Part shown: positions 1-64,000 of the stretch, piece after piece
Position numbering within the stretch: position 1 is the stretch's first letter
Layout of the letters: every line of letters begins with the position of its first letter
Assembly (NCBI GenBank): GCA_963971425.1
Contig: OZ020522.1
Coordinates: forward strand, 1,338,168 to 1,402,167
Length of the DNA stretch: 64,000 nucleotides
Direction: 5' to 3'
From: Bryoerythrophyllum caledonicum
Taxonomy: Eukaryota > Streptophyta > Bryopsida > Pottiales > Pottiaceae
Translations under genes and position numbers: made by a program
Notes under the pieces: model-generated
The model's database searches: none
The model's input: only the letters and a program-made list of their open reading frames with translations
What the model was told of the DNA's origin: nothing

Positions 1-76
1 TTTAGTCCTGCAAGTGGTGCATCAAGTAGAATCCGCGATGGGGGTGGATCCCGGTTAGGACACAACAAAGCTTTCA

Positions 77-530
77 TTGAGGAAGTCCATTCGTGGGACT
101 TCCTACGATGTGCTCCAGAGGTCACATTATCCATCTATTCGGGAGTTGCACATCCCACTCTGCCGGATGTTGACAATGACAAAGGTGCGTATTCTAGTCA
201 AGCCGGACATAGAGAAGCTCAAGAGCGAGTTTGTCAAAGGCTACCGCCTAGGATCTACATGTTTCTATGTTGCATTGAAAAAAATTCCATGGTAGAACGG
301 GAAGTTTTGCCTTAGAAGCGTGAAGGATGGTCAGACCTTTGGCGGGCGGAGGACCGCAAGTTTGAAGCTTTGATTGCGTGTAGGCCAGAGTTACAGTGCC
401 TTTCAGATCACAATTTTTTTGTGTGGGATGGCAACCACCGCCACCTTGCATGGATGGATGTCATATCCACCATGCATAGAAACAATTGTGCCTTTTGAAT
501 TGAATGTGAACTTTGAAAGAATCCTCCATA
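77..530 (+). pseudogene. ParB/sulfiredoxin-like domain fragment, decayed
   Basis: This is the third member of the ParB-like family in this window, kept only as a fragment. The signature IPLCRM is followed by a KPDIEKLKSEF..GYRLGS.CFYVAL block, matching the first coding exons of the genes at 18.7-24.2 kb and 55.7-59.9 kb. The frame shifts by one in the A-run near 277-285. It then meets a TAG at about 313 and resumes with FFVWDGNHRHLAW, the DGNHR motif that in ParB/Srx domains forms the nucleotide-binding turn. The match stops at about 500, where a 25-bp minisatellite begins, so all C-terminal parts are missing. The upstream end may continue outside the window. Loss of function is certain; family membership is inferred from the two long paralogues. 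Confidence 0.7.
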
Positions 531-965
531 TGTGCCCTTTGGAGGAATCCTTTATAGTGCCCTTTGGAGGAATCCTTTATAGTGCCCTTTGGAGGAATCC
601 TTTATAGTGCCCTTTGGAGGAATCCTTTATAGTGCCCTTTGGAGGAATCCTTTATAGTGCCCTTTGGAGGAATCCTTTATAGTGCCCTTTGGAGGAATCC
701 TTTATAGTGCCCTTTGGAGGAATCCTTTATAGTGCCCTTTGGAGGAATCCTTTATAGTGCCCTTTGGAGGAATCCTTTATAGTGCCCTTTGGAGGAATCC
801 TTTATAGTGCCCTTTGGAGGAATCCTTTATAGTGCCCTTTGGAGGAATCCTTTATAGTGCCCTTTGGAGGAATCCTTTATAGTGCCCTTTGGAGGAATCC
901 TTTATAGTGCCCTTTGGAGGAATCCTTTATAGTGCCCTTTGGAGGAATCCTTTATAGTGCCCTTT
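515..965. repeat. 25-bp minisatellite, about 17 copies
   Basis: The core GGAGGAATCC recurs exactly every 25 bases from 541 to 941 with almost no variation. One degenerate unit precedes the run. The very low divergence means a recent expansion. It replaces the continuation of the ParB-like fragment on its left. Confidence 0.97.
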
Positions 966-1464
966 TATTCAAATTTGGCTTATTGAGTTTTGAAATTGTA
1001 TTATGTATCAAAAATAAAAAAATAAAACCATAATTTCCAACATATTGAAACTACAAAATGTACTATCTCGGGTACATAAAATAAATGATAGTTATCTAAA
1101 GACAATAACACATATATAAAATAAATAATGGGTATTTAAAGTGAATAGTAGGTATATATAGTACATAATGCATATATAATGGGTAAATTTTATTTTTGCA
1201 TTTACATATGTTTATTCAACTTTGGATTGCCCCGGTCAGTTGATGACAACGGGGAATGTACTTGATTCGATTTAGATTTGATTTGAGCTTATAGGTTTTA
1301 AAATACAAAACATGCAAACGTAACTTTAACACACCACCCTCCGCTCTCCCCGTCAGGACGGCGGATACCAACCCTAGTTCAGGAAGATATCCGGAAGCGG
1401 AACCGTCATTATGGCGTTCCAAAAGCGACGTCAGAGCCATTATGGGATTCCGTACGTTGCGCCC
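966..1464. other. AT-rich intergenic stretch
   Basis: The sequence is A/T-rich with short near-repeats of the type AATAATGGGTAT between 1070 and 1180. It becomes more GC-balanced after 1320. I see no coding evidence. The last 100 bases are the likely proximal promoter of the gene starting at 1663. Confidence 0.5.
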
Positions 1465-1480
1465 ATTATAAAAAGGGGCA
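1465..1480 (+). promoter_or_regulatory. TATA box of the 1663 gene
   Basis: ATTATAAAAAGGGGC is a strong TATA box. A pyrimidine-rich leader (CTCCTTCTCCTCTCTCTCCC) follows at about 1515-1535, typical of plant 5' untranslated regions. The first good ATG is at 1663, giving a leader of roughly 150 nt. Confidence 0.6.
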
Positions 1481-1662
1481 GAAATAGGAATTGCTCACAG
1501 TTGCCGTTTCCACTCCTTCTCCTCTCTCTCCCTTCTCGTTTTCAACTTTTCTACCTTAGTTTCGGTTTGCTTTTTAGCATCCAGTAGTATTTCTATAAGT
1601 TCAAGTGCTTTTGAGAGGTGAGTGCGTGGAGGTGCGACTCGACGGAAAGAAGAGTGACCGCC

Positions 1663-2246
1663 ATGGCCGGAGGAGAGCGAGGCAGGAAATCGGGGAGGGT
1701 GAAGAGCGCGATTGCTGGAGCGCCGCCAATCGTGAAGGTGGTGCCGGAGTATCAGAGTCCGGATGACAAGGACTTACACGTCTTATTTCACTTCCTCAAC
1801 AAGATGGGGTATTCGGGCTCTTGGAGGTGTCATTGAGGACGAAAGAGGAAAGGCTGGTTACGGAGCTGATTGGGGATCCGGATAACTTGTACAACGGAAG
1901 TCTCCGGGCGCACCCGGAGAAGTGGACCCGGTCGGAGTGGAAGCGCACGTATGGCTTCCAGGACGGGGATGTCAAGGTAGCGGAGAAAAAAGACGACATT
2001 GTGGACGAGGAGTTCCACCGACATGCCAATCCGAAGGACGGCTTCACAACAAGTGACCTCATCGACCCTCAGGCGCGGATCGTGATTGGGTTTCTAAATC
2101 CAATCTTCCATTCGGAGAAGCCCAAGCGGTTGGTGTTCAAGTGGGCAAGTGTCTTCTTTGAAGCAATGCGAGGGAAGATCACCGTTGACTGGTCGTCGTT
2201 GATACAAGACCTGGTGGAGAGATTGGTCAAGAGCCTCCACCTGTGA
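1663..2246 (+). pseudogene. Retroelement-like plant gene, N-terminal part, frameshifted
   Basis: The frame opens with MAGGERGRKSGRVKSA and runs about 50 codons. It then shifts by one base near 1815-1820 into the frame that carries the rest: LRTKEERLVTELIGDPDN, then DLIDPQARIVIGFLNPIFH, then a hydrophobic and basic C-terminus ending at TGA 2244-2246. The block around DPQAR..GFLNPIFHxEKP reminds me of repeated, gag-like proteins of non-seed-plant transposable elements, but I cannot name the family firmly. A TATA box lies about 190 bases upstream of the ATG. The piece at 4877-6326 could be the C-terminal part of the same element, separated by 2.6 kb of inserted or intronic DNA. The frameshift argues for a pseudogene. 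Confidence 0.5.
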
Positions 2247-4876
2247 GCCCCCAAAACGGCTCACGATGTCATTTGGGCATTAAGATTAACTAGTTAGCAT
2301 TAGAAAGTGGTAGTTAGGGTGAGATGGTTAGACTAAACCACCCATTGTGGTTAAAGGGCTTGAAAAGGCCTTTTACTTGCCATTTCCTAATTTAGAAGAG
2401 GTCATCATCTCCAAGTGGAGATCTAATTTTGTTAAAAACCTAAAAATTAAAAGAAAGAAAAAAAAGAGGAAAAAAGAAAAACTTAGAAGACGAAAAGAAT
2501 TCTTGCAAAAAGGGAGACACCTCAACCCACATGTGTTTTTAACACAATGGGTTGAAGCCTTGGGAAAAACACACTAAAAAACCAAGGAGGTAAGTAAACA
2601 AATAAGTAATTAAATAAACAAAAAACAAAAGTAAACAAAATGCGGAGTGCAACCATGATGTGGCCACTTTTGAGTTAATCTTTTAAAAAAACATGCACGA
2701 AGTAGTGGCACATGGCCTTGGAAGAAATTAGAAAAGTTAGATGGTGACGAGGGGAGAAATTAGCACCAATTATTGGCGATCATGGGCTGCCCTTAATGGC
2801 ATGCCGAAGTTACCTTTAAAAAACTTTTTTTATTTTTGTTTTCTTCCTTCCCCCGAGCTGGCGAGGGGGAATTTTGGGTTTTCCCGGGGAATATTCCCCG
2901 GAATCTGCTGAAGAAACGTTGGACTTCCAGCGTGAGTTACGTGCGCGGCTGCCGTTGGAGCTGGAGGGCGCTGGGTTGACTGCGGACAGGAAGTTGTTTT
3001 CGCCCCCTCGTTTTTTTGGTCGTGGGGTCTCGCGTCTGGAGAGGGGAATGGCGGAAGAGCCGGAGGGAGAGTTTTGAGGGAGACCAGCGAAGGGGAAGAG
3101 CCCCGACTGTGAGAGTGTGTGCGAAGTAGGGTTTTGAGAGTGCAACAAGTTCGTAAGTGTGGGCTGGAGGCGGCGTCGACGTTGGAGTGGCGGTCGAGTG
3201 AATGCAGATCGGCGGCAGTGACTGGAGGGTTTGGCGACGGACGGAGCGGCGAGCTATTTGCAGCAAGCAGGAGACGCTTGGGAAGTTCCGGTGCAGAGTG
3301 CGAAGGAGGTCGTGACTCCAAGCAGAAGAGCGGAGAGCAGGTCAGCATGAGATTTACGAGCAGCGTGTGTGCACAGGGAAGAATCGTCGGCGGGAAGTTG
3401 CTTGATCTAGGGTTCGGAGGGCTGAAGTAGGCGTTCGCGAGTCGGTAGGGTGCGACGAAGAAGGAAAGGGACTGGAGTTGAGGATCCGGAGCGGTGTGTT
3501 GGTGCTGGAAGGCTGCTGCGAGGAAGAGCGCAGTTCTGGTGGTGAGAAGAAAGCTGTTGTGCCAACAGGGAGCGGAAGTGCCGCTGTTCTTGTCCATTCA
3601 AGGTGCTGGAGTGGTGCTCGGAGTCGGGAGGGCGCAAGTCTGTGGGAGAGATACGGCGATCATGTGGGTGTTGGAGAGCTGCAGCGGAAAGTGAGGTCGG
3701 AGCTGCGACGATAGCGGCTCGATCGGGCTCCTGTGAGGTGCGACGTCTACGAGCGGTGGTGAAAGAACGAGCGCACAATGCCGAGAGGACCTGCGGAGAT
3801 GCTGCGCCGTGATTCTGATCACGATTCCGACGGGCACTTTTTTCCGATTTAGGGTTCTTGGTGAGGGTCCAGGGAAGCACATATGGAGGGAATTTGGGCG
3901 TTCGTGGTTGTCCAGCGGAAGAAGAAGCTCTAGGGCGGCCAAAGACGAGGAGCGTTGGAGCAGCGAGGAGCAGGGAGTCTCTTCTTTGTTGCTGTTTTCT
4001 ATCCTTTGCTCTCGGTTATCTCGATCTTCTTCCCTTCCTCCTTGTGTGCAAGCTGATTGTTCTTGGTTGTAGAGGACTCCTGGTTGTGGTTGAGTTAGTT
4101 GCCTAATTTCCCTTGTGTTAAAACTAGCGCGGAAGCGCTGCCCAATTGACGGAGATTAGGTTATTGAACTAAGGCATGAATTGCCAATCAATTGTCAATC
4201 GTCCACACTAGTAGCTGGTTCTTGCATGGTGGAATGACTTGTGGTGGAATGTGTATGGAATTGTCATAGTTGCACAATTGTTGTGGAGATCACTGCTGGT
4301 CGCCTTGGATGGGGTCAATACACATGTCCAATTGAAGTTGTAGATTGCTCATTAAGTCGGTCGTGAAAAGTTAGTTATAATAGGCGTTTAAAAAACCGGA
4401 TTTGGACGATTACACCAGAAGTTATGAAGCTTTGAAGTTACACCAATAACGTGCAATCTTAAGAAGTAAATCGAAATTACTGATCAGTATTAACGGCGGG
4501 GTAAGTGGAGTAAGGACCTGAACCAAAAGTGAAGGTGAATGTAATAAAAAATAAATAAAAGTTAAAAAATTAAAAATTAAAAATTAAATAAAAATAATAA
4601 TAAAATAAATAAATAAACAAATAAACGGAAGGAAAAGAACAGTAAAAGAACCGTACAAGGAAGATAAAAGAAGAGTTAACCAGAAATCAGAAGAAGGGCG
4701 TAGGAGTCAAGGACTGTAAAGTGAAGATAAGTGCATTAATTGAATTAAATACCTAACTTAGTTGAGCAAGTTTTACTAACCATATGATAGAGAATACTTC
4801 CACCACTTGCCATCTTGTGTATGTGGGAGCATGAGCTCCTTGCAATGATAACCTTGTGAGTAGGGTTTAGGGTTCG
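2247..4876. other. Non-coding spacer with a GC-rich block and an A-rich tract
   Basis: No coding region can be supported. 2430-2500 is purine-rich. 2860-4100 is GC-rich, and both strands show overlapping open frames of no recognisable content, as GC-rich DNA does by chance. 4100-4380 looks like an untranslated or LTR-leader type of sequence. 4540-4640 is an A/T-only tract of AAATAAATAAA type. Confidence 0.4.
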
Positions 4877-6326
4877 GTGTCCACAATAAACCCTTCCATT
4901 GAGGGGGGCTTATTTGGTTCACACCACCCGACAAGAATGGTTGGGTCACCGCTTTTGGCCTACCTGACTCACCTCTACTTCCGGCACAAATTGCCAAAGC
5001 TGGCGGAGCAAGACAAATACAACAAACTTCCGACCATTCAAAAGTATGGTGGGCTGGAGACCGACTCCGAGGACAAGACCGAAGATGCGAAGCCGCCTCC
5101 GGCCAAAAACCCTCGAACCTGGAAGCAAAGTCAGTCGGTACAGCTGGAATCGACACCTGTGGGATCACCATTGACTCGGATGGACACAACCTCCGAAGGT
5201 CCGGATGCGGCAGACCCCTCCACATGACCAGAACGAGTATGGACCCTGAACCTCCCGAACTCACCGGGAAGCCGATGGAGAACATCATGGAGCTACTCCG
5301 GTACGTAGCTTGGAGGACCACGCGGATTAACCAGTATCTCGCCGATAGCTCAGCGCTAATCTATGAGATCCAGGATGAGCTTATGGTCAACGATGTATCG
5401 AAGATCATGCCCCGGTTGAAGGATCTCCGGCATGTCGAGGCCCGATTGATTGTGATGGAGGAGTAGCAGTTACCAATAGTCCAATCCCGAGCAAAGTTGC
5501 AGAAGAACTTGGCGATGGCGGAAACCACAGTGACAGAGGTACAAGCAGCACGGCAGGAGGCGGAAGACAGGGCTTCCGCATCTGCTCAAGCTCTCGTCGA
5601 GGTTCGGGCGGCGCTAAGCTTTCCGATGGATACGGTTAACCGGAGCCTTCTCTTCAACGAGCGCTTTGAGAAGGAAGGTAAAGTGAACCGTGTGTAGATT
5701 ATTAGGTTTCTCATGGACCACACCCGAAAGATGTAGAAGACATGGGAGCAGATGCAACTGTTGGCAAACAATGCAGCCAACGTCGTCGTCCGGGAGGAAC
5801 CGATGGCACCAAACTCCTCAATTGACCTCGGCTCATCCCCAGATGTAGCCGGACCATCAAGGAAGGCGCGGAAAGATTCCGGTAAGGATAAGCGGCTGGC
5901 AGATGAGAGCTTTGGCACACCCGATGCGGCTTCACCCGGACACTGGAACAAGGCCCCTCATAACAGTCCAGAGACAACCAAGACTTTGAAGAACCCTCTT
6001 CCGGCAGCGCTGTTCCAAAGGACTCCCCCAGTCTTCCGGATATCTCCTTTCTCTCCCTCCTCTACCCACCGGAAGACGACTTCTCCATGTCCAGGGGTCT
6101 TTCGGAGGAGACCTCCAGTGTCAAGAATGTGGTGGGGACCACGACCGGCACGGTAGAGAAGGCCACCCAAGTGGCACCCTCGTCTGACATACCAGAGCCA
6201 AAAATCCCAGCTTCCAAAAGCATGAGTCAAGCACCAAATCCAACTCCGGAGAAGACCGACGTGGCGGCGGAAACGGTGCAAGCATCCCCTTTGCGTAGGA
6301 GCGGCCGGAACAAGAAGACTCCATAG
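4877..6326 (+). pseudogene. Retroelement gag-like gene, C-terminal part, decayed
   Basis: The first segment contains VGSPLLAYLTHLYFRHKL and IQKYGGLETDSEDKTED, then a Pro/Lys-rich linker. The frame changes near 5225. The next segment (5224-5970) reads helical text (NIMELLRYVAWRTTRINQYL, then a heptad-like stretch around 5500-5620) but is interrupted by TAG at 5464, TAG at 5695 and another TAG near 5733. A further shift near 6010 leads to the last segment, which ends in SPLRRSGRNKKTP and a stop at 6324-6326. The same C-terminal end and downstream sequence recur in inverted orientation at 54.0-55.35 kb, so this belongs to a repeated element. Several stops and shifts make it non-functional. Its assignment as gag-like is inference. 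Confidence 0.5.
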
Positions 6327-7520
6327 CTAGGGTTAGGGTTGAAGTTTGGAATTTTTTGTTATTTAGGTTGTGTAGCGATTAAACGATGGGGCTCATGATT
6401 GCATCCAACTGCCTAACCTTAGGTTAACTAATTCCATCAACTTCTTTACCGGTGGGAAATCCGGATCTGAGATCCATAATTTTCGGATGAGAGATCGGGT
6501 TCCCAGATGTTTAGGGATAAGATTTTTTTGTTACAAGGATAGGATTTTCTGGATTTCTCGCGGGTAAGGTAGATTCTAGATTTGGGAATTTAGTTAGTAT
6601 TTAATAGAAGAGATTTAGACAACTCATCATCTTGTTTTCTCTCATGAAGAGCATTTTCACATTTTTCTCTTCTTGAACTTGTGGTGGTTAAGGGTTTTTC
6701 TTGTGAGGAAGCGGATCCATTGTGGTTGGAGTATGGTTATTTAAGTTCTTATGTGTTGAGTGTTCAACGGGTTGTACTTAGAACAAGCGGTTGGGACTTG
6801 CATTGGGAGATCGCCCGGAAGAGCTGGAGGAGCAGTTAGGTCGAGACCTGACATTCTGTGGCGTCCGGAAGTAGCCAGGAAGGGGAAGAGACGTATTGCA
6901 AGGGTGCGTCTGGTAGCCACTAGGACACGGAATATCCGTGTGAACCCTGATTCCAGTTGAGGCCGGAATTTCCCCCTACAATAGGGAAAAAGCCCGATGT
7001 GTATGTCTAGAAGGAAGTTTACTTACAATCTGTAAAATTCATTCAGTAGAACCAGTGTAGTACCAACCGGAATGTCCTTGTAGTCCGGATTGACCTCTGC
7101 GTGACCACATCCGAATGGCCATCCGGATGATGTGAGTGTGTATGTCCGACATCAACAAACATCCACCGGTTAGCGGAGTAGGGACAGTGGGTGTCTAGCC
7201 ACTATAAGTCACAAGGCAGTGGGTGTCTAGCCACTTTAAGTCACAAGACAGTGGAGAATCCGGCCACTTACACAAAACAGGATCGGTGGCCTTCTGATCA
7301 ATCGTTTAAACAGTCCGGAAGACTCTCTGAGGAGGAACAAAGATAAATCAAACTACCCTCCGATTGTCCGGAAACTAGTTCCGGAAGCCATTGTAAGAAC
7401 TCCAAAGTCCGAAAGGCAGGGTTGTCATAAAGTACGGACATGGCCCAAATATTGCGGACCGGACGGACATTCGGACGGACGGACCGGTGTCGGGTAGAGA
7501 AGTCTTTGCCTTGGGAAAAT
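6327..7520 (+). mobile_element. LTR-like 3' segment of a repeated element, copy 1
   Basis: The non-coding DNA after the gag-like stop has a diverged relative on the minus strand at about 53970-55190. Matching blocks include GGTTGGGACTTGCATTGGGA (6790), GAAGAGCTGGAGGAG (6816), TGATGTGTATGTCTAGAAGG (6995), GGCCATCCGGATG (7118), CACCGGTTAGCGGAGTAG (7165) and AGTGGGTGTCTAGCCACT (7187, repeated at 7213). The order is conserved over more than 700 bases. It is rich in TCCGGA/CCGGA motifs. I infer an LTR plus 3' untranslated region. No second LTR is visible on the left. Confidence 0.6.
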
Positions 7521-7559
7521 ACTGGATTTCTTGCTGCAGTTAGTTTTGGCTTAAGACAT

Positions 7560-7830
7560 GAAAGACAAGGATAATATAAGAAGTATTAATCCTTGAACAC
7601 ATCATGTATACATACTTGTACCTATACCCTTTTGTACGTATACGTAGAGTATTTTTATACGTACATGTAGAATACTTTAATACTTGTATTTGTCATGTAT
7701 AAATACAGTAGAACATACTATACAAATACATGATTTATACGTACAAGTATAATACTTTTATACATACATGTACAAAGTATAAATACGATCTACCGTATAC
7801 AAAACCGTATAAGTTTTGTACATACCTTCA
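7560..7830. repeat. TACGTA/ATACATGTA-rich degenerate repeat
   Basis: Short units of the form TATACGTACATGTA, TTTATACGTACA and GTATAAATACG recur in both orientations. The tract is AT-rich and self-complementary in many places, so it can fold back. There is no coding content. Confidence 0.6.
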
Positions 7831-8872
7831 AAATCCCGAATCTCCCTCTAAAATAATAGCCAAACTTCAAATAACCACCAAATTAGCATAAACACTTCAA
7901 ATCAGGAGTGCATTAGCTTTTTGAAAATCTATCAAAGTGCTTAACAGAGGGAAAGAAAGATTAAAGCTCTACAAGGTACTGTCTAGAGTCCATATCTCGT
8001 CAAAGGTCGTACTCCCAAATCCAGCATCAGCTGCACCTCCCTTTGCTTCACAGAGCACTCTGACTTCATACAAGCTTTGCCAAAGCCGAGTAATAGCTTC
8101 CTAGAAAGCTGATAACACCAGCTAAGCTCTCTACAAAATTCGTCTTCAAAATCTATACCACACGTTTTCTATGCTCAGTTGAAGTTGGTGCCTACTTCCA
8201 CTCTTGAATTTAGTCGGCAGCTCAACACCCTCTCACTTTCAAAGCCATAACTTTGTCTCAAACAATCTAAATAAAAAGTTACAACGCTCCATAGAAAACT
8301 AACACAATAACACTTGACTTGCTCAAATTTCATAAACAAAAACACTATAAACAAGTTTCTACAAGCTTTTGAAGTCTCGGTCTTCTAAATTTCTTTACAG
8401 CAGACACTGTCCCACTCAAACACTCATAGAAAATACACACAAAGCTCAAATAGAGCGTGCTATATCATTATGAAACCACAACGACAAGATGTACAAGCTC
8501 CTAAAATTTCATAGTAAAACTCGTAGTACACACTGAGCTTTTGCTCTCCAAAAACTGCCCACCGAAAACTCAACTCTCGTGGAGGAGAGAGGGGAACCCG
8601 ACCCCTTTGCCTCCCCCCAAAGTCAACACCAGCCCATACCTACGCCTCATGGGCCTCAACTAGTCATTGGCTAACTCCCTTAAGCTTACTTCAGCCTTAT
8701 CTATCCCTTATCTTAGCCATAAGGCATCAAAAGTCTACCAAATGGTTTACTATTTCTATCTTTCATCTACCAAACTTCTAACATGCAAGGTGAAGTTTGG
8801 AAACATTAAAAACTAAACAAATAAAATCAAATATATGTCTAAAAGAGCTTGAAAAGAATTTCAAGAGGAACT
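7831..8872. other. Intergenic sequence without a recognised gene
   Basis: This is moderately AT-rich sequence with many short AAACTC/CAAAGC words and no long frame on either strand. I see nothing that identifies an element. Confidence 0.35.
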
Positions 8873-9337
8873 TCACTCCATCTGCAAGAACTTGAGGATG
8901 CGTTGAAGGATAAGAGCAACAAAGTCAGCACGAGCAGCCTTGGTCAATGGATTAACTCGACCTTCAAGCCAACGTTGATGACCGCGACTCCCTTTGACAG
9001 GCCTAAGACAACAAGAGTATTGATTGTCATTTAGGCCTTCAAAAATCCCTCCAAACGTCACATCTCGAGTACCAGGTTCAACACACCCAACCTGCAATAG
9101 AATCACCTGGGCACGAGCATCTTGTTGAAGATTGCCGTGCCATCGCTGCTCCACACGAGGTTGCTTTGGCGGCCGAGAAGGCCCAGCTTCTTCTTGTGGA
9201 CGCTCATGCAGTGGTGCAGGACTAAGTGGCAGAAGAGTACAAACCGGCAGTTGAGATAAAGAAAAATCCAACTCAAGCTCTGGTTGAAGCTCTTCATCCT
9301 GAGACTCAGAAAAAACTCTCCAATTCAACATGTCCAA
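8873..9337 (-). CDS. Unrecognised open frame, 154 codons
   Basis: On the minus strand the frame begins MDMLNWRVFSESQDEE, has an acidic and proline-rich first half, and ends LVALILQRILKFLQME-like, that is, an amphipathic helical C-terminus. I recognise no family. The style (a charged Pro-rich stretch followed by short hydrophobic helices) recalls fragments of plant retroelement proteins. There is no clear promoter, and the frame may be chance or a remnant. Confidence 0.25.
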   Translation of the reverse strand: MDMLNWRVFSESQDEELQPELELDFSLSQLPVCTLLPLSPAPLHERPQEEAGPSRPPKQPRVEQRWHGNLQQDARAQVILLQVGCVEPGTRDVTFGGIFEGLNDNQYSCCLRPVKGSRGHQRWLEGRVNPLTKAARADFVALILQRILKFLQME

Positions 9338-9544
9338 AAAAAATTCAAAACAACTACATAAAACTGAAGAAGCTCTAAATGAACCTTCTTCTTATAACAC
9401 AAATACTTTGTAGAAGGCGTCACCTTGAAGCTTTTCCAAAGATGTGATCTCTTTTTCTCCAATCAAATCCACTCAAATAAAATATAAAATAAAAATATAA
9501 AACAATGGATAGGGATATAAATTCCTTCAGCATGCTCTGATAAT

Positions 9545-9722
9545 CGCCAAGCCGCGGAAGTCCAACTGGTAAAGTGCTTCAAGCGTCATAGCACTGGTCC
9601 GGGTTCGAAACCCTTTGGACCCGTGTGAGCATGCGAATGGCCACGTGGCTTGGCACTGCTAGTGAAAACTAGGCAGGAAACTACCAGTTGGCGCCACCTA
9701 CCCCCCCTGAGCATGTGAGAAG
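9545..9722 (+). mobile_element. tRNA-derived SINE
   Basis: The sequence contains both internal RNA polymerase III promoter boxes of a tRNA gene. CTGGTAAAGTGC (about 9569) fits the A box, and GGGTTCGAAACCC (about 9601) contains a B box. Paired arms around the B box resemble a T-stem. The 3' portion (GTGTGAGCATG... and CACCTACCCCCCCTGAGCATGTG) is unrelated to tRNA, as in plant SINEs. Acceptor and anticodon stems do not form properly, so it is not a functional tRNA. A pyrimidine-rich stretch follows from 9770. Confidence 0.6.
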
Positions 9723-10802
9723 ATGCAGAGACTCCAAGTTTTGTGGTTAAAACCACGGTCCTTTCTCTTCCCCCTTCATTCCTCTTATCTCCCCCCCTCT
9801 CTTTTGTCTATACTTTTATTTTTCTTAGTTTTATTTCTATTTGCTCTGAACACTACTCTCGGACCTAGCTATTTTGCGTGCTCAATTTTGCGAGCTGCGA
9901 GCTGCGAGCCTACGGTTGCGAGCCTTGCGGGCAAATATTTTGTTCCCAATTTGAAAAAGATAAGAGAAAATAAAAGTTTAATGGGTTTAGTTTTTGGTGA
10001 CTTAGGTTTGGGCGCAATAAATAGGGGGACCTATGACCGTGGGGGACGGTGAAAGGGTTCAAAGCGCGAGGTTATAGGGTTTGATAATCTAGTTCATATT
10101 TTCCTACATGTATCTATGGCCGTGGATTCTATGGTTTAACAATAACGGGTAGATAGGATATCTGTGGCTATGAAGCATTTGGTTTAGGGGTTCAACGTAT
10201 AAAATAGTGCAGTGGAAGAGAGGAGGAGAGCCATGTGGTAGTGTCGTTTTCAGTTTAGGGTTAAGGATGTAGGACTCCTGGTTTAGGGTTTAGGGTACTT
10301 AGGGTCATGGGTCCACAATTTTATCGAGCTGTAGAAACACAACGTTGGTGGTAGACAGAGAGGAAGATGGAGATATGTAGGTTTAGGCGAGAGTGATGGA
10401 TAACAAAAGATATACGGTTAGAGTAAACGATTTAGGGTCTCATTGGAGTCCTATACGAAGTAGTTGAATAAAAAGATGGATAGTTGGATTTGGTTTACGT
10501 GAAGTCTATAGCAAACACAGTTTAGGGTATTAGGGGAGCTTCATGAGTTCAAGACAACTACGAAAGACGATAAACAAAGACAGTGAGAAGGGGTTATTGG
10601 AATAAAGTGAGATTCAACCACGTTCGGGGTTTAGGGACAAGCAAAATTAGAAGGTGCAGAGGGCATCTGTCCCCTCTATTATGCAAGTGAAGAGATAAAG
10701 TAGACAAAATGTAGTACAAGTTGTGGAGGTGGCCCTTTTAGTCTCACCATCTTTTAAATGGAAGGAGTCTCTTCTTACAAGACTAGCGAGTGGGAATGGT
10801 AG
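9723..10802. repeat. Degenerate TTTAGGG-type region and repeat end
   Basis: No gene is visible. The words TTTAGGG or GTTTAGGG recur at irregular intervals from about 10060 to 10640. Positions 9876-9922 match, in inverted orientation, 25280-25328 (GAGCTGCGAGCTGCGAGC core), which points to two copies of one unnamed repeat. The end, around 10731 (GTGGCCCTTTTAGTCTCAC), resembles the sequence at 46176 beyond MULE-B, so the MULE 3' flank begins here. Confidence 0.5.
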
Positions 10803-13800
10803 CTATACTGCATAGTATTTGAGGAGCAGAATCTGAAGAATACGCTTGATTTCATCCCGACTGAAACTAGGTGCGTGAATAAAGACATCTACCTCCGGGT
10901 CTAATCCACACACAATGTTGAATATGTAGTAGAGGTGCTTACAGTAAGTCCATGAACCGCGTTTGCCAAGCGATTTCTTCGACATCTCTGTAAAAGAGAG
11001 GCAGTCGCAGCTTGGAAACTGGCCGATTGTGACGAAATACCGGGAAACTGTGGAAATGTTCCGCGACTCCAAAGTGACAATGCAACCAAGGGCTGGAGAC
11101 GGAACCATTAGAATCGTGCAGAGTTTTCCCATTATGGAGTGAGCAGAGGCGCAGTTGTTATGATGACGAGTAGTAGGAGCAGCTTCGTTTCTTCGGATGT
11201 TTTTTCCGTATCGTTTGGTTGGATGGTCTCTAGGGTTAGGAGGCACAGGATAATCGTTTAGGTTGACGGAGACGCCTTTACCAAACAACTGTCTACGGGA
11301 CAGAACCTCACGCTCAGCGAGACAAAACCCTGCAGTTTCGAAGGCAAGTATCTCTGTTTTGCTCAGGTTTGTGCCCATCTGAACTAGCCAAAATTGTGGA
11401 GGAGGTGGCATGCTTTGAACCCACTTGCGCCGTGTGCCCATAACACAACGATGAATGTCATCGTTGCAGAAGAAGAACCGATGTCTCTCTAATCTAATCT
11501 TTCTGTAATTATCCATCAAGCCGGTGTAAGTAGGGGCAGCTGTTGCTCGGTTATTCTGTACAATAGATGCCACACACTTCTTTCTTGTACCGGCTTGAAG
11601 AGCGAAACATTTCCTAGCAGATGTTTTAGGAAGCCTTGCGATGTGCCAGTCATTCTCATCACAGACCGTCTCTTGTACAGCTCTCACGTGTGGAACCCGG
11701 GAAGAAGTTCTTGGTGGAGACAAAGGAAGTACTTCAGGAGCCTCCGGAGAGGGATTTGGTGATGGCGAAGGATCATCAGCTGTGAGATCCACAATCACTT
11801 CATCAATGCGACGTGCCTTACCCCTGGGGCGGGAGATGCTAATCTTATCCGGGCGATGTGAATCAAATTCAGAACCTGGAGGAAGATCAACTTTTCTCTT
11901 CAAGGATACGAACTCCTCTTCTCCTTCTAGATGAGGATTGCGAGTGCAGAATTCGTCCGCACCGGGCATGTTGGCAAGGGCGGCATGAAGAACCTTAGCA
12001 TTTCCTGAACGTTGGGCGGTGCGAAGGGCAACACGGAGCCGGAGTTCTTCCTTTCCTGGACCCGTACCTGGCTTCTCACCCTTCAGGAATTGATAGTACG
12101 CAACAACTTGCATGAAAGCACGAACCATGTCGTCGACTGCAGCAACATAGAAATCATTCCCTCGTTTTCCCGACTGTTGCAACCATTTGTTATGAACCGA
12201 CTCAGCCAAATTACAGGAAGGCATCTCGGCTAGTTCAGCTTCGCTGAGGTTCTGCAGAGAATGGGACAAACATGGTTCAAGAGGAAGATTGAATTGTTAG
12301 AACTGTTTAGAATAGCAAAGAAAAGCAATGCAATGATGTAGACGTGAATTAAATAACAGAGGAGGGACATGTTAGGAAATCTTGCAATGCGAGTTCTAAA
12401 CACTGATTTAATGTATCGTAATCAGGGCCACAACTTCCGTATTGCCGATATCGTCGCCAACAAGGGGCTGCCGACGACCGCATTGTTTAAATGCATGATA
12501 TGAAATGGAAATAGAGAATGTGCAACTTACGATTCTGTCTGGGTGCCTACAAGGCCAAACTATGTGAGGCTATCGAATGACACCAATTGAAGCAATTCTG
12601 GAAAAGAAAAAATAAGTGCACTTACAAGCTCCATGAATCCTCCCCATTGCCGATATCGGAAATGCCAGAAAGATAGCCAAAGCTCTAGTCTCGGAAGCCC
12701 TTCCTCAGTTGATGCCCCGGAGGACAACCACCATGCCCTGATTGCCAAGTACCTACACTCGGCCACCTCTAAAGAGATGGAATTTTTATGTTGCTTACAC
12801 AACATTCGGTGCTGATCTTGAAGGTCGCTTCGAATATTTGCCTTGGTGTGCTTTTCAAGGGACTGAGCCCAATGAAAGAGGCAAGTTCTTTCTCTGGATT
12901 CCATTGGAACGGCAGGGTCGCCACTACCGTAAATTATTCGAACAGCATTCCAGTTAGCCTTGGCGCTATCCGCCATGAATCCCTTGAAATTTGAACTGAG
13001 AAGGTCATGCCTGATACAAACTGCATTCAGATTCTGCCAGAACACAATCTGAGCTACCACATCTTCGGACTGCATATCGCAAATAGCAATGGTCATGACC
13101 CGACAGTAAGTAGAGTCATACACATGGCAAGCCATTGTGGTCCAAGATTTGACACGTTTGACGTGATCAAACATCATCCAGGAGTCCTCCAAATCGCCCC
13201 TTTGTTGCATTCGCTTCACTAAATCAACTCCACTCCCAGGACCAACCTCAGCCATCTTGAAGATGAAGACTTTATCAGACTCTGTTCCTTGACCAGGGAA
13301 ACGATTCTCTTGTATGAAGGCCCAGTTGCTTGACCCCCTGAGTCTGGTGATGCTATCCATGACACCGAATCGGCGAAGGTAACGAAACGTTGTCACCTCA
13401 TTCCGAATGCTGGGAGAAGACATCAGTTTGAACTTGTCCAAGACGGGGACAAGTTCTTCCAAAGGCAATATCCTCTGTGGAACACCATCTGGGCATAAGA
13501 GTAATTCCCCTAGGAACTCCTTGCTAGCTTCGAGGACAATAGAGGAATTTGTTCCAGCCGGAGTTTGTTCCACCTGGTCGCCAATGAGGCAACGAAGCTT
13601 TGCAGAGGAGTCCCTGCAGTTCCCTTTCTTCACGGCATGACCATGTGAACCCAAGTGAATGCAAGCTCAGGTCAAATGGCTATCGCCAAGAACGTAATAT
13701 ATCTTTGCTGGGCAACATCCATAACAAGTAGGCGGAACGTGACACACAGCGCAGACAACAGTGGAATGAAGAGGAGGGTCACAGCCTGGCACAAATGGTG

Positions 13801-14746
13801 ATGCAGAATTCCCCTCCCACTCAGTTTCATTAACTGAGGACGATCTGTTCGGACGCTTTATGAAATCACAGGAATCATTGGCGCACTTCAGGTCGCCAAG
13901 ACATGAAGACATTCGAAAGGTGAGGTGAAACTCAGATTTGATGTGCGAAGTGGCTGTTCTCGTCCAAGCGTGGCCGTCATCCCGTTTATCCATTCCGTGC
14001 AGGTGGCCAACCTTTGTGGAAGGAGGATACTTTCCCAAAGGAGGTAGTTCAAAGATGACATCTCCATCGAAATCTGGAGGGAGAAAATCAACCTTGCGTA
14101 CTAGAATGGAATTGTAATCTAGTTTTGACAAAACAGACTTGGAGCCACGTCGGCTGCTAAGAAGTCGGAGATACTGGACAATACTATTGGAAGGAGGAAG
14201 AGGGGGTTTAAGATTGGTGTGACGAACACCCTGAGACGGTGTGGACTGAGAAACATGGATTGCCGAGTTCAGAAGGGAAGCACTGGGAGGGGTAGCATAA
14301 GGGATGCACTCGCTGTCGGAATCGTCACTTAGAACGACGACTCCATCATCAGGTGGCTCTAGTTTTACCTTCCGGAGAAGTGGAGTCACATCAGTTGCAG
14401 CAGAACAGCGACCAGGTGTCAAGTTTAACGATCCGGTAATCGGTGCATTATCCACAGTCCCATAAACTCGATAGTTTCCACGAGCCAGTAGCCAAGTCTT
14501 TGTGCCGTCATCAGAGGAAGGCATTTGAGCAACTGTATGGCTGACCTCGTTTGTGACGGGATCAAGAACATCCATATCAACATGGACACTGTGTTCCAAG
14601 AAATGGAAACGAGAGGCCAAACGACTTTCAGAAACTGCAGCAAACCCATCATCTGAAACAGGAAAAGAAATGGGTAAAGCTTGACCAGCAGCGCGAAGGA
14701 GAACAGATCCACATTTCAGAACATGTGATGCAGCCATGTAATACAA
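10803..14746 (-). pseudogene. Mutator-like transposase (MULE-A) with one in-frame stop
   Basis: Exon 1 is 14746-12626 and exon 2 is 12251-10803. The 374-nt intron has GTAAGT and CTGCAG ends. The frame is open for about 1,190 codons except for one TGA at 13667-13669, where the paralogue MULE-B has arginine (CGA). Landmarks: a Cys-rich patch (CAVCHVPPTCYGCC) just before the stop; the DDE region of MULE transposases, with YDSTYCR for the first Asp, GFMADSAKANWNAV for the second, ERTCLFHWAQSLEKH as the C/H motif and a helical ELWLSFWHFRYRQWGGF block with the likely Glu; and a SWIM zinc finger near the C-terminus (SCDC...CKHLYYIF). MULE transposases bind terminal repeats and cut out DNA. I could not identify terminal inverted repeats or a target-site duplication. 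The single stop suggests recent inactivation, or a tissue-collection or read error to be checked. Confidence 0.85.
12440..12486. repeat. Trace of the GCTGCCGA palindrome family inside the MULE-A intron
   Basis: ATTGCCGATATCGTCG and CCAACAAGGGGCTGCCGACG inside the intron match, with changes, the satellite unit at 18540-18600 (CCAGCAAGGGGCTGCCGATA). The palindrome itself is broken. Confidence 0.5.
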
Positions 14747-15903
14747 GATGTGTGGTGAACAAATTCAAAAGAAGGATGAGGCTGGAGAGTCTAAGGATGC
14801 AAAATGATGTGAAGCCTGTGAATGGCAAGATCTACCGAGAGGACGGAATAAAGATTAAATGTAGGTTTTCAGAATGCCATAAGTTCAAGGAAGACGTAGT
14901 TCAACTAATTCCGTAGTAGAGTGGTTAAGAGACGCCGCCCTTGAATTAAAAAGAAGATTCTCAATAATGCTATAGTACCAGGTGTTGAAAAATAATATCC
15001 ATGAAGAGTACAGTGTTTAAAAAAATGTCAGGGATTAGCACTAAAGAGCTATATAGTGGATTTAAGTATTGAATTAATGAGGCCGTCAATATTCATCTCA
15101 AGTTGCAGCCTAAATATCCTCCAGTTCAGAGAATGGCGGCGAACTCAATATATTTCATGAAAGTACCAGGTCTGTCAGCACAGAGACTGATGCAAACCTC
15201 AATAAGTGAATCAATAAACGTGGATTCTACCTGGGATTTCGACTTGGTAATAAGGAATAATTGTCAGATGAATAGACGCGCTAGATTTATTGGTGGCGGC
15301 CGCTATATAGGAATAGAATGAGTAGGGGGTCTCGACAAGATTGGAGAGGTGAATTTGACAGAGAAAGGGAACTGCAATTCAAGGGCTATGCCGATGAGAC
15401 GACGAAAACAAACATTCTTCTTTAGATCCAGTAGTAGATTGGTGGATGTTGGGGACACAGCAAGAGTACTTGAGTTTGAAGGGACAGGGAAGGCCAGAGT
15501 GGGGGAGGTAGGAGAAAGTTTAACTAACCTTCAAAGATTGGTAGAAAGCAATATAGTAAATGGTGATATTTCAGCTGTACTCGATTAGCAACAATCAACG
15601 CTTCTACTCTCGAGCTTAGGGTTTCGGATCATAGCTCTGACCCTCGATCTTCCTTCTGTGATCAACCTAATTCCCCGTAAGACATGACACCGGTTTCAGT
15701 CATCAAAGTCTTTGCGGGCGACTAATATTTGCAAAAACTATTTGTGTTGACGTGATCGCAGAATATCGAGATCTTCATAGTTTAGCGATAGAAGGAGCCG
15801 ACGAAGGACGGTGCTCAGCGGCCGTCATTGAGGGTTAGTATCTCTTGTCTATCTTTGATTATCTGGTTAGTGCAGAACATTCCACAACAATGCACGATGT
15901 CGG
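14747..15903. other. MULE-A upstream flank, no gene called
   Basis: Two short plus-strand open frames (15103-15321, 15349-15588) have no recognisable content and no paralogue here. The segment is probably the 5' flank of MULE-A. AGTAGAGTGGTTAAGAGACG near 14915 resembles a tRNA A box, but no B box follows at the right distance. Confidence 0.4.
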
Positions 15904-15933
15904 TTGCATCCTCTCGCGCATGGAGCGCCAACA

Positions 15934-16535
15934 CTTGGAGGCTGCCGACATCGGCAGCTCACTCCAGGCGTCGCGACCTGTGCAGGTTGCCGCGCCAGCA
16001 GAGGGCTGCCGATGTCGGCAGCTCCCAGGTGCCGGGGCTCCATGCGCGAGAGCGCCAGTACTTGGAGGCTGCCGACATCGGCAGCTCCCTCCAGGCGTCG
16101 CGACCCGCGCAGGTTGCCGCGCTAGCAGAGGGCTGCCGATGTCGGCAGCTCCCAGGTGCCGGGGCTCCATGCGCGAGAGCGCCAACACTTGGAGGCTGCC
16201 GACATCGGCAGCTCCCTCCAGGCGTCGCGACCCGCGCAGGTTGCCGCGCCAGTAGAGGGCTGCCGATGTCGGCAGCTCCCGGGTGCCGGGGCTCCATGCG
16301 CGAGAGTGCCAGCACTTGGAGGCTGCCGACATCGGCAGCTCCCTCCAGGCGTCGCGACCTACGCAGGTTGCCGTGCCAGCAGAGGGCTGCCGATGTCGGC
16401 AGCTCCCAGGTGCCGGGGCTCCATGCGCGAGAGTGCCAACACTTGGAGGCTGCCGACATCGGTAGCTCCCTCCAGGCGTCGCGACCCGCGCAGGTTGCCG
16501 CGCCAGCAGAGGGCTGCCGATGTCGGCAGCGTCCA
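15934..16535. repeat. 127-bp satellite, five units, each with two palindromes
   Basis: The word CTTGGAGGCTGCCGAC starts at 15934, 16061, 16188, 16315 and 16442, exactly 127 bases apart. Each unit carries GCTGCCGACATCGGCAGC and, about 60 bases later, GCTGCCGATGTCGGCAGC. The spacer between them contains TCGCGACC, and the outer spacer contains CATGCGCGAGAG. Units differ at only a few positions. Because the unit length is not a multiple of three and stops are absent, all frames on both strands stay open, which explains long but meaningless open frames here. Confidence 0.97.
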
Positions 16536-17140
16536 ATCTCTTCATACTATTTGCGCCGCACAGAGTTTTGTATGCTAAACTTGTGTTCATGTGAATGCAG
16601 AGGAACGAGATCCTAATAGTATTGCGATGGAGGACGCCGAAATTTGGAGGATTACGGCGGATGTCAATAACGGTATGTAACTTTTGTTGCCCCACAACTC
16701 ATTTTCATCTTTCTCGATTATTTTCATTGGCACATAACCAAGCCGGTCGGTCCAGATTTCCAGTGTGTGCATGATGCGATTGAAAAACAATATCCATTCT
16801 GTATCGGTTTCCACGTAGGACGTTACTGTTGTTAATTGTCACTGGGATTCGAGCTTATCCGTTGTTCGACTCATGCCATTTACAAGTTCAGGTAGCATAC
16901 AAATACCATTTCCAACTTGACGAAATCCTAGAGAATCAAGTAACTTACGTAAGAATGATAGATCTCTAGCTAGGCGAGAGTAGTACTGCTTTGAATGTCG
17001 TAGTGTCTGTTGCGAACGATCAGACACTGTATACACAGGTCATGTAGATCAACCATCCCGTGGTCGGACCCTTGGTTTAGGGTTTACGGTGTTTATATAT
17101 ATCATCATCTGGGTGTCCAGGTGAATTAATAGGAGGGTGA
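16536..17140 (+). repeat. Duplicated first-exon segment, copy 1
   Basis: This segment is nearly identical to 18600-19225. It begins right after the palindromic satellite (TCATACTAT...GCGCCGCACAGAG), includes an exon-like piece (ATG at 16627, MEDAEIWRITADVNN, then donor GTATGT at about 16673) and runs past the TTGGTTTAGGGTTTACGG block at 17070. Copy 1 could serve as an alternative first exon for the gene whose standard start is at 18687, or it may be a relic. Confidence 0.85.
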
Positions 17141-18479
17141 AGCTAGAATAACACAAACTGTTGTAAACTACTTCGCCAAGTCCAGTCGTTTGTGGCGTAG
17201 CATATATTAACCTCTAAAGTCGAAAACCCTCAAAATTGCCCTCTTTCAATGCAAGGTGAAAATTTTTAACTTTTGACAAATTTTCGAGTATGTAACCGTT
17301 AGATCTAGTGCCTAACTTGTACATGTACATGCATTCCGAATCTTAGTTTAAAATTCCTCTCCATTTGTGAGATCGTAATGTTCAAAGTTGGAAAAATAGA
17401 TTTTTTCCTCGTTGTAGAATGGAAAACGACTGTTTTGGGGGCCAAGAAAACCATTTTTGAAAGGAAATTTGACATGAGGCTCTTCAAATTCTTGTTCCTA
17501 TGTGAGTAAGGAATATGTCCATATAATTTTTACCCTCATAGGACCTCTCAAACTTAAAGAAACGCTTAATTTTTCACATGGAGGTCTGCTGAAACACAAA
17601 TACAAATGCCCATTTTCAACAATTAAAAAGGCATGTTACAAAATTATCGGATTGAAAATCCAAACGGTGAGATCATCAGCTGTGAGATCCTCTTTTACAT
17701 GTACGAATCACTAGTTTGGGTGAATTTTTGAAGTTACTGCGATCTAATTGATTTTGGGCAGATTTTGAGAATAAATGAGACTATACCGCAGTTTGGGGCA
17801 GATTTCAGCATGAATTAACAGTGTTTTCAAACTTTGACCGTGAATATCTCCTAAAGTATGAGGAATTTTGAAGCATGAATGGTGTCATTTTATAGGTCTG
17901 GGAAAACTCTACAGCCTTCCAAAATTGTAGCTTCATACGATCTAAATTTAGTTATGACGAGAGCGTGACCAGAGTCAGATCGATCTGGTCGATTTCGACT
18001 TTACCGGTTATGCTGCAGTTGGACTTTGGCAAAGTGGTCCGCATGCTGCTCGCAGATGCATATTCCGCTTTGCTTAGTGGTCAACCCTACCATATTTTAA
18101 GCTGAACGGTGATACCTAAGATTAGGACCAACTTATGATGTCAATCAAGCTTACACAGGCTTCTGACATACCAACGAGGGTAGCTATTTTCGGGGGATGA
18201 GTCAACAGTTTATGATAATTTACGTCGGAATAACCAATCAGCCGAAGCGGTCCTAATCGAGGACATCTAGTTCCCGGCGGTTTTCTGGGGCACGGATTAT
18301 GCATGTCCTCGGTGTGCGCCAAGCCCATAATTCATTGTTAGGGCTCAAAAGCAGTTGTTGTTTAAGGTACGCATTTCAGTGCACCAATGCACCACAGCTT
18401 TGAGGTCGCGACTATGCAGTTGTCGCTTGCAAGTAGGTGAAGAAATTTCTTGAAAATTGGGTTAGCTGAGGCTAAAGCT
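17141..18479. other. Intergenic or intronic sequence between the two duplicated segments
   Basis: No gene is recognised. The block at 18006-18085 (GTGGTCCGCATGCT...) has a relative at 19296-19380, so the duplication is longer than the near-identical core. The remainder is AT-rich and without long frames. Confidence 0.4.
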
Positions 18480-18600
18480 CCATCCTCTCGCGCATCGAGC
18501 CTCGGCACCTGGAGGCTGCCGATATCGGCAGCTCCCTCCAGGCGTGGCGACCTGAGCAAATTATTGCGCCAGCAAGGGGCTGCCGATATCGGCAGTCTCC
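18480..18600. repeat. Single satellite unit with perfect palindromes
   Basis: Two copies of GCTGCCGATATCGGCAG(C), at about 18516 and 18579, flank the same GTCGCGACC-type spacer in changed form (GTGGCGACC). In this unit both palindromes have the symmetric centre ATAT. It sits directly before copy 2 of the first-exon segment, as the array does before copy 1. Confidence 0.9.
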
Positions 18601-19225
18601 AGTCTCATCATACTATAAGCGCCGCACAGAGTTTTGCATGCTAAACTTGTGTTCATCTGAATGCAGAGGAACGAAATCCTAACAGGATGGCGATGGAGGT
18701 CGCCGAAGCTAGGAGGATTACGGCGGACGTCAATGACGGTATGTAACTCTTGTTGCACCACAAGTTACAACTCGTTTTCATCTTTCTCGATTGTTTTCAT
18801 TGGCATAGAACCAAGCCGGTCGGTCCAGATTTCCAGTGTGTGCATGATGCGTTTGAAAAACAGTATCCATTCTGTATCGGTTTCCACGTAGGACGTTACT
18901 GTGACTGTTGTTAATTGTCACTGGGATTCGAGCTTATCCATTGTTCGACTCATGCCATTTACAAGTTCAGGTAGCATACAAATACCATTTCCAACTTGAC
19001 GAAATCCTAGAGAATCAAGTAACTTACTTAAGAATGATAGATCTCTAGCTAGGCGAGAGTAGTACTGTTGTGAATGTCGTAGTATCTGTTGCGAACGATC
19101 AGACACTATATACACAGGTCATGTAAATCAACCATCCCGTGGTCGGACCCTTGGTTTAGGGTTTACGGTGTTTATATATATCATCATCTGGGTGTCCAGG
19201 TGAATTAAAAGGAAGGTGACTGTAC
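18601..19225 (+). repeat. Duplicated first-exon segment, copy 2
   Basis: This is the partner of 16536-17140, offset by about 2.06 kb. It carries the likely true first coding exon of the ParB-methyltransferase-like gene (ATG 18687, donor at 18739). Confidence 0.85.
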
Positions 19226-19384
19226 AATTACTCAAACTGTTGCATGCAAACTACTTCGCCAAGTCCATTCATATGTGGCTTAGTGGTTTTTTAGTTCCAG
19301 TTGGAATTGCGAACTGGTCCGCATGCTACTTGTACATGCATAATCCGCTACGCTTAGTGGGCTAGCCTAGCATATTCGAAGATT

Positions 19385-19515
19385 AGAACCATCCTCTCGG
19401 GCATGGAGCCCCGACACCTAGAGGGTGCCAACATCGGCAGCCCCCTGCTGGCGCCGCAACCCGCACAGGTCGCGACGCCAATAGGGGGCTGCCGATGTCG
19501 GCAGCTCCTAGGTGC
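19385..19515. repeat. Satellite unit in the first intron
   Basis: A diverged unit of the 127-bp family (CATCCTCTCGGGCATGGAGC, then CAACATCGGCAGC, then GGGCTGCCGATGTCGGCAGC at about 19486) lies in the intron between exons 1 and 2 of the ParB-methyltransferase-like gene. The left palindrome is damaged and the right one is intact. A short GTGCTCTA(GGTGCCGG) duplication follows. Confidence 0.85.
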
Positions 19516-22500
19516 CGGTGCTCTATGCCGGTGCTCTAGGTGCCGGGGCGCCTGTTTTCAAGAGTGCCTTTGATCAAGCGCGCGTGATCAGGACTGATCA
19601 ATTTATTCCATAATCTCTTTTGCTCCCTGTTGTAGTTCATAATCTTTGAATTGTTGTCCTTGTTCAGCATTGGAAGAAGGAGAAGCGGAGGCTACAGCCC
19701 CGGCTCCTGGTGGTATATCTCATCGGTCACAGCGTGATATCTTTGAAGAAGGTAATTCTTCAGTTGCATCAATACTGAATTCATGATAACTGGCTAATAT
19801 TCTATGAATCCTTAGGTGATGATGGCCGGGAGGCTCATACTTTGGACAATGAATCCATCATCGAGGACGTTCCACTTTCTGATGTTGGAGATCAGCTGCG
19901 TGATTGCGAACCGGCTGTCGAAATGTCAGCAGAAGAGCTTGGGAGGGAAATGGATAAGTTGGTCGTCATGGAGTCGTCGAACACCAGTCTTATCCTTGAC
20001 GAAAGGCGATTCAAGCCAAGAAACAAGTCAAAGCTTAGTATTCCCCTATGCCGAATGTTGCCTCTCGCTGCGGTAAGACCATACCTAAAAAACGATGTTA
20101 TGGCACTTGGAGCACAGTTTGTGACCACAGGCTATATGGACGGCCACGGAGTGTTCTACGTTGCCATCCATGATAATGAGGGCAGATCGCAGGAAGTGAC
20201 CCATGAAATTAAAGCAAAATGGAGCCCAATGTGAGTTAAGGCTGACGAAGAGTTCGAGATTGAGTTAATGAAAGAAGAGGTATGGATGCAGTTCTCGGGA
20301 AAAATGTTCTTCGTGTGGGACGGTAATCACAGGCTCGCAGCGTGGTTACCTATAATTAATAGAGATCACAGCAGTGATCCAGCGTGGCATTATGCAGTTG
20401 AGTCAATCATTCTTGAAGTTGATGGACAGGTGGGGCGCCTCCAAACCGCACTTCACCAAGTAAATTGGTACGCTTCTGGACCAATTCGAGATAATTTTTA
20501 TTGCTTTGTACTTCTCTAACTGTTTTTCCTATTAAATGCAGGAGGAACCAAATTGGACATGTAAAACTTAACCTCGTCCACAAGCTCTATCGCATGCAAG
20601 GAATCGTTGGACAACCTTTGAAGTTTTTTGAAGATTTGGTATCGAAAGAGGACCTCGCAAGCGCGGACAAGAAGCAAAAGTCTGCAAATCAACACACATG
20701 GTATACATTGACAGTCGATGCTCTCATTGGTGTCCTCTATCAGGTACATGTAAAATTGATTCTTCTCATATCTCATTCTTCCAGTACATTGTATCAACCT
20801 TGATTTTAAAGTGCCTTCGACTGAATTGATCATTACCCTTGTCGGCATCGAATAGTCTATAGCTTGAAATGGTTCCTGTGGTTCAGCTTATCTCCTGATG
20901 ACGATGTAGGCACCATCTTACTTTAGCAGGCCTCTTCAGTGGAGCTCTAAATCATGCAATTACCGATCCCTCTCCATTTTGTCTTCATGTTATTTTTTTT
21001 TCTGATTAGCATTTTTCTATATAGACCCCTAACTGAATGCTATTTATCTCATTTCTGCAACAAGAGTTAGGTGACGCCGTTGCCCATGCTACTAGGAAGT
21101 TCAAAGAACAGTTCCCAGAGAAATCTAGCGAGTGGAACAGTGGGAAACTTCATGAGGTTATTGGGAAAGCGGTTGCCAAGATCAGGAAGGACCGGCGGTC
21201 CGAAGTAATGAAGCAGCTTCCCATTGCAGATCCGAAGCATACGCCGCATTTTCTTTGTGAGGTGCGAAAGCACTATGAGAACCACGAAGATGACCCTGAA
21301 ATGTCCCAGGAGAAGCTCTGGTACCTTGCGACATCAACCATGGACCCCTCCACGAAGGTCAAGTGGTTGCAGCGTTGGAATATGCCTACATCGCTTCGGG
21401 CAGCTGTGCGATTTCCTCGATCAAAGTTCGTTGACCACTCATTTCCAGAATGGCTACACAAGGCCACCTGGATGGCGCAGGTATGCAATTTTGCTGCATA
21501 CTAGCTGCAAAATACTATGTTTATTGTTCCCTCATTTTATATGTTCCATGTTTCCAGATTGCCAATGATGTTCAGGACCTCTTCACTGCCTTGCTATCTG
21601 ATCTCAATGTCACCATCGACTATCACCCGGCTTGTCAATGCGCTGTGAAGAGTCTTCCTGATTACGTTGAGGAGATGCGGATCCAGCTATGGGATCTTGC
21701 TTTTGTTCAGGACTTCGAGGTCAACAAAACTCATAAGAATAAACAACCGGAGGACCACATCGGTTTGGCCGAGGCGGTTTCTAGAGTTCTGTTCAGGTAC
21801 TACCAATTTGTTCTCCTTCCTCGAAGTGCAGTGTCGAAGACTCCTGCATTCTTTCCTCGATACTTAGACAGAAGAAGTGACAATTGCATGATAACTGACG
21901 AGATTGCGAAGAGGTGGGGTCAAGAGCATTTTGCAACTTGCGGTTGGTATTTAGATTGCCCACTGAATTGCCCTCCGTCTTTTGAGATTTCCCTAAGGAA
22001 TGGGATACAGCCAGCCTTGATTGGCACGGAGGTACTTGTGCACCCGCCCGCCTCCGACGCCACAACCTCGAAGACCCGGGTGTCAAAGCGCAAAGCGGAA
22101 GAGGAGGCAAAGAAGAAAGTTGCTGCAGAAATTTCCCTGAAGGCGGCAGCTGAAGCGGAAGCGAGAATTCTCTTGTTATCAGAGGCGGCGGCAGTGGATT
22201 CCAGCCGGAAGACAACGCTGGAACCAATGTTAACGGCCACAACGGAGATGGATTTAGATGTTGTCGTCCCCGAGTTTGCTCCGTTGTTTTGTCCACCACG
22301 GCCTTCATCTTGCTCGGAGGTACCAGCTGCGGACGTAGACTTTGGTCTTGTGAATCCAGACACCATCATCTCTGAACAGCGGAAGAAACGTGCGGCTTCG
22401 ACAAAGCTCCAAACCAAGCCATCCTCCTCTGTTCGATCTCGTATTTTTGTTGCCAACTCCAGTATAAGAAATATAATGGAGGATTTGCCCAACGTCCATC

Positions 22501-22696
22501 CAAACCTTCAAGAACTCAACGACTTTGCCCTCCAGGTACTCTTCTCATTTACTAAGAAATCAGTTCCACTTACCATTCAACTATTTCGTACTGATCTAAT
22601 GTTCTGTAGTCATTATGCAATTTGTTTGCATACCGTTTTCTTCAACCCCAATGTCGGTAGTGGGAAGGAAATACTCCTTTCGTGTATTTCCCCAAG

Positions 22697-22715
22697 CATT
22701 GCCGACATCGGCACT
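22697..22715. repeat. Lone palindrome in the sixth intron
   Basis: TGCCGACATCGGCA lies inside the intron 22536-22880 of the ParB-methyltransferase-like gene. It is the same core as in the 15.9-19.5 kb satellite but without the rest of the unit, so the palindrome can exist on its own. Confidence 0.8.
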
Positions 22716-24173
22716 TGTATTTCATACGCTGTCCGTCGCTCTCGTTCTGTTTTGTTATTATTTTTTTCACTCTACTTTCAATCTGTTCTGTTATTTGTTT
22801 CATCCTTTGCTATCTTCTATTCGGTTTTTGAAATTCGAGCTGATGACTTTTTTATAAATGAAAGCCTCTTCGTTTTTCAGGTTAAGGATGAAACTGGGAC
22901 ACTCTCTCTTTCTGCGAAGTGCCCGCATAGCGGCTTTGATTTGATTATTGGAGATTTGAAGGACGGCATGACGGTTCCCGGGGTCTCCGAGAACTCTGGT
23001 TTCATCCCAGTATGGAATCAGTATGCCGTCGAGGACACGGAGACGCTTTTTGAGTTCGCGGAGCATTTTCTTCAAGCGAAGGGGGCTGTTCTTTTGTTTG
23101 TCCCCGACATTCCCAGCATAAAAGCGGATGTTCTCTCATTCGCGGCCGCTTATAGCTTTCAGCCGATTCGTGAGTGGTGGGGAATTAACGACCTCCCCTT
23201 ATCGTCATTCTTCTCTCCTACTGTCCACGTATGATACGATTCTCTGTTCTGTTTCATTCTTTGATTCCGGTCTTCGATTTCATACTATTTGCCCTCTTAT
23301 CTCATTTTCAGAGCAGACGCTTCAAAGTACAACTCTTCATTCATGAGAAGCTTGGAGCTGACAACTTTCACATTGCCGTAAACGATGACCACACCGAGTT
23401 TGGCATGGGAGTGGGGGATTCAGATGTCGTGTTCAACTTTACTTCAAAAGAATCTCAATCGATGAATGGCTCGGTTCCGTGGAGGGGCCCCCGTGAAAAA
23501 GACGTAGCGTTCATTGAGATGTTCATTGAGGCACTCATGAAACCTGGCTCCATTATCCTCGATGCATTCGCTTCCGTTGGTAATTTCTATTCCTTCTCAT
23601 TGAAGATGCATTATTGGTCGGTAATTTGAACTTCATCTTCCTCTTCGGTCATTGAATCTTGTGTTTCCAATACAGGGAATTCTGTAAGAGCTTGCAAATC
23701 AGCGGGCCGGCATATCGTAGCCCTTGACGACGACATTACAGTCTTTAACGCTAAATTGAAGCCTTTTCTTCAAGGGCATCATCCCGTACGTCATGTTCCC
23801 TCTGTTGCTGATGCTCATCCGCTTATTGAAGTGGACGTCCCGATTCGGAGAGTTGCAAAGAGAACTAGATTGAGTACGTAAGTTTGATAATTCGATGATA
23901 TACAATACTTTAACTCTTCATTCTGTCCATAACTATTCTGTGGTTCACATGCTCAGATTGATTGCGCATTTGTTATCTCCTGAACGAGACTTCAACATGA
24001 CGCCTTGGGATGCGGCAGCTGCTACTACGCAGGCTCTGGCTCAATCTCCATCTTCGACTTCTTCTGTTCCAAATTTTGACTGTCGTGTTCGTCATTTTAT
24101 AGATGATGAAGCCGACGTGGAGATTTGTGGCCTCTCACCTTCCACAAACACTTCCAAGGATTCCTACTTCTGA

Positions 24174-25539
24174 CTACATTTTTTATTACATCTTTGTTCA
24201 GGACTGGAATTGATGTACATCATCTGGTTCTGATTTTATCCAACCACACAGTATACTGACAAGCGCACACAATCAATTTCAGCACCTTCTGTGTGTTTTA
24301 TTTCTCTGCAAATATTTTCAGAACTTCCTTTATTCAACATGTTTATTTTGCACAATTTAGTAAACACTCATATTCGGTTTGTATATTCCTCAATGCTTCA
24401 TATGCAGTTTAGTAGCCTCCAGTTCATGATAATTTCCTTAACATGATACAGTGGCAATCCTTCTGATCATAAAATCTATTACTCATTGGATCTAAGCCCA
24501 TGTCTTCTCAGACTTGGTTCAGGAATGCGCGCGTGAATCCGTTCCCATTATCCATATCCTAAATCGACGACTACTGCGCTACTTCTGACCGTGTTGGTCA
24601 ACGTAGCTCTTACATGTCTAACCAGACTATTTTGATTTTAAGTGCTATACGTTTTTACTCTTCATGATTATTTTTACCAACTATGTTAACAATGATAGTT
24701 TTCACTCTCTATATGATAGTATTGATAGTTGTGCCCTCGGTAAAAATCTTCGTCCAAAGAGAACAGTTATTGCTTTACCAAAAATATTACTGTGGTTACA
24801 CTAAATATCATCTTTAGTGTACTGGGCTCATTTGCATACTGAAGCGCCCCAAAATACTTAAGAGTTCATCCCACTTCACGAGTCTATTTTGTCAAGTGTA
24901 TAAACGTCGGTATATCATTGTAAAACTATGGTATTTCCAAATGTTTAGCAGTTTATCCAGATCACCGTTTCTGACCCCACGGCTATAGAGTATTTATGGT
25001 ACTTTTGTAGTTAAGATGCCCTCTATTTTTTTACCCCTCGCCTTATTATTATAAGGTTTCGTTCATATTGACGTCAATTGCTCGTGCATTCCCACGGCTA
25101 TAGGGCCCTACCTTTTTTTATCTTCACTCTTAACTACTCCCTTTTTTACCCTTTTCTGTGAATTTCTTTCGTCTTTATACTTTTTTCTAAACATTTTTAT
25201 ACATTCTTATTGGCCTCCTTATTAAATGTTTTGTTACTTTTACTTTTGCTCCAGAACGGCACATTTTTCTCTTTTTACGCTCGCAAACCTAGGCTCGCAG
25301 CTCGCAGCTCGCATAATTGGGCACGCAAAATAGCAATCCCCCACTACTCTCAATCCATTTCACACTGTATTTACATATTAAACCATTTCCTTACACGACA
25401 CCGGGCGGTCCCCAAGAAAAATCGGACATTGAGGGGAGGAGCAAAAATTACTGTGGTGAATTTTTTTTTTACAATGTACGAAAAGTTAAAGTGATACGAT
25501 GACATGGACAAACGATTAGTGACGTGGACGACTTGAAAG
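24174..25539. other. AT-rich downstream region
   Basis: No gene is visible. Positions 25280-25328 are the inverted partner of 9876-9922. The 24600-25200 stretch is AT-rich without clear repeats. The downstream untranslated region of the preceding gene presumably occupies the first few hundred bases. Confidence 0.4.
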
Positions 25540-25554
25540 GCCACATCGGCATTT

Positions 25555-25745
25555 CAAATTTGGAGGGGGCGCGGACGTCTCGGAGGGGGGACGCGCACGT
25601 CTGGGGGCCGTGGACGTCTTGGGGGGCGCGGACGCCTTGGGGGGGACGCGCACGTCTGGGGGCCGTGGACGTCTTGGGGGGCGCGGACGCCTTGGGGGGG
25701 GCGCGGACGCCTCAGAGGGGGGGCGTGGATGCCTCGAGAGGGGTA
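25555..25745. repeat. GC-rich compound minisatellite
   Basis: A unit of about 55 bases, containing GACGCGCACGTCTGGGGGCC and GTGGACGTCTTGGGGGGCGC, occurs twice (from 25591 and 25646). Around it are sub-units of about 18 bases (GCGGACGCCTTGGGGGG). The plus strand has runs of six to eight G, so G-quadruplex folding is possible. Open frames on both strands here are by-products. Confidence 0.85.
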
Positions 25746-25983
25746 CTGCAATGGAAAACTTAGTTACCAAGGAAAAATGAAGAATATATTAAAAAAGTGG
25801 GATTCACCGCAACGGCAAATGTATTGTGTTTGAGATACTTGTCATTCATGAGGTGTGCAACGTTGTGGATAAGTGAGCAGGAAAAAACATGTCATTCAAC
25901 TTCAAACGAAAAACTCACACAAAAGAAAGGGCCAACGCAATTATCCTTCACCTCCTATTGCTATACTAACACTACATCTATGT

Positions 25984-27180
25984 CTACTCATCTTCATTTC
26001 CTCCCGTTGTGCCGCTTGGTCCCGCTTCGTCGCCCAATATGAGGCTGCGCCTCGCTCTCGTTCGCGTCCGCAAAAATGGACCATCCACCTCATTGAGATT
26101 ACGCAACATTTGCGAGTTTCTCAATTCTTCGAGACATTGCAGCGTTGATGGACTGTGCTCGTCCAAAAGAAAGTCCACGGCTTCACTTCTCCAAGTCTCT
26201 TTCCACTGTGAAAGATCCATCTGGACTGCTTCAAGGGTTGTCATGCTTGCATGCCCACGTTTGTCTATAACCAACTCTCCCTTCATGTTCCACATGAAAC
26301 CTTTAGGATGCTTACCAAATTGGAATTTTTTCTTTCTGGAATCCCAATAGCCATCCATAGTTTGGTAGAAGAAATTCCGCTTCCCTTTGTCACCTGGAGC
26401 ACTTCCAATGATCTTATGGCACACCCTCACAATCTCAGTGTGGTCGTGCTCCCACTCGAACGACATAGTGATGTCGTTCTTGAACACTAAATGAGGTTGG
26501 GCACGCCAACTCCAAATTAAATCTTCGCCCCATTGAGGGCGGTAATCTTCACCAAGGGTGTTAATTGGATCTCTCTCATGGCTTGGTGGCATGTACGTTG
26601 TGAGTCCAAATACCTCGTAAAGGCGTGCGTGAAATGGAGCACGGCAACTTGGGCAAAATCTTCTAACCAAAAATATGCTAATTAAGCACATTGGATGGAA
26701 CATGTGTTTACATGATCCAAGGGCCCATCCACCCTCGGGGCGAAATGGATTATAACACATTACGCATTTGGTGCCATCGAACATCCATGGTGCAGGTTGC
26801 GGCCACAGTTGTCTGCTGGTAATTCCTTCTTTCAATTGGAGATCATGGCTGGATCTAGCATTCTCGTGATCAAAGTCCACCTTTGCCCAATCAATGAGTG
26901 ACGGCTCTCCAGCAGTCATTGGCAAATCAGATGGAAACATTTCATCGGAACTACTCCACGACGTAGGCCAAAATCCCTTCGCGTGTTGTGTTCCAAGTAT
27001 TCATTGTGAATCCTCTTGAACTCATTCGCTATCTGACGACCGCGATCGGCACTAAGAATGGTTGCCCTGATAGTACGATTCTGACATCTTTGAAAGACGA
27101 AGGCGCAATTCATCATTTGCCTTCCTCAATTCATTCACTTCATCCGTTTGAATGTTTGTTGGAAATGACAATGAGTCTTT
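25984..27180 (-). pseudogene. RING-H2 finger protein, frameshifted at the 5' side
   Basis: The minus-strand frame 26940-25984 (318 codons) carries one RING-H2 finger, CVMC...CKHMFHPMC...CPSC (C-x2-C-x14-C-x-H-x2-H-x2-C-x10-C-x2-C), near residues 54-98. RING proteins usually act as E3 ubiquitin ligases. A Trp-rich middle follows (DLIWSWRAQPHLVF, YWDSRKKKFQFGKHPKGFMW), and the protein ends in a charged tail GGNEDE. Upstream, the text continues in other frames. A heptad-like segment (VNELRKANDELRLRLSKM) is followed by a shift, then the EFKRIHNEYLEHNT segment, then another shift near 26985 into the RING frame. The assembly gap removes the 5' end. Two shifts suggest decay, though assembly error next to the gap is possible. 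The RING call is firm; function beyond that is unknown. Confidence 0.65.
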
Positions 27181-27380
27181 NNNNNNNNNNNNNNNNNNNN
27201 NNNNNNNNNNNNNNNNNNNNNNNNNNNNNNNNNNNNNNNNNNNNNNNNNNNNNNNNNNNNNNNNNNNNNNNNNNNNNNNNNNNNNNNNNNNNNNNNNNNN
27301 NNNNNNNNNNNNNNNNNNNNNNNNNNNNNNNNNNNNNNNNNNNNNNNNNNNNNNNNNNNNNNNNNNNNNNNNNNNNNNNN
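27181..27380. other. Assembly gap of 200 N
   Basis: The bases are unknown. The gap probably hides the 5' part of the RING gene and the start of a low-complexity T/A tract (27390-27440). Confidence 1.
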
Positions 27381-27469
27381 CATCTTTTCTTTTCTTTTTT
27401 AAATTTATATATATATATTTTATTTTATTTTATTTTATTTTTTGTTTTGCTTACCTCGGGACTGTGCTC

Positions 27470-27980
27470 TAGGGCTGCAGCGCTGGAAACAGCGCTTCAG
27501 ATCGCGCTCGAGCTCCCCCCTTCCTTGTGAAACGGCGCTTCAAACGGCGCTGGGAACCGCGCTCGGGCTCCTCCCAACGGCGCTTGAAACCGCGCTTCAG
27601 ACTGCGCTCGGGCTTCCCCACTTGTCGTTGAGACCGCGCTTGGTATTGTGCTTCTAACTGGGCTCGGGCTCCTCCCCTTCTCGTCGAGACCGCGCTTGGT
27701 ACCGTGCATCTAACTGCGCTCGGGCTCCTCCCTTCCTTCTCTAGTTGGCGCTTGAGACCGGGCTTGGAATTGCGCTCGGGCTCTTTCCCTCCTTTAAACT
27801 GTGCTTGTGAATGGAACGTTGAACCACGCTCGGGCTCCTCAAACTCGTGTGCACACACCTGTCTCTCAATTTCGGTGCCCTCTACAGGTCTTTCACAAAC
27901 TGCTCTACCTTCAACATGAGACTTGTGTGCGAATTCTAAAGTCTGGTCTGCTCTTGTCTGACGAGAGCTCCAGAAACTCA
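27470..27980. repeat. Degenerate minisatellite with CGCTCGGGCTCCTCC core
   Basis: CTCGGGCTCC(T)CC or close variants recur at about 27507, 27569, 27607, 27664, 27719, 27774 and 27830, a spacing of about 38-62 bases. Between them are GAGACCGCGCTTGG-type words. A 170-codon minus-strand frame through it reads as imperfect EPERG/ARAQ repeats and is best seen as a by-product of the repeat. Confidence 0.75.
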
Positions 27981-28084
27981 CTAAGTGTTCATTACTTTGA
28001 TATTGTCGCTATTGATTGTGTTTTTTATATTCACATGGTTTGTGATGCTTGTACTAATTGGGTTTTGAGATAGTAAGGTCACAT

Positions 28085-28477
28085 TTATTTTCGTAGCTTA
28101 GAGAGACAATCGGCCCTTCTATTGGCCTCTCTAGGGATATGCTCAAATGAGATGCTAGAAAAACTTTCTGCTAACCTTGTTGCTTCTTTGTGATATTTTG
28201 TGAGATTTGATGACTTAACCTCCCACTCTCTTGCTGCTTGTTTGCACACTAGTTTCGAGTCTCCTCGTACTTCAATGTTTGAGATGTCTTTGCCTCGGGC
28301 GGTTTGAAGGCCGGCGATTAGTGCTTGGTACTCCGCTTGGTTGCACGTGAGATCTCCCCTCAATGTCTTGTGATAGTCTTCTCTTTTGCCAGTTGAGTTT
28401 TCTAAAACGATGCCCGCTCCACCTCCTTGTTTTGAACTAGATCCGTCAAAATAAAGTGTCCACTTATTGTTTGACAT
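28085..28477 (-). CDS. RNase H domain protein, retroelement type
   Basis: This is a complete RNase H fold of 130 codons starting MSNNKWTLYFDGSS. All four catalytic acids can be placed: Asp in YFDGSS, Glu in NQAEYQALIAGL, Asp in VRGDSKLV and Asp in REANRRADCLS; the conserved His lies before REAN. RNase H removes RNA from RNA-DNA hybrids during reverse transcription. The length matches a stand-alone domain. The ATG comes 2 bases after the stop of the upstream open frame (28667-28479), a spacing typical of retroelement or pararetrovirus polyprotein pieces. No reverse transcriptase is visible upstream, so this is probably the tail of a truncated element rather than a cellular RNase H. A domesticated function cannot be excluded because the active site is intact. 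Confidence 0.75.
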   Translation of the reverse strand: MSNNKWTLYFDGSSSKQGGGAGIVLENSTGKREDYHKTLRGDLTCNQAEYQALIAGLQTARGKDISNIEVRGDSKLVCKQAAREWEVKSSNLTKYHKEATRLAESFSSISFEHIPREANRRADCLSKLRK

Positions 28478-28478
28478 T

Positions 28479-28740
28479 TTACTCTAGATCCACGATTGTG
28501 GGTAAATCGTCGTAAATGTCATTCTCTTCTGGAATGTTGATTATTGATTGCAAAAATTCTTCTTCCGATTGGAAGTATATTGTTGTCTCCTCGATTCCTT
28601 GTTTTATGGCTGCGTTAATGATGTTTGACAAGGTTCGTTCAACATCTTCTAACATTCTGATGGACACTCTCCTTTGAATGTAGTGGTTTGTTCTTACAGT
28701 TGATGTTGGTGTTGTTGATCTTCTTGTGTTGTCACGTCAA
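28479..28740 (-). CDS. Acidic open frame upstream of RNase H
   Basis: The frame reads RTNHYIQRRVSIRMLEDVE and then a helical, acidic stretch ending in DLPTIVDLE and a stop at 28479. It is open upstream to about 28740, beyond the first ATG at 28667. I do not recognise the domain. Its position immediately before RNase H, in a different frame, suggests a connector segment of a retroelement polyprotein with a frameshift between the two. Confidence 0.4.
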
Positions 28741-29574
28741 GTGGCGAGCGAAGCTAGTTTGTGAGCGGGGAGCGGGGAGCAGGGAGGGGGGAAAATGGGA
28801 GCGGGGAGCCAGAACTAGGAACAATTCTCCTGAATTCTAAAAATATATGTTAATAAAAAAACATGTTAAATAAATTCTAATAATAAATAGATTATAGATG
28901 CCTACATAATTAGAATACGGATGCCTATTACCGTGTTCCTCATGGGACTTATGGCTATGGTTGAATATTGATTTCGAGGATTTGAAGATGTTGCATTTCT
29001 TATGAAATATATGCTGTATTTAACTATTTCTGGACTTTGCAAAGTCCAGAAATAAGGAAGAAAGATTTTAGTCTCGTAAAATAGTCGCACCAAAGAATAT
29101 GAAAGGGATACCCAGTTAATTTATTTTAATCATTCAGTCGGATATCTCCGGATGGTTTCAGTGATACATGACTAATCGAATATAGTGATAAAACAAGCGT
29201 GAAATTTCGTTCGTCGTGATCGACATAATGATAACAACTTTCAAGCTAACACGTTTATAAAACAACCATGTAATATGGTGTACTGTACATTTCTGTGGTA
29301 ATATCGTGTAGAAGATGAGTACAGTGCATTTCAGAGCTTGAAGCATTGACATGCAAGGAATGCCGTTCAGACATCCGGAGATATCCGGTCGAAAGCAAAG
29401 TACTAAAAATATAATTGCTCGGCTGTTCAAAAACGACAATGCTACTCTGGAATGAAGTCTCTTTACAAAAGCGTTTGATACAAGACCAAATGTAGGAAAA
29501 AACAGTGACTGGTCTGAGCAAAATTCGTGGATCTAACAACAAATTCTATCCTTGCACAACCTCTCTGAAGAGCT
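28741..29574. other. AT-rich spacer
   Basis: There are GCGGGGAGC-type short repeats at about 28765-28815 (GAGCGGGGAGCGGGGAGC), then AT-rich sequence. Two CCGGA..TCCGG palindrome variants lie at 29138-29151 and 29375-29388. No gene is supported. Confidence 0.45.
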
Positions 29575-30027
29575 CTAAAGATTCTTCCAGTGAGCCGGTG
29601 CGTACATGTCCGAATCGACATCAGACCCTGTGTCACACCCAATTTGAAATGGGCTGCAGCCGCCATCCGAAGAAGATTCCTCCTCGTCTTCATACCAGGG
29701 GTCGTCCTCCACCTCTTCTTCAACCGAAGCAGCTCTATCAAGGGTCTCTTCCACATCGGAGTCGATCTGCTTCTCGTCCTCCGCATCACAGTCGATGCCG
29801 TAGTCCTCCTCTTGAACAAACTTGCTCTCAGCGTCATCCTCCAATTCGTCTAGAACACGCCGATCGGAACAGATCGCCTTTCTGTACTCGACTTGTAAGA
29901 AAAGCAGTCTTCCCTTCTCCGAACCCTGAGCCTCGCTCACCATCCTTCGTGAAACTCTCCTATCTACCGAATCAGAGACATCCCTCTCCCTCTTTCTACT
30001 TCCGAAAGCCATCTCCTCTCTCTCCAC
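29575..30027 (-). CDS. Small acidic protein of unknown function
   Basis: The likely start is ATG 30014-30012 (MAFGSRKRERDVSDS) or the ATG 15 bases upstream. The protein is about 146-150 residues: a basic N-terminus (SRKRERD, RRVSRR), a short LLFLQVEYRKAICSDRRVL segment, then a long Asp/Glu-rich stretch (EEEVEDDPWYEDEEE) and a tail ending AHWKNL. I know no family for it. A TATAAGAG box on the same strand lies about 80 bases upstream (30104-30097), followed by a purine-rich leader, so it could be expressed. It lies downstream of, and on the same strand as, the DUF7869-like gene and could belong to the same mobile element. Confidence 0.5.
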   Translation of the reverse strand: MEREEMAFGSRKRERDVSDSVDRRVSRRMVSEAQGSEKGRLLFLQVEYRKAICSDRRVLDELEDDAESKFVQEEDYGIDCDAEDEKQIDSDVEETLDRAASVEEEVEDDPWYEDEEESSSDGGCSPFQIGCDTGSDVDSDMYAPAHWKNL

Positions 30028-30096
30028 CGTGGCTATGGCCTAACAAGACTTATGGTTGAAAGACAAAACATATGGATTATTGCAGCCCTGAACCCT

Positions 30097-30104
30097 CTCT
30101 TATA
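30097..30104 (-). promoter_or_regulatory. TATA box of the acidic-protein gene
   Basis: TATAAGAG on the minus strand, about 80-90 bases before the ATG at 30014, is the expected place for a plant core promoter with a short leader. Confidence 0.45.
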
Positions 30105-30978
30105 CAATCCTCCCCACCAACCCACTAACTACACTTCTCGAGCGTAGGTACATTGATTTAAGTCGCCATAACACCGAGACTGATGGACTTAATGGCAGAT
30201 GCCAAATTCATGAACGAACAACATGGTAGGCCACGCGTCAAACGTCCTGTGATAATGAGATGTGAGAAGTACAATCTCCGCTGCCAACCATCAGCATCAC
30301 TTCAATCAAATGAAGGAACTCGGATGACTGATATTAACTGTGTAATTGACCGCCCACTTTCATATTAGCAGTGGCATGTCATAAATCAAAGAAGGAACCA
30401 GCCAGGAGAATGCCAAAAAGGTCTCTGTCATTTTGAAACAAGTTCCATTGATAGAGAAATTGCAGTATCGTAGTCACAGAAGATCTCCGGATATGATTCA
30501 ATAATATTCAGAACACCTAGGGAAGCTCAAAATTGAGAAATGTGGACCCCATTGTTAAGAATGGTAGATGTGAATCTCATATCCGGAGATCTACGGCTAG
30601 ATCTCACCCACTTGAACAAGGCAATACATGAACATTCGTCCGACCACGAAATTTGTCTTCCATACCCAGAGATCTCCGGTAAGCGTCCTATGAGATATGC
30701 GGGTCTGAAAATATTCCGGTGGAATAAACCAGTCAATAATAATTGTGTCACTACTCAATGTATCCTAATAACAGTGAATGGAAGAGCGCAAATCCGGTTC
30801 TCTTCACGAAAAGTGGCGAGAGCTGATAGGAGGGATGTCGAACTCTGGACCAGAAAATAATAGTCTTCACAGCCGGAGATCTCCGGTGCTCCTCCGTGAG
30901 GTCGAAGAGACTCGACAAGATTTTTCAGGAACAGAATTTCACAGAACAGAATTCTAGGTATTGGGACTGATCACCGGA

Positions 30979-33900
30979 TCAAGGGTCAGCGGCATTCGCT
31001 TTCTCTAAGTTCACAAGCGCTGCTTCCTTCATTTCACGTGGAATGGATCTCGTCAGTTGGTTAACTTTGCTAGACCAAGTCGCAAACAAAACAGAACTCA
31101 CATGACACCATACAGGCTTCTCTTGGTCCGGAACCCAAGTGGCTTCCCAACAGTCCTGGTACTTCCGCTTCAGATTCTTCTGCTTGTTATCAGGCTTCCA
31201 ATACTTAACGAGGAATTTTCCGTGGTTGACATTACCCTCATCCCTGACGACGTCCGAAACTGCTCTACCCTACCAGACAGGATAGATGTCTAGATCACTA
31301 GGTCTAACTAAAATCCAGGACCCGAGACGAATATCACGCCAAGGATTAAATGTGGACTTTAGGGCTTCATTGGTGGGTCCACAATAAGGCTCGAGAACCT
31401 CATCTTCGGGAGTGACATCCAATGGTTGTGGAAGCGATCCTAGCGGATTTTCACCTCCCTCATGAGGGCCTCTCCAATCATGGGCTGGCCAGAATCCCTC
31501 TTCGAGCTCGGAGGGCGTCTGTGGAAGTGGCTTGTCAAGCTCGTGGATGACGTCCCTCCAGTACTGCAGGTATGGGCGGATGGAGTCTGCGTAACCTGCG
31601 CACTTTGACATTCCAGACGCCCAGTAGTCCACGTACTTCCGAAGCCCCGTCTTAATGAAGTTTTTGTTCTCCGTCGCTTTTCTGGCCTTGTCTCTGGCAA
31701 CATCTTGGTTTCCAACCGGGTTCTGCTCCTCAATACCCCATATGGGCTTGAAAGGGATGGGCTTCGGAGAGCCTGTTGGAAGCATGGGACGTCCGCTGTC
31801 ATCTACCTTCCAGAGTTTTATCAGCTCTCTGTTCATCGGCAACCACTCTGCGTCAACGGCAAACTTCTTGAACTTCATGACCGGAACACCATCATTGTCA
31901 ACGTAGAACTTGAAAAGATGCATATCACTAAGTCCCACGAGACGTGCCGCCCCACTGCATAAAAAGCCATCGACGTAAGATTTAAAGTCGGCCACCTCTT
32001 GGATAACTTCCGGCATGAAGGCTAGTTTCTGTGACTTCATGAATGCCTTCATCAAATCCGCTAGAATATATGTACTGCTTTTCTTCAGTTCTTTCTATAG
32101 ATGACTAAAGTAAACATCAATATCTTCATGCGTATGTCCGACAACCAAGAAGCCAACCTGTATCTCCTTGAAAACACCTCGAGCAGTTAGCAGTGATAAG
32201 AATGCCATCAAGTACTGGTTCTTGTTATCCTTCGCTGAGTTGTCGAGCTGTAGAAACAATTTCGGTGGCAACGGTTTCGGTCCCTTAAAAGCACTGGGCT
32301 CCACGGGCTCTAAAGCGTCGACACACCTGCTCTTTCCCCTCATGAGCGCCGCGAACATCGAGTTTGGAGGAGGGTGCTCGAAGAGCGCGCGCGTCTCATG
32401 TAATGGTGCTCCCTCAAGCCGCCTAAAAAGTTTTGCCAGAGAGGATATGGTGGCGTTCGAATCTCCCGGCCATAAAGTAGGAGCATAGTGAGCATACGCT
32501 CCGTCGACATGACCGTGAGCCACCATTCCGGTGACATTCATGGGAAGCTGTCCGAGACCAGATGTCGCCTTAGTAGTCCTCCACATGCGTGGAAGGGCCG
32601 TCTTCGCAGTGTCCATCTTGTCGTGAATGACACAGAGAAAGGTCAGCGGCTTCGCCTTCGACTCCTCCCTCCATGTCGCGTAAAGCTTCCGGCATGATTG
32701 TTGGTGATTCAAGTGAGCTTGCCTGTTGCTATAGAAGAGCTCGTATGCGGGCGTACCCTTAGGAGTTGTCAGTAAGAACTGATTGAACTCATCGCAAGTA
32801 CTGCATTTTGCGAAGGTGCTTCCAGACGGCTTAATAGCAACATTCCCGAAGAATTCCTTCCTTACCCTACTAACTGTGGACTGACTTACTGGAGGGAGAC
32901 CGTAGGAGTCGTTTGTCTGCAAAATGAAAAATTAACCTAGTGAGAGGAAAAATTTAGAAGTACAATCCAACAGACGGTGCGAAGTACAGAGTAAATCAAT
33001 TGAAGGTCAATGCAGAACAACGATGACCCAGCCGGAGATCTCCGGTTAAGATACTTAGACATCGGTCGACGGAGCAAGGAGAGTACAAATCCATTGCAAT
33101 ATGCGGGGACTGATAACGTACATCATTGACGCTGGCTCGAATTTGCTTCCAGTTGTTTCCCGCAGGAAGATACTTGAGAGTGTCAATCCGACCATTCCCG
33201 ACACTCCGCATTTGGTGAGGCATTTGATCCGCGTTGTCATTAATAATCGACGTCATTGAGCCCATCGCCTGTATAGTGGCAAGCCGTGGGCGCTTGATGC
33301 CCTTGTTACCGTGAGTTGCATTAATGATTCCTCTACTGAAATGTGCGATGTACGTGTGAAACGTGGACTTCCGAATTCCATGGATCGTGTACCATGCAAC
33401 GGAGCAAACCTCCGTTCCCAAGAGCGTGACGTACTTTTTCTTCCGGTCCCCATCAATGGAGTGGAACTGCCCACCTACCGAGATCGCATACTCCTTTCTA
33501 TCTTCAAAGGATTTGTCATAGAATTTCTGTCTAACAGAAAGAGTCTGGGATTGTTGAAAATACTGGCAGCATTGTTTGGGACAGCACCTATCCGAGCTGA
33601 CTTTGCGAATTTCGTCGTCGGTAGTCCTCTTGGTGTACAAGGATTCCTTCTTGTTAAAGTCCTGCTGTCGGGAAATGAAGCGGTAAGGCTCGTTCGCACG
33701 ACCCCCCAAATGAGCGCCAGAATCTGGTTGTAAGGGCAGGGATGCGAAATGATCAATTGTGCATTTCAAAGAACGACCGGAAGGAAAACAACATTCAAGA
33801 ATGGGCCACGATTCATGACTCATAATTCTCTCCGTGTCTTCCACAAAAACATCAAGGACAGTTACACCAATATTTTCTTCTCCCAAACATCCACTTCGGA

Positions 33901-34506
33901 AATGGTCTGCTGGGAAAGCGGCCATGATTCTCCCAGAGCAGAGCACCAACCCATCTCCGTCCAACCGCTGCACTTCAAGTCCAACGGAGATGGGTTGGTG
34001 CTCTGCTCTGGGAGAATCATGGCCCTCGTGGTACGAATGGGGACTCAACCATCTCAACCCAATGAGAGTGGTACGAATGGGGACTCGTCGGACCGGAGAT
34101 CTCCGGTTGGAATCATGACATCCGCCCTTCTCCATAAAACGGTCCACCGGAGTGTGTGAATAAGTGAATCGTATCCGCGTTGCAAGGGAATGAGTGGTAA
34201 TTCTTCCGCCGCGGGGCATATGGCCGTTGGTCTAAGTAATACGAACTCACTAGATCCGACTGGTATGTCAATTCCAAGCCATTGACCCATGGGGTGAACC
34301 TCAACAATGGACGCTTCTCCAATTTCGCCTGAACCTGGCCTCATAAGGTTCACGGACATTCCTGACCAGAGGACCTCCGATCTTCCTGTAGACTCCTGGG
34401 ATGGATCATCTTCTTCCGTGAAATTCACATGTCCAGAATCAGAGCACTGAGTTGCGACCATGGCAAGGTCTTCCGAGTCACTCTCCCACCTATCTGAGTC
34501 AGACAT
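30979..34506 (-). pseudogene. DUF7869-like transposase-type gene with two in-frame stops
   Basis: Coding text runs from MSDSDRWESDSEDLAM (34506) through an acidic N-terminus. It continues (about 33995-33110) with a Cys-rich part (RCCPKQCCQYF) and a conserved block (VCSVAWYTIHGIRKSTFH, ATHGNKGIKRPR, NADQMPHQMRS). An intron of about 185 bases ends at the acceptor before 32919. The catalytic-type domain reads CSTCDEF, then LQLDNSAKDNKNQYLMAFLS and VGFLVVGHTHEDIDVYFSHL. The D..N and GHTHEDID motifs are those I associate with DUF7869, an RNase H-fold, transposase-like domain. TAG codons at 32095-32097 and 31270-31272 interrupt an otherwise continuous frame that ends at TGA 30979-30981, rich in Trp and Lys. 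The first exon boundary is uncertain because an inverted duplication lies at 33920-34024. Family assignment is from memory of motifs. Confidence 0.55.
33920..34024. repeat. Perfect inverted repeat, 41-bp arms, 23-bp loop
   Basis: Positions 33920-33960 and 33984-34024 are exact reverse complements; the loop is 33961-33983. The left arm on the minus strand codes for DGDGLVLCSGRIMAA of the DUF7869-like gene, and the right arm is an inverted copy of it. Just outside, a 19-base word around GGTACGAATGGGGACTC is directly repeated (34028 and 34068). Confidence 0.97.
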
Positions 34507-34830
34507 AGTCCCGTGCTGCATCGGTGGAATCTCGGTTGGTGGCTGATGTCCTGAATGAGAAATTGTGTGTATGTAGAGTCGATTTGGATGACCAACCTCA
34601 ATATCCTCGTCAGGGATAGCCGGAGATCTCCGGCAGAGTGGATAATGATCGACAACGACGACTTCTTGTTTGATTTTGAGAGAGAACAAAACAGAAGTAG
34701 CCGGAGATCTCCGGGAATCCTGCTTTCGATGATTCTGACAGCCACTGGAATCAAGGGGTGAAACCGTGGTTACCGGGCGAGATTGGCAGAATCCAGAATA
34801 GCACGGCATGAACAGCCGAAGATCTCCGGT

Positions 34831-35893
34831 TGAGTTTTTTGGCCTTGATCGAATCAACAGCCGTACGGAATATTCGCGGGTATGGCGGTGTGATACAGTT
34901 GCATAACCCGGTTAACAGTTCGGATTCACACGCCAAGAAATTACGTCATCTATATACTCGAGTCGAATATATTTACTGCTTCAGGGCTATGATTGTATCT
35001 TCGGAGACGAATTAGTTTAAAAATCTCTACTCGAGAGCTCCCGATCGACTCAGAGGACAGAATGCAACACAATCATCACCAATCCTCACAGACAGACAGC
35101 GAATACGGAATTATACGAGGGAACATACTTAACATTCCTGGAATAATGTCGATTCGTTTCCCTACAATTATCTAGCACGATGTCGCGCAAACGAACACTG
35201 TCACTGACTCGCTCAGCTCCCATAGTATCTCAAACATCCTGAGCAAAAAAGGAGGAGAGCTGAGTTGAAGGATACTCTTATCCACCTTTCCATCACCTCG
35301 TGGAGGGAAAATTCAGGCGCTCAAATTTGAAACGAATCTTGGGCATGCATGCTCCTTCAAACTAACTGCTGTACACCATCATGATTGTGCGCATTCTTCG
35401 ACGTGCCCACGACCGAGGCCACATTCCACTCATGATAATGAAAGGCTCGTACTCATGGGATGACCGTATTGTAAGGATACCATCTAGTTCCTAGAGTGCT
35501 GCAAATTTGAAAACGGATGATGAAGTATGCCCCATGATGTATCTTTGAATATACTAGGGCCGTATCACGTCTTAGACTAAATCACAGTAAAATGTAATCG
35601 TACAGGACTTCTCGTACTCACCTTTGTTAAGTAAATTATACCCTACCCAAGGAAAGGAGACGGCCCTCAGCTGCCTACTAGTATTGTTCATCAGGCAATA
35701 CAAGACTCAAGTAGAACATCGGCGTTCGTTACCAATTAGAATAATCTCCAATACTGCCTAGTTCGACAGAAGTTATATGGATGCTTGAGAAGAAACGTGC
35801 ACAAATAACTGAGCAGATGCTTTTAGAAGTACAGCAACCCGGTCCTATGAATTCGGGTACAGCTTCCGTGTTCAGGCTGGATTGTGCATCAGG
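34831..35893. other. Spacer without a recognised gene
   Basis: There are no long frames with recognisable content and no palindromes of the local family after 34830. Sequence composition is balanced. It separates the DUF7869-like gene from the telomere-like array. Confidence 0.4.
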
Positions 35894-36075
35894 GTTTTAG
35901 GGTTTAGGGTTTAGGGTTTAGGGTTTAGGGTTTAATGTGTCCGGTTTAGGGTTTAGGGTTTAGGGTTTAGGGTTTAGGTTTTAGGGTTCATGGTTTTCAC
36001 GGTGTAGGGTTTAGGGTTCACGGTTTCTAGTTCACGGTTTTAGGGTTTAGGGTTAAGGATTCAGGGTTCACGGTT
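35894..36075 (+). repeat. Interstitial plant telomere repeats (TTTAGGG)n
   Basis: Two short runs of perfect TTTAGGG units (about five each, 35896-35932 and 35943-35985) are followed by degenerate GGGTTCACGGTTTAGGG variants to 36075. This is the plant-type telomere unit, here well inside a sequence, so it is an interstitial array. Confidence 0.95.
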
Positions 36076-36711
36076 CACCGTGGAGGGGTCTGAGTTCATG
36101 AAGGTTGAGGGCTTATATCACCTATAAATGTATAAATTAAAAATATTTTATAACTATGAACTATAACCTTAAGTTTATCCATAACCATAACTTTTTAAAA
36201 AAACCTGGATACTATAGAGTGTAAGGAAATTTAGCGAGAATTGAACAATAACTATTTATTTTGATACATTATAATTTAGTTAGAGAGAGAATAAAGAAGA
36301 GAAGGAGGGTAATGGATTTAATTTTAGAGTAGACTAGCTGTTGGCGCTTGCTTTGCAATGCATTAGCCCAACCATTTTTATGTATTTATAATATTAAAAA
36401 GTATTAAAAAGTAAAAGGTGGAATGGTTCACTATATTGTTGACAACGCGGTTGATTGTAGCGTTTTTGTAGTTCACTGCATGGTTGACTACGTGATAGTT
36501 CACTCCGTGGTTTACTGCGCAAATTATGATTTTAGTAGTATGACTAGGAGTTGGCTCTTGGTTTGCAACACATTAAATCAACCATTTTCATGTAGTTTTT
36601 ATATCACAAAGTATTTAAGAAAAAAGGTAACAACAATCTACATAAAATATGAATATATCTTTGAAACCTATGCATTAATTTGAATAATGTAATAGAATGG
36701 GATAGAAAAAA
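36076..36711. other. AT-rich spacer with short purine-rich repeats
   Basis: AT-rich sequence. The GTTCACT(A/G)CGTGGTT-type words recur four times between 36424 and 36520, giving a small degenerate repeat. No gene is supported. Confidence 0.45.
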
Positions 36712-37557
36712 AAATACTATTACAATAGTTCAATATTATTAACTATGGATGGAGATTGAGATAAAATAGGGAGAGTAAAACTAAAATAAATAAATAAACA
36801 AGTATGAGGGAGAGTTAGGGAGGGAGGGAGAGACTTGAGGGATTTATTTTTAGAGTAGTGTATATTTTTAGAATATGTAATAAGGGGAATCTAAAAAGAA
36901 AATCAAATGTAAAAAAGAGATGGGGAGGGAGAGTAAGGGCGAGGAAGAGTAAAATAGGGAGAGTAAGGGATTCTTTTAGAGTAGTAAGTTAATTATAGAA
37001 TGTGTAAGTATTGAAATCACGAGGAGTCTAAAAAATATTAGAATCAAGATTAAAAAAGAGATGGAGATGGAGAAGGAGGGGAGAGTAAAACAAAAATAAG
37101 AAAAACAAGTGAGGGAAAGAATAGGATAGTTAAAAAATACTATTACAATAGTTCAATATTATTAACTAAGGATGGAGATTGAGAAGGAGGGGAGAGTAAA
37201 ACTAAAATAAATAAATAAACATGTAGGAGGGAGAGTAAGGGAGGGAGAGTAAGAGAGAGAGAGACTTGAGGGATTTACTTTTAGAGTGGTTTATATTTTT
37301 AGAATATGTAATAAGGAGAATCTAAAAATAAAATCAAATGTAAAAAAGAGATGGGGAGGGAGAGTAAGAGAGAGGAAGAGTAAGAGGGGGAGAGTAAGGG
37401 ATTTTTTTAGAGTAGTAAGTTAATTTAAGAATGTGTAATTATTGAAATCACGGGGAGTCTAAAAAATATTAGAATCAAGATTAAAAAAGAGATGCAGATG
37501 GAGAAGGAGGGGAGAGTAGAACAAAAATATGAAAAACAAGTGAGGGAAAGAAGGGAG
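36712..37557. repeat. 423-bp tandem duplication
   Basis: Copy 1 (36712-37134) and copy 2 (37135-37557) match closely: TATTACAATAGTTCAATATT at 36718 and 37141, AGAGATGGGGAGGGAGAGTA at about 36917 and 37348, and the run TCACG(A/G)GGAGTCTAAAAAAT. Both are A/G-rich on the plus strand (GGGAGAGTAAAA words). Confidence 0.9.
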
Positions 37558-38636
37558 GGAGAGTAACGGAAAGGGAGATTCAGCTTTTCCACTAATGTCG
37601 TTTTAAATTCAAGTATAATTATTACTCTAATACCCGGTGAACCCGAGTATCTATTATAGTCATATCTAATACCCATGAAACCGGGTATCAATACGTCTTC
37701 TCACGCATGCTCACGACATTGACAATGTCATGATTGTGAAATGGACACGTTGTACATGTACGTCATTTCAGCTGATTTTTAACTTCACCCACTGTCATCA
37801 TGAGCCGTCACACCCTTGAGCCGTCCAGCTTGTCCTCTTTGGGTTTTGGGAACTCCAAGAATGAACCATTTCTTGATTTTTTTGGCTTTTGTCTTCGTAA
37901 TGTCGAAGGTAGTGAGCGGAAGTGGCGGGAGAGGTTTTCTTTCTTGGTTTGCGGAGTCGGCGTCGACGCATTAGGTTAGTTTTGTATGCGCTGTGAGAGG
38001 CCGTTGGTGTGCGAGGTGAGTGTTGATTTATATGAGGGACATTGAGCGTGCCGTGGAGAGGTTGTTAACTGGATATGGACTGAAGGTCAGAGAGTAGGAC
38101 TGAAAGAGAGCGAATGCGTTAGGAAGAAATTTGAAGAGCGCCTAGGTTCAGTAGCCAAGAGTGAACGACGTTGCGGTTGAGGGTGGCGTCAACACGAACG
38201 ACCACGACGTACGGGTGCGCCGATTCGGCAAGTGAAGAGGTATGTAAAGTCTCAAAAATGGCTTTCAGTGAAATTTCAGTTGAATTTGCATAGGACTTCA
38301 TAGAATCGTCACTGGAGCAGGTGTAGGGTTCGGTAAGCTTCATTAGGGTTCGAGAGAGTTGAATAGTACTGATGTTGATAATCGTTTGAGCGAAATAGAA
38401 GGGTTTAGGGTTTAGGGTTCTAGTTTTCTGTGCATTCAGTTTCGAAGGGCCGGAATTGAGCAATTTATGCAGTGTTGAAATTTGTTCCACCGAATTCCTG
38501 TATGTCAGAACTGGACCATACATTCTAGGGCATTTGAGAGATTGTATAGTTTGTCGTTCTGAGTTGTTGAATGCTTATGTACTGCAGAGTTGTGTATACG
38601 CTTTAATCCAGAGCAATTACTGGAGGAGATTGCGAA
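37558..38636. other. Upstream region of the ParB-HAD gene
   Basis: This contains a purine-rich start and an inverted pair around ATACCC / GGGTAT at 37630-37690. A likely 5' untranslated region precedes the ATG at 38637, including GTTTAGGGTTTAGGG at 38401. Open frames are short. No separate gene is supported. Confidence 0.45.
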
Positions 38637-41600
38637 ATGGCGACTACAGCAGGGACGTGGAATGAGAGTGCGTGGGATGGAAATCGGTAAGTATACACAA
38701 TTGAACTGTTTATGCTCAGTCCGGGCGACCAGGTGGGGTTCCTTTTTTTGAGTGAGTTCCGAATTAGTTCTATTATTTCGGAGTGGACGAACACTTGAAT
38801 GATTTTGAAAAACCTCAAAAAATGCGTACTAGAATTCCGATGTCTGTTTGGCTATAGTCGATTGGTTTTTTGTTGTCCCGTGAACATATTTGTATATCTA
38901 TTCATGAATATGCGAATGATTTTGGAATTCCATGAATGTTTGAATGTGTTGTTCCTCACTGAGTCTGTCGAGTCTGGTTCGATTCAATATATATAGTTTA
39001 ATCCATGTAGAGTCGTCAAATTTGGCGTTCCATCGAAACATTAGCGGATTCTTCTTCTAGTGTGTAAGGTCGAGTTATAACAGAATTGTGTGAGCTCATT
39101 TGATACATATATTTATGTTCTCAATTATGTAACTTGGTATTTAAGTATGTCAAACTTCAAGAGTTATACGTCAAACCTCTCTGTAAATGAATGTAAATAT
39201 TCGAGTCCTGATATGATCCGATTAGTGCTTCGAAGTGCCGTACGTGCTTCTGCCGGAGATCTCCGGCTGAAAATACGGAGTTCCAGTAATCAGCCGGAGA
39301 TCTCCGGATGATGTAGCAATCAGATGAATATGTTAACCCTATACAGGAGTTAGTTATTCTCGAAAGTAGCCGGAGATCTCTGGACGTATCGAAACAGTGG
39401 AAATTCGCGTTGAGGGGTCATTAACCGGAGATCTCCGGTTCAGGTCAGAAATAGACCCGTTAGAGCAGCCAGGATTCGTTCCTTGTCGGATGCACTCGAC
39501 TTCCCCAAAGCAGCCGGAGATCTCCGGTTACTGTCCCCTGCTGGCACTCTGATACAGATTTGGAAGCACGATTCACGGTTTCAATATCTAGGAACTTGTC
39601 AGGTGATTTTGTTTCGGATTCTTGTTATTGACCAGACAATTGCATCGATTCTAAACTGCCTGCTTGTTCTTTCAAAATCATCTTGCAGGGATTCGTGGAC
39701 AACCACACTTCCGACTGAATGTCGACCCGGGAAACTTGGGGCATTTGTAGAGTATTGGCTCCCTGAGTTTGTCTACAGAGGGATACACAATGTCGGCTAC
39801 GTATACAATTGCCGAAAGAGCATAACCCAGTGGGGCATCAAGCTCATTAAAACCCCTGACGGTGCCTGGGAATTCGTCCCTCAGCTTCGGATTGGCAAAC
39901 GGGGTCACCCCGACATTGGTCTCCAGGTTCTCGAGTTGCAGGGACTTGATGACGAGGTCAGTCTCGTCATCGTCCAAGAGAACGTGGACTCCTCCACCGA
40001 GCCACATATATACGGCTTGATCCTAGAATCATCTAAGATTTCGGATGAGATGGTAGAGACCTGCCAGAGTGAGAACTTTTTATTTGCCCCTCCAACGGGT
40101 GATACGTGGTATCCGGAGTACGTGAATGAGCAGTGGAAGTGGATGGCTGAAGCACAAGAGAAGTCCCGAATGCCCGTTCCAGACGCAACTCCCAATCTGT
40201 CTCTGACACCAGCATCGACCTTGGCAAGAAAACGCAAGACCACCTTGAAGACTTCGACCCCAGGATCTTCATCGCGGGCGGAGAAGGGGAAGAAAGCGAA
40301 GGCCGATGAGCCAGGCCTCGCGATTGAAAGGTGCCTGAACTTCACACAGGCTGACCTCACAAAAATGAAGCGGACTGAAGTGGAAGCAATTGGCAAGGTA
40401 CTCGACGACGCGTTCAAAAACGTTTACATACACAATAATAAGCCTTTGACAGTAGAAGACCCTGACACGAAGAAGGATGTCGTGAAGCTCGTTCATTTCG
40501 ATAAGCTGCACCGGGCCCCCCCTGGAGGATTAGTATACAGGGGCATCCAGAAAGAACGGCTTGAAGGAATTATCAACGCAGTTCGCGCGTCTTCGAAGGC
40601 CACGGCACCTGAGATTCACATTCGAGTCCTGCCACTGAAGAAGAAACCTGAAGGAAGTAAGGTAGAGTTTTTCGCGACCAAGCCGACGAAGGAGGACTGC
40701 CTGAGGGACTCAACACACTTTTACATTATCGGAGGTCAGCATACTGTGGCGGCGCACAAGGTTCTGTCACACGAATTGCCAGCAATGTGGACGCTTGAAG
40801 AGATCTCCCACTTCTCTATCATCCCGGTTTGGACAAAACCGGACCCCAAAGACATGACCCTGCTACAGCTCTCGCGCGCTCTTAACCAAGATCTGACGGG
40901 TTTGCGGAAGGAGCAGAGTTTCACTGAGCAGCTGCAGACGTGCAGAGTGAAGTGGTTTGAGTTCGGTAAACCAGCCCCCCAACTGTATGGTCGTCGTCAA
41001 TCTGACGCATTCTCGGTAAATATACATTCTCTACCTGAAAATATTTTTTATTCCGTGGCTGTGCTCTATCCACACAGCAACCAAACCAATCATCCGGAGA
41101 TCTCCGGCTGCTTACACCCTGTAACTGTTTTCATTGCAGACGTTCCAACGGCAAGTGGTGCCAACGGTTTTTACACACCTCGGTAAAACAGACCCCAAAG
41201 ACGCGAAGGTCCCACTTCTATTCGAGATGGATGATGCGGTGGTCCAGAAGTGGATCCGAGTCGACAGGCTGTTCGTCGCTGGAGACTTACCAGACTCCAA
41301 CGGGAAGACGGGGGACCCAGCTAAGCTGAAGCGGAAACCTCTGGTGCAGAACGACTTCAAGCCTCTTTACAAAATGCGCGCCGAAGACCTAGACTACCTC
41401 GCGGAATTAGTGCTCGAGAAGAAGGTCTGTGTGAAGTCCTCCAAAGCGGCAAACCAAGGTACTATGAAAGGGCAGGCGGAGACTCTCGAAAACGCGGCGA
41501 ACAGAGAGAAGAGAGTCCGTGCAATGAAGAATGAACTGATGCTTAAATACAAGTCGCACCCCCTTCCCTCGAAGGCTGCTGACTTCGTCCCATACACAAA

Positions 41601-44600
41601 GGAGCAGTGGGACGCATTTGCCGAAGAGAGGAATATTGGAAGGGTCCAGCTCGAGTCCTGGGTCGACGCCGCTAATCACTCTGCCAAGGGTAAAGCTTGG
41701 CTTGAGGGTCGACTGAAGGCGATAAACAAGGATACCGACCCCACTCCAGACTTCCTCGTGTCCATTTGGAGTCAACACATCATTGAAGATGCTGCCGAGG
41801 CCACACCCACGGATGATACGTCCCTGTTCGACTCCAAATACACCTGCAGGGTTATGCCTGACAGAGGGGGCGAGATCGCCGAAGTACTTATCATGCCGGA
41901 CATTCAGCAGTGGCGTAACGTCACTGACCCTCACTTTTACTTCTTTTTCCTTTACAGCGTTAAAGACGACATATGCCGTGCACAGGTGCTAAATGTGTTT
42001 GACTTCAGAACCATTTTCGACCATCTCGAAGTGGACACGAAGGACGGGCGGACGAGGGTCGGATCACCGTCGGTTCTTATCACTGACGTCGCAGGATTCG
42101 TTGAATTAAAGAGGTACATCAGTCTTCGGCAGAGAGAGTCCAGAGGCAAGGTAAAATTGTGGGCAACGCATGTCGTCTACTACTTCCCCCACCCTGGTGA
42201 TGGATTTCCGGTTCCAGTAATTGGGGTCGAGGAGACAGTATACTGCGTATTCCTGTATGAATACGATTCAAGCGAGACACCTGCTCAGTCATTCAAGAGG
42301 CTCTTCAAAGGCCACCCCGAAAGAATGCCGGCCTTCTTTTCAGCCGCTCAACATAAAGAAACCATCCAGCGCTGGAAGCAAACCGGTGTCCCACAGCTGA
42401 GGATCTCGGTCCTGGATTCGTTGTTCACGGGATACATCAGAGAGGGTATGGTGGTCGTCAATGTTCATGGAGGACCACATATTACATACCTCGGCTTGGT
42501 AAGCAAGACATCCTTCCCAAGCAATCCAATGTCTAAGATTTCCGGTCCGCATATAGTTATATGAATTGGATATCGCCGTCCTAATTTTTTTTTGGTTTGC
42601 AGACTCACGACGCGCGGGTCCTCGAGATTGTGAACAGCGAAGATGCCAAAGTAAATGCCGAATCCTGCGCAGAACAAATATTCAAATTCCACTTGAATAT
42701 CTTAGCTGACGTTACCGACGCCGATCTTGAGGAGTTACTGGAGACTGACATCACTGGGTCGACCCAGGGCGCTGGTATTCAAACACGGGCTATGTCGAGG
42801 ATGAATTACACCGGCGAGGTATAACGCCTACGGATACTACCCGACCCGGAGATCTCCGGATGTTTATTCCATTCGGATGCCCTCCATTCTTTTGGACTCG
42901 TCTTTATCATTGCCATGTTTATTTTTAGTTCCCCCGGTAGACTCGGACAACTTTGAACCGGAGATCTCCGGGTGTATGATACCGTTTTATTTCGTATTGC
43001 GTCTTAATGTATTCCACACTGACTTCGTCAATGTGACGCAGACGACTGATGCCACGATGCTTGATGTTGATGTGCGGAATGAACCAAGTTCATCAGCGGT
43101 TCCCAATTTAAGACTGGATTCCTTGGCTACAGCCGCTCGGATCATCGGTGTGGGCACCCCAATCGATCCATTGCAGGTAAACGTTGATGAACCACATCCT
43201 GCTGTCAGGCGTGCCTCGCCTAGTTCAACAAGCGACTCTACTCTGGACGGCGTAGACGGCGTCCCTCTCAAATGGAAACCAGTTCGCATTCCGATAGGCA
43301 ACGTTCTCCTCCGCCAGATCTGGACGATGACACGGCAATGTCCGATCGCCTGGAGTTCGACCACACCCACAGAGCACCCGGAGATCTCCCGCTGGACAAC
43401 CCTTCCACGACTCGTCCTGAAGTGGAGGTTGTGTCCAAGACTGCCGAGGACCTGACTTTGCGTGACACTGATCACACGATGGATGAGGCATCGGCGCAAC
43501 AAACATTGCGTGAATTACAGGTTATGAGCCCTCCGCGCAGCCCTCTACGGAGCCACGGGCAGCTAGCTCAGAAAGAGAAGAAGAAGGCTATCGCGAAGAA
43601 TCCTGTGCCGAAAGTTCCTCCTCCTCCGCCTACAGTTCGGACAAGGGCCCAGAAAGATAAGGTGAACAGTTACTTGTCCATCAAACCTTCTTGATTGTTC
43701 TCAAGACAGTGCACTCTCTGCAGACCGTGTTCTTACCACTACATTACTCGTATTCAGGTGTCGGCTGGATCAACACAGTCAAAGGATGTCGGTGGCAGAA
43801 GCCTCGCACAGACTACTGAAGTCGCTGGTGTAGCTCAGACTTCTAGGGATACTACACCTACTGTCCCAGGTGCCTAATATGGACATTCATACTTACGTGC
43901 CATCATCTATATAGTGCTCATTCTTTCATCCAGCATTTATGGGTTCTGAGTGCGGAACACTTTTATATGTATCTTTGCAATTTCTCTAAGCTGTACAAGT
44001 TCCTCATCTCAGCCGACGTACTCGTATTTTGGGTTCAGGTCTGAAGAAGTTTACGACGATCGTCCGAGAGCCTCCAATCGAGGATCAGGTAACACAACAA
44101 CGGGTTTATCATGTCGTGTTTGACTTAAATGGAGTTCTTGTGCACAGGGGGAATTTAAACAGAGACAACCGAGAGACATCAAAGTAAGGCCGGGTTCCAC
44201 TGAAATCCTGAACTTCGTGGGAGAGAAGGCTACTGTCTCATTCTGGAGCAGTGTACTGGAAAAGAATATTGTGGATATCATCAAGGAGTTGCGCAAGAAA
44301 GGTGCTACCATTCCGGAAGGCGCCAGAATCCTGACACAGGCCGATTGCACAAAAACATCATATATGCTTCCATCTCACCTAAAGAAGCCAATTTTCCTAA
44401 AGGACCTGACAGTTTATAATAGCAAAGCGTCGCCCACATCTCCTAAGGATGTCTTGCTTGTGGACGATACCCCACTAAAGAACATCCTTAAGGATCCCTT
44501 CAGCGCAGTTCATCCGCCATCATGGACTGGGAATATGGGTGAAGCCTGGTTGACCACCATGTTTCTCCCATGGCTCTCCGGACTACTAGCGTCAAATGAG

Positions 44601-44711
44601 GATGTTCCCGACTTTGTTAGACGGAATCAATTGAAGTTTGCCAGTGATCCAGTAGACAAAAATACCACTCAGGCTCGCTTCGTGGTGATGGGCATAATTT
44701 CGGCGCCTTAG
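38637..44711 (+). CDS. ParB-like / FCP1-type HAD phosphatase fusion gene
   Basis: Exons 38637-38686, 39689-41015, 41140-42498, 42603-42818 and 43042-43176 join in phase. Later pieces are about 43233-43661, 43758-43869, 44039-44088 and 44148-44711. Exon 2 holds a unique region (FVEYWLPEFVYRG...), a Lys-rich linker, and a ParB-like segment with IIGGQHTVAAHKVL, the GGxHT..A turn used by ParB/Srx domains. Exon 3 is helical and unassigned. A Pro/Lys-rich linker leads to an FCP1/SCP-type phosphatase domain: FDLNGVLV (HAD motif I), RPGSTEILNFV, VSFWSSVLEKN, LLVDDTPLKN (acidic motif) and HPPSW. Such enzymes remove phosphate from Ser/Thr. Motif I lies in a 59-nt segment (44089-44147) with GT-AG ends; keeping it shifts the frame to a stop, removing it keeps the frame without motif I. 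The 43177-43232 junction is uncertain. Palindromes CCGGAGATCTCCGG sit in introns. Confidence 0.65.
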
Positions 44712-45980
44712 AACAATGAAATATACTGGATAGTATTAACTCTATGCTTTGTAAATGTTTCGTCATGAATGTCTGTCGGATTTTGACCTTTCAATTTTGA
44801 AGACAAATGTTCTTGTCAGAAACGTTATTTGTTGAGGTCCTTCATTTTATTTGTTCTTGTTGGTGTCTCGCCCCCAAACTTCACCCTTAATATCTATGAA
44901 CTCTATTGAGTATTCTCCTGACCATTTCCACTGCAGAACGTTGGTCTGGGAGGGGCACCCGGAGATCTCCGGTCCAGGATGTGACTTCAGTTCCTCCTAC
45001 CATATTTTCTCGTCTTTTCAATGTTCAATTTCTAATTCTATGGTCGTGCCATCTATTTCACAGGTCATAATCATATCTCTCCGTGGTCCTCTCTGCTCGG
45101 ACAAGGTCCTTGACTCGGCCAAGTCCCGATCCGCGCAGCTGCCTTCCTTTGATGACACCGCAGATGTTATTCGAATACTACTGCGGTATTTCAATGTCGG
45201 GATCTGGTCTCCTATGCGTCCAGATAGGCTCATGGAGGCGGCCCAAGTGTTATTGCCCCCAGACATCTTATCAGATATTCTTTTTTGCTATGCCAGCAAA
45301 CAGACTCGAAGGCCCAGCTATGTTAGGTTTTTCCACATCTTTAAGAAGGCCTCATTTAATCCTAGAACAAGGCATTATTTGTGGCCTAAATCTGTTGTTG
45401 TTGCAGATCTAGATCCATTCAAGAATCCTAGAAAGGCTATAGTTCATTATCTAACATATGGGAGACACCATACAGGACGGGTAGAGGGCATCTGTAAAGC
45501 ACTAAAATTAGAATAGTTGATTCGATTCTCCGTAGATTACACACGCCTCTTATCAACGGCTACCCTTCATATTTTGTATGACACTTTCTTATAATGAAAC
45601 AGTTTAGTACTGGACTCTTACTCTGATTTCATCCGGAGATATCCGGTTGCATGTTCTATCAATTGCGAGTAATTTCTGTCCGCATCTCTGTCCCATTTTT
45701 TCCTACCACATGTTTCCCAACCACACATTTGTGATGTAGAGTATGTCCATTAATTTCTGTCTTCAGGACTCGGTTCTTCTTCTGGTTTCCACTTTGATTT
45801 TCACCCGGAGATATCCGGCTGCATGTTCCGGACTCACGTATTGTCTAAATTCAGATTTGGTCGCTCTAGCCATTTCTTCCTTCATAAGTGTCATTGGTGA
45901 TGCATTTAATGCTTGAAAAGTACTCGAAACTCCTCGGCTTTTACGCTTCACTCTCATTTATGAGGCACATCTCCGGATCT
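39253..45980. repeat. CCGGAGATCTCCGG palindromes, right cluster
   Basis: Exact copies lie at 39253, 39294, 39425, 39514, 41094, 42846, 42958 and 44959. Variants lie at 39370 (one change), 43378 (one end changed, inside an exon), 45634 and 45805 (centre GATATC). A half copy lies near 45966. Four copies plus one variant fill the long first intron of the ParB-HAD gene, one the second intron, two the fourth; 44959 lies between the gene and the FCP1-like segment. The pair at 45634/45805 shares flanking sequence (GCATGTTC), so those two arose by a short local duplication. Confidence 0.97.
45062..45516 (+). pseudogene. Second FCP1-like segment with altered catalytic motifs
   Basis: After an acceptor-like TTTCACAG, an open frame of 151 codons to a stop at 45514-45516 aligns with the preceding phosphatase domain. 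VIIISLRGPLC stands where VVFDLNGVLV is expected, VIRILLRYFNVGIWSPMRPD matches EILNFV..VSFWSSVLEKN, and VVVADLDPFKNPRKA matches VLLVDDTPLKN. Both nucleophile-motif residues of HAD motif I and one Asp of the acidic pair are changed, so phosphatase activity is unlikely. It could be a decayed tandem copy, a separate pseudophosphatase gene, or alternative terminal exons of the gene before it. No start codon is required if spliced. Homology is inferred from order and spacing of motifs. Confidence 0.5.
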
Positions 45981-46276
45981 TTCTTTTAGTCCTTAGTCCA
46001 GAATTCACCTCATAGTCCAGAAATAGTTGAATTGGGCATATATCCAGAAGTTCAACAAATTGGGGGGTTGAAACACATGATTTGCGACCATATTTCAAGA
46101 CTCAACCAATGGATTTAGAAAAAAAGAAACTTTTTTTTGGGAAAAATTACACATATAAGATTCCAAAAACTTGGTAGTGGCCCTTTTCGTCTCACTCCAT
46201 ATTCAAATATAAATGACCATCGTCATACAGAATTCCAAACCTGAAGTATAGAAAACTCTAAAAACTCCAATGAAGA
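45517..46276. other. Spacer to MULE-B
   Basis: This holds the last three palindrome variants and then the 3' flank of MULE-B, including TAGTGGCCCTTTTCGTCTCAC at about 46174, which resembles the 3' flank of MULE-A at 10731. No gene. Confidence 0.5.
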
Positions 46277-49200
46277 TTATAAGTGCCTTACTATCCCAGA
46301 TTCTAAAACACGCTTCACTTCATTAAAGCTGAAGCTTGGGGCATGCATGAACACATCTACTTGGGAATCCAAACTACAGATAACAGTGAAGATGAAGTAA
46401 AGATGCTTGCATTGTGTCCACTGTCCTCGTTTCCCTAAGGACTTAGTTAACATCTCTTTAAAGTATGGACATGAACATTCTCGAAATGAACCAACAGTGA
46501 TCATGTACTCTTGAGAGTTTGGGGCTGTTCCAGATTCTAGAATAACGACACATCCAAATCATGGATAGGGTATCATGGTCACCTGAAGAATGCGACATTT
46601 GAGGGTGACACTTGATGCACAATTGTTCAAATGTTTTGTTGTAGTAGCCTTTGAATTTCGCCGAATACTCTTCCCTGATCTGCTCTTTGGATATTCATCT
46701 GGAGAATCCGGAGTGGAATAAGAATTGATATCCAAAATAGGACCTTGGCTACCAAATAGTCTTCTTGGAGACATCGCCACACGTTGAGGTAGTTGGAATC
46801 CAACATTCTCTAATGCCAATATTTCTTTCTTCGAAAGATTAGTTCCCATTTTCACTGGCCATACATCTAGAACATCAGGCTTTGAAATAATCCACTTGCG
46901 TTTGGTGCCCTTCACACAACGCTCAATATCATCATTGCAAAAAAAAACTGCATGTGGTCCACCTTATTCTTCTTGTAGTTCTCCATCATCCCAACGTAGG
47001 TAGGAGCAGCTGTATTTTTGTTGTCCTGGACAATCTTTGCAATGCATTTCTTCTTGGTAATTGCATGTAAAGCAAAACATGCTTTCGCAAAAGTCTTCGG
47101 CAGTCTTGCAATGTGCCATTGCAACTCATCACAAACAGTTTCCTGAACAACCGTCACATGACTTGACAAAGGAGATAGAGCGGGCGATTGCAATACTTCT
47201 GTAACCATGGGTATGGCTTCTTCTTCAAGTACTGTAGAAAGTGGAACCTCATGGAAGTCACTCACACTATGTCCACCAATACGAGCTCTAGATGACCTCG
47301 TGTTTACTCTTGGATAGGAATAGTTTATCTTGTCAGGCCGATGGGACTCGTGCTCGTCACCCAAAGGCATATCCGGTTTGTGTTTTTGACTGCCAAAAAT
47401 TTCTTCTCCTTCCATGTATGGATCACAAGTGCAGAATTCGTTACCCCCGGGCATTCGTGCCATAGCGTCATTGAGGACTTTGGGATTCCTTGAGCGCGAG
47501 ACGGAACGTTGGGCAACCCTTAGTAGCAACTCTTCCTTACCAGGGACATTGCCTCCACGAACACCTTTTAGGAATTGGTAATACTTTACCACTTGCATGA
47601 ACGCCCTAACAAAGTCATCCACTGCTGCCACGTACAAGTCATTACCGATTACCGGATTGTTGAAGCCATTTGTTGTGGATTGTCTCTGCAAGATTGCAGG
47701 AGGGCATCTCGGCAAGCTCAGCATCATTAAGACCCTACACATGTGCTAGAACAATTAGGACAAAACTGGCTCAACTACTACCATAAACAAAAAAAGAGTC
47801 TATGTATTTGAGGACCTAAATAAATGCATTTAAGATTAAGCTTACCAATTGCATGAATCCACCCCACTAACGGTATCGAAAATGCCAAAAGGCGAGCCAC
47901 AACCCCAATCGCTGCAACCCCTCTTCGGTTGTAGGGCCTGAGGAATGCCACCATCCGACAATGGCATAGTATCGAGTTTCGGCCTCCGAAACGTTTCTGC
48001 ATTCTTATATTGTTTGCAGAGTTGTCGATGTTGATCTTGAAGATCAGCACGGATATCGGCCTTCGTATGCTTTTTCAACGACTGAGTCCAGTGGAAGAGA
48101 CAAGTTCGTTCTCGATTGATCATTGGAACGGATGCATCACCACTTCCATAGATGATCCGCAATGCATTCCAATTCGCCTGAGCACTGTCAGCCATGAATC
48201 CTTTGAATTGAGGATCTGGAATGTTGTGACTTACCAATACTGCATTTAGATTTCTCCAAAAAATGCATTGAGCTGCGACATCCTCGGATTGCATATCACA
48301 AACTGCTATGGTCATCACCCTGCAATAGGTTGAATCATAAACATGGCAAGCCATCGAGGTCTAATGCTTGACACGCTTTACATGGTCAAACATCAACCAT
48401 GCGTCTTTGAGGTCGCATGTTGGCTGCATTCGCCTCACCAAGTCAATGCCACTTCCTGGCCCAACTTCAACCGTCTTAAACACAAAAACTTTGTCTTAAT
48501 CGGATCCTTGACCTGGAAATTTATTCTCTTGAATAAAGGCCCAATTGCTGTAGCCCCGCAATTTGGTAATACTATCCATGATGCCAAACCTCCGTAGGCA
48601 TCTGAAAGTTGTGACCTTATTCCGAATACTAGGTGAAGTGATGGACTTGCACTTTTCAAGAACAGGTACCAACTCCTCTAGATTCAATGACGTTGATGGG
48701 GCACCTTCAGGACGCAAAAGGAGCTCACCAAGAAGATCTTTGCTTGCCTCTAGAACAATTGATGAGGTCGTAGCATTTGGAGTCCTCTCAACATGCTCCC
48801 CAAGAAGGGCACTGGTCCTATCGGTTAAGTCTCTATAGTCACCAACTTTCACGGGATGACCATGAACTCCTAAATGCACACATGCACGTGTCATACTAGA
48901 ACTGCCAAATACATAGTAAATTCTTGCATCACAACTCGCAATGCAAGAATGAGGTACCTTACAAGTCTTACAAACCATAGTTGAACCTGGTGGAGGAGGA
49001 CAGCCAGGTGTAAACGACGACGACGACGTGCCCTCCTACTCTGTATTGCTGACGGGTGAAGTTCGATGAACCCGAGTCAAGTAAGCACAATGAGCATTAT
49101 CGCATTGGAGATGGCCGAGGCAAGCCGATGTACGAAATGTCAATCCCGCCTTGTTCTTGATATGCGAAGTAATTGTCTTGGTCCAGTCATGTCCATCGTA

Positions 49201-50124
49201 GCGTTTGTCCATGCCAGTCATCAACTTTGCCTGCAAGAGCGTTCCAGTCGCATGGATAGGAGGTAACTCAAAAATGACGTTGTCATTGAATTCAGGTGGA
49301 AGAGAATGCACTCGTTCTATACGGACAGTGCTATAGTCAATCTTCTTCAAGATGTTTCTAGATCCCTTTGCATGACGAAGAAGTTTGAGTGAATCTACGA
49401 TACTGACATCATCTTTAACGCTTGCAAATGATGACCCAAATTTGATTGGGCAACGGGGAGCAGAAGAACTAGGTACTAGTCGCTCTATTGATGATTGCGA
49501 AGATGCTAGCTTATGAACTGGAGAACCATCTCGGACAGGAAAGTGGGCAGTAGAAGATCTAGGTAGTGGGCGCTCAAATGAAGATTGCGGAGATGCTAAC
49601 TTACGAGGTGGAGTACTATCTCGTATAGGATAGTGAGCAGCAGAAGAACTTGGTACTGGGCGCTCAAATGATGATTGCGGAGATGCAAACTTACGAGTTG
49701 GAGAATTTGCATCGGAGTCATCACTCAAGACAGTGACCATGTTAGAGTCAAACTCAAGTTTCACTTGGAAGAGAATTGGTGTTCGGGAAGATTGATGAGT
49801 AGCATTTACTGTTGACAATTCCGTAAAACTATCCCTAATTCCATAAACTCTAAATCTTCCAGGTTTTAGCAACCAGAGCCTATCATTACCATCACAAGTA
49901 TGAAGTTGACCTATAATATGACTCATGCAACCGGTGGAAGAATCATAAATCTCTTCATCGAGATGTAAGGACTCAGCTTTCAAATGGAATCTAAGGCTCA
50001 ACCGTAAAGCAGAAACGTGAGCATATCCATCCTCAGTGAGAGGGATTGTTAGAAGCAAACTATTGTCAGAAGCCCGGATAACGGCCATAGTGTTGTGACA
50101 ATCACCAATTCCCATTGTGTCCAT
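46277..50124 (-). pseudogene. Mutator-like transposase (MULE-B), multiply broken
   Basis: This is a paralogue of MULE-A with the same layout: N-terminal region starting MDTMGIGDCHNTMAV, Cys patch (CKTCKVPHSCIASC), DDE motifs (YDSTYCR; GFMADSAQANWNAL; ERTCLFHWTQSLKKH), and SWIM finger (ECSC...CKHLYFIF). The intron is at the homologous place, 47735-47845 (111 nt, against 374 in MULE-A). Lesions seen: TAG at 49036 where MULE-A has Trp, TAA at about 48496, TAG at about 48362 (Trp), a frame shift plus TAG near 47870-48000, an inserted T near 47650, a lost T in the T-run near 46940, and TGA at about 46558. The element is therefore dead. Three 30-residue repeats lie in the N-terminal part. Terminal inverted repeats were not found. 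Confidence 0.88.
49480..49735 (-). repeat. Three 90-bp coding repeats within MULE-B
   Basis: The word (G)CGCTC(A)..GATTGCG recurs at 49480, 49570 and 49660, a 90-base period equal to 30 codons. The protein repeat is centred on KLASPQSSFERP.PSSSA. MULE-A lacks the repeat, so it arose after the two elements separated. Confidence 0.9.
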
Positions 50125-52235
50125 GGAGCATGAGCTACTGTCACACTAGAGGAAGAAAAAGCCTTCTCTCAGTATCACTTCCAAGGATTAAATTCTTACA
50201 CATAACAGATAGATTATTGAAACTAGCAAATGTTGATTCAGTCTATTTTTTTTGAAAGGAGATGTATGTTGGACACCAATTTATCCACCCTAATCTTGTA
50301 GAACAGCCACTGGTATACCAGATTGGATTGGAATTGGATGAATGGTAATTAAATGTGGTTCTCATCATGAGTGCATTTATTATACATTTGATATATAAGG
50401 ATTGCAAGACAAATTCGCGGCAATAACTAAATAAACCAGGAATCCGAAGTAACGTAGGTCGAGTAGGGTAACTTGAAATAGATGTAAACCAAGTAGGCGG
50501 ACAACATAGCAAGCCTGTTAAAGCTCAAATTTATGTTAGTGAAGTAATAGTACAAGAATGCACTATAAAATGATGGCTCCAGAGTGGTAGGCATTTCAAA
50601 TTGTCAAGTGGTAGAGTATTTTGCGACATATTGATCTGGATACAGCCTTTACACGCCAGGAGAACTGTGGACATGATTAAATGAATATGGTCACTTTAAA
50701 GGGGGAGCAAACATCTGCTGCCAATGGATACAAATGAGCTATCGATCAGTTGTGGAATACAAACTGTCCGTAACATTATGATGAGTGTGGAGATTGAAGG
50801 TTTTGTCTTAGTAGATGTATGAATTTTGTGCTTAGATCTTGATTAGAATTTCGTGCAAATGCTTGATGGGCAATTCAAAACGCCTTTAGGAAGGGGCACT
50901 AGAGGGAGGCGGAGGACAGGGTTTAGATTCTCCAGTAGGAAATCCATTACAAGAAACCGATTGCAGAAAGAGTTAAAACAAAAGGAATGTAGCGGTGTAG
51001 GAGCCAGTTCAAAGGAGAGTAGCCCGGGTAGAGTGTGTCGACTGAAGGAGGATAGGACATCAGATATCGACATTTCACGTCTCTTGTCTACTGTAAAGGA
51101 GTTGAGGTTCGAATCTAGTGGCTCGGAGCAGGAGGGCCGGGGATTTCCGCATAGCGCATTGGAAGTGGTAAGTGTTAGCTATCAATAATAAAATCAGTAA
51201 TCCTTTTTGAAATTTGATAAAAATTATAGAGATCAATCTATACAAATTTAGCGACTCAAATGCTATACTGGTGATCCAATATAAGATTTTGGTAGTCAGT
51301 GTGCAAACATACATACTGTAATTCAATGAGGCCAATAAATAGGATATGTTGCCGACCACAGACTTTCCAAGCCAGAATACGTAGGGTCCAGAGTAATGTA
51401 TGGCCGTATTGCAGTTAGAAATACAAATCGTCGGTTACTAGGCATGAAACCCTAGCACTAACAAACTGAGCAACACTTTCTGTTCTTGGCGGTCCGTGGT
51501 GCGTGCGGCTGGAGGAGTCGGATGTTGTTGTATTTTCTCTCCTTACCCTTCTGTGTCCTTGATCAATATCAAAACTAACAAATAGCTGCAACTGATGTAG
51601 GACACCTCGGAGCCGAAGGAGGTCGCAGTCAGGTCGTGTGCGTTGTCGGGACGACTGTGGAGAACCGCCGCTGCTAGGGTATGTTCACCGAATCCTAAAA
51701 TCACTCGTTTCAGTCTGCTCCTCTGTCAGCGAAGTCGGAGTTTTGGAGATGGCCACTTCAGTATTCGATTATACTTAAGTGAAACCCTGATTTTGTTGTG
51801 AAACCGTGATTTGGCCCGTTGGGTAAAGTAATGCTGAAGTTGTGAGTGCGTTTAGTATTCATGAGTGCGTTTAGTTGTGAGTGCGTTTAGTATTCATGAG
51901 TGCGTTTAGTAGTTTGCGGCTTGAGCTCAGTTTAATCACTTTGATATACATTTGTGACTATGCTGAGGTTGAGAAGTATCCAACTTGGTGCCTCGTGAAT
52001 TGGATGCACTCAGTTTGTTGACTAGGGTATCATCCTCATTGCGAAGGCATTAATCTGAAATTGTGAGGTTCCTTTCATTGAATCTGAAGTTCGCATGCGT
52101 GGTCTTCATGCCGTCGGTACCGACGTAGTAGAGACCTGGATTTGGAAGCGTGGTTCGTTTGCTGAAAGGGTCTTCGGGAGTCTCGTGGACGGAGGCTGAA
52201 GTATGAGACCCCATCGTCATCTTTGTTTACGTTGT
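50125..52235. other. Intergenic region
   Basis: This is the flank of MULE-B followed by sequence without recognisable genes. A 111-codon plus-strand frame at 50853-51188 is basic and Ser/Gly-rich, with no family resemblance. The words GTGAGTGCGTTTAGTATTCATGAGTGCGTTTAG form a small tandem repeat at 51840-51915. Confidence 0.4.
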
Positions 52236-53428
52236 TCAATCTTCGAGAGCTGGAGCCGCGGTCGTTAGAGACCTGGCTAGCCGCGGACCGGATTTCTTCT
52301 TGATGCGCTAAATCATCTTCAACGCTCGGATCGGGTCCACGATCCCCATCACGGCCGCTCGCTTGTGAAACTGATCCTCGAACACCATGTACACACCTTC
52401 CAGCTCCTCGAGCTCCTCGCGGACTTTCTCCTCGCACGTCGAGCAGCAAATGGGAACCCGGAACTCGGAACTTGGATCATCTCCCGTTTGGTAACTACAG
52501 CGTCGGTGCCGACGCTGCCCGCCTTGCGTCCTTTCCTGGAAATGTAAGGAAATTGAATTCAGGTCTCGCTCCAGAAAGTTGATCAGAAAGCACGATATTG
52601 AGTGCCGCAAATGTCTCGGCTCGCCATGTAGACCGGCATGTGATTGTCGCTTGTAGGCTGCGTCGGTGCCGACGCACCTGCAAGCGACCTTCGAGGAACT
52701 TGAGATCTTTACTGGATTGAGTGACTCTGTTGGTCACAGACACAGGTTCCTCGTTGACATTGAATATTTTGGCTTAATTCGTGATCTTTCGCTCGTTGCA
52801 GCTTGGCAACTGGTCAATGGTGCAATATATTTGAGCTGAGTATAGGTTTATAGGCCATCTTCTCAATATCGATTCGGTAATCGTCCATATGTTCTTGATG
52901 ATTCGCTCGGATAATTTCCTTGAATGTCTCCCGTCGGTGCCGACGCAGTTTTAATTACCCTCAGTTGATTTCTTACAGTCTAGTGATGGTTCAGATATTG
53001 CTACAATTGCAGATATGTAAGATTGTGATCAATCAGCGTCGGTGCCGACGCTAGTCTTTGTCGGAGATCAAATGCTAGTTAAGTTAGATCATATGCTAGA
53101 TATGTAAGATCAAATGCTAGATTTTATGTGCCTTATTCTCAAATTCTCATGCCGGCGATATTCTGCATGGAATGATTCTATGATACATAGAGGAATTTTG
53201 GAGAATCTGATGTAATCCATGCAGCGTCGGTGTCGACGCTGTAGTGTTCTTGGAAAATGTCCGTCACGATTCTACTTAATCTACGGAATTTTGAATTGAA
53301 ATTAGTAAGCGTCGGTGCCGACTCTTGGGTTCTGCATTGATGAAATGAATTTTGTGTTGCAATTGTTTGACTCTTAAGTTCTTATTTCTTCGGAATGCGG
53401 TACTTTTACTTTATGCCGGCGCCGACGC
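52111..53428. repeat. GCGTCGGTGCCGACGC inverted-repeat family
   Basis: Copies lie at 52111 (centre TA, perfect palindrome), 52500, 52660, 52931, 53036, 53224 (one change), 53309 (one change) and 53414 (TGCCGGCGCCGACGC variant). The two 7-base arms GCGTCGG and CCGACGC flank a TG centre. The copies at 52500 and 52660 lie at the two ends of an intron of the HMA gene; the others are in the upstream region. Confidence 0.96.
52236..52770 (-). pseudogene. Heavy-metal-associated (HMA) domain protein, premature stop
   Basis: On the minus strand, after an intron, the frame reads VPICCSTCEEKVREELEELE and then GV...V...(K)..VMGIVDPIRALKMI, the plant HMA fold with its metal-binding CxxC. Many plant proteins of this kind bind copper or other heavy metals, or have become protein-interaction modules. 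A TAG at 52308-52310 stops the frame. The following codons (RIKKKSGPRLA) look like the usual basic C-terminal stretch, up to a stop at 52236, so the TAG is probably a recent nonsense change. An upstream exon piece (NVNEEPVSVTNRVTQSSKDL) lies at about 52755-52677. The intron between them contains two GCGTCGGTGCCGACGC palindromes, one at each end. The first exon was not found. Confidence 0.55.
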
Positions 53429-53587
53429 TATTCATATTCAGTAATGAGTCTAACATGATTTAGAGTTGCGTTCCAGAATTTACAATGTTTGAACTATTGT
53501 TCAGGTGTTAAATTCGCAATTACGCCAGAGTCTTTAAATCGATTACTAACTCTTTGACTTCATATGTTCCATTTCCGTCTTCAGATC

Positions 53588-53839
53588 ATGGATCCATCTT
53601 CGTCCGAGAACTTGTCGCACTCGCCGGAACCTTCTGTTGGCGGAAGTTCAATTCCAGATGTCCAGTTGTCAGGGCCAAAGGAGATGGATTGCCACATTCA
53701 CTTAAACGAGGACGAGCTTCGACATGCTCAGAAGATTAATTGCATTTCAGCAATTGACACATTAAGGATTTCTCCAAGGGCATGCTTGTTGCAGTTTGTA
53801 GAGACAGTATTCCTCCGGAATGCACCTAATCGTCACTAA
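53588..53839 (+). CDS. Unrecognised small open frame (84 codons)
   Basis: ATG at 53588, right after a TCTTCAG acceptor-like sequence, opens MDPSSSENLSHSPEPSVGGS. It continues with a charged, helical half (HLNEDELRHAQKINC, ISAIDTLRISPRACLLQF) and stops at 53837-53839. No family is recognised. It could be a short gene, or the last exon of a gene whose earlier part lies in the palindrome-rich region to its left. Confidence 0.3.
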   Translation: MDPSSSENLSHSPEPSVGGSSIPDVQLSGPKEMDCHIHLNEDELRHAQKINCISAIDTLRISPRACLLQFVETVFLRNAPNRH

Positions 53840-53969
53840 ATGCTTCCAAAGTAACCGCTCCGGTTTCGTTCCCACAGAGACCTGCTGTTTCTTCTAGAAT
53901 CACTAAATAATCCACTTACACTAAGCACCAATCCACCAGAACCTCATTCTCACTTGTTCTACAACTATT

Positions 53970-55345
53970 TCCGGATCCTTCTGGATTCCGGATCATTCCG
54001 GATTCTGGATCCTTCCGGATTCCGGATTCTAAAAATAGATTCCGGACTTGTTACCTTAGTTTCCGGATCCTTATGGATTCCGGATAACTTTTGACGGAGC
54101 CTCTTCCGGAGTTTTTAAGCTAGTGGCCGGGTGCCACTGATCCTGTTTTGTGTAAGTGGCCGGATTCCCCACTGTCCTGTGACTTAAAGTGGCTAGACAC
54201 CCACTCTCTCTACTCCGCTAACCGGTGGTTGATTGCTGCTGCTAGATCCACACTCTCACACCATCCGGATGGCCATCCGGACGCGGTCACGCAGAGATAA
54301 GTCTAGACTACAACGACATTCCGGCAAGTGCTGTCGTGATTCTACCAAGTGAGTATTACGGTTTGCAACGAGGACTCCTTCTAGACATACACATCAGGCT
54401 CTTTGCTCTATCGTAAGGGAAAATTCCGGCCACAACCGGAATCCGGGTTCACACGGATTCTCCGTGCGCTGGGAGCTACCAGGCTCACTCCTGCAATACC
54501 CTCCCTCCCCCTCCAGGCTACTTCCGGTCCCTGTGGATCGTCAGACTCTATCTAACCTCTCCTCCAGCTCTTCCGGGCGATCTCCCAATGCAAGTCCCAA
54601 CCGGTTATCGCAAGTTACAAACACAATAACGCTCACTATGATAGAACCTATCCACAACAATACAAACCACAATGGATCCGTTCTTCACAAAAAAAACGCT
54701 CAACACTAGGATATAGAAAAATATATTCAAAGGCTAAGATGTTTTCAGCTAGAGGAAACAAGATGATGAGCCTCCCAAGACTCATCCTTTAAGTACTAAC
54801 TAAGTTCCTAACCTCAACTCCATCTTATCCGCGAGGAATCCGGAAAATCTTATCCTAAAGGATCTTATCCCTGAAAATCCGGATTTCAAATCTCAGATCC
54901 GAAATTTATGGATCTGAGATTCCGGCTTCCGGTTTCCGGTTTCCGGCTCCCGCCTTCCGGAATCCCGGAATCCAGAAATCCGGAAATCCCTTAATTCCGG
55001 AAATCCCTGATTTCCGGAAGATCCCTGAAATCCGGAAATTCCCTGAAATCCGGAAATTCCCTGAAATCCGGAAATTCCCTGAAGTCCGGAAATCCCTTCC
55101 GGACTCACAGTTTTCTAGACTAAGGCCTTCCGGATGCAAACTTCCCTAAGTCTCCTTTGATAGTAGCCGGGTGCAATCTTGAGCCCCATCGTTAATCGCT
55201 ACTAATTCAAAAGGGACTAGGGATTTCCTAATACTACTCCTAACTATGGTGTCTTCTTATTCTTACGCCTAGGTGATTCCTCTATCTTCTTCCCGGCGTC
55301 TGTCTTCTCCGGAGTCTCCTCCGGCTACTGAGTTCCGGATCAGGA
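53970..55345 (-). mobile_element. LTR-like segment with gag-like C-terminus, copy 2 (inverted)
   Basis: Read on the minus strand, this begins near 55345 with a Pro/Ser-rich coding remnant ending RRKNKKTP and a stop at about 55245, matching the RRSGRNKKTP end at 6326. The same order of non-coding blocks as at 6327-7520 follows, down to about 53970. Divergence is moderate. The left half (53970-54130) and 54830-55130 are dominated by TCCGGA-type repeats. The element is a relic: no pol-type coding region is visible next to it. Confidence 0.6.
54985..55098. repeat. 18-bp tandem repeat of TCCCTGAAATCCGGAAAT type
   Basis: Four to six consecutive 18-base units follow each other (TCCCTGAAATCCGGAAAT three times exactly, with variants at both ends). 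The whole neighbourhood 53970-55560 is enriched in CCGGAATCCGG-like half-palindromes, giving this locus its own palindrome type. Confidence 0.9.
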
Positions 55346-55689
55346 AATTGCTGCAGGAGATTCTTCTGCTGGTGGTGTTGCTGCCGACCTCCCTGCCGAC
55401 CAGATCTGCTCTTAGAGTTGTCTTGAGGAACATACGGCTGCCGGATTAGGTCTGTTTCATGATGACAGTTCCGGAATCCGGATCACCCCTGAAATAGTCC
55501 GGATTTCTCCGGACATCCGCACTAATACTAAGTACTCTAATAGCACTATTTAAGGATTCCGGTTGGACCATGATTCCTTATTTCTTATTTCTACCTATTT
55601 GCCTCCTACTATAATATTCTATTTACTAATTTTTTTATTAAATTTGATATCTAGCCGGATTTTAAGGCTATATCCGGAATTATGTGGGA
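55346..55689. other. Upstream region of the second ParB-methyltransferase gene
   Basis: The first part is CCGGA-rich and the second is AT-rich (55570-55660). The frame used by the following gene is open from 55563, but the segment up to about 55690 is hydrophobic low-complexity text and I see no paralogue for it. The promoter was not located. Confidence 0.4.
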
Positions 55690-58600
55690 ACGGATTCCCA
55701 CAATGCTCCCGTTTTGACATTCCTCTGTGTAGGCCTTCGTATATGCCATTGGTTCGTCCAACTCTGGATTCGGACATAAAGCGACTTGAAGCGGAATTTA
55801 CTCATGGTTACCGACTTGGAGCTACTGTCTTTTATGTATCTCTTACAAATGGCCTTGGTGAAGAATCCTTCATCACTGATGAGGACAGGCAGAAGTGGGG
55901 ACCTCTTTGGTATGCTGCCACTGATCGCTTCGAGTCTGGGTTGATGGATTCCCCTCACTTGAGCTTCTTGCTGAATCGAAAGCTCTATATATGTGATGGA
56001 AATCATCGATTTCAGGCGTGGATGGGTTACATTGAGAGGGTGCATCAGGCTGATGCTGACTGGCTTATCTCAGTTGATTGCATTTGTCTAGATATTAAGG
56101 GCAATGTTGGATTGGCCCTTCATGCGATGCACGATATTAACAGGTGAATTTTGTGTACGTTCCTTGATCAAGTTGTTGATGTATTATTCTAATGAGTCTT
56201 CTCATAATGCATGATGTTTTAAATGTGTCTTCTTCACAGCAAAAGAGAACTCACACGTGAAGACAAATTTTGTGCACATTCTGCATCGCATCAAGGCTAT
56301 CGGGAGCCAACCATTGGAAACGTTTCAGGATTTGCTTTCATCAGAGGATTATCGCAAGTATTTGAGTAATCCTGGGCGCGTTAAGTCATGGTATCCATTG
56401 TCTGTCGATGTTTTCGTCTCTCTTCTCTTTCGGATATGTGGTTCAATATTTCTTTGCTTGTCTCATTGCACCACTTGTATTTTTCGTCAACAATTGTGGT
56501 GTGGCATTGCCACTATTCCCTATTAATAAATTTAGGTCTTGTTTCTTGCATCAGCAAGAAATAGTTGATGCCTCTGATGAAGCCGCTAGGTTGTATCAAG
56601 AGAATACTCCACGTGAGCTTAGGACTGATTTAGGCATCACCGCTGCAATGAGAGCCACGGCAAAGGCAAAGTTGCAAATGTACAAGGGCCAGTGGTCGAA
56701 GTTTTCTGCAGTTGCAAATCCAAAGTTAGGTGACAAGTTTCTCGAAGAGGTATGAAATTTCGCTTTGTCATGTGGATGATTCGCTGATTGCAATGCTAAT
56801 TGTATCGTCTACTCTGAATTTCAGGTCACTAAGCATTGGAGTAAGAATTCGAAGCCTGAAATGACTTTGGATAAGCTGCAGCTAATCGCAACCTCCAATG
56901 TTCCGGCACATTTCAAGGTCCGATGGCTCCAGTGGTGGAATTCAAGCCAAGCAACTCGGGAAGCACTCCATTTTCCAGCAAGAGGATTTAGTGATAAAGA
57001 ACTAGACTACTGGTTGAACAAAGCTTCTTTTTGGGCTGGGGTACAATACGAACATCCTTCATTTATATGTTTTATTTTGATTTACTCTCATACTACTCTA
57101 ATTTGTTTCAGTTTGGAGTTTTCAGGGCTTTCTACCTTACAAGTTATAAAGAATGTTACATTAGTTTCTCTTGCTCTTGTTTAGATGAAAGAGGCCGTAA
57201 CAGAGGAGTTTGAATCTGTCTTGAAAGAAGACAATTTGCCTCTGAGGCTTGATGCACCTGTAAAGCCTCGATCTCCTCAGGAGTATGTGGAGGCATCCAG
57301 AGTTAAGCTCTGGATGCATGCGTTTCCTACACTCTTGCGCAGTAAGAGTACATTCTCAAGATCCAAGTCTTTTAAGGACCACAAGTATATCGACTTGGCC
57401 GTAAAGCGTGTTGTTTGGAGGTAAGACTCTTTGTGTCTTTTGGTACTCATTTCAAATTTTTATACTTGTTTCAATTCAAATCATGTGAGTACTGCTTTGC
57501 ATATTTCAGGTACTTTATGAAGGAGCTCTTGGTTAAGGGAGCATTAGAGCAGCATCAGCTACCTCTATTTCTTCAGACCTGGGTTGATACGGACTTCTCT
57601 CATTGCATGTATACTCCGGGTCAGATTCAGTCCTGGTCTATTATTCATTTGAAGGATGGTTGTTGGTACTTGGATTGTGCTAAGCCGTTTTGTCCAACAG
57701 AAGAGGAAGCAATAAGGGCATCTCATGAGAGGTCAGAGGTTAGTGGAGTTGTTGGTGCCACGACACAGACCTCTATTGACCTTAGCGACGAGGTTACGGA
57801 CACAGCTGGTGGTAGTGCTTTGACTGAGAGAGATCAGATGAAAATCCTTGCGAAGCGGGCGAAAGAAGCTGAGAGGGAAAAGCTGAAGAAGGATAATGAT
57901 GCTAAACGGGTCTTGGAGAGGGCTCAAAAAGCGGCAGAGCTTGCTGCTGCAAAGGCAAAGGAGGCAGAGGCCAAGGTAGCGGCTCTCGACTCTGCAAGAT
58001 CTGGCACCTTTGGAGATAGCCCCTCCACTGTTGGTGTATCCCGTACCTCTTCTGATTCGTTATCTCGTTTGCATCTTAAACGAGACGCCACGTTTGCAGG
58101 GCTTTCTATATCAAGGCTACTTCTAGGTACTTCTCATGCGCTCAAGGATAGTGCTCAATACACTCAGTCTGTGGATGAGTGTGTTATCAATGGCTCCCTG
58201 CTCTCCATTGATGCTCACCTTACAAAGTTCAACACATTTCTTACGGCATGGACAAATTTACATGCGTTTCTTGACAAGGTAATCCACTACCTTCGTTTCT
58301 TTTTATGTTATACTTCAAGTTTCTGTTGATTTCCTTTCTAACTCTATGTTTTCTATCAGCACAAGCTAGATCGTCCCCGCCATTTTCCAGGGCATCCAGA
58401 GAAGACATCTGGTGTGGATTTGATGGTTGTGGATGTTCCAGAGAACTTGCCAGTCCCAAATATTTCTCCATCTATTCCTCCTTGGAATGTTCTTCATGAA
58501 AGCTTTGTGGATTTGGCATTTGATTTTGCCAATAATCATATTCATAATGATGGCAGCATGTTAATTTTTCATGTTGACGATCCTAGTTTGAACTCTAAAC

Positions 58601-59851
58601 TGAAGGGTTATATGAAAGCATATCGCTTCAGAGTTTTTAAGGAGTGGATGGGTGTCAATCGCTTGCGCTTAACAAGTGCCAAGGACCCCTCAAAAACGGT
58701 ATGAATTCTCTTAAAATTAGCATTCTAATTTTTTTGTTTGGAATAAGTCTTGTAGTTACAATTCAATTCGTTTGAGTTTCACAGACTTTTTTTTGCAGAC
58801 TCTTCGATTTTGCATCAAATTGCTTGTTTGCAATATCCCGGGCTCCACACCATCTCTATTTGCCCTGAAACCTGTTCAAGAATTGGAGGCAGTTGGTAAG
58901 GATATTGTGGCAGATGATGTGCTCCACAATGTCGTTACAAAGGAATCACAGCTTATGCATGACACAATTCCATGGAGAGGGGCACGAGAGAAGGACCCTA
59001 TTCTCCTTCAAATGTTGATAGAGGCTACTACTCATGTTGGAGACATTGTGTTTGATTGTACCGCTTCTACTGGTATGGTGCCAATTCTCTAATTTCTTCT
59101 GATGTAGTCTTGGAACTTACATGCTTGTCATTTTACTAATATTTTCATTTTCCATTTCCATTGGCAGGCGCCTCCATTCATGCTTGTTGCAAGGCGGGTC
59201 GCCATGTTGCGGCATTGGAGGACGATGGTGAAATTTTCAACTCAATTCTGCAGCCGCTTATTGTCCAGGGTGTGAGTGAAGGCTTGAAGAAGCAGCGCAT
59301 TTATGCAGGGCAGTCCAGTGGTGATGATGATGAAGAGCCGGCAGAAGAAGATGAGCCAATGATTGATATAGTTCTACGAAATCGATTCTGTACGTAAGTC
59401 TTGCATTGGATATTGATTTTCTTTGCTCATTATATTTATATTTTTTAGTTCTGTATGTTTTTTGTTTCTTATCTTGCTCTGATTTTTTGGCCACAGCTCA
59501 CGTGTAAAGACCCCTAGACAAAGAGAGTGCATCCTTCATGACCTTTCATGCTTGTCCTCGGAGAAGTCTTTCCACTTACCTGTATATGCTGAGGCGTTAG
59601 CTCAGGCCTCTCTTATTACCTCCCCTACTCATTTTTGTTCTTCGTGTTATGTAGGTGATCCTAGGGTGTTGAAATATTTGGATGTGTCGACTGCAGAGGA
59701 TGTTCCATTTCTTGAACCTTCTATTGTGAGTGGGGATGTTAGCTCGGATTACTCTTCACATTCATCTACTACTATGAGTTCAATATCTCCACGTCGTTCT
59801 TATAGTTCTTTTCAGAGAGGTACTTCCAGATCATCTTCATCTAGGCAGTAG
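55690..59851 (+). CDS. ParB-like / DNA-methyltransferase-like fusion gene, second copy
   Basis: Ten exons: about 55690-56145, 56240-56433, 56555-56749, 56825-57040, 57185-57420, 57510-58278, 58360-58698, 58799-59072, 59168-59393, 59497-59851. From exon 3 on, all phases agree, and exons match those of the 18.7-24.2 kb gene almost one to one. Domains: ParB/Srx-like (DIPLCRP, then LYICDGNHRFQAW); helical middle; Ala/Lys/Glu coiled coil (57835-57985); methyltransferase-like part with VDLMVVDVPEN at the catalytic position, IPWRGAREKD, and the cofactor motif FDCTASTGAS..ACCKAGRH..ALEDD; Ser-rich tail. The catalytic motif DVPE is not [DNS]PP[YFW]. Odd points: exon 2 begins two bases out of frame relative to the paralogue, and the donor after CGG 56433 reads ATATGT instead of GTATGT, so the gene may be disabled near its 5' end. 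The true start codon is unresolved; ATG 55743 is in frame but inside the conserved domain. Confidence 0.7.
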
Positions 59852-61365
59852 TATGTAGTTGCTAAGTTGTTTTTGTCAACGATTTTGAGTTTCACCAGCT
59901 ATCTTATGGTGAAATATGTTATACCTCTATATATTTTGTAGTAGTGATTCTACAAGGGCCACTACTTTGGTTTTATACTTTTCTGTTTCCAACCTTAGTT
60001 CATTTTTCTTTACCAAGAGTTTTTTGAACTTTTAGACATATGCATGTTGCTAAATTAGTTTCTATGCAATTTTGCTGGATTTCGCTTTAATGTGTTTGTA
60101 CAATGGCTTTGACCATATTCGCGGATGTTCGTATAATTGTAGAAAACAAATTTTTCTCAATATTCTGAAATTTTAGTTATATTAATTACTTTGTAGAATG
60201 GAAATAGGAAATAGGTGGAAGTTTTATTCATAGTTCAAAATCAAAACTTCTGAGTGCTGATAGTGTATAACACCAGTTTCATTAAAAGTGTACATAGCCG
60301 TGTGCATTTTTTTAAAGGGATTTTTTTTAATATTTAATTGTTAATATTATAGTACATTAAGTGTATTTGGTCACATAATTCTATTATTCAATATAATTCC
60401 AAATCAATACAAATTACCAAAAACATGCAGTTTGATGTAATTATACAGAACATTATTCTTCTATATTTGAGAAGATGTAAGGAATCATTTATTTTAGGTT
60501 TTATAATCTAGCTTGCAAAAACAAATCATATAAATATGAAATTTGTGATATAATATAAGTAGAAATTGATTACTCAAGTCTTTTTATTTGTTAAAATTGA
60601 AGAGTAGAAATCTAATTCTAGTATTGTATAAATAGTACATCATTTTTCAAATTTACATAGATGCAACATATACAAAAAAATTAATAAATATTAAATAACA
60701 AATCACATGTATAATTTTTATATGGTAATAAATGTTACATCTCAAAACAAAACCATCCTATAATCACGACAAAACGTTTATGAGCATCCATGAACTCAGT
60801 CAACTTCAACTGCTCAAATTCAGTCAAAGTCTTAAACACATTTAACATAGAAGTACAAAGATTTTGTTTTGCCTCACCCAACTCTGTCCACTATTTCCGT
60901 GTTTTAGGTAGGCCTGTGATTTTCATACCCACCAAATCATCCAAGCTTCGAATAATATTGGAAGTTTTCAGAATAAAAGAAGTAACACCGGTTACCGCAT
61001 TTGGTATAACAAAAATCTCGCAAGAACCTGCATCTCCGGTGAAAGCTGGAGCTACAATTTTTTGAACAGATACTCCTCTTTTTCATATTCTTAAACATTA
61101 AATCTTCCCCTCCCCCCATGAATAATGAGTAATTTTTAGAATAACTGGTTTGTCATCTCGTGTAAGAAACCACCCATAATCTTGAAAAGCTACAGATGGA
61201 TTTGAAGCCTTTGGCATTTTTGCAAACTCTTTCTCCCGTGGCGGTGGCATTGTAAATTTGCCTCATAAACCCTAGAAAATGTTCAACAAAATTTAAAATA
61301 AAAATCATTAGTCAAACAATTGAAATCATATTAAAAACATAATACAAAAAAAAGTATGACCTATG
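59852..61365. other. AT-rich downstream region
   Basis: Strongly AT-rich from 60000 on. A 91-codon plus-strand frame at 60790-61065 has no recognisable content. No RNA gene or repeat stands out. Confidence 0.45.
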
Positions 61366-61700
61366 CCACGCTCCCTCATTCAACCATATGCTAGAAACTT
61401 AAGAGTTGGAGGGGTGTAGCACATGCCTCATCCCTCCAATGAACGATATGGTAGAAACTTAAGAGTTGGAGGGGTGTGGCATATGCCTCACCCCTCCAAT
61501 CAAGCACATGCTTGAAACTGATAAGTTGGAGGGGTGTGGCACATGCCTCACCCCCTCCAATCTACCATATGCTAGAAACTTAAGAGTTGGAGGGGTGTGG
61601 CATATGCCTCACCCCCCCTCCTAAATGAACTCTATACTAGAAATTGAAAAGTTAAATAGGTGTGGCACATGCCTCACCCCCTTGATCAACCATGTTCAAG
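61366..61700. repeat. 60-61-bp minisatellite, five copies
   Basis: GTTGGAGGGGTGTGGCACAT recurs with starts near 61404, 61464, 61524 and 61585, and a weaker unit near 61648. Each unit also holds GCACATGCCTCACCCC(T)CC and CTAGAAACTTAA. The spacing is 60-61 bases. Confidence 0.93.
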
Positions 61701-62930
61701 AGAACGTAGAAGATAGGAAGGTATGACATTTGCCTTACTTCAAATTAGTCCTATGTGAGAAATAAAAAAATAAAAGCATTAAAAATCAATACAAAGTAGC
61801 CTAGTTTGTATATTAAGGTGAAATATTATCTGTGAAATGAGTGGAAAAAAAACAAATAGTCACGATAATCAGAAACAGACAAAAAAATCAGCCAATAGAT
61901 GCTATAATGAAGAGAGAAGAGATGAAAAAATTGAAATCCTAATGATTTAAAGATCACTTACCTAGGGCTGCCGTAAAGATGAATAGTCTTGTAGTATAAA
62001 TTTTGAAAGTTTTGTGCTGAATTTGTAGATGATGCTAGTATTGGAGCGTTGGAGAAGTAGTCCTTTGGTGTAGAACTTGATTGCCGCAGCCTAGTATAAT
62101 GTGAGCGCGTGAATTCAGTAGTACTAGATGTGCAAAGGGCAACCCTAGTAAGTTGATAGAGCGATAGTAGCGAAAGTGTGAGGATCTCTACAAATAGGGG
62201 CAACAATTTCTACAAGCGGAGACAACAACTTTTACAAGTCACGGGAGGAGCAACTTCTGCAAACAACGGCAACAACTTCTACAAGCGGCGGTGTGCAGTA
62301 GAAGACTACTATAGAGGACGTGGTGCTGTGAGGAACTATTGCGGCGGAGGTGAGGGTTGCAGCGGAGAAGAGCGTCGCGGCGAAGAAGAGCATTGCGGCC
62401 GAGGAGAGTGTTGCGGCGGTGGAAAAGGGTGTTGCGGCAGTGCAACCTAACGAGTTCGACGACGAAGAAACCCTAGTGCGAATTGTAAGTTGACTAAGCG
62501 CGTCCTCCTCGAAAGAGTTAGAGAAAAAGCAGTCGGCATCAAAAAGTTAAATGAGTTTTTTTTTTTTTTTAAGTCTGGAATTGGTAGGTTTCAGGAAAAC
62601 TTCAAAATTCAATAACTTTTGTATATAAACTCGAATTTTTTTTTGTAAAATATGTAAATTATTAGCATGTCAATGGCTATATTCCATTCATATAATAAAA
62701 ATCATTGCTCCTAGTGTTTACGAGTTATTGAACAAAATCTGATTGAAAAAACGATGATGTCATTGATTTTGTGAATATTCTACAATTTGATATATATCAT
62801 ATGTTCCATGTTCACTTAAAAATTTGCAACAAAATTTAATTTTCTTTACATCATAAATCATGTCATAAAATAAATGACGGTGGGGCAAAGCATATATCTT
62901 ACCTACCTTTCAATATAGAAATGAACCAAA
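61701..62930. other. Spacer with a GCGGCGG-rich patch
   Basis: 61701-62160 is AT-rich with no gene. 62160-62460 contains CAACAACTTCTACAAGCGG repeated three times with changes, then a GCGGCGGAGG-rich stretch that opens frames on both strands (Gly/Arg-rich by composition). ACCCTAGTGCGAATTG follows. I treat this as repeat-derived rather than a gene. 62560-62930 is AT-rich. Confidence 0.4.
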
Positions 62931-63485
62931 CGAGAGTAAGGCATATGTCCCACTTTTTCTCCTTTTGTTAAATAAACATACTTACAAAAAAAAATATAGG
63001 TTCTACCTACCACCATTTCATTAAATAAGTTCATTGAATGAGAGAGGGGAATGCATAGGTCTCACTCCTTCCCCTTCCATTATTCAAGTTCATCAGGTGG
63101 GACGAGAGGATATATGATTCATCACTACATTTAATTAAAGAATTAAACCGAAGTTGGAGGGAATGAGGCGTATGTCTCACCCCAAACTTTTATTAAAAAA
63201 ATGAACCAAAGCTAAGGGGGGAGAGAGGCATATGTCTCACCCATGGGCTTTTATTAAACAGAAGAACCAAAGCTAGGAGGAGAGAGACATATGTCTCACC
63301 CCCAAACTTTTATTAAAAAATGAACCAAAGCTAGGGGGAGAGAGGCATATGTCTCACTCCCAGACTTTTGTTAAAAAATGAACCAAAGCTAGGGGGAAGA
63401 GGGAGGTATAAGTCTCACCCCCGGGCTTTCATTAAAAAAATGAACCATAGCAAGGGGGAGGCGTATGTCTCACATTCAATCTTTC
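62931..63485. repeat. About 58-bp minisatellite with GGCATATGTCTCACCCC core
   Basis: TATGTCTCACCCC or close variants recur at about 63171, 63231, 63289, 63348 and 63463 (with AGTCTCACCCC at 63411), plus weaker units from 62945. The intervening sequence is TTTTATTAAAAAATGAACCAAAGCTAGGGGG-like. The core resembles GCATATGCCTCACCCC of the 61.4-kb minisatellite. Confidence 0.92.
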
Positions 63486-63539
63486 ATAAATAAATAAAAA
63501 AGAATTGGAGATGGAAGGGAAGTGAGGTTAGCAAAAAAC

Positions 63540-64000
63540 ATGCCTAGAGGACATCGTGTTCGTGGTAATAGAACTAATATAGGAGGCCGAGGAAGAGGAC
63601 GTCAACAAAGTGATGAATATGCAATAGAAGAACAAGAAAGTGGCGAACATGGAGGTGGAGTTCAAGAAATGGGTGGACAAGGAAGAGGGTGGCAAGAGCT
63701 TCGACGAGAATGAGGGCGGGGACGAGGGCGCGGGCGAGGACGTGGACGACGACAATCTACTCAAGGAAGTTCAACTTTAGCCATTTTCCACAATCAGTAC
63801 ACAAATTGTATACATCGAGGATGGGAATCTTCTCGAGAGGAGAATACTTGGATTCCTATTGATTCAATAGTTACTGGATGGTACAACACAGTTGGAACAC
63901 GTATTTTAACTAGAATACGTGGTATGAGAACTGAAAAAGAGCTAAAAATTCCCAACAACGAGAAGTTTCATTTTCAATTTCATTTGAATTCTATAGAATA
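63540..64000 (+). pseudogene. RG-rich protein, 5' part, one stop, cut by the window end
   Basis: ATG at 63540 opens MPRGHRVRGNRTNIGGRGRG. After an acidic and Gly-rich part, an in-frame TGA lies at 63711-63713, flanked by Arg codons (CGA GAA TGA GGG CGG) inside an RG-repeat run, where CGA would fit. The frame then stays open to the window end through GRGRGRGRGRRQSTQ and a more ordered segment (YTNCIHRGWESS, WIPIDSIVTGWYNTVG). RG-rich tracts often bind RNA. The ordered part is unrecognised and could belong to a mobile element, because repeats of the same region lie directly upstream. The remainder is beyond the window. Confidence 0.4.

Follow-up and report, generated by a model that had tools for sequence, protein, structure and literature searches.

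We report here that a 14-bp palindrome, CCGGAGATCTCCGG, recurs 23 times in one apparent mobile element of about 17 kb, E1, and nearly nowhere else in the window, i.e., the whole 64-kb stretch of DNA that was analyzed. On balance we favor the reading that these copies are private 20-bp sites of the two-gene element E1, which are read by a protein of E1 itself, most likely its ParB-like one, and serve access to the element or its coating. Binding, the identity of the binding protein and the purpose are what we infer from the observations given below. All findings on E1 concern one copy of this element, in this window.

Abundance and Confinement of the Palindrome

The window contained 13 exact copies of CCGGAGATCTCCGG, when 0.00 were expected from 100 dinucleotide shuffles, and all of them were located within 30873–44972. 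When up to 3 mismatches were allowed, 27 matches were detected for 2.31 expected, the largest count in any shuffle being 8. A chance origin of the copies was dismissed on the basis of these two counts. Among the 27 matches, 23 were found inside 29138–45818, each with at most 2 mismatches. The 4 remaining matches, at positions 1894, 6036 and 51137 (3 mismatches each) and 55499 (2 mismatches), correspond to about the number expected by chance, and none is exact. Thus, these data confirm two observations of an earlier sequence-only reading, namely that about 23 copies in 17 kb (13 exact and 10 inexact) exceed chance, and that the 14-mer is almost missing from the rest of the window. The same reading extended the cluster to position 45980, where only a half-site occurs (45963, 4 mismatches); the last full copy ends at 45818. 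CCGGAGATCTCCGG was also detected in at least 120 stretches of viral contigs, with a single site in each of the 80 listed, which we took as chance.

The Element E1 and Its Two Genes

E1 holds two divergent genes between the arms of a 33-nt inverted repeat. The left arm (29007–29039, plus strand) is 85% complementary to the right one (46011–46043, minus strand), and the repeat adjoins the outermost palindrome copies on their outer side. Its alignment score was 41, while the two highest scores among 273 random region pairs were 80 (other repeats) and 31. No target-site duplication of at least 7 exact bases was found near the repeats, and the best candidate, a 9-mer, contains 1 mismatch and is located at non-pairing ends. 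From its terminal inverted repeat, and with no target duplication found, E1 appears to be a DNA transposon copy whose exact ends are not fixed. It was therefore misleading to describe the palindromes as lying in two unrelated genes, as both genes are enclosed by the arms of one inverted repeat. Membership of all copies in one known transposon family had been named as an observation that would set the palindromes aside; all 23 do lie in one element, which locates the sites and does not explain them away. Also, TTTAGGG repeats were observed at 35891–36068, and a retrotransposon RNase H was found in the window; both would agree with DNA of a plant or green alga. An Rfam search gave 0 matches above gathering scores.

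The minus-strand gene (approximate limits 31000–34521, from open reading frames and Pfam) presents a DUF7869 core at 32098–32931 (PF25273, E = 1.3e-33), followed by a weak continuation at 31273–32094 (E = 7.6e-4, which misses the cut-off). An in-frame TAG at 32095–32097 splits the two. Past this point, 5 of the 6 fetched homologs stay open; P0001, the sixth and most similar one, already leaves the frame shortly before. Because most homologs read on where E1 has a stop, this copy of the gene is probably broken or dead. To consider DUF7869 as a putative transposase is our own reading of conserved acidic residues and not a curated annotation, and no paper on this domain turned up in our literature search. 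The alignment of transposase homologs (A2) was built from 16 sequences, out of the best 120 of 239 found; neither with it nor with the transposase core were relatives confirmed in viral contigs for which DNA was available. For both P0011 and P0123, one homolog for each of the E1 genes, the longest contig on record measures 68,570 bp, which suggests that the pair travels together elsewhere.

The plus-strand gene (38637–43165) is made of exons 38637–38686, 39689–41015, 41140–42498, 42603–42818 and 43042 onward. It is open across 3,076 nt and its 4 introns are all GT-AG. A ParB/sulfiredoxin-like fold is suggested for its product, at about residues 250–411 of the exon-2 model, by the structural neighbors of a weak model. 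A conserved core was recognized in 7 homologs, all of which entered the alignment A1, and the arginine motif is altered in the E1 protein. No Pfam match to a helix-turn-helix was obtained in exons 2–3, where the stretch after the ParB-like part is poorly modeled. A search of PDB sequences with A1, A2 and the alignment of the corresponding E3 exon (A3, 51 sequences used from the best 120 of 263 found) gave no ParB-type match at E up to 10. Likewise, no ParB-like relatives were confirmed in the viral contigs scanned with A1 and A3, and tblastn gave no match for the E1 exon in phages nor for the E3 exon in plasmids. A further exon at 44124–44711 (plus strand) resembles NIF (FCP1-type) phosphatases (PF03031, E = 2e-9) and belongs either to the ParB-like gene or to a separate gene.

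Anatomy and Placement of the Sites

The sites were chosen by the 14-mer alone, and their flanks were examined afterwards. Of the 46 flanks, 36 had T two bases outward (P = 8e-13) and 0 had it three bases outward (P = 5e-7), both flanks of a site being treated as independent in these probabilities. The first outward base is free, and almost no signal was observed past the third. Given these preferences at the second and third outward bases, the site is a 20-bp dyad, YAN-CCGGAGATCTCCGG-NTR. Beyond it the copies have little in common: their 40-base flanks share a mean identity of 0.25 (highest pair 0.625), and are thus unrelated on average. On these values, duplication of a longer unit was rejected as the source of the E1 copies. 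No excess of half-sites was detected outside the full sites.

The four outermost copies, two per end, at 29138–29151 (2 mismatches) and 29375–29388, 45633–45646 and 45805–45818 (1 mismatch each), have a GATATC core that is found in 0 of the 19 others (1/8855, tested post hoc). The 6 other inexact copies, at 30477–30490 (2 mismatches) and at 30583–30596, 30666–30679, 34816–34829, 39370–39383 and 43378–43391 (1 mismatch each), are changed at scattered positions. The earlier statement that copies differ mostly at symmetric or central positions is thus valid for 4 of the 10 inexact copies, all of them outermost, and does not extend to the rest.

Only one of the 23 sites (43378–43391) falls in a likely exon, although 8,315 of 17,037 bp (49%) are coding under an approximate coding model (binomial P = 5e-6). 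The near-absence of the 14-mer from exons, already noticed by eye, is in this way supported. In particular, the 8 sites located within 38637–43165 are all in GT-AG introns: five in intron 1 (exact at 39253–39266, 39294–39307, 39425–39438 and 39514–39527, and the inexact copy at 39370–39383), one in intron 2 (41094–41107, exact) and two in intron 4 (42846–42859 and 42958–42971, both exact). Around the transposase-like gene, exact copies occur at 30873–30886, at 33032–33045, in an intron presumed from the reading frames, at 34093–34106, upstream of the presumed start at 34620–34633, and at 34701–34714. The last exact copy is at 44959–44972.

Neighboring Elements Carry Other Palindromes

A scan for further repeated palindromes revealed two more families in the window, GCTGCCGAYRTCGGCAGC and AGCGTCGGTGCCGACGCT, each beside or in a two-gene block with the same divergent layout. 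The first belongs to E2 (9861–25341), which has a 56-nt terminal inverted repeat (9868–9923/25279–25334) with a score of 92, obtained on regions larger than those of the control. A candidate 10-bp target duplication, CACTACTCTC, lies directly outside 9861 and 25341 (chance about 6e-4 for the offsets tried), and the 7 bases between duplication and repeat match at 3 of 7 only. When up to 2 mismatches are allowed, GCTGCCGAYRTCGGCAGC is present 14 times within 15941–19505; 10 of these copies form a 127-bp tandem array, where duplication is plainly at work, and 4 lie apart. Left out of this count are an exact 14-bp core at 22700 and weaker matches to the core, with no more than 3 mismatches, in other parts of E2. 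As the array overlaps an open frame, we do not claim a non-coding status for it.

In E3, 8 copies were found at 52110–53429 with at most 4 mismatches to a free-centre pattern of AGCGTCGGTGCCGACGCT; when compared with the full word, 5 of these 8 deviate at no more than 2 positions. Pattern matches outside this interval, 2 with 4 mismatches (16348 and 37953) and others with 5, were not counted. The full word at up to 3 mismatches gave 6 sites, all within the interval, none being expected. The flanks of the 8 copies are unrelated (mean identity 0.28, highest 0.45). The ends of E3 were not found, since the best score, 28, was below the second-best of the control, 31.

For an exon of E3 (55704–56141, plus strand, 263 homologs), the structural neighbors of its model suggest a ParB/sulfiredoxin-like fold, and a G-N-H-R motif is retained in it. 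E2 carries a related exon at about 20028–20465 (37% identity, E = 1e-28), whose frame is broken by a stop near 20232, and a further ParB-like fragment was detected at 152–480. Profile–profile comparison of the ParB-like parts of E1 and E3 was not significant; a short local match paired GGQH with GNH (P = 0.11). The plus-strand gene of E2 joins its ParB-like exon to a part resembling N6_N4 methylases (Pfam E = 0.0029, below the cut-off), and the same resemblance, judged by eye, was noticed beside the ParB-like exon of E3. The minus-strand proteins of E2 and E3 are 37–72% identical over pieces of at least 61 residues, and 83% over 29. As they had no Pfam family above the cut-off, the term transposase is presumed for them.

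Outside the window, a scan of genome contigs with the DUF7869 alignment gave, among the matches listed, a single relative, L121 (4,327 bp), filed under an uncultured cyanobacterium and likely a eukaryotic contaminant. Its DUF7869 frame of 963 amino acids is flanked by yet another palindrome, the 27-bp CAGTTTAGCTCGA-S-TCGAGCTAAACTG, the consensus of which was derived from L121 itself. With up to 8 mismatches it gave 5 sites for a control mean of 0 (30 first-order random sequences), and with up to 11 mismatches 12 sites for a control mean of 0.77, two of which (31 and 42) overlap. All sites are outside the frame.

Proposed Mechanism and Alternative Explanations

Our preferred reading would work as follows. 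CCGGAGATCTCCGG would be the core of a two-fold symmetric recognition site of 20 bp, private to E1, and E1 would encode a dimer-forming DNA-binding protein that docks on such sites across introns and intergenic DNA. Docking would restrict the action of this protein to DNA of its own family. The product of the ParB/sulfiredoxin-like gene would be the likeliest reader, and the likeliest purpose would be to keep the element accessible (anti-silencing, as with VANC in VANDAL transposons), or to coat or mark it from many loading sites, in the manner of ParB and Noc at parS and NBS. The copies with a GATATC core might constitute a separate class by which the transposase recognizes the ends. Among the three origins proposed from the letters alone, binding sites fit best with the dyad, the unrelated flanks, the lack of excess half-sites and the palindromes of other elements, whereas tiny insertions and scars of a targeted process are both disfavored by the flanks and by the lack of exact copies outside E1 in the window, as detailed below for insertions.

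The chief alternative overlaps this reading, as the reader is element-encoded in both. Here, the DUF7869 protein itself would read the sites, which would be subterminal transposase sites spread inward, and the ParB-like gene would have another job. Two observations speak for it besides the precedent of Spm TnpA and Ac transposase for repeated subterminal motifs: L121 combines private palindromes with a DUF7869 gene, and no ParB-like gene was seen within its 4.3 kb, which favors the transposase as reader, and the distinct class formed by the four outermost E1 copies is what end recognition would predict. However, the copies are distributed over all 17 kb and cluster in the introns of the other gene, not at the ends only. 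Moreover, E2 and E3 possess palindromes although their minus-strand proteins are of another kind, which favors the ParB-like gene as reader; the feature that they may have in common with E1 is the ParB-like fold. We regard a transposase reader as a serious candidate, but rather doubtful.

Binding by a host factor, such as a transcription factor or a methylation-sensitive protein, whose sites the element would have captured for its own expression, appears unlikely. The clustering of sites upstream of and inside genes, and the CCGG cytosines that they contain, would agree with it. No exact copy exists elsewhere in the window, however, and the different words used by the neighboring elements and L121 fit element-encoded factors better.

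Even less probable is the repeated insertion, at YANNTR targets, of a tiny mobile sequence, either a micro-MITE or a selfish palindromic repeat. Identical short words in unrelated flanks could arise by insertion, and YAN...NTR could be a target preference. We rejected this origin, as direct repeats of at least 3 bases flank 1 of the 23 sites, which is the control level (mean 0.66), and no long flank is shared. It would also have to accommodate the lack of any exact copy outside E1 in the window, the systematic difference of the end copies and the use of different words by other elements. Finally, an action at the RNA level, in which self-complementary intron words pair and thereby affect splicing or make double-stranded RNA, is hardly credible: any copy can pair with any other and 8 lie in introns of one gene, but others are outside or between genes, including near both E1 ends, and pairing does not require an unconserved base within a conserved symmetric flank.

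Returning to an element-encoded reader, we tentatively extend it to a broader model, which we hold more conjectural than the reading for E1 itself. A protein with a ParB/sulfiredoxin fold might load at many private palindromes in eukaryotic two-gene transposons, spread from there, and exclude silencing chromatin or pair the ends; word and reader would co-evolve so fast that neighbors use wholly different words. If true, this co-evolution could be tested across side-by-side elements in one genome. In practice, CCGGAGATCTCCGG can also serve as a tag by which members of the family are found.

Comparison With Known Systems

In titles and the opening lines of abstracts of the papers listed, most subscription papers being beyond reach, we found no report of a ParB-type protein with palindromic sites in eukaryotic transposons. 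In maize, En/Spm TnpA and the Ac transposase bind repeated short sites that are private to each family, Spm in a methylation-sensitive manner, and these sites occupy just the outer few hundred bp of the element. E1 resembles these systems by its repeated private sites and, presumably, by an element-encoded binding protein, whereas its sites span 17 kb.

VANC proteins belong to DUF1985, to which no Pfam match was obtained in the 12 E1 pieces scanned (part of the E1 exons). By function, VANC of the VANDAL elements is the nearest precedent. According to two reports, VANC of VANDAL21 and VANDAL6 in Arabidopsis acts in anti-silencing, its motifs are concentrated in non-coding DNA, and related elements have different motifs; these motifs are of 8–9 bp, non-palindromic as printed and often in tandem repeats (PMC5735166, PMC10398659). 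E1 is likewise an apparent DNA transposon with a short private motif concentrated in non-coding DNA, as observed within the window, and the related elements differ in their motifs. Compared with what these reports describe, the sites of E1 and E3 are palindromes of 14–20 bp in unrelated flanks, a tandem array being present in E2, and binding, which is demonstrated for VANC, is what we infer for E1. If our reading is correct, E1 would add a second, independent example of how transposons recognize their own DNA via private repeated words, with a different protein fold.

By fold and form of the site, the nearest precedent would be ParB and Noc with parS and NBS. The parS site TGTTTCACGTGAAACA and the NBS TATTTCCCGGGAAATA are perfect palindromes (PMC7383237), and the NBS sites of Noc are dispersed (PMC4331003). 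E1 shares with them palindromes of similar size, their dispersal (as in Noc) and, as suggested by a weak model, a ParB/sulfiredoxin-like domain in a gene of the element itself. Unlike the bacterial ParB–parS system, the E1 gene is eukaryote-like with introns and stands in a transposon setting, no helix-turn-helix was detected in its exons 2–3, no ParA was noticed, and the arginine motif differs. Also, a ParB–methylase fusion protein, Bce_0392, is described in Bacillus cereus (PMC5512222). The genes of E2 and E3 are similar in that a ParB-like part is joined to an N6_N4 methylase-like part (weakly in E2, by eye in E3), and they differ by their introns and by their place in two-gene elements of eukaryote type with private palindromes. 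If true, our reading would bring a ParB-type protein together with palindromic sites into eukaryotic transposons.

Repeats and possible insertions

The interior of E1, an apparent two-gene mobile element, holds interstitial repeats of TTTAGGG, the telomere repeat of plant type, at 35891-36068 and at about 38405, and close to them an AT-rich tandem duplication of 431 bp (36694-37552), which is free of palindromes. This region is possibly a nested insertion. Also, a perfect inverted repeat (arms of 41 nt, loop of 23 nt) was observed at 33920-34024 in the transposase-like gene region of E1; it stems either from rearrangement of the DNA at this site or from an error of assembly.

In E3, the third two-gene block, the sequence rich in TTCCGGA at 53800-55700 is apparently an insertion within the ParB-like gene; an inverted relative lies at 6461-7290, and two pieces of the alignment show identities of 75.6% and 95.9%. 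Near the window start, a ParB-like gene fragment (152-480) adjoins a tandem repeat at 511-965 (18 copies of a 25-bp unit, 98% matches).

Related sequences and methylase-like domains

L121, a DUF7869 contig outside the window, was placed in a cyanobacterial genome bin, which probably reflects eukaryotic contamination.

The C-terminal parts of the E2 gene (23189-23880; E 0.0029, under the cut-off) and of the E3 gene (58890-59340; judged by eye) resemble N6_N4 DNA methylases, with no obvious catalytic DPPY motif in either part. Both E2, the second two-gene element, and E3 combine a ParB-like part with a methylase-like part, in an element of eukaryote type.
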